Below, one piece after another: positions 1-64,000 of a stretch of 64,000 bases of DNA. Both the position numbers and the translations under genes were made by a program. Below the pieces are notes generated by a model. That model searched no databases and was not told the origin of the DNA. It saw only the letters and a list, made by a program, of their open reading frames with translations. The first letter of the stretch is position 1, and each line of letters starts with the position of its first letter. This DNA is from Pseudomonas sp. GD03919 (GTDB lineage Bacteria > Pseudomonadota > Gammaproteobacteria > Pseudomonadales > Pseudomonadaceae), in the NCBI RefSeq assembly GCF_029814935.1, contig NZ_CP104582.1, positions 1,860,001 through 1,924,000 of the forward strand, written 5' to 3'.

Positions 1-1
1 G

Positions 2-136
2 GATACGCGCTTGCGTGATGCCAGCCGGGCAGGGCGCACGCCTTCGCAGTTCGATGCGGGCAGCCGTGGTGTGATCGCCTATCGGGCACTGCTCAAGCAT
101 CTGCTCAGCCAACAGAATGCAGCGCAGGTGGCCTGA
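2..136 (+). CDS. ParA/MinD-type ATPase, C-terminal end (partial)
   Basis: Open frame entering from the left edge and stopping with TGA at 134-136; only the last 44 residues are visible. The tail (ending LLSQQNAAQVA) has the charged, helical look of a ParA-like ATPase C-terminus. In Pseudomonas motility operons a soj/ParA-like gene normally sits directly before the CheW-domain gene that follows here, and that context is the main basis for the call. ParA proteins of this group position chemotaxis arrays. No ATPase motif is inside the window, so the name is an inference from position. Confidence 0.55.
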   Translation, partial: DTRLRDASRAGRTPSQFDAGSRGVIAYRALLKHLLSQQNAAQVA

Positions 137-222
137 GATGAGCGTCTGTGTCGACTGGCTCGTCTCAAGTCTGGGCATGCTGCGGCCGATATGCTGTCAA
201 GCTCTTATCTCGGGTTTCCGTC

Positions 223-1047
223 ATGAGTCGTGATCTCGCCACTGCCACACGTTCACAGCTGGCTCTGCAGTCCTATCTCGATGGCCTGCTGCAGGAGGCT
301 GCTGCCGAACTGGAGATGTCTGTCAGCCTCGATGAGTTCGAAGCTGCGGTGCTCGAGGAGCAGGTGCGCGATGCCCGGCTGGTCGAGGCGATAGCGCCTG
401 CTGTTGCGCCCGTTATGCGTGCAGCGGTGGTCGAGCCTCCGGTTGAGGTCGCCACCGTGCCGGTAGAGTTGCCTGCGCCCGTATTGGCGCCGGCCATCGA
501 AGACTCGCCGCCAGCGGTCGCCACCCTTGCCGGGCAGGCCCCGCAACCGGCTGCCTTGCAGGCTGATGGTCGTCCGGCCTGGGCTGAGGAACCCTTCGAG
601 TGTCTGCTGTTCGATGTAGCGGGACTGACGCTGGCCGTGCCGCTGATTTGCCTGGGCTCGATCTACCCGCTCGAAGGCCAGGAGCTGACGCCGCTGTTCG
701 GTCAGCCGGAGTGGTTTCTCGGTATTCTGCCCAGCCAGTCCGGTAACCTGAAGGTGCTGGATACGGCGCGTTGGGTGATGCCGGATCGTTACCGTGATGA
801 CTTCCGTGAAGGGCTGCAATACGTGATTTCGGTGCAGGGCTACGAGTGGGGGCTGGCGGTGCATCAGGTCAGCCGCTCGATTCGTCTGGATCCGGACGAG
901 GTCAAGTGGCGCAGCCAGCGCAGCCAGCGACCCTGGCTGGCCGGTACGGTGATCGAGCATATGTGTGCCTTGCTCGATGTGGCGGCGCTGGCCGAGCTGA
1001 TTGCCAGCGGCGCGGCGAAACGCCTGCATGGCGGAAAAGTGCATTGA
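223..1047 (+). CDS. CheW-domain protein with long N-terminal linker
   Basis: 274 residues. The first 60 or so are helical (LALQSYLDGLLQEAA), followed by an Ala/Pro/Val-rich linker to about residue 115 and then a CheW-like beta-barrel domain (about 119-260: FECLLFDVAGLTLAVP, later LKVLDTARWVMP). CheW domains couple chemoreceptors to the CheA kinase; the added N-terminal part is typical of the second CheW-domain protein in Pseudomonas motility operons, next to ParA and CheW. The frame extends upstream to a GTG at 148, but the ATG at 223 begins MSRDLATATRSQLALQ, where conserved sequence starts, so I chose it. Same strand as the flanking ParA and cheW genes. Confidence 0.8.
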   Translation: MSRDLATATRSQLALQSYLDGLLQEAAAELEMSVSLDEFEAAVLEEQVRDARLVEAIAPAVAPVMRAAVVEPPVEVATVPVELPAPVLAPAIEDSPPAVATLAGQAPQPAALQADGRPAWAEEPFECLLFDVAGLTLAVPLICLGSIYPLEGQELTPLFGQPEWFLGILPSQSGNLKVLDTARWVMPDRYRDDFREGLQYVISVQGYEWGLAVHQVSRSIRLDPDEVKWRSQRSQRPWLAGTVIEHMCALLDVAALAELIASGAAKRLHGGKVH

Positions 1048-1143
1048 GAATTGGTGGGTTCGTGCCAACGGGCTCTATAGTTGATGAAAAGCGGGTCGAC
1101 CCGCACATGCCGCGCTGAGCGGTTTTTGATGAGGCTAGGGGAC

Positions 1144-1623
1144 ATGAAGAAAAGTTCTGCACAAGGCGCCGAAGATCCGATTCTGCAGTGGGTGACCTTT
1201 CGCCTGGACAATGAGACCTACGGCATCAACGTGATGCAGGTTCAGGAAGTCCTGCGCTATACCGAGATTGCCCCTGTGCCGGGCGCGCCGAGCTATGTGC
1301 TGGGTATCATCAACCTGCGCGGCAACGTGGTCACCGTGATCGATACCCGCCAGCGTTTCGGTCTGGGTTCGGCGCCGGTGACCGACAACACCCGTATCGT
1401 CATCATCGAGGCGGACAAGCAGGTGGTCGGCATTCTGGTCGATAGCGTGGCCGAAGTGGTTTACCTGCGTCAGTCCGAGATCGAGACGGCACCGAACGTC
1501 GGTAACGACGAGTCGGCCAAGTTCATCCAGGGCGTCTGCAACAAGAACGGCGAGCTGCTGATTCTGGTCGAACTGGACAAGATGATGTCCGAAGAAGAGT
1601 GGTCGGAGCTGGAGAGCATCTGA
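1144..1623 (+). CDS. cheW: Chemotaxis adaptor protein CheW
   Basis: 159 residues, the normal CheW length. A single CheW domain covers nearly the whole protein (QWVTFRLDNETYGINVMQV near the start, YVLGIINLRGNVVTVID in the middle, acidic tail EEEWSELESI). CheW bridges methyl-accepting receptors and CheA in the polar array. An upstream in-frame ATG at 1081 would add 21 residues unlike the family, so 1144 (MKKSSAQGAEDP) is preferred. It is followed after 3 bases by the DUF2802 gene, so the two are probably co-transcribed. Very well conserved, with nothing odd. Confidence 0.95.
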   Translation: MKKSSAQGAEDPILQWVTFRLDNETYGINVMQVQEVLRYTEIAPVPGAPSYVLGIINLRGNVVTVIDTRQRFGLGSAPVTDNTRIVIIEADKQVVGILVDSVAEVVYLRQSEIETAPNVGNDESAKFIQGVCNKNGELLILVELDKMMSEEEWSELESI

Positions 1624-1626
1624 GCC

Positions 1627-2049
1627 ATGTCCGAGTTTGCCATGCTGGCTGCGGCCCTTGCCTTCGTGGCGCTGCTCTGCGTGGCATTGGGCATCGTCTG
1701 CCATGGCCTGCAGCGCAACCAGCAGCGTCTGCTGGCTGAGCAGGCCAAGCTTGATGCCGTACGCGATGCTCGGATCAAGGAGCTGGGTAAGCGGCTGGAT
1801 GCCTACCTGACCGGCAGCATTCGTATGGGCGAAGAGTTGCACGAGTTGCGGCGTGTGGTGGCGCCGCTGCCGGACAAGGTCAGCCAGATCGAGCAGCGCG
1901 ACCCCAGTAGCCTGTCCTTCACGCAGGCCGCACGCCTGGTGGGCATGGGCGCCAGCGTCGAAGATCTGACCCAGTCCTGTGGGTTGAGCAAGGCCGAGGC
2001 CGAGCTGATCAGTCGCCTGCACAAGCCCAAGGCCGGTCAGGCGCAATAG
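1627..2049 (+). CDS. DUF2802 family membrane-anchored protein
   Basis: 140 residues. An N-terminal hydrophobic segment (about residues 4-26) is followed by a basic/coiled-coil stretch (GLQRNQQRLLAEQ) and a C-terminal helical part (ARLVGMGASVEDLTQSCGLSKAEAEL) that looks like a small helix-turn-helix. This matches the DUF2802 family usually found after cheW in Pseudomonas motility operons; its function is not established. It is probably a single-pass inner-membrane protein with a cytoplasmic tail. The stop codon lies right at the edge of the repeat element that starts at 2050, so the element sits immediately downstream of the operon. Confidence 0.75.
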   Translation: MSEFAMLAAALAFVALLCVALGIVCHGLQRNQQRLLAEQAKLDAVRDARIKELGKRLDAYLTGSIRMGEELHELRRVVAPLPDKVSQIEQRDPSSLSFTQAARLVGMGASVEDLTQSCGLSKAEAELISRLHKPKAGQAQ

Positions 2050-2219
2050 CAGGCTGTTGAAAAACTATCTGCGTTGCCACTGCTGCGTTAAAAACAGGCT
2101 CGTGCGCGAGTCCGATCAAAATGCTCATTTACAGCTCGTAAAGTCGAGCGAGACTCCGACCGTTTTTCGCCTATTTTTGCCTTGCATTGGCTGCCTCGCC
2201 TACGTTTTTCAACGGCCTG
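2050..2219. repeat. MITE-like element with 16-bp terminal inverted repeats
   Basis: The ends caggctgttgaaaaac (2050-2065) and gtttttcaacggcctg (2204-2219) are inverted copies matching at 15 of 16 positions. About 170 bp, no convincing gene inside, AT-richer than its surroundings. The size and ends fit a small non-autonomous transposable element. It starts one base after the stop codon of the DUF2802 gene. No target-site duplication is obvious to me. Confidence 0.55.
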
Positions 2220-2319
2220 ATAGAGCCCGTATGGTGCCGCTCTCTCAGGCTTTTCTCCGCGCCGGCACCCACCCAGACTGGCTTTCGCTTGCGCGCGGCT
2301 GAAGTAATCGCATCGTCAC

Positions 2320-2661
2320 TCAGTTCGCCGGCCCCTCGAGCTGGCGCAGTGCAGGGCTGACGTCACGCTCCGTGTCCGTCTCAAAGCCTGGTGGTGCCTT
2401 GCCCTGCAGGTACCAGGCGAAGGCGATGATTTCGGCGATGCAGCGATACAGCGTCTCGGGAATCGCGTCGCCCAGCTCCAGGCGTGCCAGCAGGCGCACC
2501 AGCTCGGCATTCTCGTAGATTGGCACCTCGTACTCGCGGGCGATGGCGAGAATGGCCTCGGCCAGTTCGTCGTCGCCTTTGGCGCTGAGTACCGGCGCAC
2601 TTTGTCCATCGTAATTCAGGGCAATGGCCTGGCGCGGTTCGGGCTGTGGCTTGCGGCTCAT
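2320..2661 (-). CDS. FlhB C-terminal-domain-like protein
   Basis: 113 residues resembling the cytoplasmic C-terminal domain of the flagellar export protein FlhB (family EscU/YscU/HrcU): AIALNYDGQSAPVLSAKG, EVPIYENAELVRLLARLELG and ETLYRCIAEIIAFAW all follow the family pattern. The NPTH autocleavage motif and the membrane half of FlhB are absent. Such free-standing domains are common next to fliK. The start overlaps the fliK stop by four bases, so translation is probably coupled. Possible role: accessory to hook-length/substrate-specificity switching; unproven. Confidence 0.75.
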   Translation of the reverse strand: MSRKPQPEPRQAIALNYDGQSAPVLSAKGDDELAEAILAIAREYEVPIYENAELVRLLARLELGDAIPETLYRCIAEIIAFAWYLQGKAPPGFETDTERDVSPALRQLEGPAN

Positions 2662-4193
2662 GCGGTTTCATCCACCCAGCGTTGTTCCAGCGAGGTCTTC
2701 GGGCCCTGCAGCGGCATACCCTGGCGACAGGCCAGCTCACCGACTTCCAGGCCGGCGGCCAGCAGGCGTTCACGCAGGTGACCGAGTTCGGCATTGATCA
2801 GGGTGGTGGTTTCTGCACGTTCGGCCCAGAGTTCGCTGGACAGGCTGCCGCGTAGCAGTTGAGCGCGCACTTGCAATGGGCCCAGGTGGGGGAGATCGAA
2901 AGCCAGATCGATACGCCAGACGGGCTCCTTGGGTTCGTTCTTCTCGGCGTTGCCCTCGCGCTCTTCACGTTGCAGTTTGATCTGTAATGGAATGATGTCC
3001 TGCTGATGGCGCATGGGCAGCTCCAGTTGCCAGGTGGTCAGCAGATTGCCGTTGGCGTCGACCTGGGTTTGCGCCAGGCTCGACAGTTGGTGGGTCTGCA
3101 GGCGTGAAATGGCCGCAGCGGCAAGTTTCAGCAACATCTCCAGATCGGCTTCGCCATCCTCCATGTTCTGCAGCAGGCGCGAGGGCAGGGGGAAGTTAAG
3201 CGCCTGTTGCCGCGCTGAGCCGTTGCTGCTGATGCCGAGCATCTGTCGCGCCATCGCGGGCAGGTTCTGGTTGATGGCGTTTTGCAAGCCGGCGAGTGTG
3301 CCGGCTGCGCCAGGTAGTTGTGGCAGTAGCTGCGCGATCAGGCGCAACAGGTTGGCTTTCAGGTCTTGTGGCAGAGCGCCAGTCTGGCCGTGCAGCAATT
3401 TGGCTTCGAGCAACATGCCGCTGCTTTCCAGGGCCTTGGCCAGGCCCTTGGCCGTGCTCAGCTGGCTGCTGTCGGGGAGCGCGGTGAGCAGTTTGTTGAT
3501 GCTGTTGCGCAGGCCTTCGTCGCCCACGTTGAGGTTTTGCAGGCCTTTGAACAGCCCCTCCAGCGAGGCCTGACGATTCTGCTGGGTGGCCAGTTGCTGG
3601 CCCAGCACCAATTGATCGAGGCGGCCACTGAGCGGCAGAAAATTCAGGCTCTGACTGCCTTGCACCTGCGCGCTGAGCAGGCTGCCGAGTGGCAATGCCA
3701 CGGGGCTGTCGAGCGCCAGTTTACTGCCGGCCAGTGGTGTATTGAGCAGGTTCACAACCAGGCGATAGAGCGTCTGCGCGCCTTGCGGCGGCAAGGCGTC
3801 GCGGCTGATGACCTTACCCTGGATCAGGGTGCCGGACGGTAACTGCTGCAGGTCGAGGCTGGTCAGCGGCTTGTCGCCGCCAGCCTGCAGGGCCAGGGCC
3901 AGGCGCGTATCGGACAGCGCAGTGACCACCAGCGCGCTGCCCTGAGCCAGCGGCCTGGCGCTTTCGGCCTGCAGCGTGGTCTGCTTGCCGCCTGCCAGCG
4001 TCAGTTTCAGCAGCAACTGGAAGCTTTGCGCCTGCTCGCGAATCGCCACGACTTCGGCCTTGGCGCTCTCACCAGCGGCCAGCATGCCCTCCAGCGGTTG
4101 CAGCAGTCGCACGGCCAGATCCGCTGCGTTCGCGGGGTTGCGAAGCACCGGTGCAGAGGGGGGAAGCGGGCGTGGGCTGCTGATTTCGCTCAT
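2658..4193 (-). CDS. fliK: Flagellar hook-length control protein FliK
   Basis: 511 residues. A long, low-complexity, Leu/Gln/Ala-rich N-terminal and middle region (AGGKQTTLQAESARPLAQ, LPSGTLIQGKVISRDALP) is followed by a C-terminal flagellar hook-length domain (about 370-490: TWQLELPMRHQQDIIPLQIK, VWRIDLAFDLPHLGPLQV). FliK is secreted by the flagellar export apparatus, measures the hook and switches export from hook to filament proteins through FlhB. The FlhB-tail-like gene directly downstream supports the call. Sequence is little conserved outside the C-terminal domain, as usual in this family. Confidence 0.85.
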   Translation of the reverse strand: MSEISSPRPLPPSAPVLRNPANAADLAVRLLQPLEGMLAAGESAKAEVVAIREQAQSFQLLLKLTLAGGKQTTLQAESARPLAQGSALVVTALSDTRLALALQAGGDKPLTSLDLQQLPSGTLIQGKVISRDALPPQGAQTLYRLVVNLLNTPLAGSKLALDSPVALPLGSLLSAQVQGSQSLNFLPLSGRLDQLVLGQQLATQQNRQASLEGLFKGLQNLNVGDEGLRNSINKLLTALPDSSQLSTAKGLAKALESSGMLLEAKLLHGQTGALPQDLKANLLRLIAQLLPQLPGAAGTLAGLQNAINQNLPAMARQMLGISSNGSARQQALNFPLPSRLLQNMEDGEADLEMLLKLAAAAISRLQTHQLSSLAQTQVDANGNLLTTWQLELPMRHQQDIIPLQIKLQREEREGNAEKNEPKEPVWRIDLAFDLPHLGPLQVRAQLLRGSLSSELWAERAETTTLINAELGHLRERLLAAGLEVGELACRQGMPLQGPKTSLEQRWVDETA

Positions 4194-4309
4194 GGGCTCT
4201 CGGGTATTTTGTGGCGTACCGCTATGCCAGCAGGCTCTATGGTCGTTTTACCTGACACAGATTAACACCCTGTCGAAAATGCTGACTGCGGGGACAGTGA
4301 TGCGCCATG

Positions 4310-4315
4310 TATAAT
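4310..4315 (+). promoter_or_regulatory. Candidate -10 box upstream of the ccm operon
   Basis: A perfect TATAAT lies 82 bases before the ccmA start in the gap between divergent fliK and ccmA. No good -35 box stands at the usual spacing (tgcggg is the nearest), so the assignment rests on the -10 hexamer and its position. The rest of the 4194-4397 gap shows no gene. Confidence 0.35.
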
Positions 4316-4397
4316 GCCGGCCCGTTGCGTAGCGCACTTCCGGCCCGCTTCAGTATAGCGGCCGGAGCACCGTCGACTTTAACCCTGCCAGGTATCG

Positions 4398-5042
4398 ATG
4401 ACCCGTCCCGTACCCCTTCTCGAAGCCGTGGCGCTCAGCTGTGAGCGGGACTGGCGCATGCTCTTCGAGCAGCTGCATTTCGCCCTGCAACCCGGTGACA
4501 TGCTGCAGATCAGTGGCCCCAACGGCAGCGGCAAGACCAGCCTGTTACGCCTGATTGCCGGACTGCGCCAGCCGACTTCCGGCGATATTCTGTTGCAGGG
4601 GCAGGCGCTGAACGAGCAGCGCAGCGAGCTGGCACGTAACCTGTTGTGGATCGGCCATGCTGCCGGCATCAAGGGCCTGCTGAGCGCCGAAGAGAACCTG
4701 GCCTGGCTCTGCGCCTTGCACCGTCCGGCGAGCCGCGAGGCGATCTGGCAGGCGCTGGAGGCGGTCGGCCTGCGTGGTTTCGAAGACGTTCCCTGTCACA
4801 CCCTGTCCGCCGGCCAACAGCGTCGGGTAGCCCTGGCGCGCCTGTATCTGGAAGACACGCCGCCCTTGTGGGTGCTCGATGAGCCCTTCACCGCGCTGGA
4901 CAAGAGCGGCGTGGCACAACTCGAAGCGCACCTGGCCGCTCATTGCGAGCGCGGCGGCGTCGTGGTGCTGACCACGCACCACAGCCTGCAGCACAAGCCG
5001 GTTACCTACCGCGATCTGGATCTGGGGCAACACGCCGCATGA
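4398..5042 (+). CDS. ccmA: Haem exporter ABC transporter ATPase CcmA
   Basis: 214 residues, normal for CcmA. Walker [10 protein letters not shown] (residues 40-48), ABC signature LSAGQQRR (136-143) and Walker B VLDEP (159-163) are all present. CcmA powers the CcmABCD complex that releases holo-CcmE in the inner membrane during c-type cytochrome maturation. First gene of the ccm operon; its stop overlaps the ccmB start (ATGA), a sign of translational coupling. The probable promoter lies in the 204-bp gap from divergent fliK. Confidence 0.95.
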
Positions 5043-5710
5043 GTAACGTCTTCACTCAGCTGCTGTCGCGCGAAATGCGTCTGCTCGCTCGCCGCCCGTC
5101 CGACCTGGCCAACCCGCTGGTGTTCTTCGCCATCGTCATTGCTCTGTTCCCGCTGGCGGTGGGGCCGGAGACGCAATTGTTGCAAACCCTTTCCCCCGGC
5201 CTGGTGTGGGTGGCCGCGCTATTGGCCGTGCTGCTCTCGCTGGACGGGCTTTTCCGCAGTGATTTCGAGGATGGCTCGCTCGAACAGTGGGTCCTTTCGT
5301 CGCACCCCCTGCCTCTTCTGGTGTTGGCCAAGGTGCTGGCACACTGGCTTTTCAGTGGTCTGGCGCTGGTTTTGCTGGCGCCCGTGCTGGCGCTGATGCT
5401 CGGTCTGCCCGGGCGTTGCCTGCCGGTACTGCTGATTTCCCTGCTGCTCGGCACCCCGGTGCTGAGCCTGCTCGGTGCGGTAGGCGCGGCGCTTACCGTA
5501 GGTCTCAAGCGCGGCGGCCTGCTGCTGGCGCTGCTGATCCTGCCGCTGTACATTCCGGTGCTGATTCTTGGCAGCGGGGCGCTGCAGGCGGCCTTGCAAG
5601 GACTGCCGGCTAGCGGTCACCTGTTGTGGCTGGCCAGCCTCACCGCCCTGGCGGTGACCCTGACACCTTTTGCGATTGCCGCCGGTCTGACCATCAGTGT
5701 CGGCGAATAA
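5039..5710 (+). CDS. ccmB: Haem exporter permease CcmB
   Basis: 223 residues with about six hydrophobic segments, the family norm. It starts [20 protein letters not shown], and the segment [19 protein letters not shown] is the conserved CcmB cytoplasmic loop. It is the membrane subunit pairing with CcmA. The ATG overlaps the ccmA stop by four bases. The operon continues, but a 94-bp spacer holding a long palindrome separates it from ccmC; all other ccm junctions here overlap. Confidence 0.95.
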
Positions 5711-5724
5711 GAACGAACCGTGAT

Positions 5725-5782
5725 GTAGCCCGGATGCAATCCGGGAGCTCTCGACAGCCTCCCCGGATTGCATCCGGGCTAC
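5725..5782. repeat. Perfect 21-bp inverted repeat between ccmB and ccmC
   Basis: Arms at 5725-5745 (gtagcccggatgcaatccgg plus one g) and 5762-5782 are exact reverse complements, with a 16-base loop. Each arm also contains its own smaller dyad (cccggat/atccggg). No T-run follows, so it is not a classical terminator. A close relative of one arm occurs at 44910-44931, so this is a dispersed repeat family. Confidence 0.85.
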
Positions 5783-5804
5783 GTGTAGATGATGAGTCGA
5801 CTGA

Positions 5805-6560
5805 ATGAACTGGACGTGGTTTCACAAGTGGGGTTCGCCCAAGTGGTTCTATGAGATGAGCGGCCGCTGGCTGCCTTGGCTCAGTATCGCTGCTGTGTTG
5901 CTGATCGCCGCTGGCCTGATCTGGGGCCTGGCGTTCGCGCCGCCGGACTACCAGCAGGGCAATAGCTTTCGCATCATCTACATTCATGTTCCGGCGGCTT
6001 TCCTGGCGCAGTCGATCTACGTGACCCTGGCGATCGCCGGCTTGGTCGGGCTGGTGTGGAAGATGAAGCTGGCCGATGTCGCCCTGCAGCAGGCTGCCCC
6101 CGTCGGCGCCTGGATGACCGCCATCGCATTGCTCACGGGGGCCATCTGGGGCAAACCGACCTGGGGCACCTACTGGGTATGGGACGCGCGCCTGACCTCG
6201 ATGCTGATCCTGCTGTTCCTGTATTTCGGCGTCATCGCCCTGGGCAATGCGATCAGCAACCGCGACAGCGCCGCCAAGGCCTGTGCCGTGCTCGCCATCG
6301 TCGGTGTGGTCAACATTCCGATCATCAAGTACTCGGTGGAATGGTGGAACTCACTGCACCAGACCGCCACCTTCAAGATCACCGAAAAACCGGCCATGCC
6401 GATGGAGATGTGGCTGCCGCTGCTGCTGGCGGTGCTGGGGTTCTACTGCTTCTTCGGCGCCGTGCTGCTCTATCGCATGCGTCTTGAAGTGCTCAAGCGT
6501 GAAGCGCGCAGCAGTTGGGTGAAAGCCGAAGTGCAGACATTGGTGGAGGGCAAGGCATGA
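5805..6560 (+). CDS. ccmC: Haem delivery protein CcmC
   Basis: 251 residues, six hydrophobic segments. It carries the tryptophan-rich signature of haem-handling proteins ([18 protein letters not shown], about residues 124-141), flanked by conserved periplasmic histidines (IYIHVPAAF upstream, SLHQTATF downstream). CcmC presents haem to CcmE on the periplasmic face of the inner membrane. The ATG at 5805 gives a start in the conserved N-terminus ([20 protein letters not shown]). Its stop overlaps the ccmD start. Confidence 0.95.
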
Positions 6561-6733
6561 GTTTCGCGTCGTTCTCCGAGTTTCTCGCCATGGGCACTCA
6601 TGGTGTATTCGTCTGGAGTGCCTACGGCGTCAGCCTGGCGATCCTGGCGTTGAATGTGGTGCTGCCAATCCTGGCGCGCCGCCGTTACCTGCAAGACGAG
6701 GCGCGTCGTTTGCGCCGGGAGAAGTCAAAGTGA
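6557..6733 (+). CDS. ccmD: Haem exporter protein CcmD
   Basis: 58 residues. A single membrane segment (about 17-38, [20 protein letters not shown]) is followed by a strongly basic tail ([18 protein letters not shown]), as typical of CcmD. It is needed to release holo-CcmE from CcmABC. I placed the start at [13 protein letters not shown], where ATG overlaps the ccmC stop; an in-frame upstream extension lies within ccmC. It overlaps ccmE at its end. Confidence 0.9.
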
Positions 6734-7218
6734 ATCCGGTTCGCAAGAAACGCCTGTACATCGTTCTGGCCATCCTCTGTGGCGTCAGCATCGCCGTGGC
6801 GCTGGCGCTGACCGCGCTGCAGGAGAACATCAACCTGTTCTACACCCCGAGTCAGATCGCCAATGGCGAAGCGCCCGAGGGCACGCGCATTCGTGCCGGT
6901 GGTCTGGTCGAAGAGGGCTCGGTTAAGCGCTCCCCCGATACACTGGAAGTCGACTTCGTCGTCACCGATGGCGCCCATGGCGTGACTATTCGCTACAGCG
7001 GCATCCTGCCGGATCTGTTCCGTGAGGGGCAGGGCATCGTCGCTCTGGGGCGTGTCAATGCAGAGGGCGTGCTGGTGGCTGACGAGGTACTGGCCAAGCA
7101 CGACGAGAACTACATGCCGCCTGAAGTCATGCAGGCGCTGGAAAAGAGCGGAATGATGCAGAAGCACAACGAGGCCAAGGCCGCCAAACAAGGCTATCAG
7201 CAGGAGAGCGCACAATGA
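6730..7218 (+). CDS. ccmE: Periplasmic haem chaperone CcmE
   Basis: 162 residues. The N-terminal anchor (about 9-30) is followed by an OB-fold domain, and the haem-binding motif HDENY is at residues 124-128, with His124 the covalent haem ligand known from this family. The tail is charged and flexible. CcmE carries haem from CcmC to the CcmFH ligase. Starts GTG at 6730, overlapping ccmD; ends overlapping ccmF. Confidence 0.95.
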
Positions 7219-9188
7219 TTCCCGAGCTCGGCCATCTGGCGATGATTCTGGCGCTGTGCCTGTGCCTGGTACAGGCGACGCTACCGCTGATCGGTGCCTG
7301 GCGCGGTGACCACCAATGGATGAGCCTGGCGCAGCCGGCTGCCTGGGGTCAGTTCGCCTTTCTGTTGTTTTCCTTCATCTGTCTGACCTATGCATTCATG
7401 GTCGACGATTTCTCCGTCGCCTACGTGGCCAACAACTCCAATACGGCACTGCCCTGGTACTACAAGTTCAGCGCGGTATGGGGCGCGCACGAAGGCTCTC
7501 TGCTGCTGTGGGCGCTGATTATGGCTGGCTGGACCTTCGCCGTGGCGATCTTCTCGCGCCACCTGCCGGAGGAGATGCTGGCCCGCGTACTGGCAGTGAT
7601 GGGCATGATCAGCATTGGTTTTTTGCTGTTTATGATCATCACCTCCAACCCCTTCGAGCGCCTGCTGCCGAATGCGCCAGCTGACGGCCGCGATCTCAAC
7701 CCGCTGCTGCAGGATTTCGGTCTGATCCTCCATCCGCCGATGCTGTATATGGGCTACGTCGGTTTCTCGGTGGCCTTTGCCTTCGCCATCGCCGCATTGC
7801 TCGGCGGCAAGCTCGATGCTGCCTGGGCGCGCTGGTCGCGGCCCTGGACTACCGTTGCCTGGGCTTTCCTTGGTATCGGTATCGCCCTGGGTTCCTGGTG
7901 GGCTTACTACGAGCTCGGCTGGGGCGGCTGGTGGTTCTGGGATCCGGTAGAGAACGCCTCCTTCATGCCCTGGCTGGTGGGTACTGCGCTGATTCACTCG
8001 CTGGCAGTCACCGAGAAGCGTGGCGTGTTCAAGAGCTGGACGGTGCTGCTGGCCATCGCCGCCTTCTCCCTCAGCCTGCTCGGCACCTTCTTGGTTCGCT
8101 CGGGCGTGCTCACCTCGGTGCATGCCTTCGCCACCGACCCTGAACGCGGCGTGTTCATCCTCGCCTTCCTGCTGGTGGTGGTCGGTGGTTCACTGGCGCT
8201 GTTCGCCCTGCGCGCGCCAGTGGTCAAGAGCCGTGTCGGCTTCAGCCTGTGGTCGCGTGAGACGCTGCTGCTGGTCAACAACATCGTGCTGGTGGTGTCG
8301 GCAGCGATGATTCTGCTTGGCACGTTGTATCCGCTGGTGCTCGATGCCCTGACTGGCGCCAAGCTGTCGGTCGGCCCGCCTTATTTCAATGCGCTGTTCC
8401 TGCCTTTGATGGCACTGTTGATGGCGGTCATCAGCGTTGGCGTACTGGTGCGCTGGAAGGATACGCCGGTGAAATGGCTGGCTGGCATGCTGGCACCGGT
8501 GCTGGTGGCCAGCGTGGTGCTGGCGGTGATCGCGACCTTCCTGCATGGCGATTTCCACTGGGCTGTGCTTGCAGTGTGCCTGCTGGCCTTCTGGGTGATC
8601 CTGGCGGGCGCGCGCGACATTCTCGACAAGACCCGGCACAAGGGCCTGCTCAAGGGGCTGACGGCCTTGGGCCGCAGTTACTGGGGCATGCAGATCGCCC
8701 ACCTGGGTTTTGCCGTCTGCGCCGTCGGTGTCGTGCTGACCAGCCTGGGCAGCTATGAGCGCGATCTGCGCATGGCGCCGGGCGACTCGGTGGAGCTGGG
8801 TGGCTATCGTTTCCAGTTCGACGGTGCGGTGCACCACGAAGGTCCCAACTTCACGTCGGACAAGGGCACGGTGCGCGTGTTCGACGGCGAGCGGCAGATC
8901 AAGGTGCTGCACCCGGAGAAGCGTCTGTACACCGTGCAACAGACCACCATGACCGAAGCCGGTATCGATGCCGGCTTCACCCGCGATCTGTTCGTCGCCC
9001 TGGGTGAGCCGCTGGAGCAGGGTGCCTGGGCCGTGCGCATCCACATCAAGCCCTTCGTCCGCTGGATCTGGCTGGGTGGTTTGCTGATGGCGCTGGGCGG
9101 CTTCCTGGCTGCCGCTGACAAGCGCTACCGGATCAAGGTGCGTACCCGCGTGCGGGAAGCCTTGAGTATGCAGGAGGCCAGCGCATGA
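7215..9188 (+). CDS. ccmF: Cytochrome c haem lyase subunit CcmF
   Basis: 657 residues, typical length. Many membrane segments and the WWD signature ([20 protein letters not shown], about residues 236-255) that binds haem for ligation. A large periplasmic region lies near the C-terminus before the last membrane helix. CcmF receives haem from CcmE and attaches it to CxxCH motifs of apocytochromes with CcmH and CcmI. It overlaps ccmE and ccmG by four bases each. Confidence 0.97.
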
Positions 9189-9724
9189 GACGTTTGCTGC
9201 TACTGATGCCGCTGCTGGCCTTTCTGGCGATTGCCGTATTCCTCTATCGCGGCCTGTTCCTCGACCCGTCCGAGTTGCCCTCGGCGCTGATCGGCAAGCC
9301 GTTTCCGGCTTTCAGCCTGCCGGCGCTGGACGATCCCGAGCGCACCCTCAGCGAGGCTGACATCAAGGGCCGGCCTGCGCTGGTCAACGTCTGGGCCACC
9401 TGGTGCCCGGCCTGCCGTCACGAGCATCCGGTGCTGAACAAGCTGGCCGAGGCCGGCGTGGTGATCCATGGGGTCAACTACAAGGATCAGCGCGAACCTG
9501 CGCAGAAATGGCTGCGCGACCTGCACAATCCCTATCAGCTCAACATCGAGGACGCCAAGGGCAGCCTCGGTCTGGACCTGGGTGTGTACGGCGCGCCGGA
9601 AACCTTCTTCGTCGATGCCAAGGGCATTATCCGTCACAAGTTCGTCGGCACCATCGACGAGCGGATCTGGCGCGAGACGCTGGCGCCGATCTACCAGCAA
9701 TTGGTTGACGAGGCCCAGCCATGA
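9185..9724 (+). CDS. ccmG: Thiol:disulphide oxidoreductase CcmG (DsbE)
   Basis: 179 residues. An N-terminal membrane anchor (about 4-20) is followed by a thioredoxin fold with active site WCPAC (Cys74 and Cys77) and the family's GVNYKDQ and GVYGAPETFFVD elements. It keeps apocytochrome CxxCH cysteines reduced in the periplasm before haem ligation. Coupled to ccmF upstream and ccmH downstream by four-base overlaps. Confidence 0.95.
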   Translation: MRRLLLLMPLLAFLAIAVFLYRGLFLDPSELPSALIGKPFPAFSLPALDDPERTLSEADIKGRPALVNVWATWCPACRHEHPVLNKLAEAGVVIHGVNYKDQREPAQKWLRDLHNPYQLNIEDAKGSLGLDLGVYGAPETFFVDAKGIIRHKFVGTIDERIWRETLAPIYQQLVDEAQP

Positions 9725-10209
9725 AGCGTCTGTTGATTTTTGCCAGTTTGGCACTGGGGCTGTTGGCCAGTGCGCATGCCGCCATCGATACCTTTGAGTT
9801 CGCCAACGACGCCGAGCGTCAGCGCTATCGCAATCTGATCGAAGAGCTGCGCTGCCCGAAGTGCCAGAACCAGAACATCGCCGACTCCGATGCGCCGATC
9901 GCCACGGACCTGCGCAATGAGATCTTCCGCATGCTCGAAGAGGGCAAGAGCAACGACGAGATCATCGATTTCCTGGTTTCCCGCTATGGTGATTTCGTCC
10001 TCTACAAACCACCGCTGACCAGCCGCACGCTGCTGCTCTGGTACGGCCCGGCCGGCATGTTGGTAATCGGCTTCGGCGTGCTTGGCGTGATCCTCATTCG
10101 CCGCCGCAGCCAGAACAAGGACCGTTTAGCCGCAGGCCTCTCCCTTGATGAGCAGACGCGCCTCGCCGCATTGCTCGAGCAAAACTCTCAGGACAACAAA
10201 GACCGATGA
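9721..10209 (+). CDS. ccmH: Cytochrome c maturation protein CcmH (CcmL-type)
   Basis: 162 residues. A signal peptide (about 1-20) precedes the redox motif LRCPKC (residues 43-48, Cys45 and Cys48), and one membrane helix lies near residues 104-124. This is the short CcmH form; the TPR part is the separate ccmI, as in other Pseudomonas. It acts with CcmG in apocytochrome thiol reduction and belongs to the haem ligase complex. Overlaps the ccmI start. Confidence 0.93.
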
Positions 10210-11417
10210 TCGATTTCTGGTTGCCCGCCGGGCTGCTGTTGCTGACTGCCCTGGCGTTTCTACTGATTCCCGTGCTGCGCATTCGCAAGCTGCAGGCTGA
10301 AGAAGACCGTACCGCTCTGAATGTCACGCTCTATCAGGAGCGTCTGCAGGAGCTCGAAGCCCAGCGCCAGGCTGGCGTGCTTGACGATGCACAGATGGAG
10401 GCCGGCCGCGCCGAGGCTGCGCGCGAACTACTGGATGACACTGAAGGTGTGCAGCGTCGCAGCAGCGTACTTGGCGGCAAGATTCCGCTGATTTCGGCGC
10501 TGCTGGTGCCGGTACTTGGCGTGGCTCTGTACCTGCACTGGGGCGCTGCCGATGACGTTGTGCAGGCGCGCCAACTGGCCGCTGCGCAGCCGCAGAGCAT
10601 CGAGGAGATGACTGCGCGCCTGGAGCAGACCGTGCAGCAGCAGCCGGACTCCGCCGAGGCCTGGTATTTCCTCGGTCGTACCTACATGGCGCAGGAGCGT
10701 GCCGCAGATGCTGCCAAGGCCTTCGGGCGTGCCGTGGACGTCGCCGGACGTGCGCCGGAGCTGCTCGGTCAATGGGCGCAGGCGCTGTATTTCGCCGAAG
10801 GCAAACAGTGGAACGAGCGACTGCAGGCGCTTACCGACGAAGCGCTGCAGGCTGATCCGGAAGAGGTCACCAGTCTCGGTCTGCTGGGTATCGCTGCCTA
10901 CGAAAGTCAGCGCTATGCCGATGCCGTGCGCTACTGGGAGCGTCTGGTCGCCGTGTTGCCGGAGCAGGACCCGTCCCGTGCGGCCATCGCCGGTGGTATC
11001 GAACGTGCCCGCCAGCAGATGGCTGAGGGCGAGCAGCCCAGCGCTGCAGCCGAGCCGGACGCCAAGGTTCAGGTGCTGCAGGTCAGCGTATCGCTGGCGC
11101 CCGAGGTGCAGCAGAATGTGCAGCCGGACGATGCCGTGTTCATCTTTGCCCGTGCCCTCAGTGGCCCACCGATGCCGTTGGCGGTCAAGCGCCTGAAGGT
11201 TTCCGACCTGCCGGCGCAAGTCAGCCTGTCGGATGTGGACGCGATGATGCCACAGCTGAAAATCTCCCAATTCGATCAGGTGCAACTGGTGGCGCGTATA
11301 TCGCGCGCCGGCAATGCCACTCAGGGTGAGTGGATCGGCCAGAGCGGTCCTGTAGCCAACACGGCCACTGACGTACAGACGCTACTGATCGACAGCCGTG
11401 ACGGGCAGGTCCAGTGA
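10206..11417 (+). CDS. ccmI: Apocytochrome c chaperone CcmI (CycH)
   Basis: 403 residues. Two membrane helices at the N-terminus (about 4-22 and 92-112) flank a cytoplasmic coiled-coil loop ([20 protein letters not shown]). A TPR region follows (about 140-260: [20 protein letters not shown]), then a beta-rich C-terminal domain (about 285-400). CcmI binds the apocytochrome C-terminus and delivers it to CcmFH. Last standard gene of the operon; its TGA overlaps the start of the next lipoprotein gene. Confidence 0.92.
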
Positions 11418-11740
11418 GGCGCCTGGCATTGATTTGCCTGCTTGGCCTTGGCCTGAGTGGCTGCGTATTGCAGCAGCCGGCTGCACCGGTCGGTGGTCTG
11501 CCACCGGTGCAGCAGCCCTCACATCCGCGCTACGCGCCGCCGCCAGGGGTGAACAGCCACTGGAACCCGGCGCTTGGCGTGTATGTGGTCGAAGGTCGGC
11601 GCCATCTCTATTACCGCGAGCGTATCTTCTATCGTTGGGATGGCGGCTGGAGCTGGTCGCCACAGGCCGGCGGGCCGTGGCGGGATACCGACAGCTCCGG
11701 CATTCCTCCGGGGCTGTTCCGCCAGTATCAGAATCGTTGA
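11414..11740 (+). CDS. Small YXWGQ/GW-type lipoprotein, coupled to ccmI
   Basis: 108 residues, GTG start overlapping the ccmI stop. The N-terminus is a lipoprotein signal ([12 protein letters not shown], lipobox Cys17), followed by a proline-rich linker and an aromatic C-terminal part ([20 protein letters not shown], then [19 protein letters not shown]). I cannot assign a function. The overlap suggests co-translation with the Ccm operon, so a periplasmic or outer-membrane role alongside cytochrome c maturation is possible but unproven. Confidence 0.7.
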
Positions 11741-12193
11741 TCGCGCGGTTCGGCGGGAGCAACCCGCCGCATTTCAGATAAGACTTCTCGGGTCGTCTTT
11801 CGTAGGCACTTCGGCGCGAAGGTTTTGGCTTTGCGCCGGGCTTGATTCGCTGCGCGGCGTGGCTCCTGTGCCGCATCCATGTCGAAATTCCACCCCCTAG
11901 CGAAGCTTTGTCGCTGTGGCGCTCTCTCGATTCGCGGCGGGGCGCCGCTCCTACGGGTAGGGGAATTCCGGGTTTCTGTGTAGGAGCCCCGCCCCGTGGC
12001 GAAGCTTTGCCGTTGCGGCGCTCTCGATTCGCGGCGGGGCGCCGCTCCTACGGGTAGGGGGGCCGGGTTTCTGTGTAGGAGCCCCGCCCCGGGGCGAAGC
12101 TTTGTCGCTGCGGCGTTCTCTATTCGCGGTGCAGCGCCGCCCTTGTACGGGCGGCGCATTGACGCTTGACTAACGGATAGCTTCGCTCCGGGC
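11741..12193. other. Gene-free stretch with tandem repeats
   Basis: No gene supported. About 300 bases of it are the three-copy repeat listed separately. A GC-rich hairpin (gcgccgccc...gggcggcgc, 12134-12157) lies just past the DASS transporter stop but has no T-run. Apparent open frames here only read through the repeats. Confidence 0.7.
11900..12160. repeat. Three tandem copies of a ~95-99-bp palindromic repeat
   Basis: Copies begin with gcgaagctttgtcgct or a near match at 11900, 11999 and 12094, giving periods of 99 and 95 bases. Each contains gattcgcggcggggcgccgc and ctcctacgggtagggg followed by gtaggagccccgcccc, that is, inverted halves of a Pseudomonas REP-like palindrome. The third copy is diverged. 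Confidence 0.8.
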
Positions 12194-13651
12194 TCAATGC
12201 GCCCAGATCAAACCCACCAGCAGGTAGCAGGCCAGCGTGACGACCACCACGCCGAACAGGTTGAGGGCGAAGCCGGCCTTGATCATCGACTGTATCTTCA
12301 TATGCCCGGTACCGAACACGATGGCGTTCGGTGGTGTCGCCACCGGCATCATGAAGGCGCAGCTGGCGGCGATGGCGGCCGGAATCGCCAGCAGCTCGGC
12401 CGGCATCCCCTGAGCCACGGCCAGCGCACCCAGCAGCGGCAGGAAGGCGGCGGCAGTCGCCGTGTTGGAGGTGATTTCAGTGAGGAAGATGATCACCAGC
12501 ACCACCACGCCGACTATCGCGATCACGGGCATGGCACCCAATGCGCCGAGACTCTGTGCAATCCACTCGGCCAGGCCGGAGCTGCGGATCACGCCGGCCA
12601 GCGACAAGCCACCACCGAACAGCAGCAATACACCCCATGGCAGTTTGCCGGCGCTTTCCCAGTTCATCAGGAATACGCGTTTCTTGGTGTCTACCGGGAT
12701 GATGAACAGCGCCAGTGCTGCGGCGATGGCGATGCTGGTGTCGTTTACGCCCGATACCCAGTCGGCAATCAGCGGCTGGAATATCCAGGCCAGTGCCGTG
12801 ACCACGAACACCAGTGCCACCAGCTTCTCACCCCGGCTCAGCGGGCCCAGCTCGGCCAGCTCGCTGCGGATCAGTTGAGTGCTGTCATGCCCGCTGAGGT
12901 TGAAGCCGCCACGGGTCAGCCACCACCAGGTAAAGATCAGCATCATCGCGGATACCGGTACGCCCAGCAGCATCCACTGACCAAAACCGATCTGTACGTC
13001 GTAGTTGTCGGCCAGGAAGGCGGCCAGCAGCGCATTGGGCGGTGTGCCGATCAACGTGGCGATCCCCCCCAGGCTTGCTGCATAGGCAATCGCCAACAGC
13101 AGGGCGGTGGCGAAGCGCTCACGGTCGGTCTCGCTGGTTTTATTTTCACCGGTGAGCATGGCGATCACCGACAGGCCGATGGGCAGCATCATGATGGTGG
13201 TGGCGGTATTGCTCACCCACATGCTGAGAAAGGCAGTGGCCATCATGAAACCGGCGATCTGCCTGCTCGGCTTGCTGCCCATGGCCAGCAGCGTCATCAG
13301 GGCGATGCGCTTGTGCAGGTTCCAGCGCTCCATGGCCAGGCCCAGGATGAAGCCACCGAGGAACAGGTAGATGGTCGGATTGGCATAGGGCGCGGTCGCG
13401 GCGTTGAGGCTGTCGATGCCCAGCGCCGGGATTAACAGGATTGGCAACAGCGAGGTGGCCGGAATCGGGATGGCCTCGGTCGACCACCAGGTTGCCATCA
13501 GCAAGGCCAGGCCAATGGTGGCCCAGGCTGTGCTGGAAAGGCCGCTGGGCGGTTCGGTAACCAGGCAGGCGAGCAGTAGCAAGGGGCCCAAGATCAGGCC
13601 AATCCAGGCGGCCTTGGCAGGTGCCGTGGATTCATTGGTGGTAACGGCCAT
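12194..13651 (-). CDS. DASS-family (SLC13) anion:sodium symporter
   Basis: 485 residues with about 12 hydrophobic segments. Family features: WWSTEAIPIPATSLLPILL near residue 60, the first SNT-type motif in LSMWVSNTATTIMMLPIG and the second in LTEITSNTATAAAFLPLLG, plus MPVATPPNAIVFGTG close to the end. These mark the divalent-anion:Na+ symporters that take up C4-dicarboxylates, citrate or sulphate. Substrate cannot be read from sequence; dicarboxylate is most likely. Monocistronic, on the opposite strand to the ccm operon. Confidence 0.9.
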   Translation of the reverse strand: MAVTTNESTAPAKAAWIGLILGPLLLLACLVTEPPSGLSSTAWATIGLALLMATWWSTEAIPIPATSLLPILLIPALGIDSLNAATAPYANPTIYLFLGGFILGLAMERWNLHKRIALMTLLAMGSKPSRQIAGFMMATAFLSMWVSNTATTIMMLPIGLSVIAMLTGENKTSETDRERFATALLLAIAYAASLGGIATLIGTPPNALLAAFLADNYDVQIGFGQWMLLGVPVSAMMLIFTWWWLTRGGFNLSGHDSTQLIRSELAELGPLSRGEKLVALVFVVTALAWIFQPLIADWVSGVNDTSIAIAAALALFIIPVDTKKRVFLMNWESAGKLPWGVLLLFGGGLSLAGVIRSSGLAEWIAQSLGALGAMPVIAIVGVVVLVIIFLTEITSNTATAAAFLPLLGALAVAQGMPAELLAIPAAIAASCAFMMPVATPPNAIVFGTGHMKIQSMIKAGFALNLFGVVVVTLACYLLVGLIWAH

Positions 13652-13735
13652 GGCGCGCTTCCTTCAGCTAAAAAAGGCGGGCTTTATAGCCCACAGGGCG
13701 ACTTTATGACCACGCGCTGGCTGATCGGTTTTGCT

Positions 13736-14602
13736 TCAGTCTGTTTCAGGTGCGTCCGGTGTCGGCGATGAAGTGCCCGTCTGCCGGCTGAACAATGGTC
13801 CACCGCAGCGACTGCAGAACGCCGCACTGTGCTCGTGACGGTTCTTCCGACAATGCGGGCAGTCGTGCTCCATCAGCCCGTCCTGGCGCATGGCGTTGGC
13901 CAGTTCGGCGGTGAAAATGCCGGTGGGCACGGCGATGATCGAGTAGCCGGTGATCATCACCAGCGTAGCGAGCATCTGGCCTACGGGTGTTTGCGGGGTG
14001 ATGTCGCCGAAACCCACGGTGGTCAGCGTCACCACCGCCCAATAGATACCGGTGGGAATGCTGGTGAAGCCGTTGGCAGGCCCTTCGATCACGTACATCA
14101 GCGCGCCATAAACGGTGACCAGGGTCGAGACGCTCACCAGAAACACCACGATCTTCTGCTTGCTGCCGCGCAGCGCCACCAGCAGGAAGTTGGCCTGGGT
14201 CAGGTACTGGCGCAGCTTGAGCACACGGAAGATGCGGATCATGCGGATGACGCGGACGATCATCAGGTACTGCGCATCGGCGAACATCAACGCCAGGATG
14301 GCCGGCAGCACCGCCAGCAGGTCCACCAGGCCGAAGAAACTGAAGGCATAGCGCATAGGCTTGGGCGAGCTGTACAGGCGCAAGCCGTACTCGATGGCGA
14401 ATAGCGCGGTGAAGAACCACTCCAGCGCGCCGAACACATCGGCGTACTGGTTGTGGAAGTGCTCGATGCTGTCGAGCATCACTACTATCAAGCTGGCGAG
14501 GATGGTCACCAGCAGCCAGTTGTCGAAGCGCTGCGCTGCGGGCGTGCTGGTTTCGAAGATGATGATGTAGATGCGTTGACGCCAGCTCTGCCGGTTTTCC
14601 AT
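13736..14602 (-). CDS. Voltage-gated-type potassium channel with C-terminal zinc-ribbon
   Basis: 288 residues. Six-helix ion-channel layout: S1 about 28-45, S4-like basic helix RVIRMIRIFRVLKLR (117-131) and the K+ selectivity filter TVGFGD at 195-200. The C-terminus has two CxxC pairs (CPHC and CSRC, about residues 245-262), a probable small zinc ribbon. I chose ATG 14602 (MENRQSWRQRIYIII); the frame stays open upstream but then runs into the IS element. That element ends 35 bases upstream, so the native promoter may be displaced. Confidence 0.88.
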   Translation of the reverse strand: MENRQSWRQRIYIIIFETSTPAAQRFDNWLLVTILASLIVVMLDSIEHFHNQYADVFGALEWFFTALFAIEYGLRLYSSPKPMRYAFSFFGLVDLLAVLPAILALMFADAQYLMIVRVIRMIRIFRVLKLRQYLTQANFLLVALRGSKQKIVVFLVSVSTLVTVYGALMYVIEGPANGFTSIPTGIYWAVVTLTTVGFGDITPQTPVGQMLATLVMITGYSIIAVPTGIFTAELANAMRQDGLMEHDCPHCRKNRHEHSAAFCSRCGGPLFSRQTGTSSPTPDAPETD

Positions 14603-14678
14603 GGCAACGTCCAAATTACGCGAAAGGGCACAGCCTAGGGCCTGTTGCCGTTTCGCGCTAACCAATTGATTTATAAGA

Positions 14679-14726
14679 GCAAGCTCGTATCGTTGAAGCT
14701 CTAACCCGACATCGATACGAGCTTGC
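14679..14726 (+). promoter_or_regulatory. Stem-loop abutting the transposase start codon
   Basis: gcaagctcgtatcg (14679-14692) and cgatacgagcttgc (14713-14726) are perfect 14-bp inverted repeats with a 20-base loop, ending one base before the ATG at 14728. No Shine-Dalgarno stands between stem and ATG. In RNA entering from outside, the hairpin would occlude ribosome access, a known way for IS elements to limit read-through expression. Confidence 0.65.
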
Positions 14727-14727
14727 A

Positions 14728-15477
14728 ATGCCCCGATTACTACTCAACGACGAGCATTGGTCGAAGCTGCGGGAAATTCTCCTGCACAAGGCCATCTACA
14801 ACAAGCGTGATCTACGAATGACCGTGGAGGGCATGCTGTACCGCATGCGCACGGGATGTCCCTGGAGAGACCTGCCCAAGGCGTTTGGTAACTGGAATAA
14901 GGTCTACAAACGCTTCAACGCATGGTCTGCTGCCGGCAAATGGTTCAAGGTCTTCAAGATGCTGGTGGCGGAGCCCGACATGGAGTGGGTGTTCATTGAT
15001 GGCAGCTATGCCAAGGCTCACCAGCACAGCGCAGGTGCTGCCAGCGCAAACGATGAAGCGATAGGGAAAAGCCGAGCCGGCAATACCAGCAAGATTCATC
15101 TGGCGGTGGACGCCCATGGCTTGCCCATCGAGTTTGAAATCACGGGAGGCCAAATCAATGACTGCACTCAGGCACCTGCATTGATTTCCAAGCTCCCAGC
15201 GGCAGAAACCATCGTTGCGGATAAGGGCTATGACAGCGAGAGAATCCGAGAGCAAGTTGAGCGACAAGGGGCCAAGGCCGTGATCCCGAGAAAGCGTAAC
15301 TCTGTGAAAGGCAACGCGAATCTGGACAAAGGCCTGTACCGCAATCGCCACCTGGTGGAAAACGCTTTCGCCAGGCTGAAGCACTACCGGGCGGTGGCCT
15401 CTCGATTCGACAAGCTCAAGAGAAATTACGAGAGCGTGGTGGCCATGGCCTGCGCCTTCCTATGGTTGCCCATGTAA
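14728..15477 (+). CDS. IS5-family DDE transposase
   Basis: 249 residues in a single frame. The N-terminal helix-turn-helix-type domain has EGMLYRMRTGCPWRDLPKAF, characteristic of the IS5/IS1182 superfamily. The DDE catalytic core follows: first Asp in FIDGSYAKAHQ (about 90), second in VADKGYDS (about 164) and Glu in HLVENAFARLKHYR (about 212), with the Y-R spacing typical of the Y2R-K/H signature. Nothing is truncated, so the element may be active. The group within IS5 (IS427- or IS1031-like) cannot be fixed by eye. Confidence 0.92.
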   Translation: MPRLLLNDEHWSKLREILLHKAIYNKRDLRMTVEGMLYRMRTGCPWRDLPKAFGNWNKVYKRFNAWSAAGKWFKVFKMLVAEPDMEWVFIDGSYAKAHQHSAGAASANDEAIGKSRAGNTSKIHLAVDAHGLPIEFEITGGQINDCTQAPALISKLPAAETIVADKGYDSERIREQVERQGAKAVIPRKRNSVKGNANLDKGLYRNRHLVENAFARLKHYRAVASRFDKLKRNYESVVAMACAFLWLPM

Positions 15478-15510
15478 AACGGCAACAGGCCATAGGGTAG
15501 GGCTGATGAT

Positions 15511-15575
15511 GTGGGAGGGGCTTTAGCCGCGAGCCTTGGTACCTCTGCCGGCGTCGCGGCTGAAGCCCCTCCCAC
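15511..15575. repeat. REP-like palindrome
   Basis: gtgggaggggctttagccgc (from 15511) and gcggctgaagcccctcccac (ending 15575) form a 22-bp inverted repeat with one mismatch, around a 21-base loop. It is a common Pseudomonas intergenic palindrome type, lying between the IS element and the XRE gene. Confidence 0.75.
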
Positions 15576-15602
15576 AGCTTCCGCGAAATGCAGCGCTTTC
15601 CT

Positions 15603-15953
15603 CTATTGACGCTTCTGCCTGCCCTGCAGGCGGCAGAAGCGCATGACCGTTTCCACCGCGAACTCCCGCTCCTCCCCGGACAGGGTCTCGAGCATGGCCA
15701 GCAGGGCGGCGGACTCGCCATTGCTCGTCTGCGGTTCGGCGCTTTCGGCGAAGAACTGGCTGAAGGACACGCCGAAGATCTCGCACAGGCGCTGGATGGT
15801 GAGCAGCGAGGGCAGGCTGACGCCGCGCTCGAAGCGGGAGATGGTGATCGGATCAACATCCAGTGCCAGTGACAGCTGTTCCTGCGTGATACCCATGGCG
15901 GCGCGGTGGCGGGCGATGATCTTTCCGACTGTTGCTGCGAGTTCCTGGCGCAC
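15603..15953 (-). CDS. XRE-family transcriptional regulator
   Basis: 116 residues, GTG start. The N-terminal helix-turn-helix of the Cro/CI type covers about residues 7-65 (MGITQEQLSLALDVDPITIS, then FERGVSLPSLLTIQRLCEIF). The short C-terminal part is helical (ALLAMLETLSGEEREFAVET). It probably represses its own or a neighbouring gene; the target is unknown. The 15954-16192 gap to the divergent lipoprotein gene has an AT-rich stretch near 16020-16060 that could serve both promoters. Confidence 0.82.
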   Translation of the reverse strand: MRQELAATVGKIIARHRAAMGITQEQLSLALDVDPITISRFERGVSLPSLLTIQRLCEIFGVSFSQFFAESAEPQTSNGESAALLAMLETLSGEEREFAVETVMRFCRLQGRQKRQ

Positions 15954-16192
15954 GGGTAAACCTAAATTGTCATGTCGAGATCCATGCGCGAAATGATTAA
16001 GCGTTCACACTCAGCCCGTTAGGCTCTAATTTGTTTAGATAAATAAATGATCTAATATGCATAGTGTCATGTCGCAATCATCTGGGCGCGGGCCGTGGGG
16101 AGCGTGAAACGGCCCGAGCGGAACGGGAGATTGGGGCATGGCGCCGAACGGCCAAGCGGGATCTCCCGCATCTCCTATCCAGGGATCGATAT

Positions 16193-16858
16193 ATGCAAAG
16201 AAGAATTATCATGGGGCTGCTGACCGGCAGCGCGCTGCTCGGAGGCTGCGCGCCCTATTCGCAAGCCCCGCAGCCGACCAACTTTCCGACCGAGGAGCAA
16301 CCACACATCCAGGCGGCATCGCACTGGCAACTGATCGCCGGAGACAGCGCTCGCCAACTGATGGCGGCCATGCCGGAAAAACACCCGTTGCATGTCGTGC
16401 GGGGCAATGGCGAAAGCCCGTTCGAGGAGGCCTTCACCGCGCAACTGGTCACCGAGCTGACCCGAGCCGGCTATCCGGTGATGAAGAGCGCGGACCGTCC
16501 CGGCACCCTGCTGGTCGAACTCAGCGCCCAGCCCGTGCAGTTTACCGAGCATCGCCAGCGCCCTGCCGCAGCCGGCGAACTGACGCTGCTTGCCGGCGGC
16601 TTGTGGGTGCTGCGCAATCTCTACGAGAACGCCTCACCAGGCGCTGCGATGATGGCCGGTGCCGTGGTAGTCGATACCGGCCGTTGGTTCGGCAGCAAAT
16701 ACAACGCGACGGTGCCGAAAACCGAGCTGATCGTTACCACCAGCGTTTCCAGCCACGAGCGCTATTACGCCCAGGTCAGCTCGGCCTACTACACCACCCA
16801 GAGCGACTGGGGGCTGTATGCCCGCAATGCGCTTCTGCCGGTCAAGGGGGGCTTGTGA
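16193..16858 (+). CDS. Lipoprotein of unknown function, paired with FlgO-like gene
   Basis: 221 residues starting at ATG 16193, after a purine-rich cagggat. A lipoprotein signal (MGLLTGSALLGGCAPYS, Cys about residue 19) puts the protein in the envelope. The rest is soluble, with a short hydrophobic stretch in the middle (about 123-153) and a Ser/Tyr-rich C-terminal part (SSHERYYAQVSSAYYTTQSD). Its stop overlaps the start of the FlgO-like gene, so the two are one unit. I do not recognise the family with certainty; the context suggests an envelope or flagellum-related partner. Confidence 0.7.
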   Translation: MQRRIIMGLLTGSALLGGCAPYSQAPQPTNFPTEEQPHIQAASHWQLIAGDSARQLMAAMPEKHPLHVVRGNGESPFEEAFTAQLVTELTRAGYPVMKSADRPGTLLVELSAQPVQFTEHRQRPAAAGELTLLAGGLWVLRNLYENASPGAAMMAGAVVVDTGRWFGSKYNATVPKTELIVTTSVSSHERYYAQVSSAYYTTQSDWGLYARNALLPVKGGL

Positions 16859-17394
16859 TGAAAATTGTCGCATCTTCCCTGCTGGTTCTGCTGTTGGCCG
16901 TGGTCGCCGGCTGCGCGCAGAAAAGCGGCCCGAACTACGAAAGCGCACAGAGTTCGCCCTTCATCCGCGCCAACCACCAGGCCGCCGACGCGTTGTTGCA
17001 GCAGTTGCCGGGCAGCGGTAGCACTATGCTCATCGCCACGCTGGTCAACGTCGATGCGCTGGATCGCTCCTCGACCATGGGCCGCCTGGTTTCCGAGCAG
17101 ATATCCGCGCGCTTCACCCAGGCTGGCCAGCGCATGGTGGAAATGAAGTTCCGCAACAACGTGTACATCTCGCAGAGCCAGGGCGAAATGATGCTGACTC
17201 GCGAGATTCATGAGCTGGCTAGCACCTACAACGCCCAGGCGGTAATCGTCGGCAGCTATGGCGAGAGCAAGGACTATGTGTTCATCAACCTGAAAGTGAT
17301 CCAGCCGACCACCAACGTGGTGCTGGCGACCCATGATTACGCGTTGCCGATCAACGACGACGTACGGGTGATGCTACGCGCCAAGCGTTATTGA
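16858..17394 (+). CDS. FlgO-family outer-membrane lipoprotein
   Basis: 178 residues. Signal and lipobox (VLLLAVVAGCAQKSG, Cys20) are followed by a FlgO-type domain: ANHQAADALLQQLPGS, TLVNVDALDRSSTMGRLVSE, then GEMMLTREIHELASTYNAQA and VIVGSYGESKDYVFINLKVI. In Vibrio, FlgO is an outer-membrane lipoprotein that stabilises flagella; here no flgP/flgT or flagellar operon adjoins. Coupled by a one-base overlap to the preceding lipoprotein gene. Function in Pseudomonas is uncertain. Confidence 0.82.
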   Translation: MKIVASSLLVLLLAVVAGCAQKSGPNYESAQSSPFIRANHQAADALLQQLPGSGSTMLIATLVNVDALDRSSTMGRLVSEQISARFTQAGQRMVEMKFRNNVYISQSQGEMMLTREIHELASTYNAQAVIVGSYGESKDYVFINLKVIQPTTNVVLATHDYALPINDDVRVMLRAKRY

Positions 17395-17544
17395 ATTGTT
17401 GGCCTCGAAAAAAGCGTGGTTCATCGCCAAGATCTGTCAGTTGAGCGCCAGGGATGGCGGTACCGCACAACCTAGTCGGCCCCGCGACACCCTACCGAGT
17501 CCCCACACGCACGGCCATCGCCGTAGGGTGCGCACCGCTGAGGA

Positions 17545-18189
17545 TCAGGCCTTGGTCACCAGTTCGGACGCGGTCGACGGCGCCGGGCTGACTTCACAGC
17601 CCTTGAGCACCAGGCGGGTGATGGTCTGAGCAGCGGCTTCGTAGTCGCTGTCGTCGAGGGTGGTTTTGCCGGTAACGCTGGAGATCTGCCAGTCGAAGTC
17701 GGCGTAGGTCTGGGTCGCGGCCCAGATGCTGAACAGCAGGTGGTGCGGGTCGACCTGGGCCATCAGGCGTTGATCGATCCAGCGCTGGATGCAGGCGATA
17801 TTGTGCTTGGCCTGGGCGTTGAGCTGTTCGGTCTGCTCCGGCGACAGGTGCGGCGCGCCGTGCATGATCTCGCTGGCGAATACCTTGGAGGCGTGCGGCA
17901 GCTCGCGGGAGATGCGGATCTTCGAGCGGATGTAGGCGGTCAGCACTTCGCTCGGGTGACCCGGCTGGTTGAAGGGCGAAGAGGCGGCCAGCAGCGGCTC
18001 GATGATGCTTTCCAGCACCTCGCGGTAGAGGTTTTCCTTGGACTTGAAGTAGTAGTAGACGTTGGGCTTGGGCAGGCCTGCCTTGGCCGCGATATCACTG
18101 GTCTTGGTGGCAGCGAAGCCCTTGTCAGCGAACTCCTCGCTGGCTGCGCGCAGGATGAGCTCTTTGTTGCGCTCGCGTATGCTGGTCAT
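17545..18189 (-). CDS. TetR-family regulator, RutR-like
   Basis: 214 residues. The N-terminal TetR helix-turn-helix covers about residues 8-55 (ILRAASEEFADKGFAATKTS, then IAAKAGLPKPNVYYYFKSKE). The C-terminal ligand domain has features of the RutR/YcdC type (HNIACIQRWIDQRLMAQVDP). RutR-like proteins sense pyrimidines in E. coli and affect nucleobase metabolism; the location beside moaA and a nucleobase transporter fits, but the effector is unknown. Start chosen at MTSIRERNKELIL (18189), dropping a 17-residue upstream extension. Divergent from moaA. Confidence 0.8.
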   Translation of the reverse strand: MTSIRERNKELILRAASEEFADKGFAATKTSDIAAKAGLPKPNVYYYFKSKENLYREVLESIIEPLLAASSPFNQPGHPSEVLTAYIRSKIRISRELPHASKVFASEIMHGAPHLSPEQTEQLNAQAKHNIACIQRWIDQRLMAQVDPHHLLFSIWAATQTYADFDWQISSVTGKTTLDDSDYEAAAQTITRLVLKGCEVSPAPSTASELVTKA

Positions 18190-18310
18190 AAGGCCCTGTG
18201 TTTTCCTCTGCCGCCGGGCGACGGTCGGGCATGTTAGCATCGGCTTTGTGCGAGCCTCAAGGCAGCGGTTACGGGCTGTTCAGCGTTTAACTGACTTGCG
18301 GGTCAAATCA

Positions 18311-18320
18311 CTGTATACAG
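18311..18320. promoter_or_regulatory. Palindrome CTGTATACAG upstream of moaA
   Basis: Perfect 10-bp palindrome in the tetR-moaA divergent region, about 80 bases before moaA. It shares the TGTATACA core of the TTGTNNACAA series found at the purine genes, with both outer bases changed symmetrically. Confidence 0.45.
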
Positions 18321-18401
18321 GAAATGGCTTTTCTGTTTTTATCCTGTGCAACGAGTTTCATGACAAGACGTCCTGGCGCCTGACGCTGTAGGAGACCTGC
18401 T

Positions 18402-19397
18402 GTGCCCTCTCATCAACTCGTCGACCCCTTTGGCCGGCGCATCACCTACCTGCGTTTGTCGGTGACCGATCGCTGCGATTTTCGCTGCACCTATTGCATG
18501 AGCGAGGACATGGTCTTCGCGCCGCGTTCACAGATTCTCAGTCTCGAAGAGCTGTATGCGGTGGCTGACGCCTTTATCGGCCTGGGCGTGCGACGTATCC
18601 GCATCACCGGTGGTGAACCCTTGGTGCGCAAGAACCTGCTGAGCCTGCTGCAGCGCCTGGGAGGGCGTACCGAACTCGATGATCTGGCGATCACCACCAA
18701 CGGTTCACAGCTGGCGGAGATGGCCGTTGCGTTGCGTGCGGCCGGTGTGCGTCGTTTGAACATCAGCCTGGACTCGCTGCAGCGCGAGCGCTTCGCCGCC
18801 TTTACCCGGCGTGACAGGCTCGACCAGGTATTGGCCGGTATCGAAGCCGCGCGTATGGCCGGCTTCGAGCGTATCAAGCTCAACAGCGTGGTGCAGAGCG
18901 GGCGCAATGACGACGAGGTGCTGGATCTGATCGAGTTCGCCATCGAGCGCGGCCTGGATATCAGTTTCATCGAGGAAATGCCGCTGGGCAGCGTGGTCAG
19001 CCACAGCCGTGAGCAGACCTTCTGCTCCAGCGACGAGGTGCGCCAACGCATCGAGCAGCGCCATGCGCTGGTGCGCAGTAACAAGGTGACTGGCGGACCA
19101 TCACGCTATTGGCAGGTGGTCGGTACGCAGACCCAGGTCGGTTTCATCTCGCCGCACAGCCACAACTTCTGCGGTGACTGCAACCGTGTGCGGGTCACGG
19201 CCGAGGGCAAGCTGGTGCTCTGCCTTGGCCATGACAACGCGCTGGATCTCAAGCGTCTGTTGCGTACTCATCCCGGTGACGGCGAACGCTTGCGTCAGGC
19301 GCTGATCGAGGCGCTGCGCCTCAAGCCCGAGCGGCACCACTTCGCCACCGACGAGCAGGTTCAGGTGGTGCGCTTCATGAGCATGACCGGCGGCTGA
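18402..19397 (+). CDS. moaA: GTP 3',8-cyclase MoaA
   Basis: 331 residues. Radical-SAM motif CxxxCxxC at Cys25, Cys29 and Cys32; second [4Fe-4S] cluster ligands at Cys257, Cys260 and Cys274 (FCGDCNRVRV ... LVLCLG); conserved C-terminal GG. MoaA starts molybdenum-cofactor synthesis by converting GTP to 3',8-cyclo-7,8-dihydro-GTP. Pseudomonas often carries two moaA copies; this one stands alone beside purine genes, and xanthine dehydrogenase in the same region needs the cofactor. A purine-series palindrome lies in its upstream region. Confidence 0.95.
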   Translation: MPSHQLVDPFGRRITYLRLSVTDRCDFRCTYCMSEDMVFAPRSQILSLEELYAVADAFIGLGVRRIRITGGEPLVRKNLLSLLQRLGGRTELDDLAITTNGSQLAEMAVALRAAGVRRLNISLDSLQRERFAAFTRRDRLDQVLAGIEAARMAGFERIKLNSVVQSGRNDDEVLDLIEFAIERGLDISFIEEMPLGSVVSHSREQTFCSSDEVRQRIEQRHALVRSNKVTGGPSRYWQVVGTQTQVGFISPHSHNFCGDCNRVRVTAEGKLVLCLGHDNALDLKRLLRTHPGDGERLRQALIEALRLKPERHHFATDEQVQVVRFMSMTGG

Positions 19398-19430
19398 TGG
19401 ATACCGGCGCCTAGGCGCCGGCATCTGAAC

Positions 19431-20897
19431 TCAGACGGGGATGTTGGCGTGCTTGAGTGCCTGCGCCTGGCCATGCATCAGGCCGTAATGCAGGACTGCG
19501 CCAAGCAGGGCACCGAGTAGCCAGGCATAACCGGACAGCTGACTGAGGGCAGGCACCCACACCGAAGCGACGGAGAACATCGAGCCGATGGTGAAGGCGA
19601 GCATCGCTTTGCGGTTCCAGCCGCCGTCGAAGTAGTACGCCGAACCGACCTCGGCACTGAAGAGTTGCTGCAGATTGAGCTGACGGCGACGCACCAGGTA
19701 GTAGTCGGCGACGATGATGCCGTACAACGGAGCCAGCACTGCGCCCAGGGTATCGACGAAGGCGGCGATACCGACGCTGCTGATGAAGGCCACCCACAGT
19801 GCGCCGATGAAGAAGGCGATGCCGGCGGTGATGAAACCACCAGTGCGGGCACTGATGTGCGCTGGCGCCAGGTTGGCGAGGTCATAAGCGGGCGGGATGA
19901 AGTTGGCCACCAGGTTGATGCCCACGGTTGCGGCGAAGAAGGTTAGCGCGGCGATGATGGTCAGGGTCAGGTTGTCGACCCGCGCGACGATGTCGGTGGG
20001 GTTGGTCAGCGTCTCGCCGAACACCACCACGGTGCCAGCGGTGATCACCAGGGCGATCAGCGAGAAGAACGCCAGGCTCACCGGTAGGCCAAGGAAGTTG
20101 CCGATGGTCATCTGCTTCTCGCTTTTGACGAAGCGGGCGAAGTCGCCGTAGTTGATCACCACCGCGGCGAAGTAGGCGACCATGGTGCCGACCACGGCGA
20201 AGAAGGCGGCCACCGGGCCGACCTTGTATTCGCCCGAGCCACTGAAGATGTTGCCCAGCTCACTGAGCAGGCTCGGGCCGGCTTTGTACCAGATCAGCCC
20301 CGTCAGCGCGATCATCACCACGTACACCAGCGGCCCGGCCCAGTTGAGGAAGCGGGTGATCCAGCTCATGCCACTGACGAACAGCGCCACCTGGAACAGG
20401 CAGACGATCACATAGGACAACCAGCCGATGGCGGTCAGCCCCATATATATGGTCGGGTCTTGCGGCTGTAGTAGCGAGTTGAGCAGCAGCGCCACCGCGG
20501 TGGAGGCGAAATAGGTCTGCACGCCGTACCAGAAGATGGCGACGATACCGCGTACCAGCGCAGGGAAGTTGGCGCCGCGCACACCCATGCTGGCGCGGGC
20601 GAATACTGGAAAGGGGATGCCGTATTTGACGCTGGGTTTGCCGGTCAGCTGTACCAGGCCCATGACGATGAAACCAGCGAGGACGATACCGGCCAGCACC
20701 GCCCAGCCATTGAGCCCGTAGGAGATGAACAGCGTCGCCGCCAGGGTATAGCCGAACAGGCTTTGAATGTCGTTCGACCAGACATTGAAGATCTCGAACC
20801 AGCCCCAGGTGCGTTTCTCCGGTGCGAGTGGGGCGAGGTCTTCGTTGTGTAGCGAGGGGTCGATGTGCTTGATGCGAAAATCTTCGGTGGTGGACAT
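19431..20897 (-). CDS. NCS1-family nucleobase/allantoin transporter
   Basis: 488 residues, about 12 membrane segments. The N-terminus (APEKRTWGWFEIFNVWSNDI), GKPSVKYGIPFPVFARASMG and ALVRGIVAIFWYGVQTYFAS are diagnostic of the NCS1 symporters (Fur/Mhp1/PucI type). Substrates in the family are uracil, purines, allantoin or hydantoins; the setting inside purine-degradation genes favours a purine or allantoin. It converges with moaA. Two TTGTNNACAA-like palindromes lie upstream at 20994-21003 and 21040-21049. Confidence 0.9.
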   Translation of the reverse strand: MSTTEDFRIKHIDPSLHNEDLAPLAPEKRTWGWFEIFNVWSNDIQSLFGYTLAATLFISYGLNGWAVLAGIVLAGFIVMGLVQLTGKPSVKYGIPFPVFARASMGVRGANFPALVRGIVAIFWYGVQTYFASTAVALLLNSLLQPQDPTIYMGLTAIGWLSYVIVCLFQVALFVSGMSWITRFLNWAGPLVYVVMIALTGLIWYKAGPSLLSELGNIFSGSGEYKVGPVAAFFAVVGTMVAYFAAVVINYGDFARFVKSEKQMTIGNFLGLPVSLAFFSLIALVITAGTVVVFGETLTNPTDIVARVDNLTLTIIAALTFFAATVGINLVANFIPPAYDLANLAPAHISARTGGFITAGIAFFIGALWVAFISSVGIAAFVDTLGAVLAPLYGIIVADYYLVRRRQLNLQQLFSAEVGSAYYFDGGWNRKAMLAFTIGSMFSVASVWVPALSQLSGYAWLLGALLGAVLHYGLMHGQAQALKHANIPV

Positions 20898-20993
20898 GGA
20901 CAGCTCCCAGTTTTGTTTTTGCGCCGCAGGGCGTATGAGGAGATTTGTCTGCAGGTTTTGTTCCGATTTTGTATTCGCGTCACGACTGAGTCG

Positions 20994-21003
20994 ATGTATA
21001 CAG
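20994..21003. promoter_or_regulatory. TTGTNNACAA-like site upstream of NCS1 gene
   Basis: ATGTATACAG: perfect TGTATACA core with both outer bases off the consensus, 97 bases upstream of the NCS1 start. Confidence 0.45.
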
Positions 21004-21039
21004 CCATTTCAACATTTTTTCAGTCATAGCCTGGTTTTC

Positions 21040-21049
21040 TTGTACACAT
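21040..21049. promoter_or_regulatory. TTGTNNACAA-like site upstream of NCS1 gene
   Basis: TTGTACACAT matches TTGTNNACAA at all but the last defined base. Second such site in the NCS1 regulatory region. Confidence 0.4.
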
Positions 21050-21262
21050 AAAATGCTTTGCTGAATATGGGTTTTGGGTAAATTGAACACAAAAATAGAA
21101 ATATTGTGATCAAAAATTCGACCTTGCGGTCGGTTGTGTGATTGCAAGGTGTTGATGAAAAAGCCGGATAGGCGACCCGATTCTGCACCGATGCGGTGCC
21201 AGGCCTGATTGCGGGGCGCTGGGTTGGTGCGGCGATTCAAGCCGGCTTGATAAAGGCGGCGC

Positions 21263-21302
21263 AAAAAAAGGGGGAAGGGCGTGAACGCCAATCCCCCTTT
21301 TT
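21263..21302 (-). terminator. Rho-independent terminator of the tsx-like gene
   Basis: An A-rich/G-rich arm (21263-21274) pairs with a C-rich/T-rich arm (about 21292-21302), with a second short stem (gggcgt/acgcc) inside. On the minus strand it ends in a run of T, 50 bases past the tsx-like stop. Confidence 0.8.
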
Positions 21303-21351
21303 ATCCGGCCGCTGCCCCTACCGACGTCAGCCCGGTCCGTTGCGGCAATGG

Positions 21352-22212
21352 TCAGAAGTGATACTTGACCAGCGCCTGCACAGCGGTCTGGTCGAAACGA
21401 TCAGCCGAGCCATCCACTGGTTTGACGCCATATTTGGCGCGCCACATGTTGATCTCGGTGCCCACGTAGAGCTGGCGCTCCTTGCCGAACAGGGCCTTGC
21501 CCGCATCCCACTTGACCTGGACCGAGGAGCCGACCGAGGTCTGCGTGCCGGCATCGCGCGATGGCGAGCGCCAGTCGATGAAGCCGTCGACGACGAAATC
21601 CTGTTCGCCCAGGCTGAAAGGGTAGGCGGCACTGACAGTCAGCTGAGTGGCGTAGCCGTTGCTGTTACTGTCGGCGAAGAAGGTATGGTTGTTGATCTTG
21701 ACCTGGTACAGGTTGGTCTTGAAGTAGGTGAAGCCGGGTACTTCCCAGTCCAGGCCGATGCCGTACAGGTAGTTCTCCGGGCCAGGGCCGCCATTGCCTT
21801 TTTCATAGGTGAAGGCGGCGTAGACGTCCTTGATCGGACCAGCAGCCAGCTTCTGCCCGGTCAGCCAGCTCAGGCTGATGCGCGGGGAGAATTCCATGTA
21901 ATAGAAGGAATCCTTGTCATGCTGGCGGAAGGTGCCGTTGTTGAAGCTGCCGCGCGACTGCACGTTGTCGGCACGGATGTAGTCGACGAAATAGAAGAGG
22001 TCGCCCCAGGCCCAGCCGCTGGCGTGCTCGAAGGTAAAGGTGCTCTGGGTACGCTGTTCTTCGCCATTGAAGTTCATGCGCTGAAAGTTTTCGCCGTACA
22101 GGTATGACAGGCTGTTGTCCTGCCAGTGCAGCAGGTCGCCAGCGAGTGCCTGCTGACCAGAGAACAGTCCGGCTGACAGGGCGAGGCAGTGGGGTAGATG
22201 CTTGAGTTTCAT
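21352..22212 (-). CDS. Tsx-like nucleoside-specific outer-membrane channel
   Basis: 286 residues. Signal peptide (about 1-24, cleaved near QALAGDLLHW), then a beta-barrel with alternating aromatic strands (WQDNSLSYLYGENF, GWAWGDLFYFVDYIRADN, YYMEFSPRISLSWLTG) and a terminal aromatic residue (VKYHF) as in outer-membrane proteins. The pattern matches the Tsx/OmpK nucleoside channel family. It would let purines or nucleosides cross the outer membrane. The NCS2 remnant lies just upstream on the same strand, 76 bases away, with a hairpin (ctcccggc/gccgggag, 22246-22268) between them. Confidence 0.85.
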   Translation of the reverse strand: MKLKHLPHCLALSAGLFSGQQALAGDLLHWQDNSLSYLYGENFQRMNFNGEEQRTQSTFTFEHASGWAWGDLFYFVDYIRADNVQSRGSFNNGTFRQHDKDSFYYMEFSPRISLSWLTGQKLAAGPIKDVYAAFTYEKGNGGPGPENYLYGIGLDWEVPGFTYFKTNLYQVKINNHTFFADSNSNGYATQLTVSAAYPFSLGEQDFVVDGFIDWRSPSRDAGTQTSVGSSVQVKWDAGKALFGKERQLYVGTEINMWRAKYGVKPVDGSADRFDQTAVQALVKYHF

Positions 22213-22288
22213 GGCTTTTCCTTATTGTTGAGGTGCAGGCAACTGCTCCCGGCGGAGAATGCCGGGAGTATTCGGTCAAGGCTGGGGA

Positions 22289-22855
22289 TCAGATGGAGCG
22301 TGGTGCCGGGTCGAGGTCGCGGCTAAGGGTGCTCAGGCTGTCGTCGTTCGCTTCGTCCTGGCGGTTCTGCAGTACGGTATGCAGGTGCGCCTCGGGCTCG
22401 TAGTCATCTTCGGCCAGTGGTTCTTCCGGCAAGAAGATGTTCAGTGCGATGGCGCTGAAGGCACCGATGGCAATGGGTGAGCCGAGAATATTGCGCAGTA
22501 TCTCCGGCATCTGTGCCAGGGTTTCTGGCACTGCCGCTACGCCAAGGCCAAGGCCCAGGGAGATGGAAACGATGAGCATGTTGCGACGAAGCAGGCCAGC
22601 CTCGGTGAGAATCATGATACCGGCCACTGCCACGGTACCGAACATGATCAGCGTGGCGCCGCCCAGAACCGGCTTGGGCATGAGCTGCAGCACGCTGCCG
22701 ACGATCAGGGTGGGGGTGATGATGGCGACGAAGCTGGCCAGCACATGCTGCAGCGCGGCGAACACGGCGGGGAGGAAGTCGGGGGTGTCATCCAGTTGGT
22801 AGATCAGTTCGCTGCGAGCATCGGGCGCAGCTGGTGCGTTACGGTCGGTAGTCAT
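22289..22855 (-). pseudogene. NCS2 uracil/xanthine permease with internal in-frame deletion
   Basis: 188 residues, where NCS2 symporters have about 430-500. The start (FAALQHVLASFVAIITPTLI, to residue 53) is the NCS2 first membrane segment. It runs directly at about residue 54 into the C-terminal part (LQLMPKPVLGGATLIMFGTV, then NMLIVSISLGLGLGVAAVPE), which normally follows the tenth or eleventh helix. The middle, including the family's substrate-binding helices, is gone, yet the frame is kept. It is unlikely to transport. The junction is near 22697. Whether it is expressed is unknown; it sits just upstream of the tsx-like gene. Confidence 0.8.
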
Positions 22856-22970
22856 GTCATAGCCTGCCAGTTGTTTTTATACGGTCACGGGCTTGCACGA
22901 GGCTTCACGGCGCCTCTGTCCTGAGTGACAGAAGTCTGTCTGCCAGGTCAGGTTTTCTGACTATAGCAAT

Positions 22971-22980
22971 TTGTAGACAT
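22971..22980. promoter_or_regulatory. TTGTNNACAA-like site upstream of NCS2 remnant/tsx
   Basis: TTGTAGACAT matches the consensus except the last base; 116 bases upstream of the NCS2 remnant start, in an AT-rich promoter-like region. Confidence 0.4.
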
Positions 22981-23012
22981 GTATAAAAACAATTTATTTG
23001 TAGATTGTGCGC

Positions 23013-23054
23013 AAAAAATGAACCGCCGGTCAGCTCACGCTGTCGGCGGTTCAT
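23013..23054 (-). terminator. Second terminator behind puuD
   Basis: atgaaccgcc (23018-23027) pairs with ggcggttcat (23045-23054). On the minus strand the stem is followed by six T (complement of 23013-23018). Confidence 0.7.
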
Positions 23055-23060
23055 GGTTGT

Positions 23061-23090
23061 AAAAAGATGCCGCGGCCAGTCACGGCCGCG
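23061..23090 (-). terminator. Rho-independent terminator of the puuE-puuD operon
   Basis: The stem cgcggcc/ggccgcg (23071-23077 with 23084-23090) is followed on the minus strand, after five bases, by TTTTT. It lies 13 bases past the puuD stop. Confidence 0.7.
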
Positions 23091-23103
23091 ACATGTGTGG
23101 CAA

Positions 23104-24402
23104 TCAGTTGATCTGCGCGCCTTCGGTGATCCAGCTACCGATCAGGTCGCGTTCGTCCTGGGTCATCTGGGTGATATTGCCCAGGGGCATGATCTGCGTG
23201 GCCACGGTCTGTGCGTGAATCTTTGCCGCTTGTGCCTTCATCTGCTCGGGGGTGTCGAGCATGAAACCGGCCGGCGCGGTGCTGAACATCGGGCTGGTGG
23301 GGCTGGCCGAGTGGCACACGGTGCAGCGTTCGTGAATCACGCTTTCGACCTTGGCAAAATCACTCGCGCCGACGCTGACGGCTGCTGTGCCGTTTGTGTT
23401 GGCGGCTTGCTCGACAGGTGTGGCTGCCGGGCTTGCCTCTTCCACCTTGGCCGGTGCTGCGCTGGACGGCTGCTCGATGGCTGCGACTGGAGCAGCGGCC
23501 GGTGCGCGTTGCGCCGGCGCCGTGACGTAGGCCAGGCAGATCATGCCCAGTGCTGCCGCTGGCAGGGTCCAGACGTACTTGCTGCTGTCGTGGCGGGTGT
23601 TGAAGTAGTGACGTACCAGCACCGCCAGGATCGCAATCCCGGCCAGGATCGCCCAGTTGTACTGGCTGCCGTAAGTGCTCGGGAAGTGGTTGCTGATCAT
23701 GATGAACAGCACCGGCAGGGTGAAGTAGTTGTTGTGGCGCGAGCGCAGCAGACCTTTGGCCGGCAGCAGCGGGTCGGGCGTGGTGTTGGTTTCGATGGCC
23801 TTAACCAGTGCACGCTGGGCCGGCATGATGGTGAAGAACACGTTGCCGACCATGATGGTGCCGATGATTGCGCCGACATGGATGTACGCCGCGCGGCCAC
23901 TGAAGATCTGGCTGAAGCCATAGGCGGCGGCGATGATCAGCACGAATAGCACGGCGCCGAGCAGGGCCGGACGCTTGCCCAGCGGTGAGTCGCAGAGCAG
24001 GTGATAGATCACGTAGCTGACTGCCATCGAGCCAAGACCGATGGCGATGGCCGCAGCGGGCGCCAGATCGACGCCGGGCTTGACCAGATACAGACTGGGG
24101 TTGAGGTAATACACCACCAGCAGCAGGGCGACGCCCGACAGCCAGGTGGCGTAGGCTTCCCATTTGAACCAGTGCAGGTTCTCCGGCATTTTCGGCGGAG
24201 CCAGCTTGTACTTTTCCAGGTGGTAGATGCCGCCGCCGTGAATCGCCCAGAGGTCGCCCGACAGGCCCACGCGTGGGTTGCTCCGGTTGAGGTTGTTCTC
24301 CAGCCAGACGAAATAGAAGGATGCGCCGATCCAGGCGATACCGGTGATCATATGGATCCAGCGGATGCCCAGGTTTAGCCATTCGGTGAAATGTGCTTCC
24401 AC
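23104..24402 (-). CDS. puuD: Membrane-bound urate hydroxylase PuuD with cytochrome c domain
   Basis: 432 residues. The N-terminal 300 residues hold about eight membrane helices (EWLNLGIRWIHMITGIAWIG at the start, AAYIHVGAIIGTIMVGNVFF mid-protein). An Ala/Pro/Glu-rich periplasmic linker (about 300-345) leads to a C-terminal cytochrome c domain with haem motif CTVCH (360-364) and a likely axial Met near 405 (QIMPLGN). This is the PuuD architecture: urate is oxidised to 5-hydroxyisourate with electrons passed to cytochrome c rather than to O2 as in soluble uricase. Last gene of the operon puuE-uraD-allA-puuD; haem attachment needs the Ccm proteins, also encoded in this window. Confidence 0.93.
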   Translation of the reverse strand: MEAHFTEWLNLGIRWIHMITGIAWIGASFYFVWLENNLNRSNPRVGLSGDLWAIHGGGIYHLEKYKLAPPKMPENLHWFKWEAYATWLSGVALLLVVYYLNPSLYLVKPGVDLAPAAAIAIGLGSMAVSYVIYHLLCDSPLGKRPALLGAVLFVLIIAAAYGFSQIFSGRAAYIHVGAIIGTIMVGNVFFTIMPAQRALVKAIETNTTPDPLLPAKGLLRSRHNNYFTLPVLFIMISNHFPSTYGSQYNWAILAGIAILAVLVRHYFNTRHDSSKYVWTLPAAALGMICLAYVTAPAQRAPAAAPVAAIEQPSSAAPAKVEEASPAATPVEQAANTNGTAAVSVGASDFAKVESVIHERCTVCHSASPTSPMFSTAPAGFMLDTPEQMKAQAAKIHAQTVATQIMPLGNITQMTQDERDLIGSWITEGAQIN

Positions 24403-24449
24403 GATCTGTACCTCTTTTCCGGGATAGGCACGCCAGCCCCGGGCTTCTC

Positions 24450-24953
24450 TTATTGGTGGGGGTTGAGGAGAAGAAACTCGTCCTCATTGAAGAAATGCTC
24501 ATCGCAGTTGTTGCCGGAACCACTGCGATCAACCACCAGGAAGTCATCCCGCTTTTCGATCGCCAGCACCGGGTGGTGCCAGACGCCGCGATGGTAATTG
24601 ATGCCCTGCCTGCCATTGCTGAGGAAGGCACGCACGGCCCCTGATACAGGTACATCGCCAATTGGCGCGACCACGATCAGAAAGGGGTGGCCGAGCAGCG
24701 GAATGAAAGCCTGGCTGCCCAGCGGATGGCGTTCCAGCATGCGGATGGTCAACGGCATTTCCAGCGCCTCGGCACTGAAGATGCTGATGATTGCCTTGTC
24801 CTCCGGCTGTGCGGTCTCCACGGTGGCCAGCTTGTGATAGCGGCGGGTGGAACCGTTGTTGATCATGAAGAAGTCGCTGCCGTCGGTTTCGATCACGTCA
24901 CCGAAAGGGGCGAAGGCTTCTTTGCTCAGGGGCTCGATGGTCAGGCTACGCAT
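24450..24953 (-). CDS. allA: Ureidoglycolate lyase AllA
   Basis: 167 residues, the family length. It begins MRSLTIEPLSKEAFAPFG and has the cupin-like core (HPLGSQAFIPLLGHPFLIVV, GINYHRGVWHHPVLAIEK) typical of AllA. It splits ureidoglycolate into glyoxylate and urea, the last step of allantoate breakdown. It sits between uraD and puuD. In P. aeruginosa an allantoicase gene lies between uraD and allA; here the 69-bp gap holds none, so the supply of ureidoglycolate is not explained by this cluster. Confidence 0.92.
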   Translation of the reverse strand: MRSLTIEPLSKEAFAPFGDVIETDGSDFFMINNGSTRRYHKLATVETAQPEDKAIISIFSAEALEMPLTIRMLERHPLGSQAFIPLLGHPFLIVVAPIGDVPVSGAVRAFLSNGRQGINYHRGVWHHPVLAIEKRDDFLVVDRSGSGNNCDEHFFNEDEFLLLNPHQ

Positions 24954-25022
24954 GGCTGTTCTACTTATTCATTGGTTATGAGCCGGCCGCATGGAGGGCC
25001 GGGACTGATACGCCGACGAAGC

Positions 25023-25538
25023 TCAAAGCTGCTGCAGGCGGAAGAGGGCGATCTTGTTGATCTCGGCCAGGGCGGTGGCGAATTCCTGCTCCGGCGTGTT
25101 GTGAATACGTTCCTCGAAGGCGGCCAGGATCTGGTGGCGGTTGCTGCCCTTGACGGCCTTGATGAAGGGGAAGCCGAACTTGGCCTTGTAGGCATCGTTG
25201 AGTTCGGTGAAGCGAGCGAACTCCTCGGCGGTGCACTCGTGGATGCCGGCGCCGGATTGCTCGGCGGTGCTGGAAGCGGTCAGTTCGCCGCGTACGGCGG
25301 CTTTGCCGGCCAAGTCCGGGTGAGCGTTGATCAGCGCCAGTTGCGCCTCATGACTGGCGGACAGAAGGATGTCGGCCATACGCTGCTGCAGGCCGTCGAT
25401 GTCGTCTACCGACGCATCCAGGCCGAGGTCATAGGCTTTCTCGGCCACCCAGGGCGAGTGCTCGTAGATGTCGGCGAAGGCGGCGACGAACGCGTCGCGG
25501 CTCAGCTGGGAAGGGGTCAGGGTCTGGAAACGGCTCAT
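25023..25538 (-). CDS. uraD: OHCU decarboxylase UraD
   Basis: 171 residues starting at ATG 25538 inside the four-base overlap with puuE; an upstream extension would lie within puuE. Family motifs: SRDAFVAAFADIYEHSPWVA, the catalytic-His region LALINAHPDLAGKAA (His about 72) and FGFPFIKAVKGSNRHQILAA. It converts 2-oxo-4-hydroxy-4-carboxy-5-ureidoimidazoline to S-allantoin, directly after HiuH in the pathway. Confidence 0.94.
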   Translation of the reverse strand: MSRFQTLTPSQLSRDAFVAAFADIYEHSPWVAEKAYDLGLDASVDDIDGLQQRMADILLSASHEAQLALINAHPDLAGKAAVRGELTASSTAEQSGAGIHECTAEEFARFTELNDAYKAKFGFPFIKAVKGSNRHQILAAFEERIHNTPEQEFATALAEINKIALFRLQQL

Positions 25539-26476
25539 GGGCGGCTCTCTTTTTCGGTCGCGCTGAAGGGGTGGGTGGCATGCCAGTGCTTGGCGATGTC
25601 GACGCGGCGGGCGCACCAGACCTTGTCATGGCTCTTCACATAGTCGATGAAGCGTGCCAGCGAGGCCAGGCGGGCCGGACGACCGAGCAGGCGGCAGTGC
25701 ATGCCGATCGACAGCATCTTCGGAGCGCCGGCTTTACCCTCGGCGTAGAGCACGTCGAAGGCATCCTTGAGGTATTCGAAGAAATCGTCGCCCTTGTTGA
25801 AGCCCTGCACCTGGGTGAAGCGCATGTCGTTGGTGTCGAGGGTGTAAGGGATTACCAGGTGCGGCTTCTCTGCGGTGCTGGCCGGGTCCCAGTAGGGCAG
25901 GTCGTCATCGTAGGTGTCGGAGTCGTAGAGGAAACCGCCTTCCTCGCGCACGAGGCGCCGGGTGTTCGGGCCCAGACGACCGGTGTACCAGCCCAGCGGA
26001 CGTTCGCCGCTCAGCTCAGTGAGGATGCGGATAGCCTCGAACATGTGCTCGCGCTCGGTCGCTTCGTCCATGTTCTGGTAATCGATCCAGCGGTAGCCGT
26101 GGCTGCAGATCTCATGCCCGGCGGCGACCATCTGGCGAATCACCTCGGGGTGACGCTGGGCGGCCATGGCCACGGCGAAAATGGTCAGGGGAATGTCGTG
26201 CTTCTTGAATAGCTCGAGCAGGCGCCAGACTCCGGCGCGGCTGCCGTATTCGTAGAGCGATTCCATGCATAGGTTGCGCTGGCCCTGCAGCGGCTGGGCG
26301 GCGACCATCTCGGAGAGGAAGGCCTCGGATTCCTTGTCGCCGTGCAGGATGTTGCGCTCGCCGCCTTCCTCGTAATTGAGCACGAAGGACAAGGCGATGC
26401 GGGCATCGCCCGGCCAGTGTGGGTGGGGTGGGTTTGCGCCGTAGCCGATCAGATCGCGTGGGTAATCAGCATTCAC
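25535..26476 (-). CDS. puuE: Allantoinase PuuE (polysaccharide-deacetylase fold)
   Basis: 313 residues from GTG 26476, which has aggaag a few bases before it and begins VNADYPRDLIGYGANPP; a longer frame to 26560 would cross the operator. NodB-like motifs: ALSFVLNYEEGGE, AAGHEICSHGYRWIDYQ, GWYTGRLGPNTRRLV and MLSIGMHCRLLGRPAR. PuuE opens allantoin to allantoate without the usual metal-dependent amidohydrolase fold. First gene of the puuE-uraD-allA-puuD operon. A perfect TTGTATACAA lies 75 bases upstream. Confidence 0.94.
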   Translation of the reverse strand: MNADYPRDLIGYGANPPHPHWPGDARIALSFVLNYEEGGERNILHGDKESEAFLSEMVAAQPLQGQRNLCMESLYEYGSRAGVWRLLELFKKHDIPLTIFAVAMAAQRHPEVIRQMVAAGHEICSHGYRWIDYQNMDEATEREHMFEAIRILTELSGERPLGWYTGRLGPNTRRLVREEGGFLYDSDTYDDDLPYWDPASTAEKPHLVIPYTLDTNDMRFTQVQGFNKGDDFFEYLKDAFDVLYAEGKAGAPKMLSIGMHCRLLGRPARLASLARFIDYVKSHDKVWCARRVDIAKHWHATHPFSATEKESRP

Positions 26477-26550
26477 TGCAGTCTTCCTATCTGGAGCGTG
26501 GCGGTCACTGCGCGCCTGGCAATGAATGGCTGCGCGACCGGGATGGTTAA

Positions 26551-26560
26551 TTGTATACAA
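26551..26560. promoter_or_regulatory. Operator-like palindrome TTGTATACAA upstream of puuE
   Basis: Perfect 10-bp palindrome, extended by aa/ag on the flanks, 75 bases upstream of puuE. Identical to the site at 28944-28953. Confidence 0.65.
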
Positions 26561-26731
26561 AGTTGTTTGCCGTTTGTAAATCGACTTTTCATCATTTTCT
26601 GCATTCTTTGTAACGCGGAAGAGGCTGACCGAGTGGACGGTAATTCGCGCCGAGTGGTGTGTGATTGCTGGTTTGCGATGAATGCATATGGCGGTGGATT
26701 GGCTGCATCTATAACGTTTTATCTGGATTTA

Positions 26732-26741
26732 TTGTGTACAA
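26732..26741. promoter_or_regulatory. Operator-like site TTGTGTACAA upstream of hiuH
   Basis: Matches TTGTNNACAA fully and is flanked by A/T (ATTGTGTACAATT). 137 bases upstream of the hiuH start. Confidence 0.6.
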
Positions 26742-26878
26742 TTTCAGGTTGAAATGTTTTATATTCTGGCTGCGTGCTATCCTGCCATTGCGTCGGAGCA
26801 CTGCGACGAGCCGATTTCAACAGAGTAGAGGAGGTGTGGTGTTCGTTGGGCGCAGGTCGCCACGAGCATCCGAGACCC

Positions 26879-27232
26879 ATGGGACGTTTGACTACGCATG
26901 TACTGGACGCCGCACACGGTTGCCCAGGGAGTGACATCAAGGTCGAGCTGTATCGCGTCGAAGGCGCGCAGCTGGAGCTGATCAATACCGTTACCACCAA
27001 CCACGATGGCCGTTGCGACGCGCCGGTGCTGCAGGGCGATGACTACCGTACGGGCGTCTACCAGCTGCATTTCCATGCCGGCGACTATTACCGCGCCCGT
27101 GGCGTGACGCTGCCGGAACCGGCTTTTCTCGATGTTGTGGTGCTGCGTTTCGGCATCGATGCCGGCCAGGAGCACTACCACGTGCCGCTACTGATTTCGC
27201 CTTACAGCTACTCCACCTATCGCGGTAGCTGA
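26879..27232 (+). CDS. hiuH: 5-hydroxyisourate hydrolase HiuH
   Basis: 117 residues from ATG 26879. Transthyretin-like fold with the three family signatures: GRLTTHVLDAAHGCPG at the start, a central NHDGRCDAP and the C-terminal YRGS. The His, Arg and Ser/Tyr positions of the active site are kept. It hydrolyses 5-hydroxyisourate to OHCU. No signal peptide, so cytoplasmic. A weak Shine-Dalgarno precedes the chosen start, but conservation begins there. Divergent from puuE; followed by a strong terminator. Confidence 0.93.
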   Translation: MGRLTTHVLDAAHGCPGSDIKVELYRVEGAQLELINTVTTNHDGRCDAPVLQGDDYRTGVYQLHFHAGDYYRARGVTLPEPAFLDVVVLRFGIDAGQEHYHVPLLISPYSYSTYRGS

Positions 27233-27293
27233 TGACTGGCGGGGCAGCCGCCAGACGAATGCTTGTCACCCTCAGACTCGTTTGAGTCCCTAT

Positions 27294-27319
27294 GCCCGCT
27301 CACACTGCGGGCTTTTTTT
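27294..27319 (+). terminator. Rho-independent terminator of hiuH
   Basis: gcccgc (27294-27299) pairs with gcgggc (27307-27312), followed by seven T (27313-27319). Confidence 0.85.
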
Positions 27320-27411
27320 CGTCCGCGTGTAGAGCGACGCGTAGCCCATCAGATGAAATCCGGGGCCGATGATAGGCATGGGGCGAGGGCGCTTGTCGTT
27401 GCCAGGCCAAA

Positions 27412-27440
27412 CGAAAAGCCCCGGCACAGGGCCGGGGCTT
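27412..27440 (-). terminator. Rho-independent terminator of the AzgA-type permease
   Basis: agccccggc (27417-27425) pairs with gccggggct (27431-27439). On the minus strand the stem is followed by TTTTCGTTT. It lies 15 bases past the permease stop. Confidence 0.8.
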
Positions 27441-27454
27441 CGTGGCGTCTGCCG

Positions 27455-28795
27455 TCAGAGGAAGGCGAACTTGGCGATGAAGATCGCGCACAGCACGTAC
27501 AGGCTGATCGATACCTTATCGCGCTGGCCGGTCAGCAGCTTCAGCGTCGCGTAGGTGAGAAAGCCCAGGGCGATGCCGTTGGCGATGGAGAAGGTCAGCG
27601 GCATCATCACCACGGTGACGATGGCCGGGATGGTGTCGGTATGGTCTTTCCAGTCGATGTGCGCCATGCCGCTCATCATCAGCATCGCCACGTAGATCAG
27701 CGCGCCTGCGGTGGCGTAGGCGGGAATCATGCCGGCCAACGGAGCGAAGAACATCGCGGCGAGGAACAGGATACCGACGGTGATGGCGGTCAGGCCGGTA
27801 CGGCCACCGGCAGCGACACCGGCAGCGCTTTCCACATAGCTGGTCACCGGCGGGCAGCCAACCATCGCACCGACCACGCTGGAGGTGGAGTCGGCTTTCA
27901 GCGCCTTGGACAGGTTCTGGATCTTGCCGTCTTCATCCACCAGGTTGGCGCGGTGGGCGACGCCCATCAGGGTGCCGGCGGTGTCGAACATGTTCACGAA
28001 GAGGAAGGCCAGGATCACGCTGATCATTGCCACGTTGAACGCGCCGGCGATGTCCATGGCCAGGAAGGTCGGTGCCAGGCTCGGCAGCATCGACACCAGG
28101 CCGCCATATTCCACCAGGCCCAGGGCCCAGCCGATGGCGGTTACACCGAGCATGCTGAACAGGATGGCGCCGAACACGTTGCGGTGGCTGAGCACGGCGA
28201 TCAGCAGGAAGCACACGGCGGCCAGCAGCGCCGACGGGTTGGCGAATGAGCCCATGGTCAGCAGGGTGGCCGGGCTGTCGACGACGATGCCGGCGGTCTT
28301 CAGGCCGATCAGACCGAGGAACAGGCCGACCCCGGCGCCCATGGCGAAACGCAGGCTCATCGGGATGCTGTTGAGCAGCCATTCGCGAATCTTCGACAGG
28401 CTCATGATCATGAACAGCACGCCGGAGATGAACACCGCGCCCAGTGCGATCTGCCAGCTGTAACCCATTTCACCGACGACGGTGTAGGTGAAGAAGGCGT
28501 TCAGGCCCATGCCAGGCGCCAGGCCCACCGGCCAGTTGGCGTACAGGCCCATCAGGAAGCAGCCCAGGGCTGCACCGATGCAGGTGGCGACGAAAGCGGC
28601 GCCATGGTCTATGCCGGCGCCGGCCATGATGTTGGGGTTGACGAAGATGATGTAGGCCATGGTGACGAAGGTCGTCAGGCCGGCCAGCAGTTCGGTCTTG
28701 ATGGTGGTGCGGTGCTCGGTCAGTTTGAAGAAGCGGTCGAGCAGACCTCCTCTTGCCAGTTGAGTCGCGTGTTGTTCTTGTTTGATGCTTTCCAC
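27455..28795 (-). CDS. AzgA-type purine (adenine/guanine/hypoxanthine) permease
   Basis: 446 residues, about 13 membrane segments. AzgA-like (COG2252) signatures: LLAGLTTFVTMAYIIFVNPN near residue 40, GLAPGMGLNAFFTYTVVGEM, FVNMFDTAGTLMGVAHRANL and GCPPVTSYVESAAGVAAGGR. These permeases import purine bases by proton symport. The gene is alone, with its own terminator and an upstream perfect TTGTATACAA, and lies between hiuH and the GntR regulator, so purine base uptake is the natural role. This intact permease contrasts with the deleted NCS2 gene at 22289. Confidence 0.92.
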   Translation of the reverse strand: MESIKQEQHATQLARGGLLDRFFKLTEHRTTIKTELLAGLTTFVTMAYIIFVNPNIMAGAGIDHGAAFVATCIGAALGCFLMGLYANWPVGLAPGMGLNAFFTYTVVGEMGYSWQIALGAVFISGVLFMIMSLSKIREWLLNSIPMSLRFAMGAGVGLFLGLIGLKTAGIVVDSPATLLTMGSFANPSALLAAVCFLLIAVLSHRNVFGAILFSMLGVTAIGWALGLVEYGGLVSMLPSLAPTFLAMDIAGAFNVAMISVILAFLFVNMFDTAGTLMGVAHRANLVDEDGKIQNLSKALKADSTSSVVGAMVGCPPVTSYVESAAGVAAGGRTGLTAITVGILFLAAMFFAPLAGMIPAYATAGALIYVAMLMMSGMAHIDWKDHTDTIPAIVTVVMMPLTFSIANGIALGFLTYATLKLLTGQRDKVSISLYVLCAIFIAKFAFL

Positions 28796-28943
28796 TGCGG
28801 GTACTCCTCATGTCTCTTGTTGTGTACCGCCCAGAGCGTTGCGCAAGGACAATGCTCTCTGAGGTAGGTGGTGTTTCTGGCAGTGCTTCCTGGCTAAGTT
28901 GTTGACCGAGCGATCAAGAAGTCGCTCAGGCGTGATTATGCTG

Positions 28944-28953
28944 TTGTATACAA
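28944..28953. promoter_or_regulatory. Operator-like palindrome TTGTATACAA upstream of permease
   Basis: Perfect palindrome identical to the puuE site, 149 bases upstream of the AzgA-type permease start. Confidence 0.65.
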
Positions 28954-29274
28954 AAAATGCAATTAATGTTTTTAATGTTGCATTGATCGCACCAGTTGAC
29001 TGACCGGGCGTGAGTGCGACCGAATTGGGCGACAATCCATTCTGTCTTGAAGGTAAAAGACTTTTAAAACAAAGAGATAGGAAAGGGGCTTGCTGGAACG
29101 CCTTTGGCTGCCCGAGCAGCTGTCAGCCAGTGATAGGCGGTCCTTAGCTGCTAATGAACTGAGACGGTAGCCATATATAAGGAAAGGATTTGTTTCGCTG
29201 CGCTAAATCTCAGGCAATGTACTGCCATCGCCAGCTATGACGTCATACGACGCAGGGTGTAGTGGCTGATTGCT

Positions 29275-29284
29275 TTGTGTACAA
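29275..29284. promoter_or_regulatory. Operator-like site TTGTGTACAA upstream of gntR
   Basis: Same ten bases as the hiuH site, flanked by CT and TT. 105 bases upstream of the GntR start, consistent with autoregulation. Confidence 0.6.
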
Positions 29285-29388
29285 TTGCCCCAATTTTTTT
29301 CTGATGTTTTTTCGCTCGGCGCTTGTCAGCTACCGGGTAGAACACAGTAGAGTCGCAGTGTCGCCGACTCTCATTGACGCGAGCCAGA

Positions 29389-30156
29389 ATGAACGATCAA
29401 TTGCAGCCACTGAAGAAGCAGCCGCGTGCAGGCAAAAGCAGCCGCAGCGGGACTCAGGACGATGTCGTATATGCCCATATTTTCGATGCCATTCTCGAGC
29501 AGCGTCTGGCGCCCGGCACCAAGCTGAGCGAAGAGGCGCTGGGTGAGATCTTCGGCGTCAGTCGCACCATCATTCGTCGCGCCCTGTCGCGTCTGGCTCA
29601 CGAGGGCGTGGTGCTGTTGCGCCCGAACCGCGGTGCGGTCGTCGCCAGCCCGAGCGTCGAAGAAGCTCGGCAGATTTTCTATGCACGTCGCCTGGTCGAA
29701 CGTGCCATCACCGAACTGGCCGTCGAGCACGCGACAGCCGAGCAGTTGGCCGAACTGCGGCAGATGGTCAGGGATGAGCAGGACAGCTTTTCCCGGGGTG
29801 ATCGTGGCGCGGGTATTCGCCTCTCCGGCGAGTTCCACCTGAAGCTGGCCGAGGCCGCGCGCAATGCGCCGCTCGTCAGCTTCCAGCGCAGCCTGGTGTC
29901 GCAGACCTCGCTGATCATCGCCCAGTACGAAAGCAGCGGCCGTTCGCACTGCTCCTATGACGAGCACAATCAGCTGATCGACGCCATCGAGGCGCGCGAT
30001 GCCGAGCGTGCGGTGCACCTAATGATGCATCACATGGATCACATCGACAGCAAGCTCAACCTCGACGAGGAAGGCGCCTCGGACGACCTGCACGCCGTGT
30101 TCTCGCACCTGTTGCAGACCAAGAAGAAGCCTGGCCGCAGCGCTGCCAACCGCTGA
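29389..30156 (+). CDS. GntR/FCD-family regulator, probable purine-catabolism repressor
   Basis: 255 residues from ATG 29389 (MNDQLQPLKKQ). The winged helix-turn-helix of the FadR/FCD type spans about 30-100 (GTKLSEEALGEIFGVSRTII, RRALSRLAHEGVVLLRPNRG). The C-terminal FCD ligand domain (about 105-230) keeps metal-binding histidines (GEFHLKLAEAARN, YDEHNQLIDAIEARD, HLMMHHMDHI). FCD regulators bind short palindromes of type TNGTNNNACNA or TTGTNNACAA. That form recurs across the purine genes here, so this gene is the best candidate for their regulator. Confidence 0.88.
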   Translation: MNDQLQPLKKQPRAGKSSRSGTQDDVVYAHIFDAILEQRLAPGTKLSEEALGEIFGVSRTIIRRALSRLAHEGVVLLRPNRGAVVASPSVEEARQIFYARRLVERAITELAVEHATAEQLAELRQMVRDEQDSFSRGDRGAGIRLSGEFHLKLAEAARNAPLVSFQRSLVSQTSLIIAQYESSGRSHCSYDEHNQLIDAIEARDAERAVHLMMHHMDHIDSKLNLDEEGASDDLHAVFSHLLQTKKKPGRSAANR

Positions 30157-30528
30157 TTTGCTGCGTTGGCGGTGTCGGCGCTCTGCAGCTGTTTCGACAC
30201 TTGTGTAGGAGCCGCGCCTCGCGGCGAATTGGGTTGGTAGCAACTTCGCCCCGGGGCGGGGCTCCCACAAGTTGGCGTCCGCCTATCCAATTTTAAGGTA
30301 GCTCCGCGCTCAGTTTCAGGGTGGGTTAGTCGCTTATCACCGCTACTGGCCACAGCACCTTGCTAGATGCGGCGTAACCCACCATCGGCGCAACGCGTTC
30401 CATCGCCTGGTGGATTACGCGGCGCACTGCTCTCATCCGCGCCCTTACGATTAGCGTTCAGCGCCGCTAATCCACCCTACGCGGAGTAGCATCCGGCCTC
30501 ACTTTAGGTGGCTCCACATACCTTGCGC
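30157..30528. other. Gene-free stretch with two repeat types
   Basis: No gene supported. It holds the palindrome at 30200-30271 and a dispersed segment at about 30365-30487 bounded by gtaacccacc and ccaccctacgc, a kind also seen downstream of prmB. It separates the converging gntR and guaD genes. Confidence 0.6.
30200..30271. repeat. REP-like palindrome
   Basis: cttgtgtaggagcc at the left and ggctcccacaag at the right form imperfect outer arms, with gcgcctcgcggcg and cgccccggggcg dyads inside. Confidence 0.6.
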
Positions 30529-31830
30529 TTAGCGTTGGTGCACCGACACGCCCGCGGCGAAGGTCTCCTTCACGGCGCGGTCGTCGCCGAGCATGGTCAG
30601 GGCGAACAGGCGTTCTTCCAGGCTCGTGGCCTGCTGCATGCGGTAACTGATCAGCGGCGTGGCGTTGTAGTCCAGCACCAGGAAGTCGGCGTCCTTGCCG
30701 GGCAGGAAGTTGCCCAGCTGGTCGTCCAGGTAAAGGGCGTTGGCGCCACCGAGGGTGGCCAGGTACAGCGACTTGAACGGATCGAGCTTCTTGCCCTGTA
30801 GCTGCATCACCTTGTAGGCCTCGTTCAGCGATTGCAGCTGGCTGAAGCTGGTGCCGGCGCCGACGTCGGTGCCCAGGCCGACGCGCACGCCATGGGCTTC
30901 CAGCTTGTTCAGGTCGAACAGGCCGCTGCCGAGGAACAGGTTGGAGGTCGGGCAGAAGGCCACCGCCGAGCCGGTTTCGGCCAGGCGCTTGCACTCGTCG
31001 TCGCACAGGTGCACGCCATGGGCGAACACCGCGCGCGGGCCGATCAGCTTGTGGTGGTCATAGACGTCCAGATAGCCCTTGCGCTCGGGAAAGAGTTCCT
31101 TGACCCATTCGATTTCCTTGCGGTTCTCGGACAGGTGGGTGTGCATATACAGGTCCGGGTACTCGCCCAGCAGCTTGCCGGCCTGCTCCAGTTGCTCCGG
31201 CGTGCTGGTGGGGGCGAAGCGCGGGGTGACCGCATAGTGCAGGCGGCCCTTGCCGTGCCAGCGTTCGATCAGTGCCTTGCTCTCGGCGTAGCCGCCTTCC
31301 GCGGTGTCGGTGAGGTAATCCGGAGCGTTGCGATCCATCAGCACCTTGCCCGCGATCATGCGCAGGTTGAGCTTTTCGGCCTGCTCGAAGAAGGCATCCA
31401 CCGATTGCGGATGCACGCTGCCGAACACCAGGGCGGTGGTGGTGCCGTTGCGCAGCAATTCTTTGAGGAAGATCGCCGCCACGTCACTGGCGTGCGCCTT
31501 GTCTTCGAACTGTTTTTCTGTGGGGAAGGTGTAGGTATTGAGCCAGTCCAGCAGCTGCTCGCCGTAGGAGGCGATCATGCCGGTCTGCGGGTAGTGGATA
31601 TGGGTGTCGATGAAACCGGGGGTGATAAGCGCGTCGCGGTAGTGTTGAACCTCGATGCCGGCCAGCTTCGGCAACAGCTCGGCAGCTGCGCCGACCTGAG
31701 CGACCTTGCCGTTTTCGATCAGCAGGATGCCGTCCTCGAAATATTCGTAAGACTGCTCGACACCGACCACGGCCGGGTCGGCGAGGCTGTGCAGGATGGC
31801 GGCGCGGTAGGCTTTGCGGGTGTTGCTCAT
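30529..31830 (-). CDS. guaD: Guanine deaminase GuaD
   Basis: 433 residues from ATG 31830 (MSNTRKAYRAAILHSLADPA). Amidohydrolase zinc motifs: ITPGFIDTHIHYPQ, LYMHTHLSENRKEIEW, VFAHGVHLCDDE, CPTSNLFLGSG and VGLGTDVGAGTSFS. GuaD deaminates guanine to xanthine and ammonia, feeding xanthine dehydrogenase encoded just upstream. Same strand as xdhA-xdhB-xdhC and probably the last gene of that operon; the gap to xdhC is 70 bases. Confidence 0.95.
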   Translation of the reverse strand: MSNTRKAYRAAILHSLADPAVVGVEQSYEYFEDGILLIENGKVAQVGAAAELLPKLAGIEVQHYRDALITPGFIDTHIHYPQTGMIASYGEQLLDWLNTYTFPTEKQFEDKAHASDVAAIFLKELLRNGTTTALVFGSVHPQSVDAFFEQAEKLNLRMIAGKVLMDRNAPDYLTDTAEGGYAESKALIERWHGKGRLHYAVTPRFAPTSTPEQLEQAGKLLGEYPDLYMHTHLSENRKEIEWVKELFPERKGYLDVYDHHKLIGPRAVFAHGVHLCDDECKRLAETGSAVAFCPTSNLFLGSGLFDLNKLEAHGVRVGLGTDVGAGTSFSQLQSLNEAYKVMQLQGKKLDPFKSLYLATLGGANALYLDDQLGNFLPGKDADFLVLDYNATPLISYRMQQATSLEERLFALTMLGDDRAVKETFAAGVSVHQR

Positions 31831-31900
31831 CGTGTGAATCTCAATCAGTGGGGGCGCTGGGTGCACCAAAAAATGGGTAGTGCGCACAGCGCACCAATAA

Positions 31901-32731
31901 TCAGGACCGGCGCGAGGCCGGCAGCAGCTTGGCCACGCTGGATTCGCCTTTCTTCACGTCTTGGCCGAAGCTTGCGTTGTAGGTAGCGATCACCTCACCG
32001 GCGATGGACACGGCGATTTCTACCGGCAGCTTGCCTTTCACTTCCGGCAGACCCATGGGGCAGCGCATGCGCGCCATCAGGGTTTCTTCGAAGCCGCGCT
32101 CGCGCAGGCGATGCTCGAACTTGACGCGTTTGGTCTTCGAGCCGATCAGGCCGTAGTAGGCGAAGTCGCCGCGTTTGAGGATCGCCGCGGTCAGCTCAAG
32201 GTCGAGCTGGTGGTTGTGGGTCATGACGATGTAGTAACTGCCGGGTGGCATGTTCTCCACCTCGTCGACCACTTCGTCACTCACGATCTTTTCCACGCCG
32301 GCGGGGATGTGTTCGGGAAATTCGTTCTCCCGCGAATCGATCCAGCGCACCTTGCACGGCAGGCTGGCCAGCAGCGGTACCAACGCGCGACCGACATGGC
32401 CGGCGCCGAATACGGCGATCTGCGCCTGCGGCTGGCCCATTGGCTCGAACAACAACACGGTGGCGCCGCCGCAGCACTGGCCGAGGCTGGCGCCGAGGGA
32501 GAAACGCTCCAGGCGAGTGTCCTGGCTACGGCTGGCGAGCATCTCGCGCGCCATTTCCATGGCCTTGTATTCCAGATGGCCGCCGCCGATGGTCTCGAAG
32601 ATGCGTTCGGCGGTGACCACCATCTTCGAACCGGCATTACGCGGCGTCGAGCCGCGTTCTTCGATGATGGTCACCAGCACGCAGGGCTCACCTTTTTCCA
32701 GCAGCTCGGCGAGGGCACTGATCCAGCTCAT
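31901..32731 (-). CDS. xdhC: Xanthine dehydrogenase accessory protein XdhC
   Basis: 276 residues. The N-terminal XdhC/CoxI domain has VLVTIIEERGSTPRNAGSKM and LGQCCGGATVLLFEP; the C-terminal Rossmann domain has IAVFGAGHVGRALVPLLASL and YYIVMTHNHQLDLEL. XdhC binds the molybdenum cofactor and promotes its sulphuration before insertion into XdhB. Its ATG overlaps the stop of a 43-codon ORF by three bases, so translation may be coupled to it. Confidence 0.94.
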   Translation of the reverse strand: MSWISALAELLEKGEPCVLVTIIEERGSTPRNAGSKMVVTAERIFETIGGGHLEYKAMEMAREMLASRSQDTRLERFSLGASLGQCCGGATVLLFEPMGQPQAQIAVFGAGHVGRALVPLLASLPCKVRWIDSRENEFPEHIPAGVEKIVSDEVVDEVENMPPGSYYIVMTHNHQLDLELTAAILKRGDFAYYGLIGSKTKRVKFEHRLRERGFEETLMARMRCPMGLPEVKGKLPVEIAVSIAGEVIATYNASFGQDVKKGESSVAKLLPASRRS

Positions 32732-32859
32732 TTGCTCAGCCTCCAGGAAGGCGTGGTCTGCCCCGGGCGCGGCAGGCGCCAGTTGCTCGGCGACGGGGCC
32801 AGAATCGGCTCCGGCGTCGGGCGAGCGGGTGGATTATTCGGTTCGGTGTGTTTTGTCAT
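32728..32859 (-). CDS. Putative 43-residue proline-rich small protein before xdhC
   Basis: ATG at 32859, stop TGA at 32728-32730 inside the xdhC start (ATGA overlap). The product begins MTKHTEPNNPPARPTPEPIL, is rich in Pro and Arg/Lys and has no membrane segment. The overlap with xdhC and lack of internal stops suggest a real coupled leader or small partner; I recognise no family. A clear Shine-Dalgarno is not visible, so this could also be a chance frame. Confidence 0.4.
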   Translation of the reverse strand: MTKHTEPNNPPARPTPEPILAPSPSNWRLPRPGQTTPSWRLSK

Positions 32860-32888
32860 TGTTGTGCACCGTGGTTTGGGGGGGGAAG

Positions 32889-32966
32889 TAGGGTGGGCTT
32901 TAGCCCACCAATACTCCCCGTTGATGTTGGTGGGCTGAAGCGGAGCGCCGCCCGGCCCACCCTACG
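32889..32966. repeat. Palindromic repeat abutting the xdhB stop
   Basis: gtagggtgggc (32889-32899) and gcccaccctac (about 32956-32966) form the outer arms; gggctttagccc and a ggtgggctgaagc segment lie within. Read on the minus strand, the repeat's GTAGGG supplies the TAG stop codon of xdhB. Confidence 0.7.
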
Positions 32967-35358
32967 CTCCGACCGTTTCCATTTCGACGGCGCTTGCTCT
33001 GGCTTGCTTCAGTTTGCGCATCTGCTCTACGCCCCAGAGCACGCGCTCGGGCGTGGCCGGGGCGTCGATCTGCGGTTGTACCTTGTAGTCGGCCAGGCTG
33101 GCCACGGCGTCCTTCAGCGCGCACCAGGCGGCGATGCCGAGCATGAAGGGCGGCTCGCCCACGGCCTTGGAGTGGAACACGGTGTCTTCCGGGTTCTTGC
33201 GGTTTTCCACCAGTTTCACGCGCAGGTCGATGGGCATGTCGGCGATGGCCGGGATCTTGTAGCTGGCCGGGCTGCAGGTCATCAGCTTGCCCTTGGCGTT
33301 CCACACCAGCTCTTCGGTGGTCAGCCAGCCCATGCCCTGGACGAAGGCGCCTTCCACCTGGCCGATGTCGATGGCCGGGTTCAGCGAATCGCCGACGTCA
33401 TGCAGGATGTCGCCGCGCAGCATGCGGTATTCGCCGGTCAGGGTGTCGACCAGCACTTCCACGCAGGCCACGCCGTAGGCGTAGTAGTAGAAGGGGCGGC
33501 CAGCCGCCTTGTCGCGGTCGTAGTAAATCTTCGGGGTGCGGTAGAAGCCGGTCGAAGAGAGCGAGACCTGACCGAAGTAGGCCTTCTGGATCATCACCTC
33601 GAAGGACAGGAAGTGATCACGCACGCGCACCTGGCCGTTGCGGAATTCCACGTCTTCCGGGGTGACCTTGTACTCGCGCACCAGGAAGTCCACCAGGCGC
33701 TGCTTGATGGTTTCGGCCGCGTTCTTCGCCGCCATGCCGTTGAGGTCTGCGCCGCTGCTTGCTGCGGTCGGCGAGGTATTGGGCACCTTGTCGGTGTTGG
33801 TGGCGGTGATCTGGATGCGCTCGATATCGACCTGGAACACTTCGGCCACGACCTGCGCGACCTTGGTGTTGAGGCCCTGGCCCATCTCGGTGCCGCCGTG
33901 GTTGAGGTGGATCGAGCCGTCGGTGTAGATGTGGATCAGCGCGCCGGCCTGGTTGAGGAAGGTGGCGGTGAAGCTGATGCCGAATTTCACCGGGGTCATG
34001 GCCAGGCCTTTCTTCAATACCGGGCTTTTCTGGTTGAACTCGATGATTTCGCGACGGCGCTTGGCGTACTCAGCGCTTTCCTCCAGCTCGGCGGTCATCT
34101 CGTGGATGACGTTGTGCTCGACGGTCTGGTGGTAGTGGGTGACGTTGCGCTCGGTCTTGCCGTAGTAGTTGAGCTTGCGCACTTCCAGCGGGTCCTTGCC
34201 CAGGTGGCGGGCGATGGCATCCATCACTTCCTCGATGGCGACCATGCCCTGTGGGCCGCCGAAGCCGCGGTAGGCGGTGTTCGAGGCGGTGTTGGTCTTG
34301 CAGCGATGACCGTTGATGGTGGCGTTGCCGAGGAAGTAGGCGTTGTCCGAGTGGAACATGGCGCGGTCGACGATGGAGCCGGACAGATCCGGCGAATAGC
34401 CGCAGTTGCCAGCCAGGTCCATCTCGATGCCGTGCAGCAGGCCGTCGTCATCGAAGCCGACGTCGTACTCGACGTAGAAAGGATGGCGCTTGCCGGTCAT
34501 GCTCATGTCTTCCATGCGCGGCAGGCGCATCTTGGTCGGCCGGCCGGTGAGGTGGGCGATCACTGCGCACAGGCAGGCCGGGCCGGCGGCCTGGGTTTCC
34601 TTGCCGCCGAAACCACCGCCCATGCGGCGCATGTCGATGACGATCTTGTTCATCGGCACGCCAAGCACTTCGGCGACCAGCTTCTGCACTTCAGTGGGGT
34701 TCTGCGTCGAGGTGTAGACCAGCATGCCGCCGTCTTCGGTCGGCATGACCGAGGAAATCTGGGTTTCCAGGTAGAAGTGCTCCTGACCGCCGATATGTAG
34801 GGTGCCCTGCAGGCGACGCGGGGCGCTGGCCAACTGGCTGGCCGAGTCGCCGATGCGGTGGGTGTGGCTGGCGAGTACGAAATGCTTCTTGCGGTAGGCC
34901 TCGACCACGTCGAGCACCGGCTCCAAGTCTTCGTATTCGACGATGGCGGCCATGGCCGCCTTGCGCGCGGTTTCCAGGCTGTCGGCGGCTACCGCCAGTA
35001 CCACCTGTCCCACGTACTCGACCTTGCCGTCGGCCAGCAGCGGGTCGCCGGCGACCACCGGGCCGATATCCAACTGGCCGGGTACGTCATCCTTGGTGAT
35101 GGCGATGGCCACGCCCGGAAACTCGTAGCAGGGGCGGGTGTCGATGCGCAGGATGCGCGCATGGGCGCGATCGGACTGGCGCGCGTAGACGTGCAACTGG
35201 TTGGGGAACTCCAGGCGATCGTCGACATAGACCGCCTCGCCGGTGACGTGTTTGTCTGCGCTTTCGTGCTTGACGCTGCGGCCAACGCCGCTGGTCATGC
35301 CGGCGCGGAACAGTTCGGCCAGCTCTTCCTGGGATTTGTGCTGAATATGACTGGACAT
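32962..35358 (-). CDS. xdhB: Xanthine dehydrogenase molybdenum-binding subunit XdhB
   Basis: 798 residues, near the bacterial XdhB norm. Motifs in order: KHVTGEAVYVDDRLEFPNQL at the start, EDGGMLVYTSTQNPTEVQKL, MRRMGGGFGGKETQAAGPAC (cofactor pocket), NTAYRGFGGPQGM, HLNHGGTEMGQGLNTKVAQV and, near the end, SKAVGEPPFMLGIAA with the catalytic Glu. It hydroxylates hypoxanthine/xanthine to urate at the Mo centre. Pairs with XdhA, 17 bases upstream. The stop codon lies in a dispersed palindrome, so the extreme C-terminus may have been reshaped by it. Confidence 0.96.
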   Translation of the reverse strand: MSSHIQHKSQEELAELFRAGMTSGVGRSVKHESADKHVTGEAVYVDDRLEFPNQLHVYARQSDRAHARILRIDTRPCYEFPGVAIAITKDDVPGQLDIGPVVAGDPLLADGKVEYVGQVVLAVAADSLETARKAAMAAIVEYEDLEPVLDVVEAYRKKHFVLASHTHRIGDSASQLASAPRRLQGTLHIGGQEHFYLETQISSVMPTEDGGMLVYTSTQNPTEVQKLVAEVLGVPMNKIVIDMRRMGGGFGGKETQAAGPACLCAVIAHLTGRPTKMRLPRMEDMSMTGKRHPFYVEYDVGFDDDGLLHGIEMDLAGNCGYSPDLSGSIVDRAMFHSDNAYFLGNATINGHRCKTNTASNTAYRGFGGPQGMVAIEEVMDAIARHLGKDPLEVRKLNYYGKTERNVTHYHQTVEHNVIHEMTAELEESAEYAKRRREIIEFNQKSPVLKKGLAMTPVKFGISFTATFLNQAGALIHIYTDGSIHLNHGGTEMGQGLNTKVAQVVAEVFQVDIERIQITATNTDKVPNTSPTAASSGADLNGMAAKNAAETIKQRLVDFLVREYKVTPEDVEFRNGQVRVRDHFLSFEVMIQKAYFGQVSLSSTGFYRTPKIYYDRDKAAGRPFYYYAYGVACVEVLVDTLTGEYRMLRGDILHDVGDSLNPAIDIGQVEGAFVQGMGWLTTEELVWNAKGKLMTCSPASYKIPAIADMPIDLRVKLVENRKNPEDTVFHSKAVGEPPFMLGIAAWCALKDAVASLADYKVQPQIDAPATPERVLWGVEQMRKLKQARASAVEMETVGA

Positions 35359-35375
35359 CTTTCTATCCCCAACTC

Positions 35376-36815
<1,440 letters not shown>

Positions 36816-37180
36816 GGACGACCTCCAGGCACTTTATTGTTATGACTCGGTTGGCTGGCCAGGTGATGCGCGCACTGCAGGGCCCTGGCGCGGGCTGCCA
36901 TGGGGCCAATCTAGGGTTTTCTGACTTTTGGGTCAATAAAATTCTGACCTGAAAGTCAGCCTATTTTTTGGCAGCCTGATCCGTGAGTCTGGCCATTCTG
37001 CTTGATGGCTTCCGCCCCGCAGGGCGCTCCGCCATTCCTGCAGCAAGTGTCATGCCGTACGCTTGGCCCGGATGCGCCCTGTGTTACACTCGCTGCCGAA
37101 TTTTCGTGCTCCTGCCCAGCCGCAGCGGGGCTCTCAGACTCGACCGCCTGCCTCTGGATCGACGCAACTTAAGGAATGTC
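36816..37180. other. Divergent regulatory region xdhA / gntR2
   Basis: 365 bp between divergent starts, no gene supported. The frame of the downstream GntR gene stays open back to 36983, but the product upstream of 37181 looks non-coding. It contains a pair of 14-bp dyads at 36922-36958. Confidence 0.65.
36922..36958. promoter_or_regulatory. Paired TGAC-N6-GTCA dyads, candidate operator
   Basis: TGACTTTTGGGTCA (36922-36935) and TGACCTGAAAGTCA (36945-36958) each read TGAC-N6-GTCA. Together they form a larger inverted repeat, with ctgacttt and aaagtcag at the outer edges. Centres are 23 bases apart, about two helical turns, which suits cooperative binding of a dimeric regulator. Confidence 0.55.
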
Positions 37181-37840
37181 ATGACGTTCAAGGCCCTGGA
37201 CAGCCTCGCCGAGCAAATTGCCCATTACCTGGCAGAGCGGATCATTCGCGGTGAGCTCAAGGAGCGCGAGCGTATCCAGGAGCAGAAGGTTACCCAGGCA
37301 CTCAATGTCAGCCGTGGCTCGGTGCGCGAAGCGCTGCTTATCCTCGAGCGTCGCCATCTGATCGTGATCCTGCCGCGCCGCGGTGCCCAGGTCAGTGAAC
37401 TGACCGCCCATCACGTTACCAGCCTCTATGCCCTGACCATCGAGCTGTACGCCATGCTGGCCCGCGCGGTCATCGAACGCTGGCAGGTGGAGGCCGATCT
37501 GGCGCCGTTCATCGAGATCAAAAATCGCCTGCAGGACAGCCTCGAGCGCGACGATATCAGCGCTTTCGTCGAGAACAGTTTCGATGTGATGCGCGCGGCC
37601 TTTCCCTTCGCCGACAATCCCTACCTGCAGGAAACTCTGGAGAATCTGCTGCCGGCCATCAGCCGCACCTATCATCTGGCGCTGGAACGGCGCAAAGGTG
37701 AGATGGGCCAGTTCATGAACACCTTCGCCAGTCTGCTGCAGGCGATCATCACCCGCGACCCCGTGCGTGCCCGCGAGGTGCTGCAGGCCTACGGTGAGCA
37801 TAACTGCCAGCTGGTGCTGGCCACCCTGGCCGAGCGCTAA
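37181..37840 (+). CDS. GntR/FCD-family transcriptional regulator (second)
   Basis: 219 residues from ATG 37181, preceded by aaggaa at good spacing. The GntR winged helix occupies about 10-75 (LAEQIAHYLAERIIRGELKE, VTQALNVSRGSVREALLILE). The C-terminal FCD domain is helical (about 80-215). It is divergent from xdhA and sits 6 bases before smc, so it may be co-transcribed with smc although functionally tied to the xdh side. The TGAC-N6-GTCA pair between it and xdhA is its candidate target. Ligand unknown. Confidence 0.85.
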   Translation: MTFKALDSLAEQIAHYLAERIIRGELKERERIQEQKVTQALNVSRGSVREALLILERRHLIVILPRRGAQVSELTAHHVTSLYALTIELYAMLARAVIERWQVEADLAPFIEIKNRLQDSLERDDISAFVENSFDVMRAAFPFADNPYLQETLENLLPAISRTYHLALERRKGEMGQFMNTFASLLQAIITRDPVRAREVLQAYGEHNCQLVLATLAER

Positions 37841-37846
37841 GCCGCG

Positions 37847-40800
37847 ATGCGCCTGAAGAGCATCAAGCTGGCGGGCTTCAAGTCCTTCGTCGACCCGACG
37901 ACGGTGAGCTTTCCCAGCAACATGGCGGCCGTGGTCGGGCCCAATGGTTGCGGCAAGTCCAACATCATCGACGCCGTGCGCTGGGTGATGGGCGAGAGTT
38001 CGGCGAAGAACCTGCGCGGCGAGTCGATGACCGACGTCATCTTCAACGGCTCCAATACGCGCAAGCCGGTGACTCAGGCGTCCATCGAACTGATCTTCGA
38101 CAACAGCGACAACTCGCTGGTGGGCGAATACGCGGCCTTCGCCGAGATTTCCATCCGCCGTCGGGTTACCCGTGACGGGCAGAACACTTACTTCCTCAAC
38201 GGCACCAAATGCCGGCGCCGCGACATCACCGATATCTTCCTCGGAACCGGCCTGGGGCCGCGCAGTTACTCGATCATCGAGCAGGGCATGATCAGCAAGC
38301 TGATCGAGGCCAAGCCTGAGGAGTTGCGCAACTTCATCGAGGAAGCCGCCGGCATCTCCAAGTACAAGGAGCGCCGTCGCGAGACCGAGAACCGCATCCG
38401 CCGCACCCAGGAAAACCTGGCGCGCCTGACCGACCTGCGCGAGGAACTGGAGCGCCAGCTCGAACGCCTGCACCGTCAGGCCCAGGCGGCGGAGAAGTAC
38501 CAGGAATACAAGGCCGAAGAGCGCCAACTCAAGGCGCAACTGCTGGCCCTGCGCTGGCAGACGCTGAACCAGCAGGTCGGCAGCCGCGAACAGGTGATTG
38601 GCGATCAGGAGGTGGCCTTCGAGGCCCTGGTGGCCGAGCAGCGCAGTGCCGATGCCAGCATCGAGCGGTTGCGCGATGGCCACCACGAGCTGTCGGAACG
38701 CTTCAATCTGGTGCAGGGCCGTTTCTACTCGGTGGGCGGCGATATCGCCCGCATCGAGCAGAGCATTCAGCACGGCCAACAGCGTCTGCGCCAGTTGCAG
38801 GACGATTTGCGCGAGGCGGAAAAGGCGCGCCTGGAAACCGAGTCGCACCTCGGTCACGACCGCACTTTGCTCGCTACCCTGGGCGAAGAGCTGGAAATGC
38901 TCCTGCCCGAGCAGGAGATGACCGCCGCCGCTGCCGAGGAATCTGCCGCCAGCCTGGAAGAGGCCGAAGCCGCCATGCACGGCTGGCAGGAACAGTGGGA
39001 CGGCTTCAACCAGCGCAGCGCCGAACCGCGCCGCCAGGCCGAAGTGCAGCAATCGCGTATCGCTCAGTTGGAGCAGAGCCTGGAGCGCCTGAGTGAGCGC
39101 CAGCGCCGTCTGAACGAAGAACTGCAGCAACTGGCGGCTGATCCCGAAGACGCCGCCATTCTCGAGCTGAACGAACAGCTTGCTGTCGGCGAGTTGGAGC
39201 ACGAAGCGCTGCAACTGGCCGAAGAGCAACAGGCCGAACGCCTGCAGCAGTTGCGCGAGGAACTGCAGCAGGCCGGTCAGGCGCAGCAGCAGGCGCAAGG
39301 TGAGTTGCAACGCCTGAACGGTCGCCTGGCGTCGCTGGAGGCGCTGCAACAGGCGGCGCTCGACCCGGGGCAGGGCGCAGGCGACTGGCTGCGCGAGCAA
39401 AACCTGTTGCAGCGTCCGCGCCTGGCCGAAGGGCTGCGCGTGGAGGCTGGCTGGGAGCTGGCGGTGGAAACCGTGCTCGGTGCCGACCTGCAGGCCGTGC
39501 TGCTGGAGGATTTCGCCGGCCTGGATTTCTCGGCGCTGGAGCAGGGCGAACTGCGTCTGGCCAGCCCGGCTTCGGGTGGTGCGCGCCGCCCCGGCAGCCT
39601 GCTGGACAAGGTCGAGTCGAACCACGACCTGTCGCCCTGGCTGGCCGCTGTGCGCCCGGTGGAATCGCTGGAGCAGGCGCTGGCCGCTCGTGGGCAACTG
39701 GCCGAAGGTGAAAGCCTGATCAGCCGCGACGGCTACTGGGTCGGCCGGCACTTCCTGCGTGTGCGCCGCGCCGCCGAAGCCGACAGCGGCGTGCTGGCGC
39801 GCGGTCAGGAGCTGGAGCGTCTGCAGCTGGAGCGCGAAGAGCGTGAAGCGGCCCTGGCGCAACTGGATGAACGCTTGCTGGCGCTGCGCGATGATCAACG
39901 CCGGCAGGAAGAGCTACGCGAGCAGCAGCGCCGTCAGGGCCAGGAGCTGGCGCGGCAGCTGAGCGAATTGAAGGCAAAGCTGTCCGCCAGCCAGGCCAAG
40001 GCCGAGCAACTGGGCCTGCGCCGTCGTCGTCTGCAGGACGAGTTGCAGGAAGCGGCCGAACAACGCGAGATCGAGCAGGAGCAACTGGGCGAGTCGCGTC
40101 TGCAACTGCAGGACGCACTGGATGCCATGGCGCTGGATAACGAGCAGCGTGAACGCCTGCTGGCCAGCCGCGACAGTCTGCGCGAGCGCCTCGACCGTGT
40201 GCGCCAGGACGCGCGTCAGCACAAGGACCATGCCCATCAACTGGCGGTGCGCGTCGGCTCGCTCAAGGCGCAGCACGACTCCACCCGCCAGGCGCTGGAG
40301 CGCCTGCTACTGCAGGCCGAACGTCTGCACGAACGGCGCGAGCAACTGTCGCTGAATCTGGAAGAGGGCGAGGCGCCGCTGGAAGAGCTGCGCATCAAAC
40401 TCGAGGAACTGCTCGAACGGCGCATGGCGGTGGACGATGAACTGCGTCAGGCGCGCCTGGCGCTGGAGGATGCCGACCGCGAACTGCGCGATGCCGAGAA
40501 GCGCCGCACCCAGGCCGAACAACAGGCGCAACTGCTGCGTAGCCAGCTGGAACAGCAGCGCATGGACTGGCAGTCGCTCAACGTGCGGCGCAAGGCCCTG
40601 GCCGACCAGCTCGCCGAGGACAATTACGACCTGCACGGGGTGATCGCCACGCTGCCGGCCGAGGCCACGGAAAGCGCCTGGGAAGAAGAGCTGGAGCGCA
40701 TGGCGGCACGTATCGCCCGGCTCGGGCCGATCAACCTGGCGGCCATCGACGAGTATCAGCAGCAGTCCGAGCGCAAGCGTTATCTGGATGCGCAGGATGC

Positions 40801-41335
40801 CGATCTGGTCGAGGCGCTGGAAACCCTGGAAAACGTTATCCGTAAGATCGACAAGGAAACGCGCAATCGTTTCAAGGACACCTTCGATCAGATCAACAGT
40901 GGTTTGCAGGCACTCTTTCCAAAAGTTTTCGGTGGCGGCAACGCTTATTTGGAACTCACCGGCGAAGATTTACTCGATACCGGGGTGACCATCATGGCGC
41001 GGCCCCCGGGCAAGAAGAACAGCACCATTCATTTGCTCTCCGGTGGAGAGAAGGCGTTAACCGCGTTGGCGCTGGTGTTTTCCATCTTCCAGCTCAATCC
41101 GGCGCCGTTTTGCATGTTGGACGAAGTGGACGCACCGCTGGATGACGCCAACGTCGGGCGCTATGCGCGCCTGGTCAAGGAGATGTCGGCGACCGTGCAG
41201 TTCATCTATATCACCCACAACAAGATCGCCATGGAAATGGCTGATCAGTTGATGGGGGTTACCATGCATGAGCCGGGTTGTTCGCGTCTGGTGGCGGTGG
41301 ATGTCGAGGAGGCGTTGGCGATGGTGGATGGGTAA
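37847..41335 (+). CDS. smc: Chromosome segregation protein SMC
   Basis: 1162 residues, the typical Pseudomonas length. N-terminal Walker A GPNGCGKS (31-38), long heptad-rich coiled coils (about 170-490 and 660-940) flanking a hinge (about 500-640: VETVLGADLQAVLLEDFAGL), C-terminal ABC signature LSGGEKA (1064-1070) and Walker B MLDEVDAPLDDA. SMC organises and segregates the chromosome with ScpA and ScpB, which are not in the window. The coiled-coil codons create very long open frames on the other strand that are not genes. Confidence 0.97.
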   Translation: MRLKSIKLAGFKSFVDPTTVSFPSNMAAVVGPNGCGKSNIIDAVRWVMGESSAKNLRGESMTDVIFNGSNTRKPVTQASIELIFDNSDNSLVGEYAAFAEISIRRRVTRDGQNTYFLNGTKCRRRDITDIFLGTGLGPRSYSIIEQGMISKLIEAKPEELRNFIEEAAGISKYKERRRETENRIRRTQENLARLTDLREELERQLERLHRQAQAAEKYQEYKAEERQLKAQLLALRWQTLNQQVGSREQVIGDQEVAFEALVAEQRSADASIERLRDGHHELSERFNLVQGRFYSVGGDIARIEQSIQHGQQRLRQLQDDLREAEKARLETESHLGHDRTLLATLGEELEMLLPEQEMTAAAAEESAASLEEAEAAMHGWQEQWDGFNQRSAEPRRQAEVQQSRIAQLEQSLERLSERQRRLNEELQQLAADPEDAAILELNEQLAVGELEHEALQLAEEQQAERLQQLREELQQAGQAQQQAQGELQRLNGRLASLEALQQAALDPGQGAGDWLREQNLLQRPRLAEGLRVEAGWELAVETVLGADLQAVLLEDFAGLDFSALEQGELRLASPASGGARRPGSLLDKVESNHDLSPWLAAVRPVESLEQALAARGQLAEGESLISRDGYWVGRHFLRVRRAAEADSGVLARGQELERLQLEREEREAALAQLDERLLALRDDQRRQEELREQQRRQGQELARQLSELKAKLSASQAKAEQLGLRRRRLQDELQEAAEQREIEQEQLGESRLQLQDALDAMALDNEQRERLLASRDSLRERLDRVRQDARQHKDHAHQLAVRVGSLKAQHDSTRQALERLLLQAERLHERREQLSLNLEEGEAPLEELRIKLEELLERRMAVDDELRQARLALEDADRELRDAEKRRTQAEQQAQLLRSQLEQQRMDWQSLNVRRKALADQLAEDNYDLHGVIATLPAEATESAWEEELERMAARIARLGPINLAAIDEYQQQSERKRYLDAQDADLVEALETLENVIRKIDKETRNRFKDTFDQINSGLQALFPKVFGGGNAYLELTGEDLLDTGVTIMARPPGKKNSTIHLLSGGEKALTALALVFSIFQLNPAPFCMLDEVDAPLDDANVGRYARLVKEMSATVQFIYITHNKIAMEMADQLMGVTMHEPGCSRLVAVDVEEALAMVDG

Positions 41336-41546
41336 CGCATGGCACTGCGAATTTAACTGAACACAGGCAAAAGCTTGTGTGCGACCCTGTGTAAAGTTGC
41401 CTTTCGTCGTGCTAGCTTATTGCCCTCTTTTGTTACACGCGGAAACGTCAGACAGAACATGGAGTTGGCGCCGCGTTTTATAGTCGAGTTGTGATCCGGT
41501 TGATTGGATCTTTTTTTTACCAGAATTATTAAGGGTCAGGTATTTC

Positions 41547-44837
<3,291 letters not shown>

Positions 44838-44870
44838 GTTCTACAGAGTCAGGCGAAGGTACGTCGCTGG

Positions 44871-44931
44871 TGTAGGAGCGGCTTCAGCCGCGAAAGCCGT
44901 TCCAGAGCTCCCGGATTTGCATCCGGGCTAC
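44871..44931. repeat. REP-like half-sites
   Basis: tgtaggagcggcttcagccg (44871-44890) is a REP arm also present at 49281. cccggatttgcatccgggct (44910-44929) resembles one arm of the ccmB-ccmC palindrome with one added T. Confidence 0.6.
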
Positions 44932-44966
44932 GATCCGCCGCAAGGGTGGAGATCCACCTCAAGGCA

Positions 44967-45335
44967 TCAGTTCGCGAAGCGCTGATCCAGATAAGCGATG
45001 ATCGCCTTGGACTCGTACAGCCAGGTGCTCTGGCCGTTTTCCTCGATACGCAGGCATGGCACCTTGATGCGGCCGCCTTGCTGCTCCAGGGCCTGGCGGT
45101 GCTCGCCGTCGTGCTTGGCGTCGCGCAGCTGCACCGGCAGGTTGAGGCGGTGCAGGGTGCGCCGTACCTTGACGCAGAACGGGCAGGCGTGGAACTGGTA
45201 CAGCGCCAGGTTGGCCGTGGCACGCTCGACTTCGGCTTGCGCCTCGGGGCTGCGTTTGAGCTTGCGCGGACGGCTGATCCAGTCGACGAACACGACCAGC
45301 TGGCCCAGGCCGATACGAAGGGCTTTGATCAACAT
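44967..45335 (-). CDS. Glutaredoxin-like / GST-N-type thioredoxin-fold protein
   Basis: 122 residues from ATG 45335 (MLIKALRIGLGQLVVFVDWI). A hydrophobic N-terminal segment (about 4-20) may anchor it to the membrane. A glutaredoxin/GST-N domain follows (about 45-120) with redox motif CPFC in FHACPFCVKVRR, the family's VPCL segment (GRIKVPCLRIEE) and the YESKAIIAYLDQRF end. A redox role is likely; the partner is unknown. Convergent with ligA across repeats. Confidence 0.8.
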   Translation of the reverse strand: MLIKALRIGLGQLVVFVDWISRPRKLKRSPEAQAEVERATANLALYQFHACPFCVKVRRTLHRLNLPVQLRDAKHDGEHRQALEQQGGRIKVPCLRIEENGQSTWLYESKAIIAYLDQRFAN

Positions 45336-45428
45336 CTTTCTAACTCCTGAACGGGCATGCCGTGGGCGGCACACCAAATGATGAGGGTGTTGGTGGTCTT
45401 GCTCGCCCTCATCCGGCGCTTCGCGCCA

Positions 45429-45449
45429 CCTTCTCCCGGAGGGAGAAGG
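45429..45449. repeat. Short palindrome of a dispersed intergenic repeat
   Basis: ccttctccc and gggagaagg arms around gga, in the 201-bp gap between the thioredoxin-fold gene and folE. The surrounding ctcgccctcatccggcgctt also looks like a repeated motif. Confidence 0.5.
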
Positions 45450-45485
45450 GCATCAAGGAGGGCGTCGCTGCGCGACTTTCACGCT

Positions 45486-45523
45486 AAAAGGGCGACGGCC
45501 GTTCAGCGAAGTGAGCGGCCGTC
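45486..45523 (-). terminator. Probable terminator of folE
   Basis: gacggccg (45494-45501) pairs with cggccgtc (45516-45523). On the minus strand the stem is followed by gcccTTTT. It lies 13 bases past the folE stop. Confidence 0.6.
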
Positions 45524-45536
45524 GTCTTGAGTGGGG

Positions 45537-46082
45537 TCAGCGAACCAGATTGAGAAATTCGCCACGGGTCGCCGGGTTGCTGCGGAATTCACCGAGCATC
45601 ACCGAGGTGACCATGGACGAGTTCTGCTTCTCCACGCCGCGCATCATCATGCACATGTGCTGCGCTTCGATGACCACCGCCACGCCCAGCGCGCCGGTGA
45701 CCTGCTCGACCGCCTCGGCGATCTGCCGGCTGAGGTTTTCCTGGATCTGCAGGCGGCGGGCATACATGTCGACGATACGCGCTACCTTGGACAGGCCCAG
45801 CACCTTGCCGTTGGGAATGTAGGCGACGTGAGCCTTGCCGATGAAGGGCAGCAAGTGATGTTCGCACAGCGAATACAGCTCGATGTTCTTCACCAGCACC
45901 ATCTCGCTGTTATCGGAGCTGAACAGCGCGCCATTGGTCACTTCTTCCAATGTCTGCTGGTAGCCGCGGCAAAGGTACTGCATGGCCTTGGCGGCGCGCT
46001 TGGGCGTGTCCAGCAGGCCTTCGCGGGAGACGTCTTCGCCGAGCTGACCGAGGATGGCGTTGTAGTGTTGTTCCAGGGACAT
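45537..46082 (-). CDS. folE: GTP cyclohydrolase I FolE
   Basis: 181 residues from ATG 46082 ([20 protein letters not shown]). Zinc and catalytic residues are in [20 protein letters not shown] (Cys73, His76) and [20 protein letters not shown] (second Cys about 144). It converts GTP to 7,8-dihydroneopterin triphosphate, the first step of folate/pterin synthesis. The longer upstream frame is not supported. Preceded on the same strand by the Smr gene, 77 bases away. Confidence 0.95.
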
Positions 46083-46159
46083 GGAAAATCCTGTTGGGTA
46101 TCGAATGGGCGCAGGGTAGGGCGCCGACAGGGGCCTGGCAAGAGTGCCAGATTCTCTGA

Positions 46160-46717
46160 TTACTCGTCGCGGCCATCCATCATGGTGCGCTTGAGGATGA
46201 TGTACACCGCGCCGGTGCCGCCGTGCTTGGCCAGGCAGGAGCTGAAGCCCAGTACCTGCGGGTGCTGGCGTAGCCAGGTGTTCACATGGCTCTTGATCAT
46301 CGGCTTGCGCCCATCCATGCGCACCGCCTTGCCGTGGGTGACGCGTACGCAGCGAATCTCCAGCTTGGTGGCTTCGGCGAGAAACTCCCAAAGCGTATCG
46401 CGCGCCTTCTCGACGCTCATGCCGTGCAGGTCGAGGCTGCCGTCGAAGGGAATCTGGCCAAGCTTGAGCTTGCGCATCTGGCCTTCCTGCATGCCATTGG
46501 CAGCCCAGTAAAGAGCATCCTCGGCGCCGACGTCGATGACGAACTGGTCTGATAGGCCGTCCACCTTGATCTCGCCCTGGCTGACGGTCGCAGCCTGGCG
46601 CAGGGTGTTGAACTGCTTGCGATCAGGTTTGGGTTTGCCGGTGTCGGCGCGGTCGTGCTTGAGCGGCTTGACGCCGCGCAGCTCGGCCTGGAACAGGGAA
46701 AAGTCGTCGTCTTGCAT
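46160..46717 (-). CDS. Smr-domain protein
   Basis: 185 residues from ATG 46717 ([20 protein letters not shown]). An N-terminal charged segment is followed by a C-terminal Smr domain (about 95-180) with the hallmark [20 protein letters not shown] and [10 protein letters not shown], then [15 protein letters not shown]. Smr domains are nicking or RNA endonucleases; the related SmrB cleaves mRNA at collided ribosomes in E. coli. Which role applies here cannot be read from sequence. Same strand as folE downstream. Confidence 0.88.
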
Positions 46718-46784
46718 CGGAGGCTCCGCGAAACAGGCGGGCATTTTACCCAAATGCCAGCCGTGTAAGCGTAGAAAGACGAAT

Positions 46785-46856
46785 TTGTAGGAGCCCGCTT
46801 GCGGGCGATCATCAATTCGATTAACGAAGAGCATCGCCGGCAAGCCGGCTCCTACG
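46785..46856. repeat. REP-like palindrome pair
   Basis: tgtaggagcccgcttgcggg (from 46785) and a matching inverted segment ending gccggctcctac at 46856, each with its own small dyad. It lies between the Smr gene and a membrane-protein gene. Confidence 0.65.
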
Positions 46857-46882
46857 GTTTTGGGTGGTGTGTTTTGGGGTGA

Positions 46883-47203
46883 TCAGTCGCGCTTTTTCAG
46901 CAGTGATGGCGATAGGCTCAGATCGCTGGGGCGGCGCAGGCGCCTGCGGCAGCGGCGCCAGAAGGCAATGCCGGCCCAGGACAGGAACAGGCCGAACAAC
47001 AGCAGGGCAATGGCCTCGCCAGTGGAGTCATTGAGTGCGCCCAGCGCCGGAGCACGACCAACCAGGGAAGCGACGCCGGCCATCGTCAGAAGAATGCCAA
47101 AAGCCGCGAACAGAGCGCCCAGACCGGCACCGATGCGCAGGCGCCAGTTTCTTGGCTGTAGCGGGCGCAGGCGGCGTGCATCGAAATCGTCGGACAGCCT
47201 CAT
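46883..47203 (-). CDS. Small two-helix membrane protein of unknown function
   Basis: 106 residues. Two hydrophobic segments (about 25-48, LGALFAAFGILLTMAGVASL; about 62-82, GEAIALLLFGLFLSWAGIAF) are separated by a short loop. The N-terminus and C-terminus are strongly basic (RRCRRRLRRPSD). No known domain recognised. It occupies the place of a conserved hypothetical gene between the Smr and isochorismatase-like genes in other pseudomonads. Probably inner membrane with both ends in the cytoplasm. Confidence 0.65.
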   Translation of the reverse strand: MRLSDDFDARRLRPLQPRNWRLRIGAGLGALFAAFGILLTMAGVASLVGRAPALGALNDSTGEAIALLLFGLFLSWAGIAFWRRCRRRLRRPSDLSLSPSLLKKRD

Positions 47204-47284
47204 GCCAATTTCCTCGGGGTCATGGCTGGTGTGACCGGCCGGTTGCGCCCGGGTTCCAGCGCGCTGGCGTAACTGCTGGCGGCT

Positions 47285-47881
47285 TCACACCAGGGATTTG
47301 GCGTGTGGCACCAGGGTGGCGAAGTTGTCCCCCAGGGCGATCATCTCGATACGGTGCACCTCGGCGGCGGCAATCACGCTGCCATCCGCTGCCGGCAGGT
47401 CGCGCGTGGCGCAGGCGGCATCGACCAGGGTGCAGCGGTAGCCATAGTCCTTGGCGGCGCGCACGGTGGTGCTGACGCTGGAGTGGGTCATGAAGCCGCA
47501 GACGATCAGGTCGAGATGGCCCAGCGCCTGCAGGCGATCATGCAGTTCGGTGCCGGCGAAGGCATTGGGCAGGCGTTTTTCCACGACGATTTCGCCCGCC
47601 AGCGGGGCGGCCTCCGGCAGATGACGCCCGCGCGGGCCGCTGGGGTCGAGCAGACCACCGGGGATGCCGAGGTGCTTGACGTGAACGATGTCGGTGCCGG
47701 CTGCGCGGGCAGCGGCCAGCAGGCTGGCGATCTGTTCCAGGGCCGGGTCGAGGCCTGGCAGCGCCAGTACGCCGCTGCGGTATTCTTCCTGGGCGTCGAT
47801 GATCAGCAGGGTCGCATTGCTCAGGCTGGCCGGTGCGTGGCCACGACCGGTGAGCTGGAACATGGTTTGCGGATGGGACAT
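47285..47881 (-). CDS. Isochorismatase-like hydrolase, catalytic Cys position is Ser
   Basis: 198 residues from ATG 47881 (MSHPQTMFQLTGRG). Isochorismatase fold: LLIIDAQEEY (Asp29), VVEKRLPNAF (Lys102) and CGFMTHSSVSTTVRAAKDYG. In cysteine hydrolases of this family the third motif ends T-x-x-C-V; here it reads THSSV with Ser135 in place of the nucleophile, though Cys128 is close by. Activity as an amidase is therefore uncertain; it could use another chemistry, as isochorismatases do. Divergent from the small ORF and prmB. Confidence 0.8.
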   Translation of the reverse strand: MSHPQTMFQLTGRGHAPASLSNATLLIIDAQEEYRSGVLALPGLDPALEQIASLLAAARAAGTDIVHVKHLGIPGGLLDPSGPRGRHLPEAAPLAGEIVVEKRLPNAFAGTELHDRLQALGHLDLIVCGFMTHSSVSTTVRAAKDYGYRCTLVDAACATRDLPAADGSVIAAAEVHRIEMIALGDNFATLVPHAKSLV

Positions 47882-48035
47882 CTCGGGCTCCTGGCTGATG
47901 GTGATGATGTGCCATTGTCCGCTTGCCAGAGCGGTCTGTGAACCTCTATCTGCGCAATGCTTGCTCGGTGCATGGAGCAGGAGCAGAATCGGAACTGCCC
48001 CGAAGGAGTTGGGGTCGTACGCAAAAGGAGTTGCC

Positions 48036-48164
48036 ATGTCACTTTTTTCGCAGCTATCCCCGCATTTCTGGCTTTTGTTCTCCATCGCCGTATCGGTCGC
48101 CGTGCTGCGCGAGTTGCGCCGCCCTGACGATGATGCCGCGCGCGAAAAGCATAAAGGCCCATGA
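48036..48164 (+). CDS. 42-residue small membrane protein
   Basis: ATG 48036 is preceded by a strong Shine-Dalgarno (aaaggag) at six bases. The product MSLFSQLSPHFWLLFSIAVS continues with one hydrophobic helix (about 10-26) and a charged tail (LRELRRPDDDAAREKHKGP). The good ribosome site, clean frame and membrane-helix-plus-charged-tail shape support a real gene. Function unknown. It lies 77 bases before prmB on the same strand. Confidence 0.6.
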   Translation: MSLFSQLSPHFWLLFSIAVSVAVLRELRRPDDDAAREKHKGP

Positions 48165-48241
48165 GCCTTCGTTAACCCGTCGTTCATGCGCTGGTTACCG
48201 CACTGGGCTAAACTTCCGCACTTTTCTCCCGGAGGCCGCAC

Positions 48242-49162
48242 GTGACCGCTCTCACTACCCGTTTACGCACTCTGCGTGATTACATCCGTTGGGCCGTCAG
48301 CCGTTTTCAGGCCGAACAGCTGTTCTTCGGGCACGGCACCGACAACGCCTGGGACGAGGCGCGCCAACTGGTGCTCGGCGCATTGCACCTGCCCTGGGAA
48401 ATCTCCGACGCCTACCTCGATTGCCGCCTGGAAGACGATGAGCATGCCCATCTGCAGGCATTGCTCAAGCGCCGGATCGAAGAGCGCGTTCCTACCGCCT
48501 ACCTGCTCGGTGAAGCCTGGTTCTGCGGCCTGCCTTTCGTGGTCGATGAGCGCGTGCTGGTGCCGCGCTCGCCGATCGCCGAGTTGATCGATCGCCACTT
48601 CTCTCCGTGGCTGCCTGCCGAGCCTGCACGCATTCTCGACCTGTGCACTGGCTCCGGCTGCATCGGCATCGCCTGTGCCTACGAATTCCCCGAGGCGGAA
48701 GTGGTGCTGGGCGATCTGTCGTTCGATGCTCTGGAAGTGGCCAACCTCAACATCGAGCGCCACGGGCTGGAGGAGCGGGTCTACTGCGTGCAGGGCGATG
48801 GCTTTGCCGAGCTGCCGGGGCAGCGTTTCGACCTGATCGTCTCCAATCCGCCCTATGTCGATGCCGAGGATTTCGCCGACATGCCGGCCGAATACCAGCA
48901 CGAGCCTGAGATGGGCCTGGCCTGTGGCGATGATGGGCTGGATCTGGTGCGACGCATGCTGGCCGAAGCGGCCGATCACCTGACCGAGCGCGGCCTGCTG
49001 ATCGTCGAGGTGGGCAACAGCCAGGTGCACGTCGAGGCGCTGTATCCGGAGGTGGACTTCACCTGGCTGGACTTCCAGCGCGGCGGGCACGGTGTGTTCC
49101 TGCTGGCGGCCAAGCAGTGCCGTGAGCATCAGGAGCTTTTTCGTTCGCGAGTGAAGGGCTGA
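48242..49162 (+). CDS. prmB: Ribosomal protein L3 glutamine methyltransferase PrmB
   Basis: 306 residues, GTG start with ggagg just before it. An N-terminal helical domain, then the SAM-binding motif [10 protein letters not shown] (133-142) and the catalytic NPPY (202-205, [11 protein letters not shown]) of glutamine N5-methyltransferases. The length and N-terminus ([20 protein letters not shown]) point to PrmB rather than PrmC. It methylates a glutamine of ribosomal protein L3 during 50S assembly. aroC lies further along the same strand. Confidence 0.93.
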
Positions 49163-49171
49163 TCGATATTT

Positions 49172-49303
49172 TTCGCGGCTGAAGCCGCTCCTACAGGGGG
49201 CGCTTAGTTGCGTAGGGTGGATGTCGCTTTTTACATCCACCACCACGGTGGATCGTTAGAGCGCGATCCACCCTACGGGCTGTAGGAGCGGCTTCAGCCG
49301 CGA
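49172..49303. repeat. Nested compound palindrome downstream of prmB
   Basis: Outer arms ttcgcggctgaagccgctcc (from 49172) and ggagcggcttcagccgcga (ending 49303) enclose inner arms gtagggtggat (from 49212) and atccaccctac (ending about 49277). It is a palindrome inside a palindrome of a different repeat family, between convergent genes. Confidence 0.75.
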
Positions 49304-49307
49304 TGAA

Positions 49308-50108
49308 TCAGCGTGTGGCGATCCAGATCAGCAGGCCTGCCTGAAACAGGCTGAACGCCACCAGGCAGGTGATGGTGAAGCGCAGGCCGCTGTCTTCGCG
49401 CTTGAGGCGGTCAACCCGGTCTTCCAGCTTGCGCAACTTGACGCCCTGTTCCTGCAGGTTCTGATCTGCCTGCTGCAGCATCGCGGCGGCGTCCAGTAGT
49501 TCGACGATCTGCACCTTTTCGGCATGCCAGTCGCTGTGTAGCGAGCTGACCCGCGGCGCGCTGTAGAACGGCTTGAGCTGCAGCGGGTCGCTGTATTCGA
49601 TGGTGAAACCCTGTGCCTTCAGGGCGTGATCACGCCGGGCGCGAGCGGCCTCGTTGAAATTGTCCTTGGTCGGCAGTGCGCCGCCTTCGACGGTGTAATG
49701 GGCGAATTGCTTGCGTGCCCAGGCGATACCCTGCGCCATGAGGAAACGCCCTAGACCGCGATTGGCAGGCTCTACGCTCAGGCCTTTGTCAGGTCCGAAG
49801 CGTACCTCCTTGCGCTGATGATCGGCCCAGACCTCCAGCAAATTGTTCTGCCGATGCAGGCGTTGACCTGGCACCTGAATGCTCAGGCTCAGCATGCTCA
49901 GATCCTTGGCGTGCCGCTCAACCCGGCCGAGCTGGACGAAGCGTAGCGGCCGCGGCCCGGTTTCACGGTCGACGGGCAGCGGCGCCAGACGCAGCAGGCT
50001 GAACTGCTCGGCTGGCAGGTCAGACCAGGGGTGCACTGCAGCGGGCGTTTCGCCTGCAACTGCTTCGGCGTCGGTGGCTTGCGCCTGTGGGGCTGGATTT
50101 TCGCTCAT
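49308..50108 (-). CDS. Conserved protein with coiled coil and C-terminal membrane anchor
   Basis: 266 residues. An acidic/Ala-rich N-terminus (about 1-30) precedes a soluble domain (about 35-190) with FVQLGRVERHAKDLSMLSLS and ANRGLGRFLMAQGIAWARKQ. A coiled coil follows (about 200-240, ADQNLQEQGVKLRKLEDRVD) and then one C-terminal membrane helix (about 243-264). Tail-anchored topology is likely. It matches a conserved hypothetical gene beside prmB in pseudomonads; some features of the soluble part recall acetyltransferase-like folds, but I cannot assign an activity. Confidence 0.7.
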   Translation of the reverse strand: MSENPAPQAQATDAEAVAGETPAAVHPWSDLPAEQFSLLRLAPLPVDRETGPRPLRFVQLGRVERHAKDLSMLSLSIQVPGQRLHRQNNLLEVWADHQRKEVRFGPDKGLSVEPANRGLGRFLMAQGIAWARKQFAHYTVEGGALPTKDNFNEAARARRDHALKAQGFTIEYSDPLQLKPFYSAPRVSSLHSDWHAEKVQIVELLDAAAMLQQADQNLQEQGVKLRKLEDRVDRLKREDSGLRFTITCLVAFSLFQAGLLIWIATR

Positions 50109-50144
50109 GGGCGTCCTGTGTACTGTTCGGCGGCCTTCGCTGCG

Positions 50145-51107
50145 TTATCGGCCACTTTCCTCGGCACTGGAGCGGATAAAGGATACGATCCGCTCGCCCA
50201 GCGCACGGGCCAAGGGTAGCTGTGGATCGTCATAGGACGCTACCTGTTCGTTCCAGGGCGCCGGTGTGATGCGCAATACATGGTTCATGCCCGCGATCAT
50301 CGCCAGTTCGGCATCGGGTCTGGCCTGTTTGAGCACGTTGGCGTTATCCGGGGTGACCTGGGCGTCGTGGGTGCCCTGCACGATCAGCGCGGGAATCTGT
50401 AAGGCGGCAAAGTTTTCCGCCGGGTCCTGGCGCAGCAGGCTGATCAGGTAGGGCTGCACGCTGGGGCGATAGATCGCCTGTAGCTCTTTTGGCACCTTCG
50501 GCTGCAGCCTGCCGCGAATCAGGTTGGCGAGGATGTGCCGGCTCTCATCCAGCAGCGGCGGCGGCAGGCGTGTGGCCAGTTGCATGTCGAGCACCTGGCC
50601 GATGGGGTAGGCGGGGCCGGCAATGGATACCAGGGCATCGGCCTGGCTGCCAGGCGCGGCCAGGCTGGCGATCAGTGCGCCTTCGCTGTGACCGATGAGA
50701 ATCAGTCGATCAAAACGCGGATCGTTCCTGAGCAGCCTGGCCCAGCCTTCGGCGTCGACCACGTAGCGCTCGACGCTGAGGTTCTTTTCGTCCGGCGTGG
50801 CGGCACGGCTGGCGGCGACACCGCGTTTGTCATAGCGCAGGCTGGCGACGCCATTACGCGCCAAGACCTGGGCCAGCTTCTTCAGTGCATCGTTATGGCC
50901 ACCCTCGGGGTTGTTGCCATCACGGTCGGTGGGGCCTGAGCCGGCGATCAGCAGTGCTACCGGCACCGGCTTGTCGCTCTGCGGCACCAGCAGGCTGCCG
51001 TACAGGGTGCCCTGGTCGGTGTCGAGGCTGATGGGCAGTTGTCGGGTGGTGCTGGCCTGGGCCAGGCAGGTGATCAGGGTGAGGGACAAGAGCAGGGCTC
51101 GCAGCAT
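50145..51107 (-). CDS. Secreted alpha/beta hydrolase
   Basis: 320 residues from ATG 51107. Signal peptide (LRALLLSLTLITCLAQAS, about 1-19), then an alpha/beta hydrolase domain with oxyanion-type motif ALLIAGSGPTDRDGNNP, the nucleophile elbow GHSEGA (LILIGHSEGALIASLA), a C-terminal Asp region (IVQGTHDAQVTPDNA) and His in MIAGMNHVLR. The PDRDGNN-like motif occurs in a subgroup of secreted esterases. Substrate unknown. Starts farther upstream would overlap the divergent aroC promoter, so I did not use them. Confidence 0.82.
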   Translation of the reverse strand: MLRALLLSLTLITCLAQASTTRQLPISLDTDQGTLYGSLLVPQSDKPVPVALLIAGSGPTDRDGNNPEGGHNDALKKLAQVLARNGVASLRYDKRGVAASRAATPDEKNLSVERYVVDAEGWARLLRNDPRFDRLILIGHSEGALIASLAAPGSQADALVSIAGPAYPIGQVLDMQLATRLPPPLLDESRHILANLIRGRLQPKVPKELQAIYRPSVQPYLISLLRQDPAENFAALQIPALIVQGTHDAQVTPDNANVLKQARPDAELAMIAGMNHVLRITPAPWNEQVASYDDPQLPLARALGERIVSFIRSSAEESGR

Positions 51108-51261
51108 GATGAGGGTAGGGTAGTGGCAGGTTGGCATTGGACGCTGGCCGCGGGGCAAGGTTCGGGGTGAACTGCAAGAAGGTGGCAGGTATACTCGCCC
51201 ACCTTGTGAATCGGGCCTGCGCAGCGCCGGGCCTGAGCTGAATTTCGCGGAGCGTCTTCCC

Positions 51262-52353
51262 ATGTCCGGCAATACCTACGGCAAGCTGTTCACCGTCACC
51301 ACTGCTGGCGAAAGCCATGGCCCGGCGCTGGTCGCCATCGTCGACGGTTGCCCGCCTGGTGTCGAGATTACTCTGCAAGACCTGCAGCGTGACCTCGATC
51401 GCCGCAAGCCGGGCACCAGCCGCCACACCACGCAGCGCCAGGAAGACGATGAGGTGGAAATCCTCTCCGGCGTGTTCGAGGGCAAGACCACCGGCTGCTC
51501 CATCGGCCTGCTGATCCGCAACACCGACCAGAAGTCCAAGGACTATTCGGCGATCAAGGATCTGTTCCGCCCGGCTCACGCCGACTACACCTACCACCAC
51601 AAGTACGGTATCCGCGACTACCGTGGCGGTGGCCGCAGCTCGGCGCGCGAAACTGCCATGCGCGTGGCGGCCGGCGCCATCGCCAAGAAGTACCTGGCCA
51701 GCCAGGGTATCGTCATCCGGGGCTACATGAGCCAGCTCGGCCCCATCGAAATCCCGTTCAAGACCTGGGATTCGGTGGAAGAGAACGCCTTCTTCAGTCC
51801 CGATCCGGACAAGGTGCCGGAGCTCGAGGCGTACATGGATCAGCTGCGCCGTGACCAGGATTCGGTCGGTGCGAAAATCACTGTGGTCGCCGAAGGCGTC
51901 ATGCCGGGCCTCGGCGAACCAATTTTCGATCGCCTCGATGCCGAACTGGCTCATGCACTGATGAGCATCAACGCGGTCAAGGGCGTGGAGATCGGCGCCG
52001 GTTTCGCCTGCGTCGCCCAGCGTGGCACTGAGCACCGCGACGAGCTGACCCCGGAGGGCTTCCTCTCCAATAACGCCGGCGGCATTCTCGGCGGTATCTC
52101 CAGCGGCCAGCCGATCATCGCCCACCTGGCGCTCAAGCCAACCTCCAGCATCACCACACCGGGTCGCTCCATCGACGTCGATGGCAACCCGGTGGATGTG
52201 ATCACCAAGGGCCGTCACGACCCCTGCGTGGGCATTCGTGCCACGCCGATCGCCGAGGCGATGATGGCCATCGTGCTGATGGATCACCTGCTGCGTCACC
52301 GCGCGCAGAACGCCGACGTGCGCGTCACCACGCCGGTACTGCCACAACTGTGA
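51262..52353 (+). CDS. aroC: Chorismate synthase AroC
   Basis: 363 residues. Family signatures [18 protein letters not shown] at the N-terminus, [20 protein letters not shown] in the middle and [10 protein letters not shown] / [18 protein letters not shown] near the end. It converts EPSP to chorismate, the last common step to aromatic amino acids, using reduced FMN. The ATG at 51262 has gcggagcg before it. Its stop overlaps the start of the MFS gene. Confidence 0.97.
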
Positions 52354-53510
52354 TCTGGGCGCGCGCGGCCCTGCCGTACTGGCGGCTGTCCGGCTTCTAC
52401 TTCTTCTACTTCGCCCTGCTCGGGGGTACGGCGCCGTTCCTGGCGCTGTACTTCGACCATCTGGGTTTTTCCCCGGCGCGGATCGGCGAGTTGATCGCCA
52501 TTCCCATGCTGATGCGCTGCCTGGCACCGAATCTCTGGGGTTGGCTGGGTGACCACACCGGTCAGCGCCTGTTGATCGTGCGTTTCGGCGCGCTGTGCAC
52601 CCTGGTCTGCTTCGCCGGCATCTTCTTCAGTCAGAGCTACGCCTGGCTGGCGCTGATCATGGCCACTCACGCCTTCTTCTGGCATGCGGTACTGCCGCAG
52701 TTCGAGGTCATCACCCTGGCCCACCTGCGCGAGCAGGCGGCGCGCTACAGCCAGATTCGCCTGTGGGGCAGCATCGGCTTCATCGTCGCCGTGGTCGGCC
52801 TCGGCCTGCTGTTCGAGTGGCTGAGTCTGGATGCGTATCCGGCAGCGTTGCTGGTGATCATGGCCGGTATCGTCGTCAGCAGTTTCTGGGTGCCCAATGC
52901 ACAGCCTGTGCTGCGCCCGAGCACGCTGGAGTCGGAGGGCTTTGTGCGCCAATTGCGCCGCCCCGGCATCCTCGCGTTCTACGTTTGCGTCGGGCTGATG
53001 CAACTGAGCAACGGCCCGTACTACACCTTCCTCACTCTGCACCTGGAGGGCGTTGGCTACAGTCGCGGCGCCATCGGGCTGTTCTGGGCGCTGGGGGTGG
53101 TGGCGGAGATTCTGCTGTTCCTGGTCATGGCGCGGCTGCTGCAGCGCTATTCGCTGCGCGCGGTATTGTTGGCCAGCTTCCTGATCACCGCCGTGCGCTG
53201 GCTGCTGTTGGGCAACCTGGCGCAGTATCTGCCTGTGCTGCTGCTGGCGCAGTGCATGCACGCTGCTACCTTCGGCGCGTTCCATGCCGCCTGCATCCAC
53301 TTCGTGCAGCGCAGTTTCGCCGATCGTCAGCAAGGCCAGGGGCAGGCGCTTTATGCCAGCCTGGCCGGTATCGGCGGCGCCTTCGGGGCGCTTTATGCCG
53401 GTTACAGCTGGAAGGGGCTGGGGCCGGCCTGGACCTTCGCCATCGCCAGTCTGGTAGCCTTGCTCGCAGCCTTCATCATTGCCACCCGTCTGCCGCCCGA
53501 GCAGCCCTGA
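52350..53510 (+). CDS. MFS transporter, HcaT/nucleoside-symporter-like
   Basis: 386 residues, GTG start overlapping the aroC stop by four bases. Twelve hydrophobic segments. The N-terminus ([40 protein letters not shown]) and [14 protein letters not shown] are typical of the MFS_1-like group containing the 3-phenylpropionate permease HcaT. Later [20 protein letters not shown] marks the eleventh-twelfth helix region. Co-translation with aroC is a conserved arrangement in pseudomonads; the substrate is not known. Confidence 0.88.
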
Positions 53511-53526
53511 ATCGAGTGAACCCTTC

Positions 53527-54066
53527 ATGAGCAGCCTCGCCGTCCACCTGCACACCTCACCGGAACTGCCGAACAAGATACTGAACCATGCCGATGACAT
53601 CGCCAGCACCCTGGCAGCGGCGGGCATCGACTATCGTCGGGTGGAGCTGCCGGCCACGCTGCGCCCGGGCTGCGAGCAGGCCGAGTTCGATGCGGCCTGT
53701 GGTCTGTGGTTGCAGGCATTCATGGGTAGAGAAGGCCATGTGCAGCAGGAGTTGTTCAACCTGCAGCGCAACCATCCGCAGAAGCTGGAGTTGCGCGCGC
53801 GTTACCTGGATGAGCAGGTGCAGGCTTCTACTTGCGCCTGGTTGTTCATCGGTGGGTTCGCTCAGCTCGCCGTGCATCTGAATGACTACGTCTATCTGCT
53901 GCAAGGTGAGCGTGGTGATTTGCTGACCTTGCCGGCTGGCACCCCTCACTGGTTCGACCTGGGCGAGGAGCCGCATGCGCTGGTGCTGCGCCTGAGCCAG
54001 AGCGACGAGACGCCCGAGCGCACCGGCGGCGATATCGCCAGCCGTTTCCCTCGGCTGGAGGCGTGA
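53527..54066 (+). CDS. Acireductone-dioxygenase-like cupin lacking metal ligands
   Basis: 179 residues, the length of ARD (MtnD). The start (SPELPNKILNHADDIASTLA) and the end (LPAGTPHWFDLGEEPHALVL, GGDIASRFPRLEA) follow ARD closely. ARD binds Fe/Ni through His96, His98, Glu102 and His140 (Klebsiella numbering). Ungapped alignment from memory places Gln97, Gln99 and Cys103 at the first three positions, in YLDEQVQASTC, and keeps only His141. It is thus unlikely to act as a metal-dependent ARD, and no mtnB or mtnC flanks it. Same strand as aroC and the MFS gene. Confidence 0.8.
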   Translation: MSSLAVHLHTSPELPNKILNHADDIASTLAAAGIDYRRVELPATLRPGCEQAEFDAACGLWLQAFMGREGHVQQELFNLQRNHPQKLELRARYLDEQVQASTCAWLFIGGFAQLAVHLNDYVYLLQGERGDLLTLPAGTPHWFDLGEEPHALVLRLSQSDETPERTGGDIASRFPRLEA

Positions 54067-54127
54067 GGGAACCGGCGCATGGCGCCGACTATCCTATGCA
54101 GGCAACCTTTCAGACAGGAGTGTCGTC

Positions 54128-54319
54128 ATGGGTTCTACCTTCAACGGGCTGATTGGCCTGGTCATCCTGGCCCTGGATATCTGGGCCATCATCAACGTGA
54201 TCAAGAGCAACGCCGAGACCGGGATCAAGATCCTGTGGATTTTGCTGATCGCGCTGTTGCCGGTGCTCGGTTTGATCATCTGGGCGCTGATGGGGCCCCG
54301 CGGTAACGTCCGATTGTGA
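54128..54319 (+). CDS. PLDc_N-type small membrane protein
   Basis: 63 residues: two hydrophobic helices (about 6-26 and 33-55) joined by the conserved DIWAIINVIKSNAETGIKIL, ending LMGPRGNVRL. This is the phospholipase-D N-terminal-like (PLDc_N) domain that occurs as free small proteins in many bacteria. A caggag ribosome site sits before the ATG. It overlaps the following histidine-phosphatase gene by four bases. Function unknown. Confidence 0.85.
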   Translation: MGSTFNGLIGLVILALDIWAIINVIKSNAETGIKILWILLIALLPVLGLIIWALMGPRGNVRL

Positions 54320-54873
54320 GCCGCCCGTGGCTGTTGGCTCTGCTGCTACTGCCGCTCTGGGGCGCAGCAGCAGAGAGTAGCGATGCCTGGCAGGCCTTGC
54401 GCGACGGTCGCGCGGTGCTGCTCATGCGCCATGCCACTGCACCGGGTACCGGTGATCCGGCCAATTTTCGTCTGGGGCAATGCGAAACCCAGCGCAACCT
54501 GAACGATCAGGGGCGCGCCGAGGCTCGGCGCTGGGGCGAGCTGCTCGCGCGCCAAGGCATCGAGCGACCACGTTTGCTCAGCAGCCGTTGGTGCCGTGCG
54601 CTGGATACCGCCAGCGGCATGCAGCTCGGCCCGGTGCAACCCTTCGCTGCGCTGGATTCGTTCTTCGGGCAACCCGAGGATGGCGCCGAGCAGACCGCCG
54701 AGCTGATTCGCCTGATCAATGACTTGCCTGAAGGTGCACCGCTGGTGCTGATCTCCCATCAGGTCAACATCACCGCCTTGACCGGGATCTTCCCCGCCTC
54801 GGGCGAAGGTTTGATCCTGCCTCTACCGCTGCGTCCGCAGGCTATGCCACTGGCTCGCGTCCGCGCGCCCTGA
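54316..54873 (+). CDS. Histidine-phosphatase family protein, exported
   Basis: 185 residues, GTG start inside the end of the PLDc_N gene. Signal peptide (about 1-19, LALLLLPLWGAAAESS), then the phosphoglycerate-mutase/histidine-phosphatase fold: phosphoacceptor motif LLMRHATAPGTGDPANF, RPRLLSSRWCRALDTA and second His in LVLISHQVNITAL. It probably dephosphorylates a small molecule in the periplasm; substrate unknown. Likely one unit with the PLDc_N gene. Confidence 0.85.
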   Translation: MSRPWLLALLLLPLWGAAAESSDAWQALRDGRAVLLMRHATAPGTGDPANFRLGQCETQRNLNDQGRAEARRWGELLARQGIERPRLLSSRWCRALDTASGMQLGPVQPFAALDSFFGQPEDGAEQTAELIRLINDLPEGAPLVLISHQVNITALTGIFPASGEGLILPLPLRPQAMPLARVRAP

Positions 54874-54874
54874 T

Positions 54875-55372
54875 CTAGAAAGGCAGCCGTACCTGCTTTG
54901 GCTGCAATACGCCTTCAAGCTCCAGCAACTGCTGCTTGCGCGGCAGGCCGCCGGCATAACCGGTCAGGCTGCCGTTGCGGCCGATCACGCGATGGCAGGG
55001 CACGATGATGGAGATCGGGTTGGCGCCGTTGGCCGAGCCTACCGCGCGTACGGCCTGCGGCTTGCCGATGGCATGGGCCAGCTCCGAATAGCTGCAGGTG
55101 CGGCCATAGGGAATCGCTCGCAGTGCCTGCCACACTGCCTGTTGAAAGGCCGTGCCTCTGGGGGCCAGGCGCAGTTCGAACTGCTGACGCTTGCCGGCGA
55201 AGTATTCATCGAGTTGGCGGCACACGGCATCCAGCTCACGGCTGGCGGGTTGCCAGCCGTCCTCGATGCGCCAGGGGCGGCTATCGAGTTCCATCAGCAG
55301 CAGTTGCAGGCCGCTTTCGTCACCTGCGATGAACAGCGGCCCGATGGGGCTGTCGTGATGGCGGTAATGCAT
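54875..55372 (-). CDS. ogt: Methylated-DNA--protein-cysteine methyltransferase
   Basis: 165 residues from ATG 55372 (MHYRHHDSPIGPLFIAGDES). Active-site motif PCHRV at 125-129 with acceptor Cys126, helix-turn-helix region YGRTCSYSELAHAIGKPQAV and C-terminal NGSLTGYAGGLPRKQQLL. It removes alkyl groups from O6-alkylguanine. It sits two bases after the alkA stop, so the two alkylation-repair genes form an operon. The symbol ogt is preferred over ada because the regulatory N-terminal domain is missing. Confidence 0.93.
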   Translation of the reverse strand: MHYRHHDSPIGPLFIAGDESGLQLLLMELDSRPWRIEDGWQPASRELDAVCRQLDEYFAGKRQQFELRLAPRGTAFQQAVWQALRAIPYGRTCSYSELAHAIGKPQAVRAVGSANGANPISIIVPCHRVIGRNGSLTGYAGGLPRKQQLLELEGVLQPKQVRLPF

Positions 55373-55374
55373 GG

Positions 55375-56253
55375 TCAGCCTCCCAAGTAGCAGTGCCAGA
55401 GATGCGCAGCAGGGTAAGCCCGCCACGGTCGCCAGGCTTCCGCGCGGGCTTTCAGGCGCCGCGCATCGATGCCCCCGATTCCCCAAACCGGTGCCTTGAG
55501 CAGGCCCAGATCGCTGGCGGGAAAGGCATCGGCCTCACCGAAGGCGCGCAGAGCGATATACTCCGCGGTCCACGGGCCGATGCCGGGCAGGGCGCACAAT
55601 CGCTCGATCAGCGCTGCGCTGCCTTCTTGCAGATCGAGCCTGAGGCTGCCATCGGCAATTCGTGCAGCGAAATGCTGCAGGCACTGCACGCGCTTGCCGG
55701 GCATGCCGATGCCGCTCAGATCGGCTTCGGCAAGCGCCTGCGGCGTAGGGAACAGGCGGTTGATGCCCAATGCTTGCGGTGTCTCGATCGGCGTGCCGAC
55801 ACGCTGCACCAGACGCCCGACTATGGTGACTGCCGCCTTGACCGTGACCTGCTGGCCGACGATGGCGCGTACTGCCTGCTCGAACGGATCGAAGGCCACA
55901 GGCAGGCGCAGGCCGGGGTTGCGCAGCAGCAGTGGAGCCAGCAGTTCATCAGCGCTGAGGTGGCGGGCAATGGTTTCGGGCTCGCTGTCGAGATCGAACA
56001 TGCGTCGTACGCGCTGCTCCAGTTGATCGAGATGCGCGGGCGAGGCCAGGCGGCAGCGCAGTTCCAGCGCGTTCTGCCCTGGCAGCGGGGCAACCCGAAA
56101 CCAGCCGGGTGTGCCGTCGATGCTGAAACCGCGGCTGTAGCTATCCGCGCCCAGCGACTCCAGGCCGGGAATCGCGCGCAGTGCGAAGTGGCCGTGGAAT
56201 TGTTGCCAGCTCCACGGCGGTTGATAGGGCAGGAGCAGGGTGATGATGTTCAT
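55375..56253 (-). CDS. alkA: DNA-3-methyladenine glycosylase II AlkA
   Basis: 292 residues from ATG 56253 (MNIITLLLPYQPPWSWQQFH). An AlkA N-terminal domain (about 1-110) is followed by an HhH-GPD glycosylase domain with RAIVGQQVTVKAA and the hairpin LPGIGPWTAEYIALRAFGEA (from residue 222), plus the catalytic Asp248 in FPASDLGL. It excises alkylated purines. First gene of the alkA-ogt operon; the combination makes a complete two-enzyme response to alkylation damage. The free N-terminus lacks the Ada methyl-sensor domain. Confidence 0.93.
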   Translation of the reverse strand: MNIITLLLPYQPPWSWQQFHGHFALRAIPGLESLGADSYSRGFSIDGTPGWFRVAPLPGQNALELRCRLASPAHLDQLEQRVRRMFDLDSEPETIARHLSADELLAPLLLRNPGLRLPVAFDPFEQAVRAIVGQQVTVKAAVTIVGRLVQRVGTPIETPQALGINRLFPTPQALAEADLSGIGMPGKRVQCLQHFAARIADGSLRLDLQEGSAALIERLCALPGIGPWTAEYIALRAFGEADAFPASDLGLLKAPVWGIGGIDARRLKARAEAWRPWRAYPAAHLWHCYLGG

Positions 56254-56319
56254 GGCTGGCACCCTAGCTCGGCGCTTGCGGCTTGTCAGCGTGAAGATGA
56301 CTTTCAAACTGGCAAACAG

Positions 56320-57345
56320 TTATACCAGCAGCCCCGCTTCACGCTGATAGCGCCCAGGCGTGGTGCCTTTCCAGCGTTTGAAGGCATGGATGAAATTGGA
56401 CAGCTCGCCATAGCCCAGGCGTTCGGCAATTTCCTCCAGGCTCAGGCCGCCTGCCGCGAGCAGGTCCTCGGCCAGGGCTTGGCGCACTTCGTCCTGCAGG
56501 GCGCGGAAGCTGGTGCCTTCTGCTATCAGGCGACGACGCAGGGTACGACTGCTCAGATGCAGGCGGCCTGCGACCTGTTCCATGTCGGCGATCTGTCCTG
56601 GCGATTGCAGCAGCAACTGGCGTACGCGCCCTGCCAGGCCCTGGTGCCATTGATGGCGTGTCAGCACTGCCTGGCATTGTTGCTCGCAAGCGCTGACCAG
56701 TTGTGGGTTGGCCCGCGGCAGCGGGTTGTCCAGCAGGTCGGCGGCAAAGCCCATCCGATTGCAGGGTGCGCCGAAACGCGGTGCCTGGCCGAAGGCGGCG
56801 ATAAAGGGTGAAGCGTCAGCCGGTGCAGGCTGGCGCAGTTCCACGGTCAGCAATTGCAGCTTGCTGCCCAGCAGCTCGCGCACGACCACCAGGGCACCGA
56901 GCATATCGCGCTGCACGATGAAATCATGCAGCGCCGGGGGCAGAGCGCTGTCGTCGAAATTCAGGCTGGCGATGGCGTCATCCACGCTCAGAGTGATGCG
57001 GGTGAAGGCATAGGTCAGTCCGTGATAGCGCATGCCAAGTTCGGCGGCCTGGCGCACCGTGGCGCTGCTGAGAATGGCGTAACCCCAGGCGCCGTAGGTG
57101 GTCAGGTGGTAGCGCCGGCCGGCCTGCAGGCCAAGATCTTCAACTGCGGGTAGTGCCTCGACCAGGTTGGCGATCAGCTGCAGCTCACGCTGCGCTTCGA
57201 TCTCCCCGTTCAGGCTGGCCAGCTGCATCGGGCTGAGCCCGGTTTCACGCAGGCAGCTGTCCAGGCTCAGGCCAAGGTCGAGCCCCAGTTGGGTGAGCAG
57301 CTGGATGCTGATGATGCTGCGTCGTGCGGGCCAGGGCGCTGACAT
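56320..57345 (-). CDS. AraC-family regulator with arabinose-binding-like domain (VirS-like)
   Basis: 341 residues from ATG 57345 (MSAPWPARRSIISIQLLTQL). The N-terminal half is the Arabinose_bd-type ligand domain (about 20-205: AGRRYHLTTYGAWGYAILSS). The C-terminal AraC helix-turn-helix pair covers about 240-335 (VAGRLHLSSRTLRRRLIAEG, LSLEEIAERLGYGELSNFIH, FKRWKGTTPGRYQ). It is divergent from the monooxygenase/esterase/SDR operon, separated by 98 bp. Architecture and setting match VirS of mycobacteria, which activates the mymA operon; equivalence here is inferred. Confidence 0.87.
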   Translation of the reverse strand: MSAPWPARRSIISIQLLTQLGLDLGLSLDSCLRETGLSPMQLASLNGEIEAQRELQLIANLVEALPAVEDLGLQAGRRYHLTTYGAWGYAILSSATVRQAAELGMRYHGLTYAFTRITLSVDDAIASLNFDDSALPPALHDFIVQRDMLGALVVVRELLGSKLQLLTVELRQPAPADASPFIAAFGQAPRFGAPCNRMGFAADLLDNPLPRANPQLVSACEQQCQAVLTRHQWHQGLAGRVRQLLLQSPGQIADMEQVAGRLHLSSRTLRRRLIAEGTSFRALQDEVRQALAEDLLAAGGLSLEEIAERLGYGELSNFIHAFKRWKGTTPGRYQREAGLLV

Positions 57346-57443
57346 AGGTTGTCCGGAAATCACAATATCCTGGCCGACTATGCCATAACCCGGGCATGGC
57401 GGGGCAAGTAGCATCAGCTCATCGCCATACACGGGTCACCATA

Positions 57444-58919
57444 ATGCATAACAACCCCCGTACGAACGCGCCCTGGCGCGTACTGATCATAGGCAGCGGC
57501 TTTGCCGGTGTTGGTCTGGCCATGCAGTTGCGCAAGGCCGGTGAGGACGATTTCCTGTTGCTGGAGAAGGCCGGTGAGGTCGGTGGTACCTGGCGCGACA
57601 ACAGCTACCCGGGCGCCGCCTGCGATGTGCCTTCGCACCTGTACTCCTTTTCCTTCGAGCCCAAGCACGACTGGTCGCGCAAATTCGCGCCGCAGGCGGA
57701 AATCCACGCCTACATCCTGCAGTGCGTGGAGAATCACCGGCTGCGCCCACATATCCGCCTGAACAGCGAAGTGCTGGGCGCCGAGTTCGATGTCGAATGC
57801 GGCGTCTGGCGGGTCGAACTGGCGGGAGGCGAGGTGATCGAAGCGCAGGCGCTGGTCAGTGCCTGCGGCCAGCTCAATCGGCCGGCCTAGCCGAAACTGC
57901 CCGGGCTGGAGCGTTTCCGGGGAGAGGCCTTTCATTCGGCGCGCTGGCGGCACGATATCGACTTGACGGGCAAGCGTGTGGCGGTGATCGGCACGGGGGC
58001 TTCGGCGATCCAGTTCGTGCCGCAGATCCAGCCGAAGGTCGCCAGCCTGAGCCTGTTCCAGCGTTCGGCGGCTTATGTGCTGGCCAAGCCAGACCGTGTC
58101 TATCGCCCGTGGGAGATTGCCCTGAAACAGCGTTTCCCGCTGTTGCTGCGCACCGAGCGCCTGCTGCAGTACCTGCATCACGAAGGGCGTGCCGTGGCCT
58201 TTATCCGCTTTCCCTGGCTGATGCGCCTGTTTCGTCACAGTTTCACCCGTCATCTGCGGCGGCAGATGCCCGATACCCACAAGCGCGCACAGCTGCAGCC
58301 TGACTACCCCATGGGCTGCAAGCGCATCCTGATCAACAACGACTACTTCCCGGCGCTGGCGCAGGCCAATGTCGAGATTGTCGAGTCGGCCATTCGTGAA
58401 GTCCGTGAATACTCGCTGGTTACGGCCGATGGCCGCGAGCATCCTTGCGACGTGCTGATTTACGGCACTGGCTTCACGGCCAGCGACTTTCTCGCGCCGA
58501 TGCGTATTCGCGGCCTCGATGGGCTGGAGCTGAACCAGGCCTGGAAGGAGGGCGCCGAGGCTTACAAAGGCATCAGTGTCAGCGGCTTTCCCAACCTGTT
58601 CCTGCTGTATGGGCCGAATACCAACCTTGGCCATAATTCCATTCTCTACATGCTGGAGAGCCAGTACGCCTACGTGCTGGGCTGCCTGCGGGCGTTGCGC
58701 GAGCAGGGGCTGCGTTATCTCGATCTGCGCCCGGCCGTGCAGCGTCACTTTAACGATGACGTGCAGCGCGCGACCCAACGCACGATCTGGGCGCAGGGCT
58801 GCGACAGCTGGTATCAGACCGCTACCGGTAAGCACACCAACAACTGGCCGGGCTTTACCTTTACCTATCGCCTGATGACCCGTAGCCCGGAGCTTGCCGA
58901 CTATGACTGCGTCCGCTGA
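57444..58919 (+). pseudogene. Flavin monooxygenase (Baeyer-Villiger type, MymA-like) with in-frame TAG
   Basis: About 491 codons from ATG 57444, interrupted only by TAG at 57888-57890; the same frame resumes at once (PKLPGLERFRGEAFHSARWR). FAD motif VLIIGSGFAGVGLAMQL is at the N-terminus. The FMO/BVMO fingerprint FRGEAFHSARW and the NADPH Rossmann motif VIGTGASAIQF follow the stop. Without the TAG it would be a full-length class B monooxygenase, as in the mymA locus. Read as it stands it yields a 148-residue fragment. A single substitution, a sequencing error or suppression are the options. Confidence 0.82.
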
Positions 58920-59832
58920 TTTCAAGGCCCCCGCTGTCGAGCAGAGGCTGTTGCGTAGCCTGCTGCGGGGCTTTCTGCGCCTGTTCTTTCGCGGCCTGGT
59001 GCGTCCGCCGATGCCGGTGGCCGGGCAGCGCCGGATATTGCGTGCACTCACTGCCATCACCCTGACGCCGCGCGGCGTCAGCCGCAACAGCGCGACTCTG
59101 GCCGGGCGCCCTTGCGAGTGGCATCGCCCGCTCGTCAGCAGCGGTAGCGTACTGCTCTATCTGCATGGCGGCGCGTTCATGATCGGCGGGCCGGATACCC
59201 ATCGCAGTATCTGCGCCAGCCTGGCCAAGCGTGCGGCCCTCGACGTCTGCGCGCTGGACTATCGCCTGGCCCCCGAGCATCCCTATCCGGCGGCGCGTGA
59301 TGATGTGGTGGCGGCTTACCAGGCATTGCTGGAGGCCGGCTACAGGCCCGAACAGATCGCCATCGGTGGCGATTCGGCCGGCGGCAACCTGAGCCTGGTC
59401 GGTTGCCTGCAGATCGTCGAGCTCGGCCTGCCGCCGCCTACCGCGTTGGTGTGCTTCTCGCCGGTCACCGATTTCACCGGTGAGCAGATGCATGAGCCGC
59501 CTGCCGGTGATCCGCTGCTCCACCCCAGCTGGATCGAGCAGGCCGCGCAGTTGTATTGCCCAGCCGACCTGCCGCGCAATGATCCGCGCCTATCGCCGCT
59601 GTTCGCTGATCTCAGCTGCCTGCCGCCAACGTTGATCCAGGTCGGCGAAGACGAATTGCTGCTGAACGACAGCCTGCGTCTGGCCGCGCGCGCCGAGGCA
59701 GCCGGTGCAGATGTGCGTCTGGAGCGTTACCCGGGGCTGTGGCATGTATTCCAGGCGCATGTCGGCATGTTGCGCGCGGCGGATCGCGCGCTCGAGCGCG
59801 TGGCTAGCTTTCTTCGTGAGCGGGGCATGTGA
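58903..59832 (+). CDS. HSL-type alpha/beta hydrolase (LipR-like esterase)
   Basis: 309 residues from ATG 58903, overlapping the end of the monooxygenase frame. Hormone-sensitive-lipase family motifs: oxyanion HGGAF (88-92) and catalytic GDSAGG (Ser158, [16 protein letters not shown]), then [10 protein letters not shown] between them and a C-terminal Asp ([10 protein letters not shown]) and His (GLWHVFQAH). Unlike its two neighbours it has no premature stop. In the mycobacterial locus the corresponding gene is lipR. It probably hydrolyses the ester made by the monooxygenase; that is inferred from the pairing. Confidence 0.9.
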
Positions 59833-60593
59833 TGCACAACATTCTCATCAGTGGCGCAGCGTCGGGCATTGGCGCTGCCACTGCACGCCTGTTTCACGCA
59901 CGTGGCTGGCGCGTCGGCCTGCTCGACGTCGATCAACGGGCGCTGACAGCCTTGGCCGCCGAGCTGGACGGCGCCTGGCATGCGCCGCTGGATGTGGTCG
60001 ATGGCGCAGCGGTGAAGGCCGCGCTGGCCGGCTTCTGTACCTAGAGCGGTGGCCAGTTGCGCCTGCTGTTCAATGGCGCGGGCATCCTGCGCACCGGCGC
60101 CTTCGCCGATATCGAGCAGGAGCAGCACGCGCGCCTGGTACAGATCAACGTGCTCGGCGTGCTCAACCTTTGCCATGCGGCCTATCCCTATCTCAAGGTC
60201 ACGCCGCAGGCGCAGGTGATCAATATGGGGTCGGCTTCGGGGCTTTACGGGGTACCGCAACTGGCCAGCTATTCGGCCAGCAAGTTCGCCTTGCGTGGGC
60301 TGACCGAGGCGCTGGAGCTGGAGTGGCGCGAGCACGGCATCCTTGTCGGTGACCTGATGCCGCCCTTCGTCGACACGCCGATGGTCCGCAGTCAGGCGCA
60401 GCGTCCGCCGGTGATGCGTCGCCTGGGCGTGCGTCTGGATGCCGAGCAGATCGCCGAAGCGGCCTGGCAGCAAGCTCATGCCAGTAAGGTACATCGTCCG
60501 GTAGGCATGCAGTTCTGGCTGCTGCACACGCTCGGGCAGATCACCCCAGGCTGGATCAATCGGTTGCTCATGGCCTGGCTCAGCCGCCCATGA
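59832..60593 (+). pseudogene. Short-chain dehydrogenase/reductase with in-frame TAG
   Basis: About 253 codons from ATG 59832, overlapping the esterase stop. The N-terminus has the NAD(P) motif [19 protein letters not shown] at 60042-60044 stops the frame after about 70 codons, and the same frame continues (SGGQLRLLFNGAGILRTGAF) with the catalytic Ser region MGSASGLYGV and Y-x3-K in SYSASKFALRG. Apart from that codon it is a complete SDR. This is the second amber codon in the operon; both lie in CCTAG. A CAG-to-TAG transition would explain it. Confidence 0.82.
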
Positions 60594-60906
60594 CTTCAGG
60601 CGCTGCTTGCAGATGGGCCAATGGCCGCTGGTCGACGGCTTTGTCACAAGGCCTTTCTGCATAGCGCGCATCTTTCGCACAGCGGCTATTCTACGGATGA
60701 CGGTTTCAGTTCGGCGTTCTGCCGGACAGTCGTCGATACGCTTGCAGTAGACACATCGAGCACCCGCTCGATTCTCGGGGCGGCGCCAAAGGGGGCTTTG
60801 AAACGCAGGTCGTTTCAGGGGTTCCCGCCAGGCGCCGCGACACCGTCCTTGGGGCGGTCGCATTGGGAAAGCGGTTAATCCATCCATAGCCTGAGAGGGG
60901 TCGTTT
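60594..60906. other. Gene-free gap before rraB
   Basis: 313 bp, no supported gene; open frames here are weak and not preceded by ribosome sites. A GC-rich gcgccaaagggggc segment near 60780 and gagaggggt just before the rraB start (a likely ribosome site) are the only features seen. Confidence 0.55.
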
Positions 60907-61251
60907 ATGAGCACAGCCTTCCACGAAGACTCCAGCACCCTGGTGTTGCGTCGCATGAAAGAAGGGGGATTCGACTTCGCCCAGTTTCACCCGATCGAGT
61001 TCTACGCCATCTTTCCTGACGAAGAACGGGCCAGGCTGGCCGCCAGAAACTTTCGCGGCGAGTCGCTCAACGCCCAGATATCCGCCCGTGAGGACGGCAT
61101 CTGGCACCTGCAAATCAGCAAAGTGATGTACGCCACCCATGCCGGTATTGGCGAGTTCGAACATGACCTGGAATCCATCGTCGTCCCGCTGGGCGGCAAG
61201 ATGGACGGCTGGGGCGTAACCCAGGAGGTGAAAGCGTCAGCCATGCGTTAG
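60907..61251 (+). CDS. rraB: RNase E inhibitor RraB-like protein
   Basis: 114 residues, ATG preceded by gagagggg. Typical RraB/DUF1260 features: GGFDFAQFHPIEFYAIFPDE at the N-terminus, WHLQISKVMYATHAGIGEFE and the C-terminal GGKMDGWGVTQEV. RraB binds RNase E and lowers mRNA turnover in E. coli; the family is also called regulator of ribonuclease activity B. It stands alone between the decayed operon and a glutamine amidotransferase. Confidence 0.85.
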   Translation: MSTAFHEDSSTLVLRRMKEGGFDFAQFHPIEFYAIFPDEERARLAARNFRGESLNAQISAREDGIWHLQISKVMYATHAGIGEFEHDLESIVVPLGGKMDGWGVTQEVKASAMR

Positions 61252-61375
61252 GCACCGCTGTTACGTCCATTAGCTCAGACCATCGGCCGGCCAGCCGGCC
61301 GATGGCTTCAATTCCCAGCCCAGCCCATCTCGACTTGCCAATCCTTCTCGCGCAGACTGCGCGGCGGAGGTACGT

Positions 61376-62083
61376 ATGGCCGATGTTCTGATCCTGACGC
61401 ATATCGATTATTGCCCGCCCGCTCACCTGGCGCAGGTGCTGCAGACGCGTGGCTGCAGTTTCGACGTGCGGCGCGTCGAACTGGGCGAACTGCATGCCTA
61501 CGACCTGGAGCGGCCCAAGGCGGTCGCCGTGATGGGCGGGCCGATGAGCGTCAACGACCCGCTGCCCTGGATAGCCGACGAAGTGGCTGCGCTGCAGCGT
61601 TTCATCGCGCGCGACATTCCCATCATCGGCCACTGCCTGGGCGGCCAACTGCTGGCCAAGGCACTAGGTGCCGGCGTGCACCGTATGCCCTATACCGAAG
61701 CCGGTTGGCAGATCATCGAGCGTCATGCGCAATCCGCTGGCAGCCCCTGGCTGGCGCATTTGCCCGAGTCGTTCAGCATCTTCCAGTGGCATGGCGACAC
61801 CTTCTCGCTACCTGAAGGTGCTCAACCCCTGCTGAGCAGCCGCTGGTGCGACAATCAGGCCTTCGCCTGGGGCGAGAAGATACTGGCCCTGCAAGGGCAT
61901 CCGGAAATGACCGAAGAGCTGGTTGAATTGTGGCTCGACGACTGGGCGCACCTGCTCGATGCCAGCCAGCCCAGCCAGCAACGTATCGACGAGATGCGCG
62001 AAGGCCTGAGCGAGAAGGTCAGGGCACTGAACCAGGTGGCCGAGGGTTTCTACACGCATTGGCTGAGGCACGCCGGGCTTTGA
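61376..62083 (+). CDS. Class I glutamine amidotransferase-like protein
   Basis: 235 residues. GATase fold with PKAVAVMGGPMSVNDPLPWI, nucleophile elbow IIGHCLGGQLLAKALGAG (Cys87) and the His-x-Glu pair in ALQGHPEMTEELVEL, giving a complete Cys-His-Glu triad. FSIFQWHGDTFSLPEGAQ is typical of the stand-alone GMP-synthase-like/gamma-glutamyl group. Such proteins may act on glutamyl amides; no partner synthetase adjoins. A ribosome site (ggaggtacgt) lies before the ATG. Confidence 0.88.
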   Translation: MADVLILTHIDYCPPAHLAQVLQTRGCSFDVRRVELGELHAYDLERPKAVAVMGGPMSVNDPLPWIADEVAALQRFIARDIPIIGHCLGGQLLAKALGAGVHRMPYTEAGWQIIERHAQSAGSPWLAHLPESFSIFQWHGDTFSLPEGAQPLLSSRWCDNQAFAWGEKILALQGHPEMTEELVELWLDDWAHLLDASQPSQQRIDEMREGLSEKVRALNQVAEGFYTHWLRHAGL

Positions 62084-62314
62084 GCCTGTGGGAGCGGGGT
62101 GTTATTGCTCGCTCGTCAGGGGCCAATGTCCACAGAACGGTTATCCCAGCATCTGATCTCCGTGACCGATTGAGTGATTTGCTCCTGCTGCGCGAACTAC
62201 AGAAAGATCCTTCTCGATCTCGCGGCCTGCAGCGAGGTGGTGGGGTGTTTGGCAGGCTATACACCCTGTCGGATAACTGCTGGCAAGTGGCAATCATGCG
62301 AAGGCGGGGCGGGG

Positions 62315-62347
62315 AAGGCGCAGCGGTGAGCCGCTGCGCCTTTTGTT
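62315..62347 (+). terminator. Terminator between convergent genes
   Basis: ggcgcagcgg (62317-62326) pairs with ccgctgcgcc (62331-62340), followed by TTTTGTTT on the plus strand. It also abuts the Aer-type gene's stop on the other strand, where the T-run is poorer. Confidence 0.75.
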
Positions 62348-63913
62348 TCAGCGGTTGAAGCGTTCGACCAGGGCGTATTGGCCCTGTGCGGTGTTGGTCA
62401 GGGCTTCGCTGAGTTTGGCGGTGCTTTGCGCTTCGCCGGCGGTCTGGTCGGCCAGTTGGGCGATGGTGGTGATGTTCTGGTTGATTTCGTCGGCCACGGC
62501 GCTTTGTTCTTCCGCCGCCGCAGCGATCTGGTTGGCCATGTCGGCGATGTTGGCCACCGAGTCGCTGATACCGGACAGCGCCTGATCGGCTTTGAGAACG
62601 CGTTCGACGCCTTCGTCGGCCTGTTTGCGGCCGATTTCCATGGTCAGTACGGCCTCTTCGGCAGTACGTTGCAGTTTGGCGATCAGGCCGTGAATCTGTT
62701 CTGTGGATTCGGCGGTGCGCTGGGCGAGGGAACGAACCTCGTCGGCCACCACGGCGAAGCCACGGCCCATTTCGCCGGCGCGGGCGGCTTCGATGGCGGC
62801 GTTGAGGGCGAGCAGGTTGGTCTGGTCGGCGATGCCTTTGATCACGTCGACCACGCCGCCAATTTCGCTGCTGTCCTGGGCCAGGCGGGTCACGGTTTCG
62901 CCGGTGTCACCCACCGATTGTGACAGGCGCTGGATGGCTTCGCGGGTTTCCGCGGCGATGCTGCGACCTTCGCTGGTCAGGCGGTTGGCTTCCTGAGTCG
63001 CGATGGCGGTACGGGCGACGTTGCTGGCGACTTCCAGGGTAGTGGCAGCCATTTCGTTGACGGCGGTGGCGACCTGTTCGGTCTCCTGGCGCTGGCGTTC
63101 GAGGCTGGCCGAGCTGTTGTGCGCCAGCTTGTCGGCTTCGCGCGCTTGCTGGGTCAGATGTTCGGCGGTGTCCTGCAGGCGGGTGAGGCAGGTTTTCAGG
63201 CGCGCTTCCTGGCTGAGCATGGCCATTTCCAGGCGTGCCTCGGCGCCACGGCTGTCGGTGTACATCTGCGCGATCAGCGGGTCGGAGGTGGTTTGCTCGG
63301 CGAGGCGCAGCAGGCGTTTGACGCCGCGCGTCTGCCAGGCGATGCCAGCCAAACCCAGCGGCACGGAGAGCACGGCAGCAAGGATGAAGCCCCAGTTGCT
63401 GCCCATCCAGTGGCCGATCATGAAGCCGATCTGGCTGACCAGGATGAATGGCATCCACGCCTGGACGATGGGCAGCCACTGGTTGCTGGCCGGTACGGCC
63501 GATTTGCCGGCGTTGATGCGGGCGTATAGGGCTTCGGCGCGGCGTACTTGCTCGGCGGTCGGTTTGACGCGGACGGATTCGTAGCCGACGACCTGGTTGT
63601 TTTCGGTCACGGGCGTGACGTAGGCGTTGACCCAGTAGTGGTCACCGTTCTTGCAGCGGTTCTTGACGATGCCCATCCACGGGCGGCCCTTCTTCAGGGT
63701 CGTCCACATGTGCTCGAACACGGCGGACGGGACATCCGGGTGGCGCACGATGTTGTGTGGCGCGCGCAGCAACTCTTCGCGGCTGAAACCACTGATGTCG
63801 ACGAAGGCGTCGTTGCAGTAAGTGATCTGGCCCTTGAGGTCGGTAGTGGATATCAGACGCTGTTGTGCAGGGAATGTACGCTCACGCTGAGTGACCGGCT
63901 GGTTGTTACGCAT
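62348..63913 (-). CDS. aer: PAS-containing methyl-accepting chemotaxis protein (Aer-type)
   Basis: 521 residues. N-terminal PAS domain (about 20-115: [39 protein letters not shown]), a hydrophobic hairpin anchor (about 145-190) with no periplasmic sensor, a linker and the MCP signalling domain (about 260-521) with the highly conserved hairpin tip ([40 protein letters not shown]). This is the layout of the redox/aerotaxis receptor Aer. It would signal through CheW (gene at 1144) to CheA. The 87 bases to the window end hold its promoter side. Confidence 0.92.
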
Positions 63914-64000
63914 GGCAGGTATCCGTCGTTGTAATGCCCCTGTAATCGGCCGACGAACGGCAAAGTTGAGGGGTGAGTGCGTTTTGGCGAGTGTAAACGC

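Follow-up and report, generated by a model that had tools for sequence, protein, structure and literature searches.

The purine-catabolism genes in the window, a stretch of 64,000 nucleotides from Pseudomonas sp. GD03919, quite likely form a regulon with two operator codes, in which a GntR/FCD protein of the UgmR type acts on one palindrome (U box, TTGTRYACAA) and a RutR-like TetR protein most likely acts on another (T box, TGACYN4RGTCA). This study itself observed the two boxes, how they are conserved and spaced at near-fixed distances, and the association of the U box with the presence of the ugmR gene; that UgmR binds and that uric acid relieves it is taken from work in P. aeruginosa (available text of PMC12694930). 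Overall, the picture is of a known urate regulon and a second, predicted repressor that would couple xanthine dehydrogenase with its cofactor gene. The new part is the T box at xdh and moaA, which was overlooked in the original prediction and probably serves the second repressor.

Four exact U boxes were located at promoters of the cluster.
26551..26560, unstranded: U box TTGTATACAA, puuE promoter; exact box at 29/29 puuE promoters.
26732..26741, unstranded: U box TTGTGTACAA, hiuH promoter; exact box at 28/29 hiuH promoters.
28944..28953, unstranded: U box TTGTATACAA, permease promoter; exact box at 33/33 permease promoters.
29275..29284, unstranded: U box TTGTGTACAA, promoter of ugmR itself; exact box at 63/67 ugmR promoters, core in 67/67.
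These are the four exact palindrome sites of the original prediction, and they were confirmed: the window holds four TTGTNNACAA sites within 2.7 kb against 0.34 expected, a number reached in none of 100 shuffles. The genome scan proposed with that prediction gave a divided answer. The loose consensus TTGTNNACAA was rarer (23 sites) than its reversed control (38) and was rejected as the mark of the regulon, only the centres AT, GT and AC being of importance; the restricted form TTGT(AT/GT/AC)ACAA (TTGTATACAA, TTGTGTACAA) occurs at only four places in the 4.66 Mb genome, all within 26551-29284. Matches with at most one mismatch were no more frequent in the window than chance would give (12 against 9.0 expected; 16 of 100 shuffles reached 12), so the near matches that had also been proposed had to be judged on other grounds. 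The inner core TGTRTACA is present at seven places (11 strand hits) against 0.72 expected, with none of 100 shuffles reaching 11, namely at 18311, 20994, 21040, 26551, 26732, 28944 and 29275. Among the near matches, those at 18311 (moaA) and at 20994 and 21040 (NCS1) were upheld by conservation; the letters of the one at 22971 (TTGTAGACAT) are present without the core, and as alignment with relatives gave no information on its conservation, this site lacks support without being disproved.

The genes that follow these boxes, and the regulator encoded among them, are as follows.
25535..26476, minus strand: puuE, followed by uraD, allA and puuD on the same strand (ORF list; NCBIfam for allA, Pfam Urate_ox_N for puuD; puuE and uraD are presumed names, in part following the original prediction).
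26879..27232, plus strand: hiuH, hydroxyisourate hydrolase (NCBIfam TIGR02962, above cut-off).
27455..28795, minus strand: purine permease (Pfam Xan_ur_permease).
29389..30156, plus strand: ugmR-like gene, GntR helix-turn-helix plus FCD repressor (Pfam GntR and FCD, above cut-off).
The encoded protein scored 63.9 bits against PF00392 (cut-off 27) and 83.8 against PF07729 (cut-off 24.3), which places it in the GntR/FCD (FadR-subfamily) class, and an orthologue at E up to 1e-60 was found in 108 of 119 genomes of the same genus. Across these related genomes, whose counts are not independent, TTGTATACAA follows the protein: 801 sites were counted in the 108 genomes with UgmR versus 10 in the 11 without it, six of the latter in one incomplete draft. 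With that draft left out, the mean per genome was 7.4 with UgmR and 0.4 without, and a control pattern gave 0.4 and 0.6. At the puuE, hiuH, permease and ugmR promoters, TTGT ranked first among all 256 half-sites of that spacing. Two genomes depart from this association: G050 keeps U boxes at puuE and hiuH although its best UgmR homologue is only 38% identical, and in G076, a 93% complete draft of about 650 contigs, both codes are kept and neither regulator was found. Judged by its conservation, the U box would qualify as an operator of the form N-GT-N-AC-N described for GntR proteins (available text of PMC4494728).

The P. aeruginosa protein UgmR (PA1520) is a GntR-family repressor acting upstream of the allantoin and urate genes and of gcl, and uric acid relieves its action; this work is that of Xu et al. 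2022 as related in the available text of PMC12694930, where the UgmR motif at gcl is confirmed by HT-SELEX data. In our relatives the U core stands at 56/63 gcl promoters, which matches the published action on gcl. From its domains, its gene neighbourhood (it adjoins guaD-xdh and the urate genes) and its box-bearing promoters (puuE at 29/29 among the allantoin genes, and gcl in relatives), the GntR/FCD protein is an apparent orthologue of UgmR, and for this reason the urate half of the regulon is already known. Its proposed control of its own gene and of puuE, hiuH and the permease is well supported by the comparison of orthologous upstream regions, by presence and absence across genomes and by agreement with the available text of PMC12694930. 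As a separate observation, double U boxes at gcl promoters have spacings near 128, 139 and 149, with a vector strength of 0.87 at 10.5 bp (54/55 pairs), a helical phasing that suggests looping between the two boxes; for the puuE-hiuH pair no such conclusion was drawn, because its period peaks at 12.

The xdh operon carries a different operator.
35376..36815, minus strand: xdhA, first gene of what we take to be xdhABC-guaD (30529-36815, all on the minus strand; ORF order; xdh and guaD are presumed names).
36922..36935, unstranded: T box, gene-proximal copy in the xdhA promoter; T core at 77/77 xdhA promoters.
36945..36958, unstranded: T box, second copy in the xdhA promoter, 23 bp off; two T boxes at 62/77 promoters.
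That this operon lacks the U site was correctly seen in the original prediction: the exact box was found at none of 77 xdhA, 65 guaD or 27 puuD promoters, and the looser core at one xdhA promoter of 77 (that of G076). The T box is present at every one of the 77, the next-best of the 256 half-sites reaching 22, and 57 of the 62 box pairs are spaced at 23 bp. Neither box was detected in 65 guaD, 64 xdhC and 78 xdhB upstream regions, and the xdhA promoter gave no match in a plasmid collection. A narrower T consensus, TGACYTNNRRGTCA, had been tried and was replaced by TGACYN4RGTCA, the relatives carrying perfect palindromes with other inner letters. Over the whole genome the pattern shows no enrichment (32 sites versus 27 for the control), and it is rare at gcl promoters (10/63). 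Outside the family, in the wider order, 18 of 37 xdhA promoters have a T box and 19 have none; the runner-up half-site at this spacing reaches 3/37.

These counts bear directly on the original model, according to which UgmR alone controls the set and reaches xdh indirectly or not at all. U boxes do track the presence of UgmR and cover most promoters here, and published work describes UgmR as repressing the same set (available text of PMC12694930). However, the complete division at xdhA, with the U box never exact and the T palindrome always present, holds even in three genomes (G026, G043 and G050) in which the tetR gene is present and a UgmR match at 1e-60 is absent. We therefore regard control by UgmR alone as very unlikely.

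At three further promoters, those of moaA, the NCS1 permease and the purine permease, T boxes mostly stand beside U boxes at near-fixed spacing.
18402..19397, plus strand: moaA, the second MoaA gene of the present genome (NCBIfam TIGR02666, above cut-off).
18292..18305, unstranded: T box TGACTTGCGGGTCA, moaA/tetR intergenic, starting 19 bp before the U box; T core at 14/16 moaA promoters.
18311..18320, unstranded: U-type box CTGTATACAG, moaA/tetR intergenic; core at 13/16 moaA promoters, exact box at 4/16.
19431..20897, minus strand: NCS1 family permease, allantoin-permease-like (Pfam Transp_cyt_pur; NCBIfam allantoin permease model below cut-off).
20994..21003, unstranded: U-type box CTGTATACA, NCS1 promoter at about -107; identical in the 6 alignable of 8 promoters.
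21040..21049, unstranded: U-type box TGTGTACAAG, NCS1 promoter at about -153; identical in the 6 alignable of 8 promoters.
21119..21132, unstranded: degenerate T box CGACCTTGCGGTCG of the NCS1 promoter; 5 relatives have intact TGAC...GTCA boxes at the aligned position.
28903..28916, unstranded: degenerate T box TGACCGAGCGATCA of the permease promoter; its centre lies 39 bp from the U box.
In relatives the T box was found at 31/33 permease promoters (the present genome being one of the two without an intact core), 14/16 moaA and 6/7 NCS1 promoters. The other MoaA-like gene, elsewhere in the genome, is 37% identical. The suggested extension of GntR/FCD control to moaA is favoured by the core at 13 of 16 promoters and weakened by the exact box at only four, and TTGT was not among the top half-sites there. 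The further claim of a link, through this regulator, between cofactor supply and xanthine oxidation did not hold, since xdh has no U box and it is TGACYN4RGTCA that moaA and xdhA share instead. In G001, a genome without UgmR, the TetR orthologue and xdhA, the moaA promoter has neither box.

The likely reader of the T box, judged from sequence comparison, is a RutR-like TetR protein of the PA1504 type encoded divergently from moaA.
17545..18189, minus strand: RutR-like tetR gene, candidate T-box reader (Pfam TetR_N and TetR_C_3, the YcdC-like C-terminal domain).
These two domains place the protein in the RutR-like TetR superfamily, and its nearest solved structures are those of E. coli RutR (3loc/4jyk/4xk4; E 8e-40); it scored below the cut-offs of the NCBIfam RutR models (TIGR03613, 175.6 against 368; NF011584, 159.5 against 230) and is thus not a RutR equivalog. 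It is a putative orthologue of PA1504. An orthologue at E < 1e-100 occurs in 112 of 119 genomes of the genus and accompanies xdhA closely (111 with both, 6 with neither, 1 with each alone); the co-occurrence of UgmR and xdhA is nearly alike (108 with both, 7 with neither, 4 with xdhA only). Among the 37 out-of-family loci, RutR-like tetR genes lie in the stretch around xdhA in 17, some stretches having been chosen to include a known tetR, and in four (L261, L267, L269 and L272) one T box stands upstream of both tetR and xdhA; over the wider order, xdhA promoters with a tetR gene next to them had a T box no more often (9/17) than the others (9/20). Autoregulation was considered and rejected, as a T box lies upstream of tetR in only 14/74 genomes, and in each of these 14 it is the one shared with moaA.

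A second GntR/FCD protein (37181-37840), divergent from xdhA, could read the T box in place of the RutR-like TetR protein. No other regulator gene lies closer to the xdhA boxes than its own, most loci of the same genus show a homologue next to xdhA, and of the regions upstream of this gene, which share sequence with the xdhA promoter, 66/70 contain T boxes. Yet the gene was not detected in the 37 fetched out-of-family xdhA loci, 18 of which have a T box, nor beside xdhA in the fetched stretches of L119, L121 and L124 within the genus, where all 77 promoters keep the box; T boxes are also found at moaA, beside tetR. The polarity of the box points the same way, the E. coli RutR box, TTGACCANNTGGTCAA, having that of TGAC...GTCA. 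The N-GT-N-AC-N operators of GntR proteins have the reverse polarity (available text of PMC4494728). Reading by this second GntR/FCD protein is thus an improbable alternative. We also doubt, to much the same degree, that the box is read by another RutR-family paralogue, such as the copy (39% identical) at position 866020 in the genome, with the cluster TetR reading, for example, motility genes. At E up to 1e-30, the TetR protein has two or more matches in most of the 119 genomes, and paralogues may share a site because 16 of the 18 relatives listed have PK.N..YY where the recognition helix presumably lies; PA1504 is moreover tied to motility by ChIP-seq (available text of PMC13086498). Against this stand the co-occurrence of the cluster TetR orthologue with xdhA across the genus and the RutR-like genes neighbouring xdhA in 17 of the 37 out-of-family loci.

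With the cluster TetR as preferred reader, the two codes would operate as follows. A UgmR-type dimer would bind the U box and, as long as urate has not accumulated, repress puuE-uraD-allA-puuD, hiuH, the permease, NCS1, moaA and its own gene. The TetR protein, in its presumed role as repressor, would hold xdhABC-guaD through the pair of T boxes 23 bp apart and share control of moaA, the permease and NCS1. Its signal would be a purine upstream of urate; since the six-membered ring of xanthine has the same dioxo pattern as uracil, xanthine is our first guess and allantoin our second. A fuller circuit, to which we give slightly less than an even chance, would have the TetR protein sense an early purine (xanthine) and open xanthine dehydrogenase and its dedicated MoaA gene through the T boxes, after which the urate made would open the UgmR steps; moaA, the permease, NCS1 and, in some species, gcl would be two-input gates, and RutR-like repressors at xdh an old feature of the order that predates UgmR. 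On the two-code reading itself, purine breakdown appears to be held by two locks, not one. The model proposes a reason, an operator of its own, for the escape of the xdh operon from the urate regulon, suggests both a DNA site and purine targets for a PA1504-type TetR protein, and predicts joint induction of moaA, for molybdenum cofactor supply, and of the molybdenum enzyme needing that cofactor.

Compared with known systems, the TetR protein resembles E. coli RutR in its TetR_N and YcdC-like domains, in a common IWA.TQ.YADF stretch and in a box like that of RutR; it differs in falling below both RutR cut-offs and in a gene that sits with moaA and purine genes. As in the gene order PA1513-PA1524 of P. 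aeruginosa, the ugmR-like gene adjoins the permease, hiuH and puuE genes and guaD-xdh, with boxes at the same kinds of promoter. Differences from UgmR are that the present genome lacks a close homologue of gcl (34% identity at best) and that moaA and NCS1 are not among the targets given in the available text of PMC12694930. PA1504 has the same domain type (YcdC/RutR-type C-terminus) and is encoded near gcl, as is tetR in many of our relatives; here tetR stands next to moaA. It is named for gcl merely as a possibility in PMC12694930 (December 2025) and listed among motility-tied regulators by P. aeruginosa ChIP-seq in PMC13086498 (April 2026); no xdh or moaA target appears in the available text of either, and the main text of the latter makes no mention of xanthine, xdhA, PA1524 or purine. 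The passages of literature searched gave no link of this TetR protein to xdh or moaA. XdhR proteins differ in their signals, which are ppGpp and GTP in Streptomyces, c-di-GMP and ppGpp in A. fabrum, where the locus is called homologous, and xanthine in C. necator, where XdhR belongs to the LysR family, and no link to a moaA gene or a urate repressor is given in the available texts (PMC6627660, PMC7057948). Likened by description, they share with the present case a regulator of xdh linked to its cluster, which in S. coelicolor is a TetR-family repressor (PMC6627660, PMC7057948).

The four exact TTGTNNACAA sites of the original prediction were recovered at their predicted positions and exceed chance in the window (4 versus 0.34 expected). 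TTGTNNACAA is not enriched genome-wide, the source genome (a single contig of 4.66 Mb) holding 23 sites, fewer than the 38 of the reversed control, and with up to one mismatch allowed the window count was not above chance (12 versus 9.0 expected). The TTGTATACAA and TTGTGTACAA forms were found at only four places in the whole genome, all between 26551 and 29284. Seven window positions carry the looser core TGTRTACA (11 strand hits versus 0.72 expected); all seven had been listed in the prediction, and its further site at 22971 is not among them. The nearest named relatives, judged by the TetR protein (95% identical), are Pseudomonas composti and P. oleovorans. The genes considered here, by window position, are:

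17545..18189, minus strand, tetR, RutR-like regulator (PA1504-type)
18402, moaA
19431, NCS1 permease
25535, puuE
26879, hiuH
27455, permease
29389..30156, plus strand, ugmR, GntR/FCD regulator (PA1520-type)
35376, xdhA

Conservation of the palindrome TTGT(AT/GT/AC)ACAA (U box) was evaluated in same-genus upstream regions, one per genome and from fetched stretches only, so that n varies by gene. The exact box was present in 29/29 puuE, 28/29 hiuH, 33/33 permease and 63/67 ugmR promoters, and at these four genes TTGT ranked first among the 256 four-letter half-sites with a two-base gap, the runner-up being found in 5 to 11 genomes. As had been predicted, xdh lacks the box: no exact copy was found in 77 xdhA promoters (the looser core occurs in one, from G076) or upstream of the other operon genes (0/65 guaD, 0/64 xdhC and 0/78 xdhB), nor upstream of puuD (0/27), allA (0/27) or uraD (0/28). 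The evidence at moaA is weaker than at the four genes, 13 of 16 promoters having the core and 4 the exact box, with TTGT absent from the top half-sites (256 half-sites, 16 promoters). Of 8 NCS1 promoters queried, 6 could be aligned, and in these the cores of both near matches were letter-identical; 6 of 7 NCS1 promoters in named records carried the core. Among 80 named records, 63 gcl promoters were found, 56 of them with the core and all but one of these (55) with two; the spacings of the paired boxes (55/63 promoters, L305-L384) cluster near 128, 139 and 149 bp, and such steps of one helical turn suggest looping. gcl is found close to tetR in many relatives; the window's genome has no close homologue, since a single gene (G000:C1:3680468-3682048) matches a P. 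fluorescens gcl at E up to 1e-30, with 34% identity.

UgmR was detected (E up to 1e-60) in 108 of the 119 same-genus genomes, which together held 801 TTGTATACAA sites (mean 7.4; control 0.37), versus 10 sites in the 11 genomes without it, 6 of these in G076, an incomplete draft whose omission leaves a mean of 0.40 versus 0.60 for the control. One exception, G050, keeps U boxes at puuE and hiuH with a best UgmR homologue only 38% identical; a possible explanation is that the regulator was lost recently or that a paralogue stands in for it. The window's GntR/FCD regulator matches the published UgmR (PA1520), which, according to the available portion of PMC12694930, keeps the allantoin genes and gcl repressed until uric acid is present, and whose motif at gcl is confirmed there by HT-SELEX data and hence already in print. 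Control of the U-box set by this regulator had been correctly predicted and, as far as that portion goes, is known biology (PMC12694930).

Further occurrences were seen in relatives. In three same-genus genomes (L390, L401, L404; site 1501-1510) an azurin-like gene is preceded by TTGTATACAA, at distances of up to about 20-125 bp from the ORF starts; the copper-binding domain was Pfam-confirmed for L390 only, and the product is possibly an electron carrier for a cytochrome-type urate oxidase. A U box also precedes a second purine permease by 77-78 bp in three genomes (L391, L393, L397; site 1501-1510; Pfam-confirmed for L391 only), and in L394 and L398 (site 1501-1510) stands 62-70 bp ahead of what we take to be a dihydrolipoamide-dehydrogenase-like gene. 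In the window, 22289-22855 encodes a 188-aa fragment whose match to a purine permease is confined to the C-terminal end of the profile (positions 330-388 of 389), with homologous stretches in close relatives, and an ORF a little beyond tetR (14728-15477), recognised by eye, is presumably an IS5-type transposase.

A second palindrome, TGACYN4RGTCA (T box), occurs three times in the window versus 0.15 expected:

xdhA promoter, T boxes TGACTTTTGGGTCA and TGACCTGAAAGTCA
moaA/tetR gap, T box TGACTTGCGGGTCA

It is not enriched genome-wide (32 versus 27 for the control), so that the evidence for it is its conservation. All 77 xdhA promoters carried it, TGAC ranking first among the 256 half-sites with a six-base gap (77; next, 22), and 62 carried two, with 57 of the 62 pairs 23 bp apart. 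It was also present in 31/33 permease promoters, its centre there being 37-40 bp away from the U box, and in 14/16 moaA promoters, 12 of which had both boxes and 10 a T box 17 bp from the U-box centre. In the original prediction the U-box regulator might extend to moaA and so link cofactor supply to xanthine oxidation; this is corrected here, the T box probably being the element that ties moaA to xdh. In named records the T box was found in 6/7 NCS1, 16/36 tsx and 10/63 gcl promoters, and in 6/23 tsx promoters of the same-genus set, which partly overlaps those records; puuE and hiuH promoters had none (0/29 each). In controls, the narrower consensus TGACYTNNRRGTCA with at most one mismatch matched 7/752 shuffled upstream regions and 4/268 coding stretches (by locus). 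The window's own permease (28903) and NCS1 (21119) T boxes are degenerate. The NCS1 promoter (20900-21250) holds further strongly conserved stretches in relatives beyond both boxes, for example around TTTTTGATCACAAT.

The best candidate reader of the T box is the RutR-like TetR protein (17545-18189). Its closest solved relative is E. coli RutR, whose box we take to be TTGACCANNTGGTCAA, with the same outer letters as the T box; by NCBIfam cut-offs the window protein is not a RutR equivalog. A TetR orthologue was present in 112 of 119 same-genus genomes, 111 with xdhA and one (G014) without, 6 genomes having neither and G076 xdhA only. UgmR tracks xdhA nearly as well (108 both, 7 neither, 4 xdhA only), which leaves few telling genomes: G026, G043 and G050 lack UgmR, have TetR and keep the xdhA T boxes, and neither box is present at the promoter of the moaA (85% identical) of G001, a genome lacking UgmR, the TetR orthologue and xdhA. 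Weighing against TetR, PA1504 is placed among motility-tied regulators by ChIP-seq of 172 P. aeruginosa regulators, in a report whose main text, in the portion available, makes no mention of xanthine, xdhA, PA1524 or purine (PMC13086498).

Across the order, an xdhA match (E up to 1e-90) was found in 51 of 194 genomes, 44 of them outside the family, and 40 loci were fetched, 37 from outside. Of these 37 loci, 18 had TGAC-N6-GTCA no more than 300 bp from xdhA (next half-site of the same spacing, 3), and at L261, L267, L269 and L272 a single T box is upstream of both xdhA and tetR. A RutR-like tetR gene was in the fetched stretch at 17 of the 37, which is not a fixed-window count, some stretches having been drawn to take in an already known tetR gene. 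T boxes were equally frequent without tetR in the stretch (9/20) and with it (9/17), which counts against the simple reading. A rival reader is the second GntR/FCD regulator (37181-37840) beside xdhA, whose gene is divergent from xdhA and shares with it the promoter region holding the two T boxes; no protein of this type was detected at the 37 out-of-family loci.

With TetR as reader, the repressor would keep xdhABC-guaD silent until an early purine becomes available, and urate from Xdh would then release UgmR; moaA, the permease and NCS1, which carry both boxes, would be needed throughout. The RutR ligand is uracil, and xanthine would be our first guess for the TetR signal because it shares uracil's dioxo pattern in its pyrimidine half. 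Allantoin would be the second, because an effect of allantoin on gcl that is independent of UgmR and has no known factor is described in the available portion of PMC12694930. The response of UgmR to urate is already known. In the literature available for searching, no RutR-like TetR was described at xdh or moaA of Pseudomonas; in other bacteria, xdh regulators named XdhR, of both TetR and LysR type, are known from the available portions of PMC6627660 and PMC7057948.
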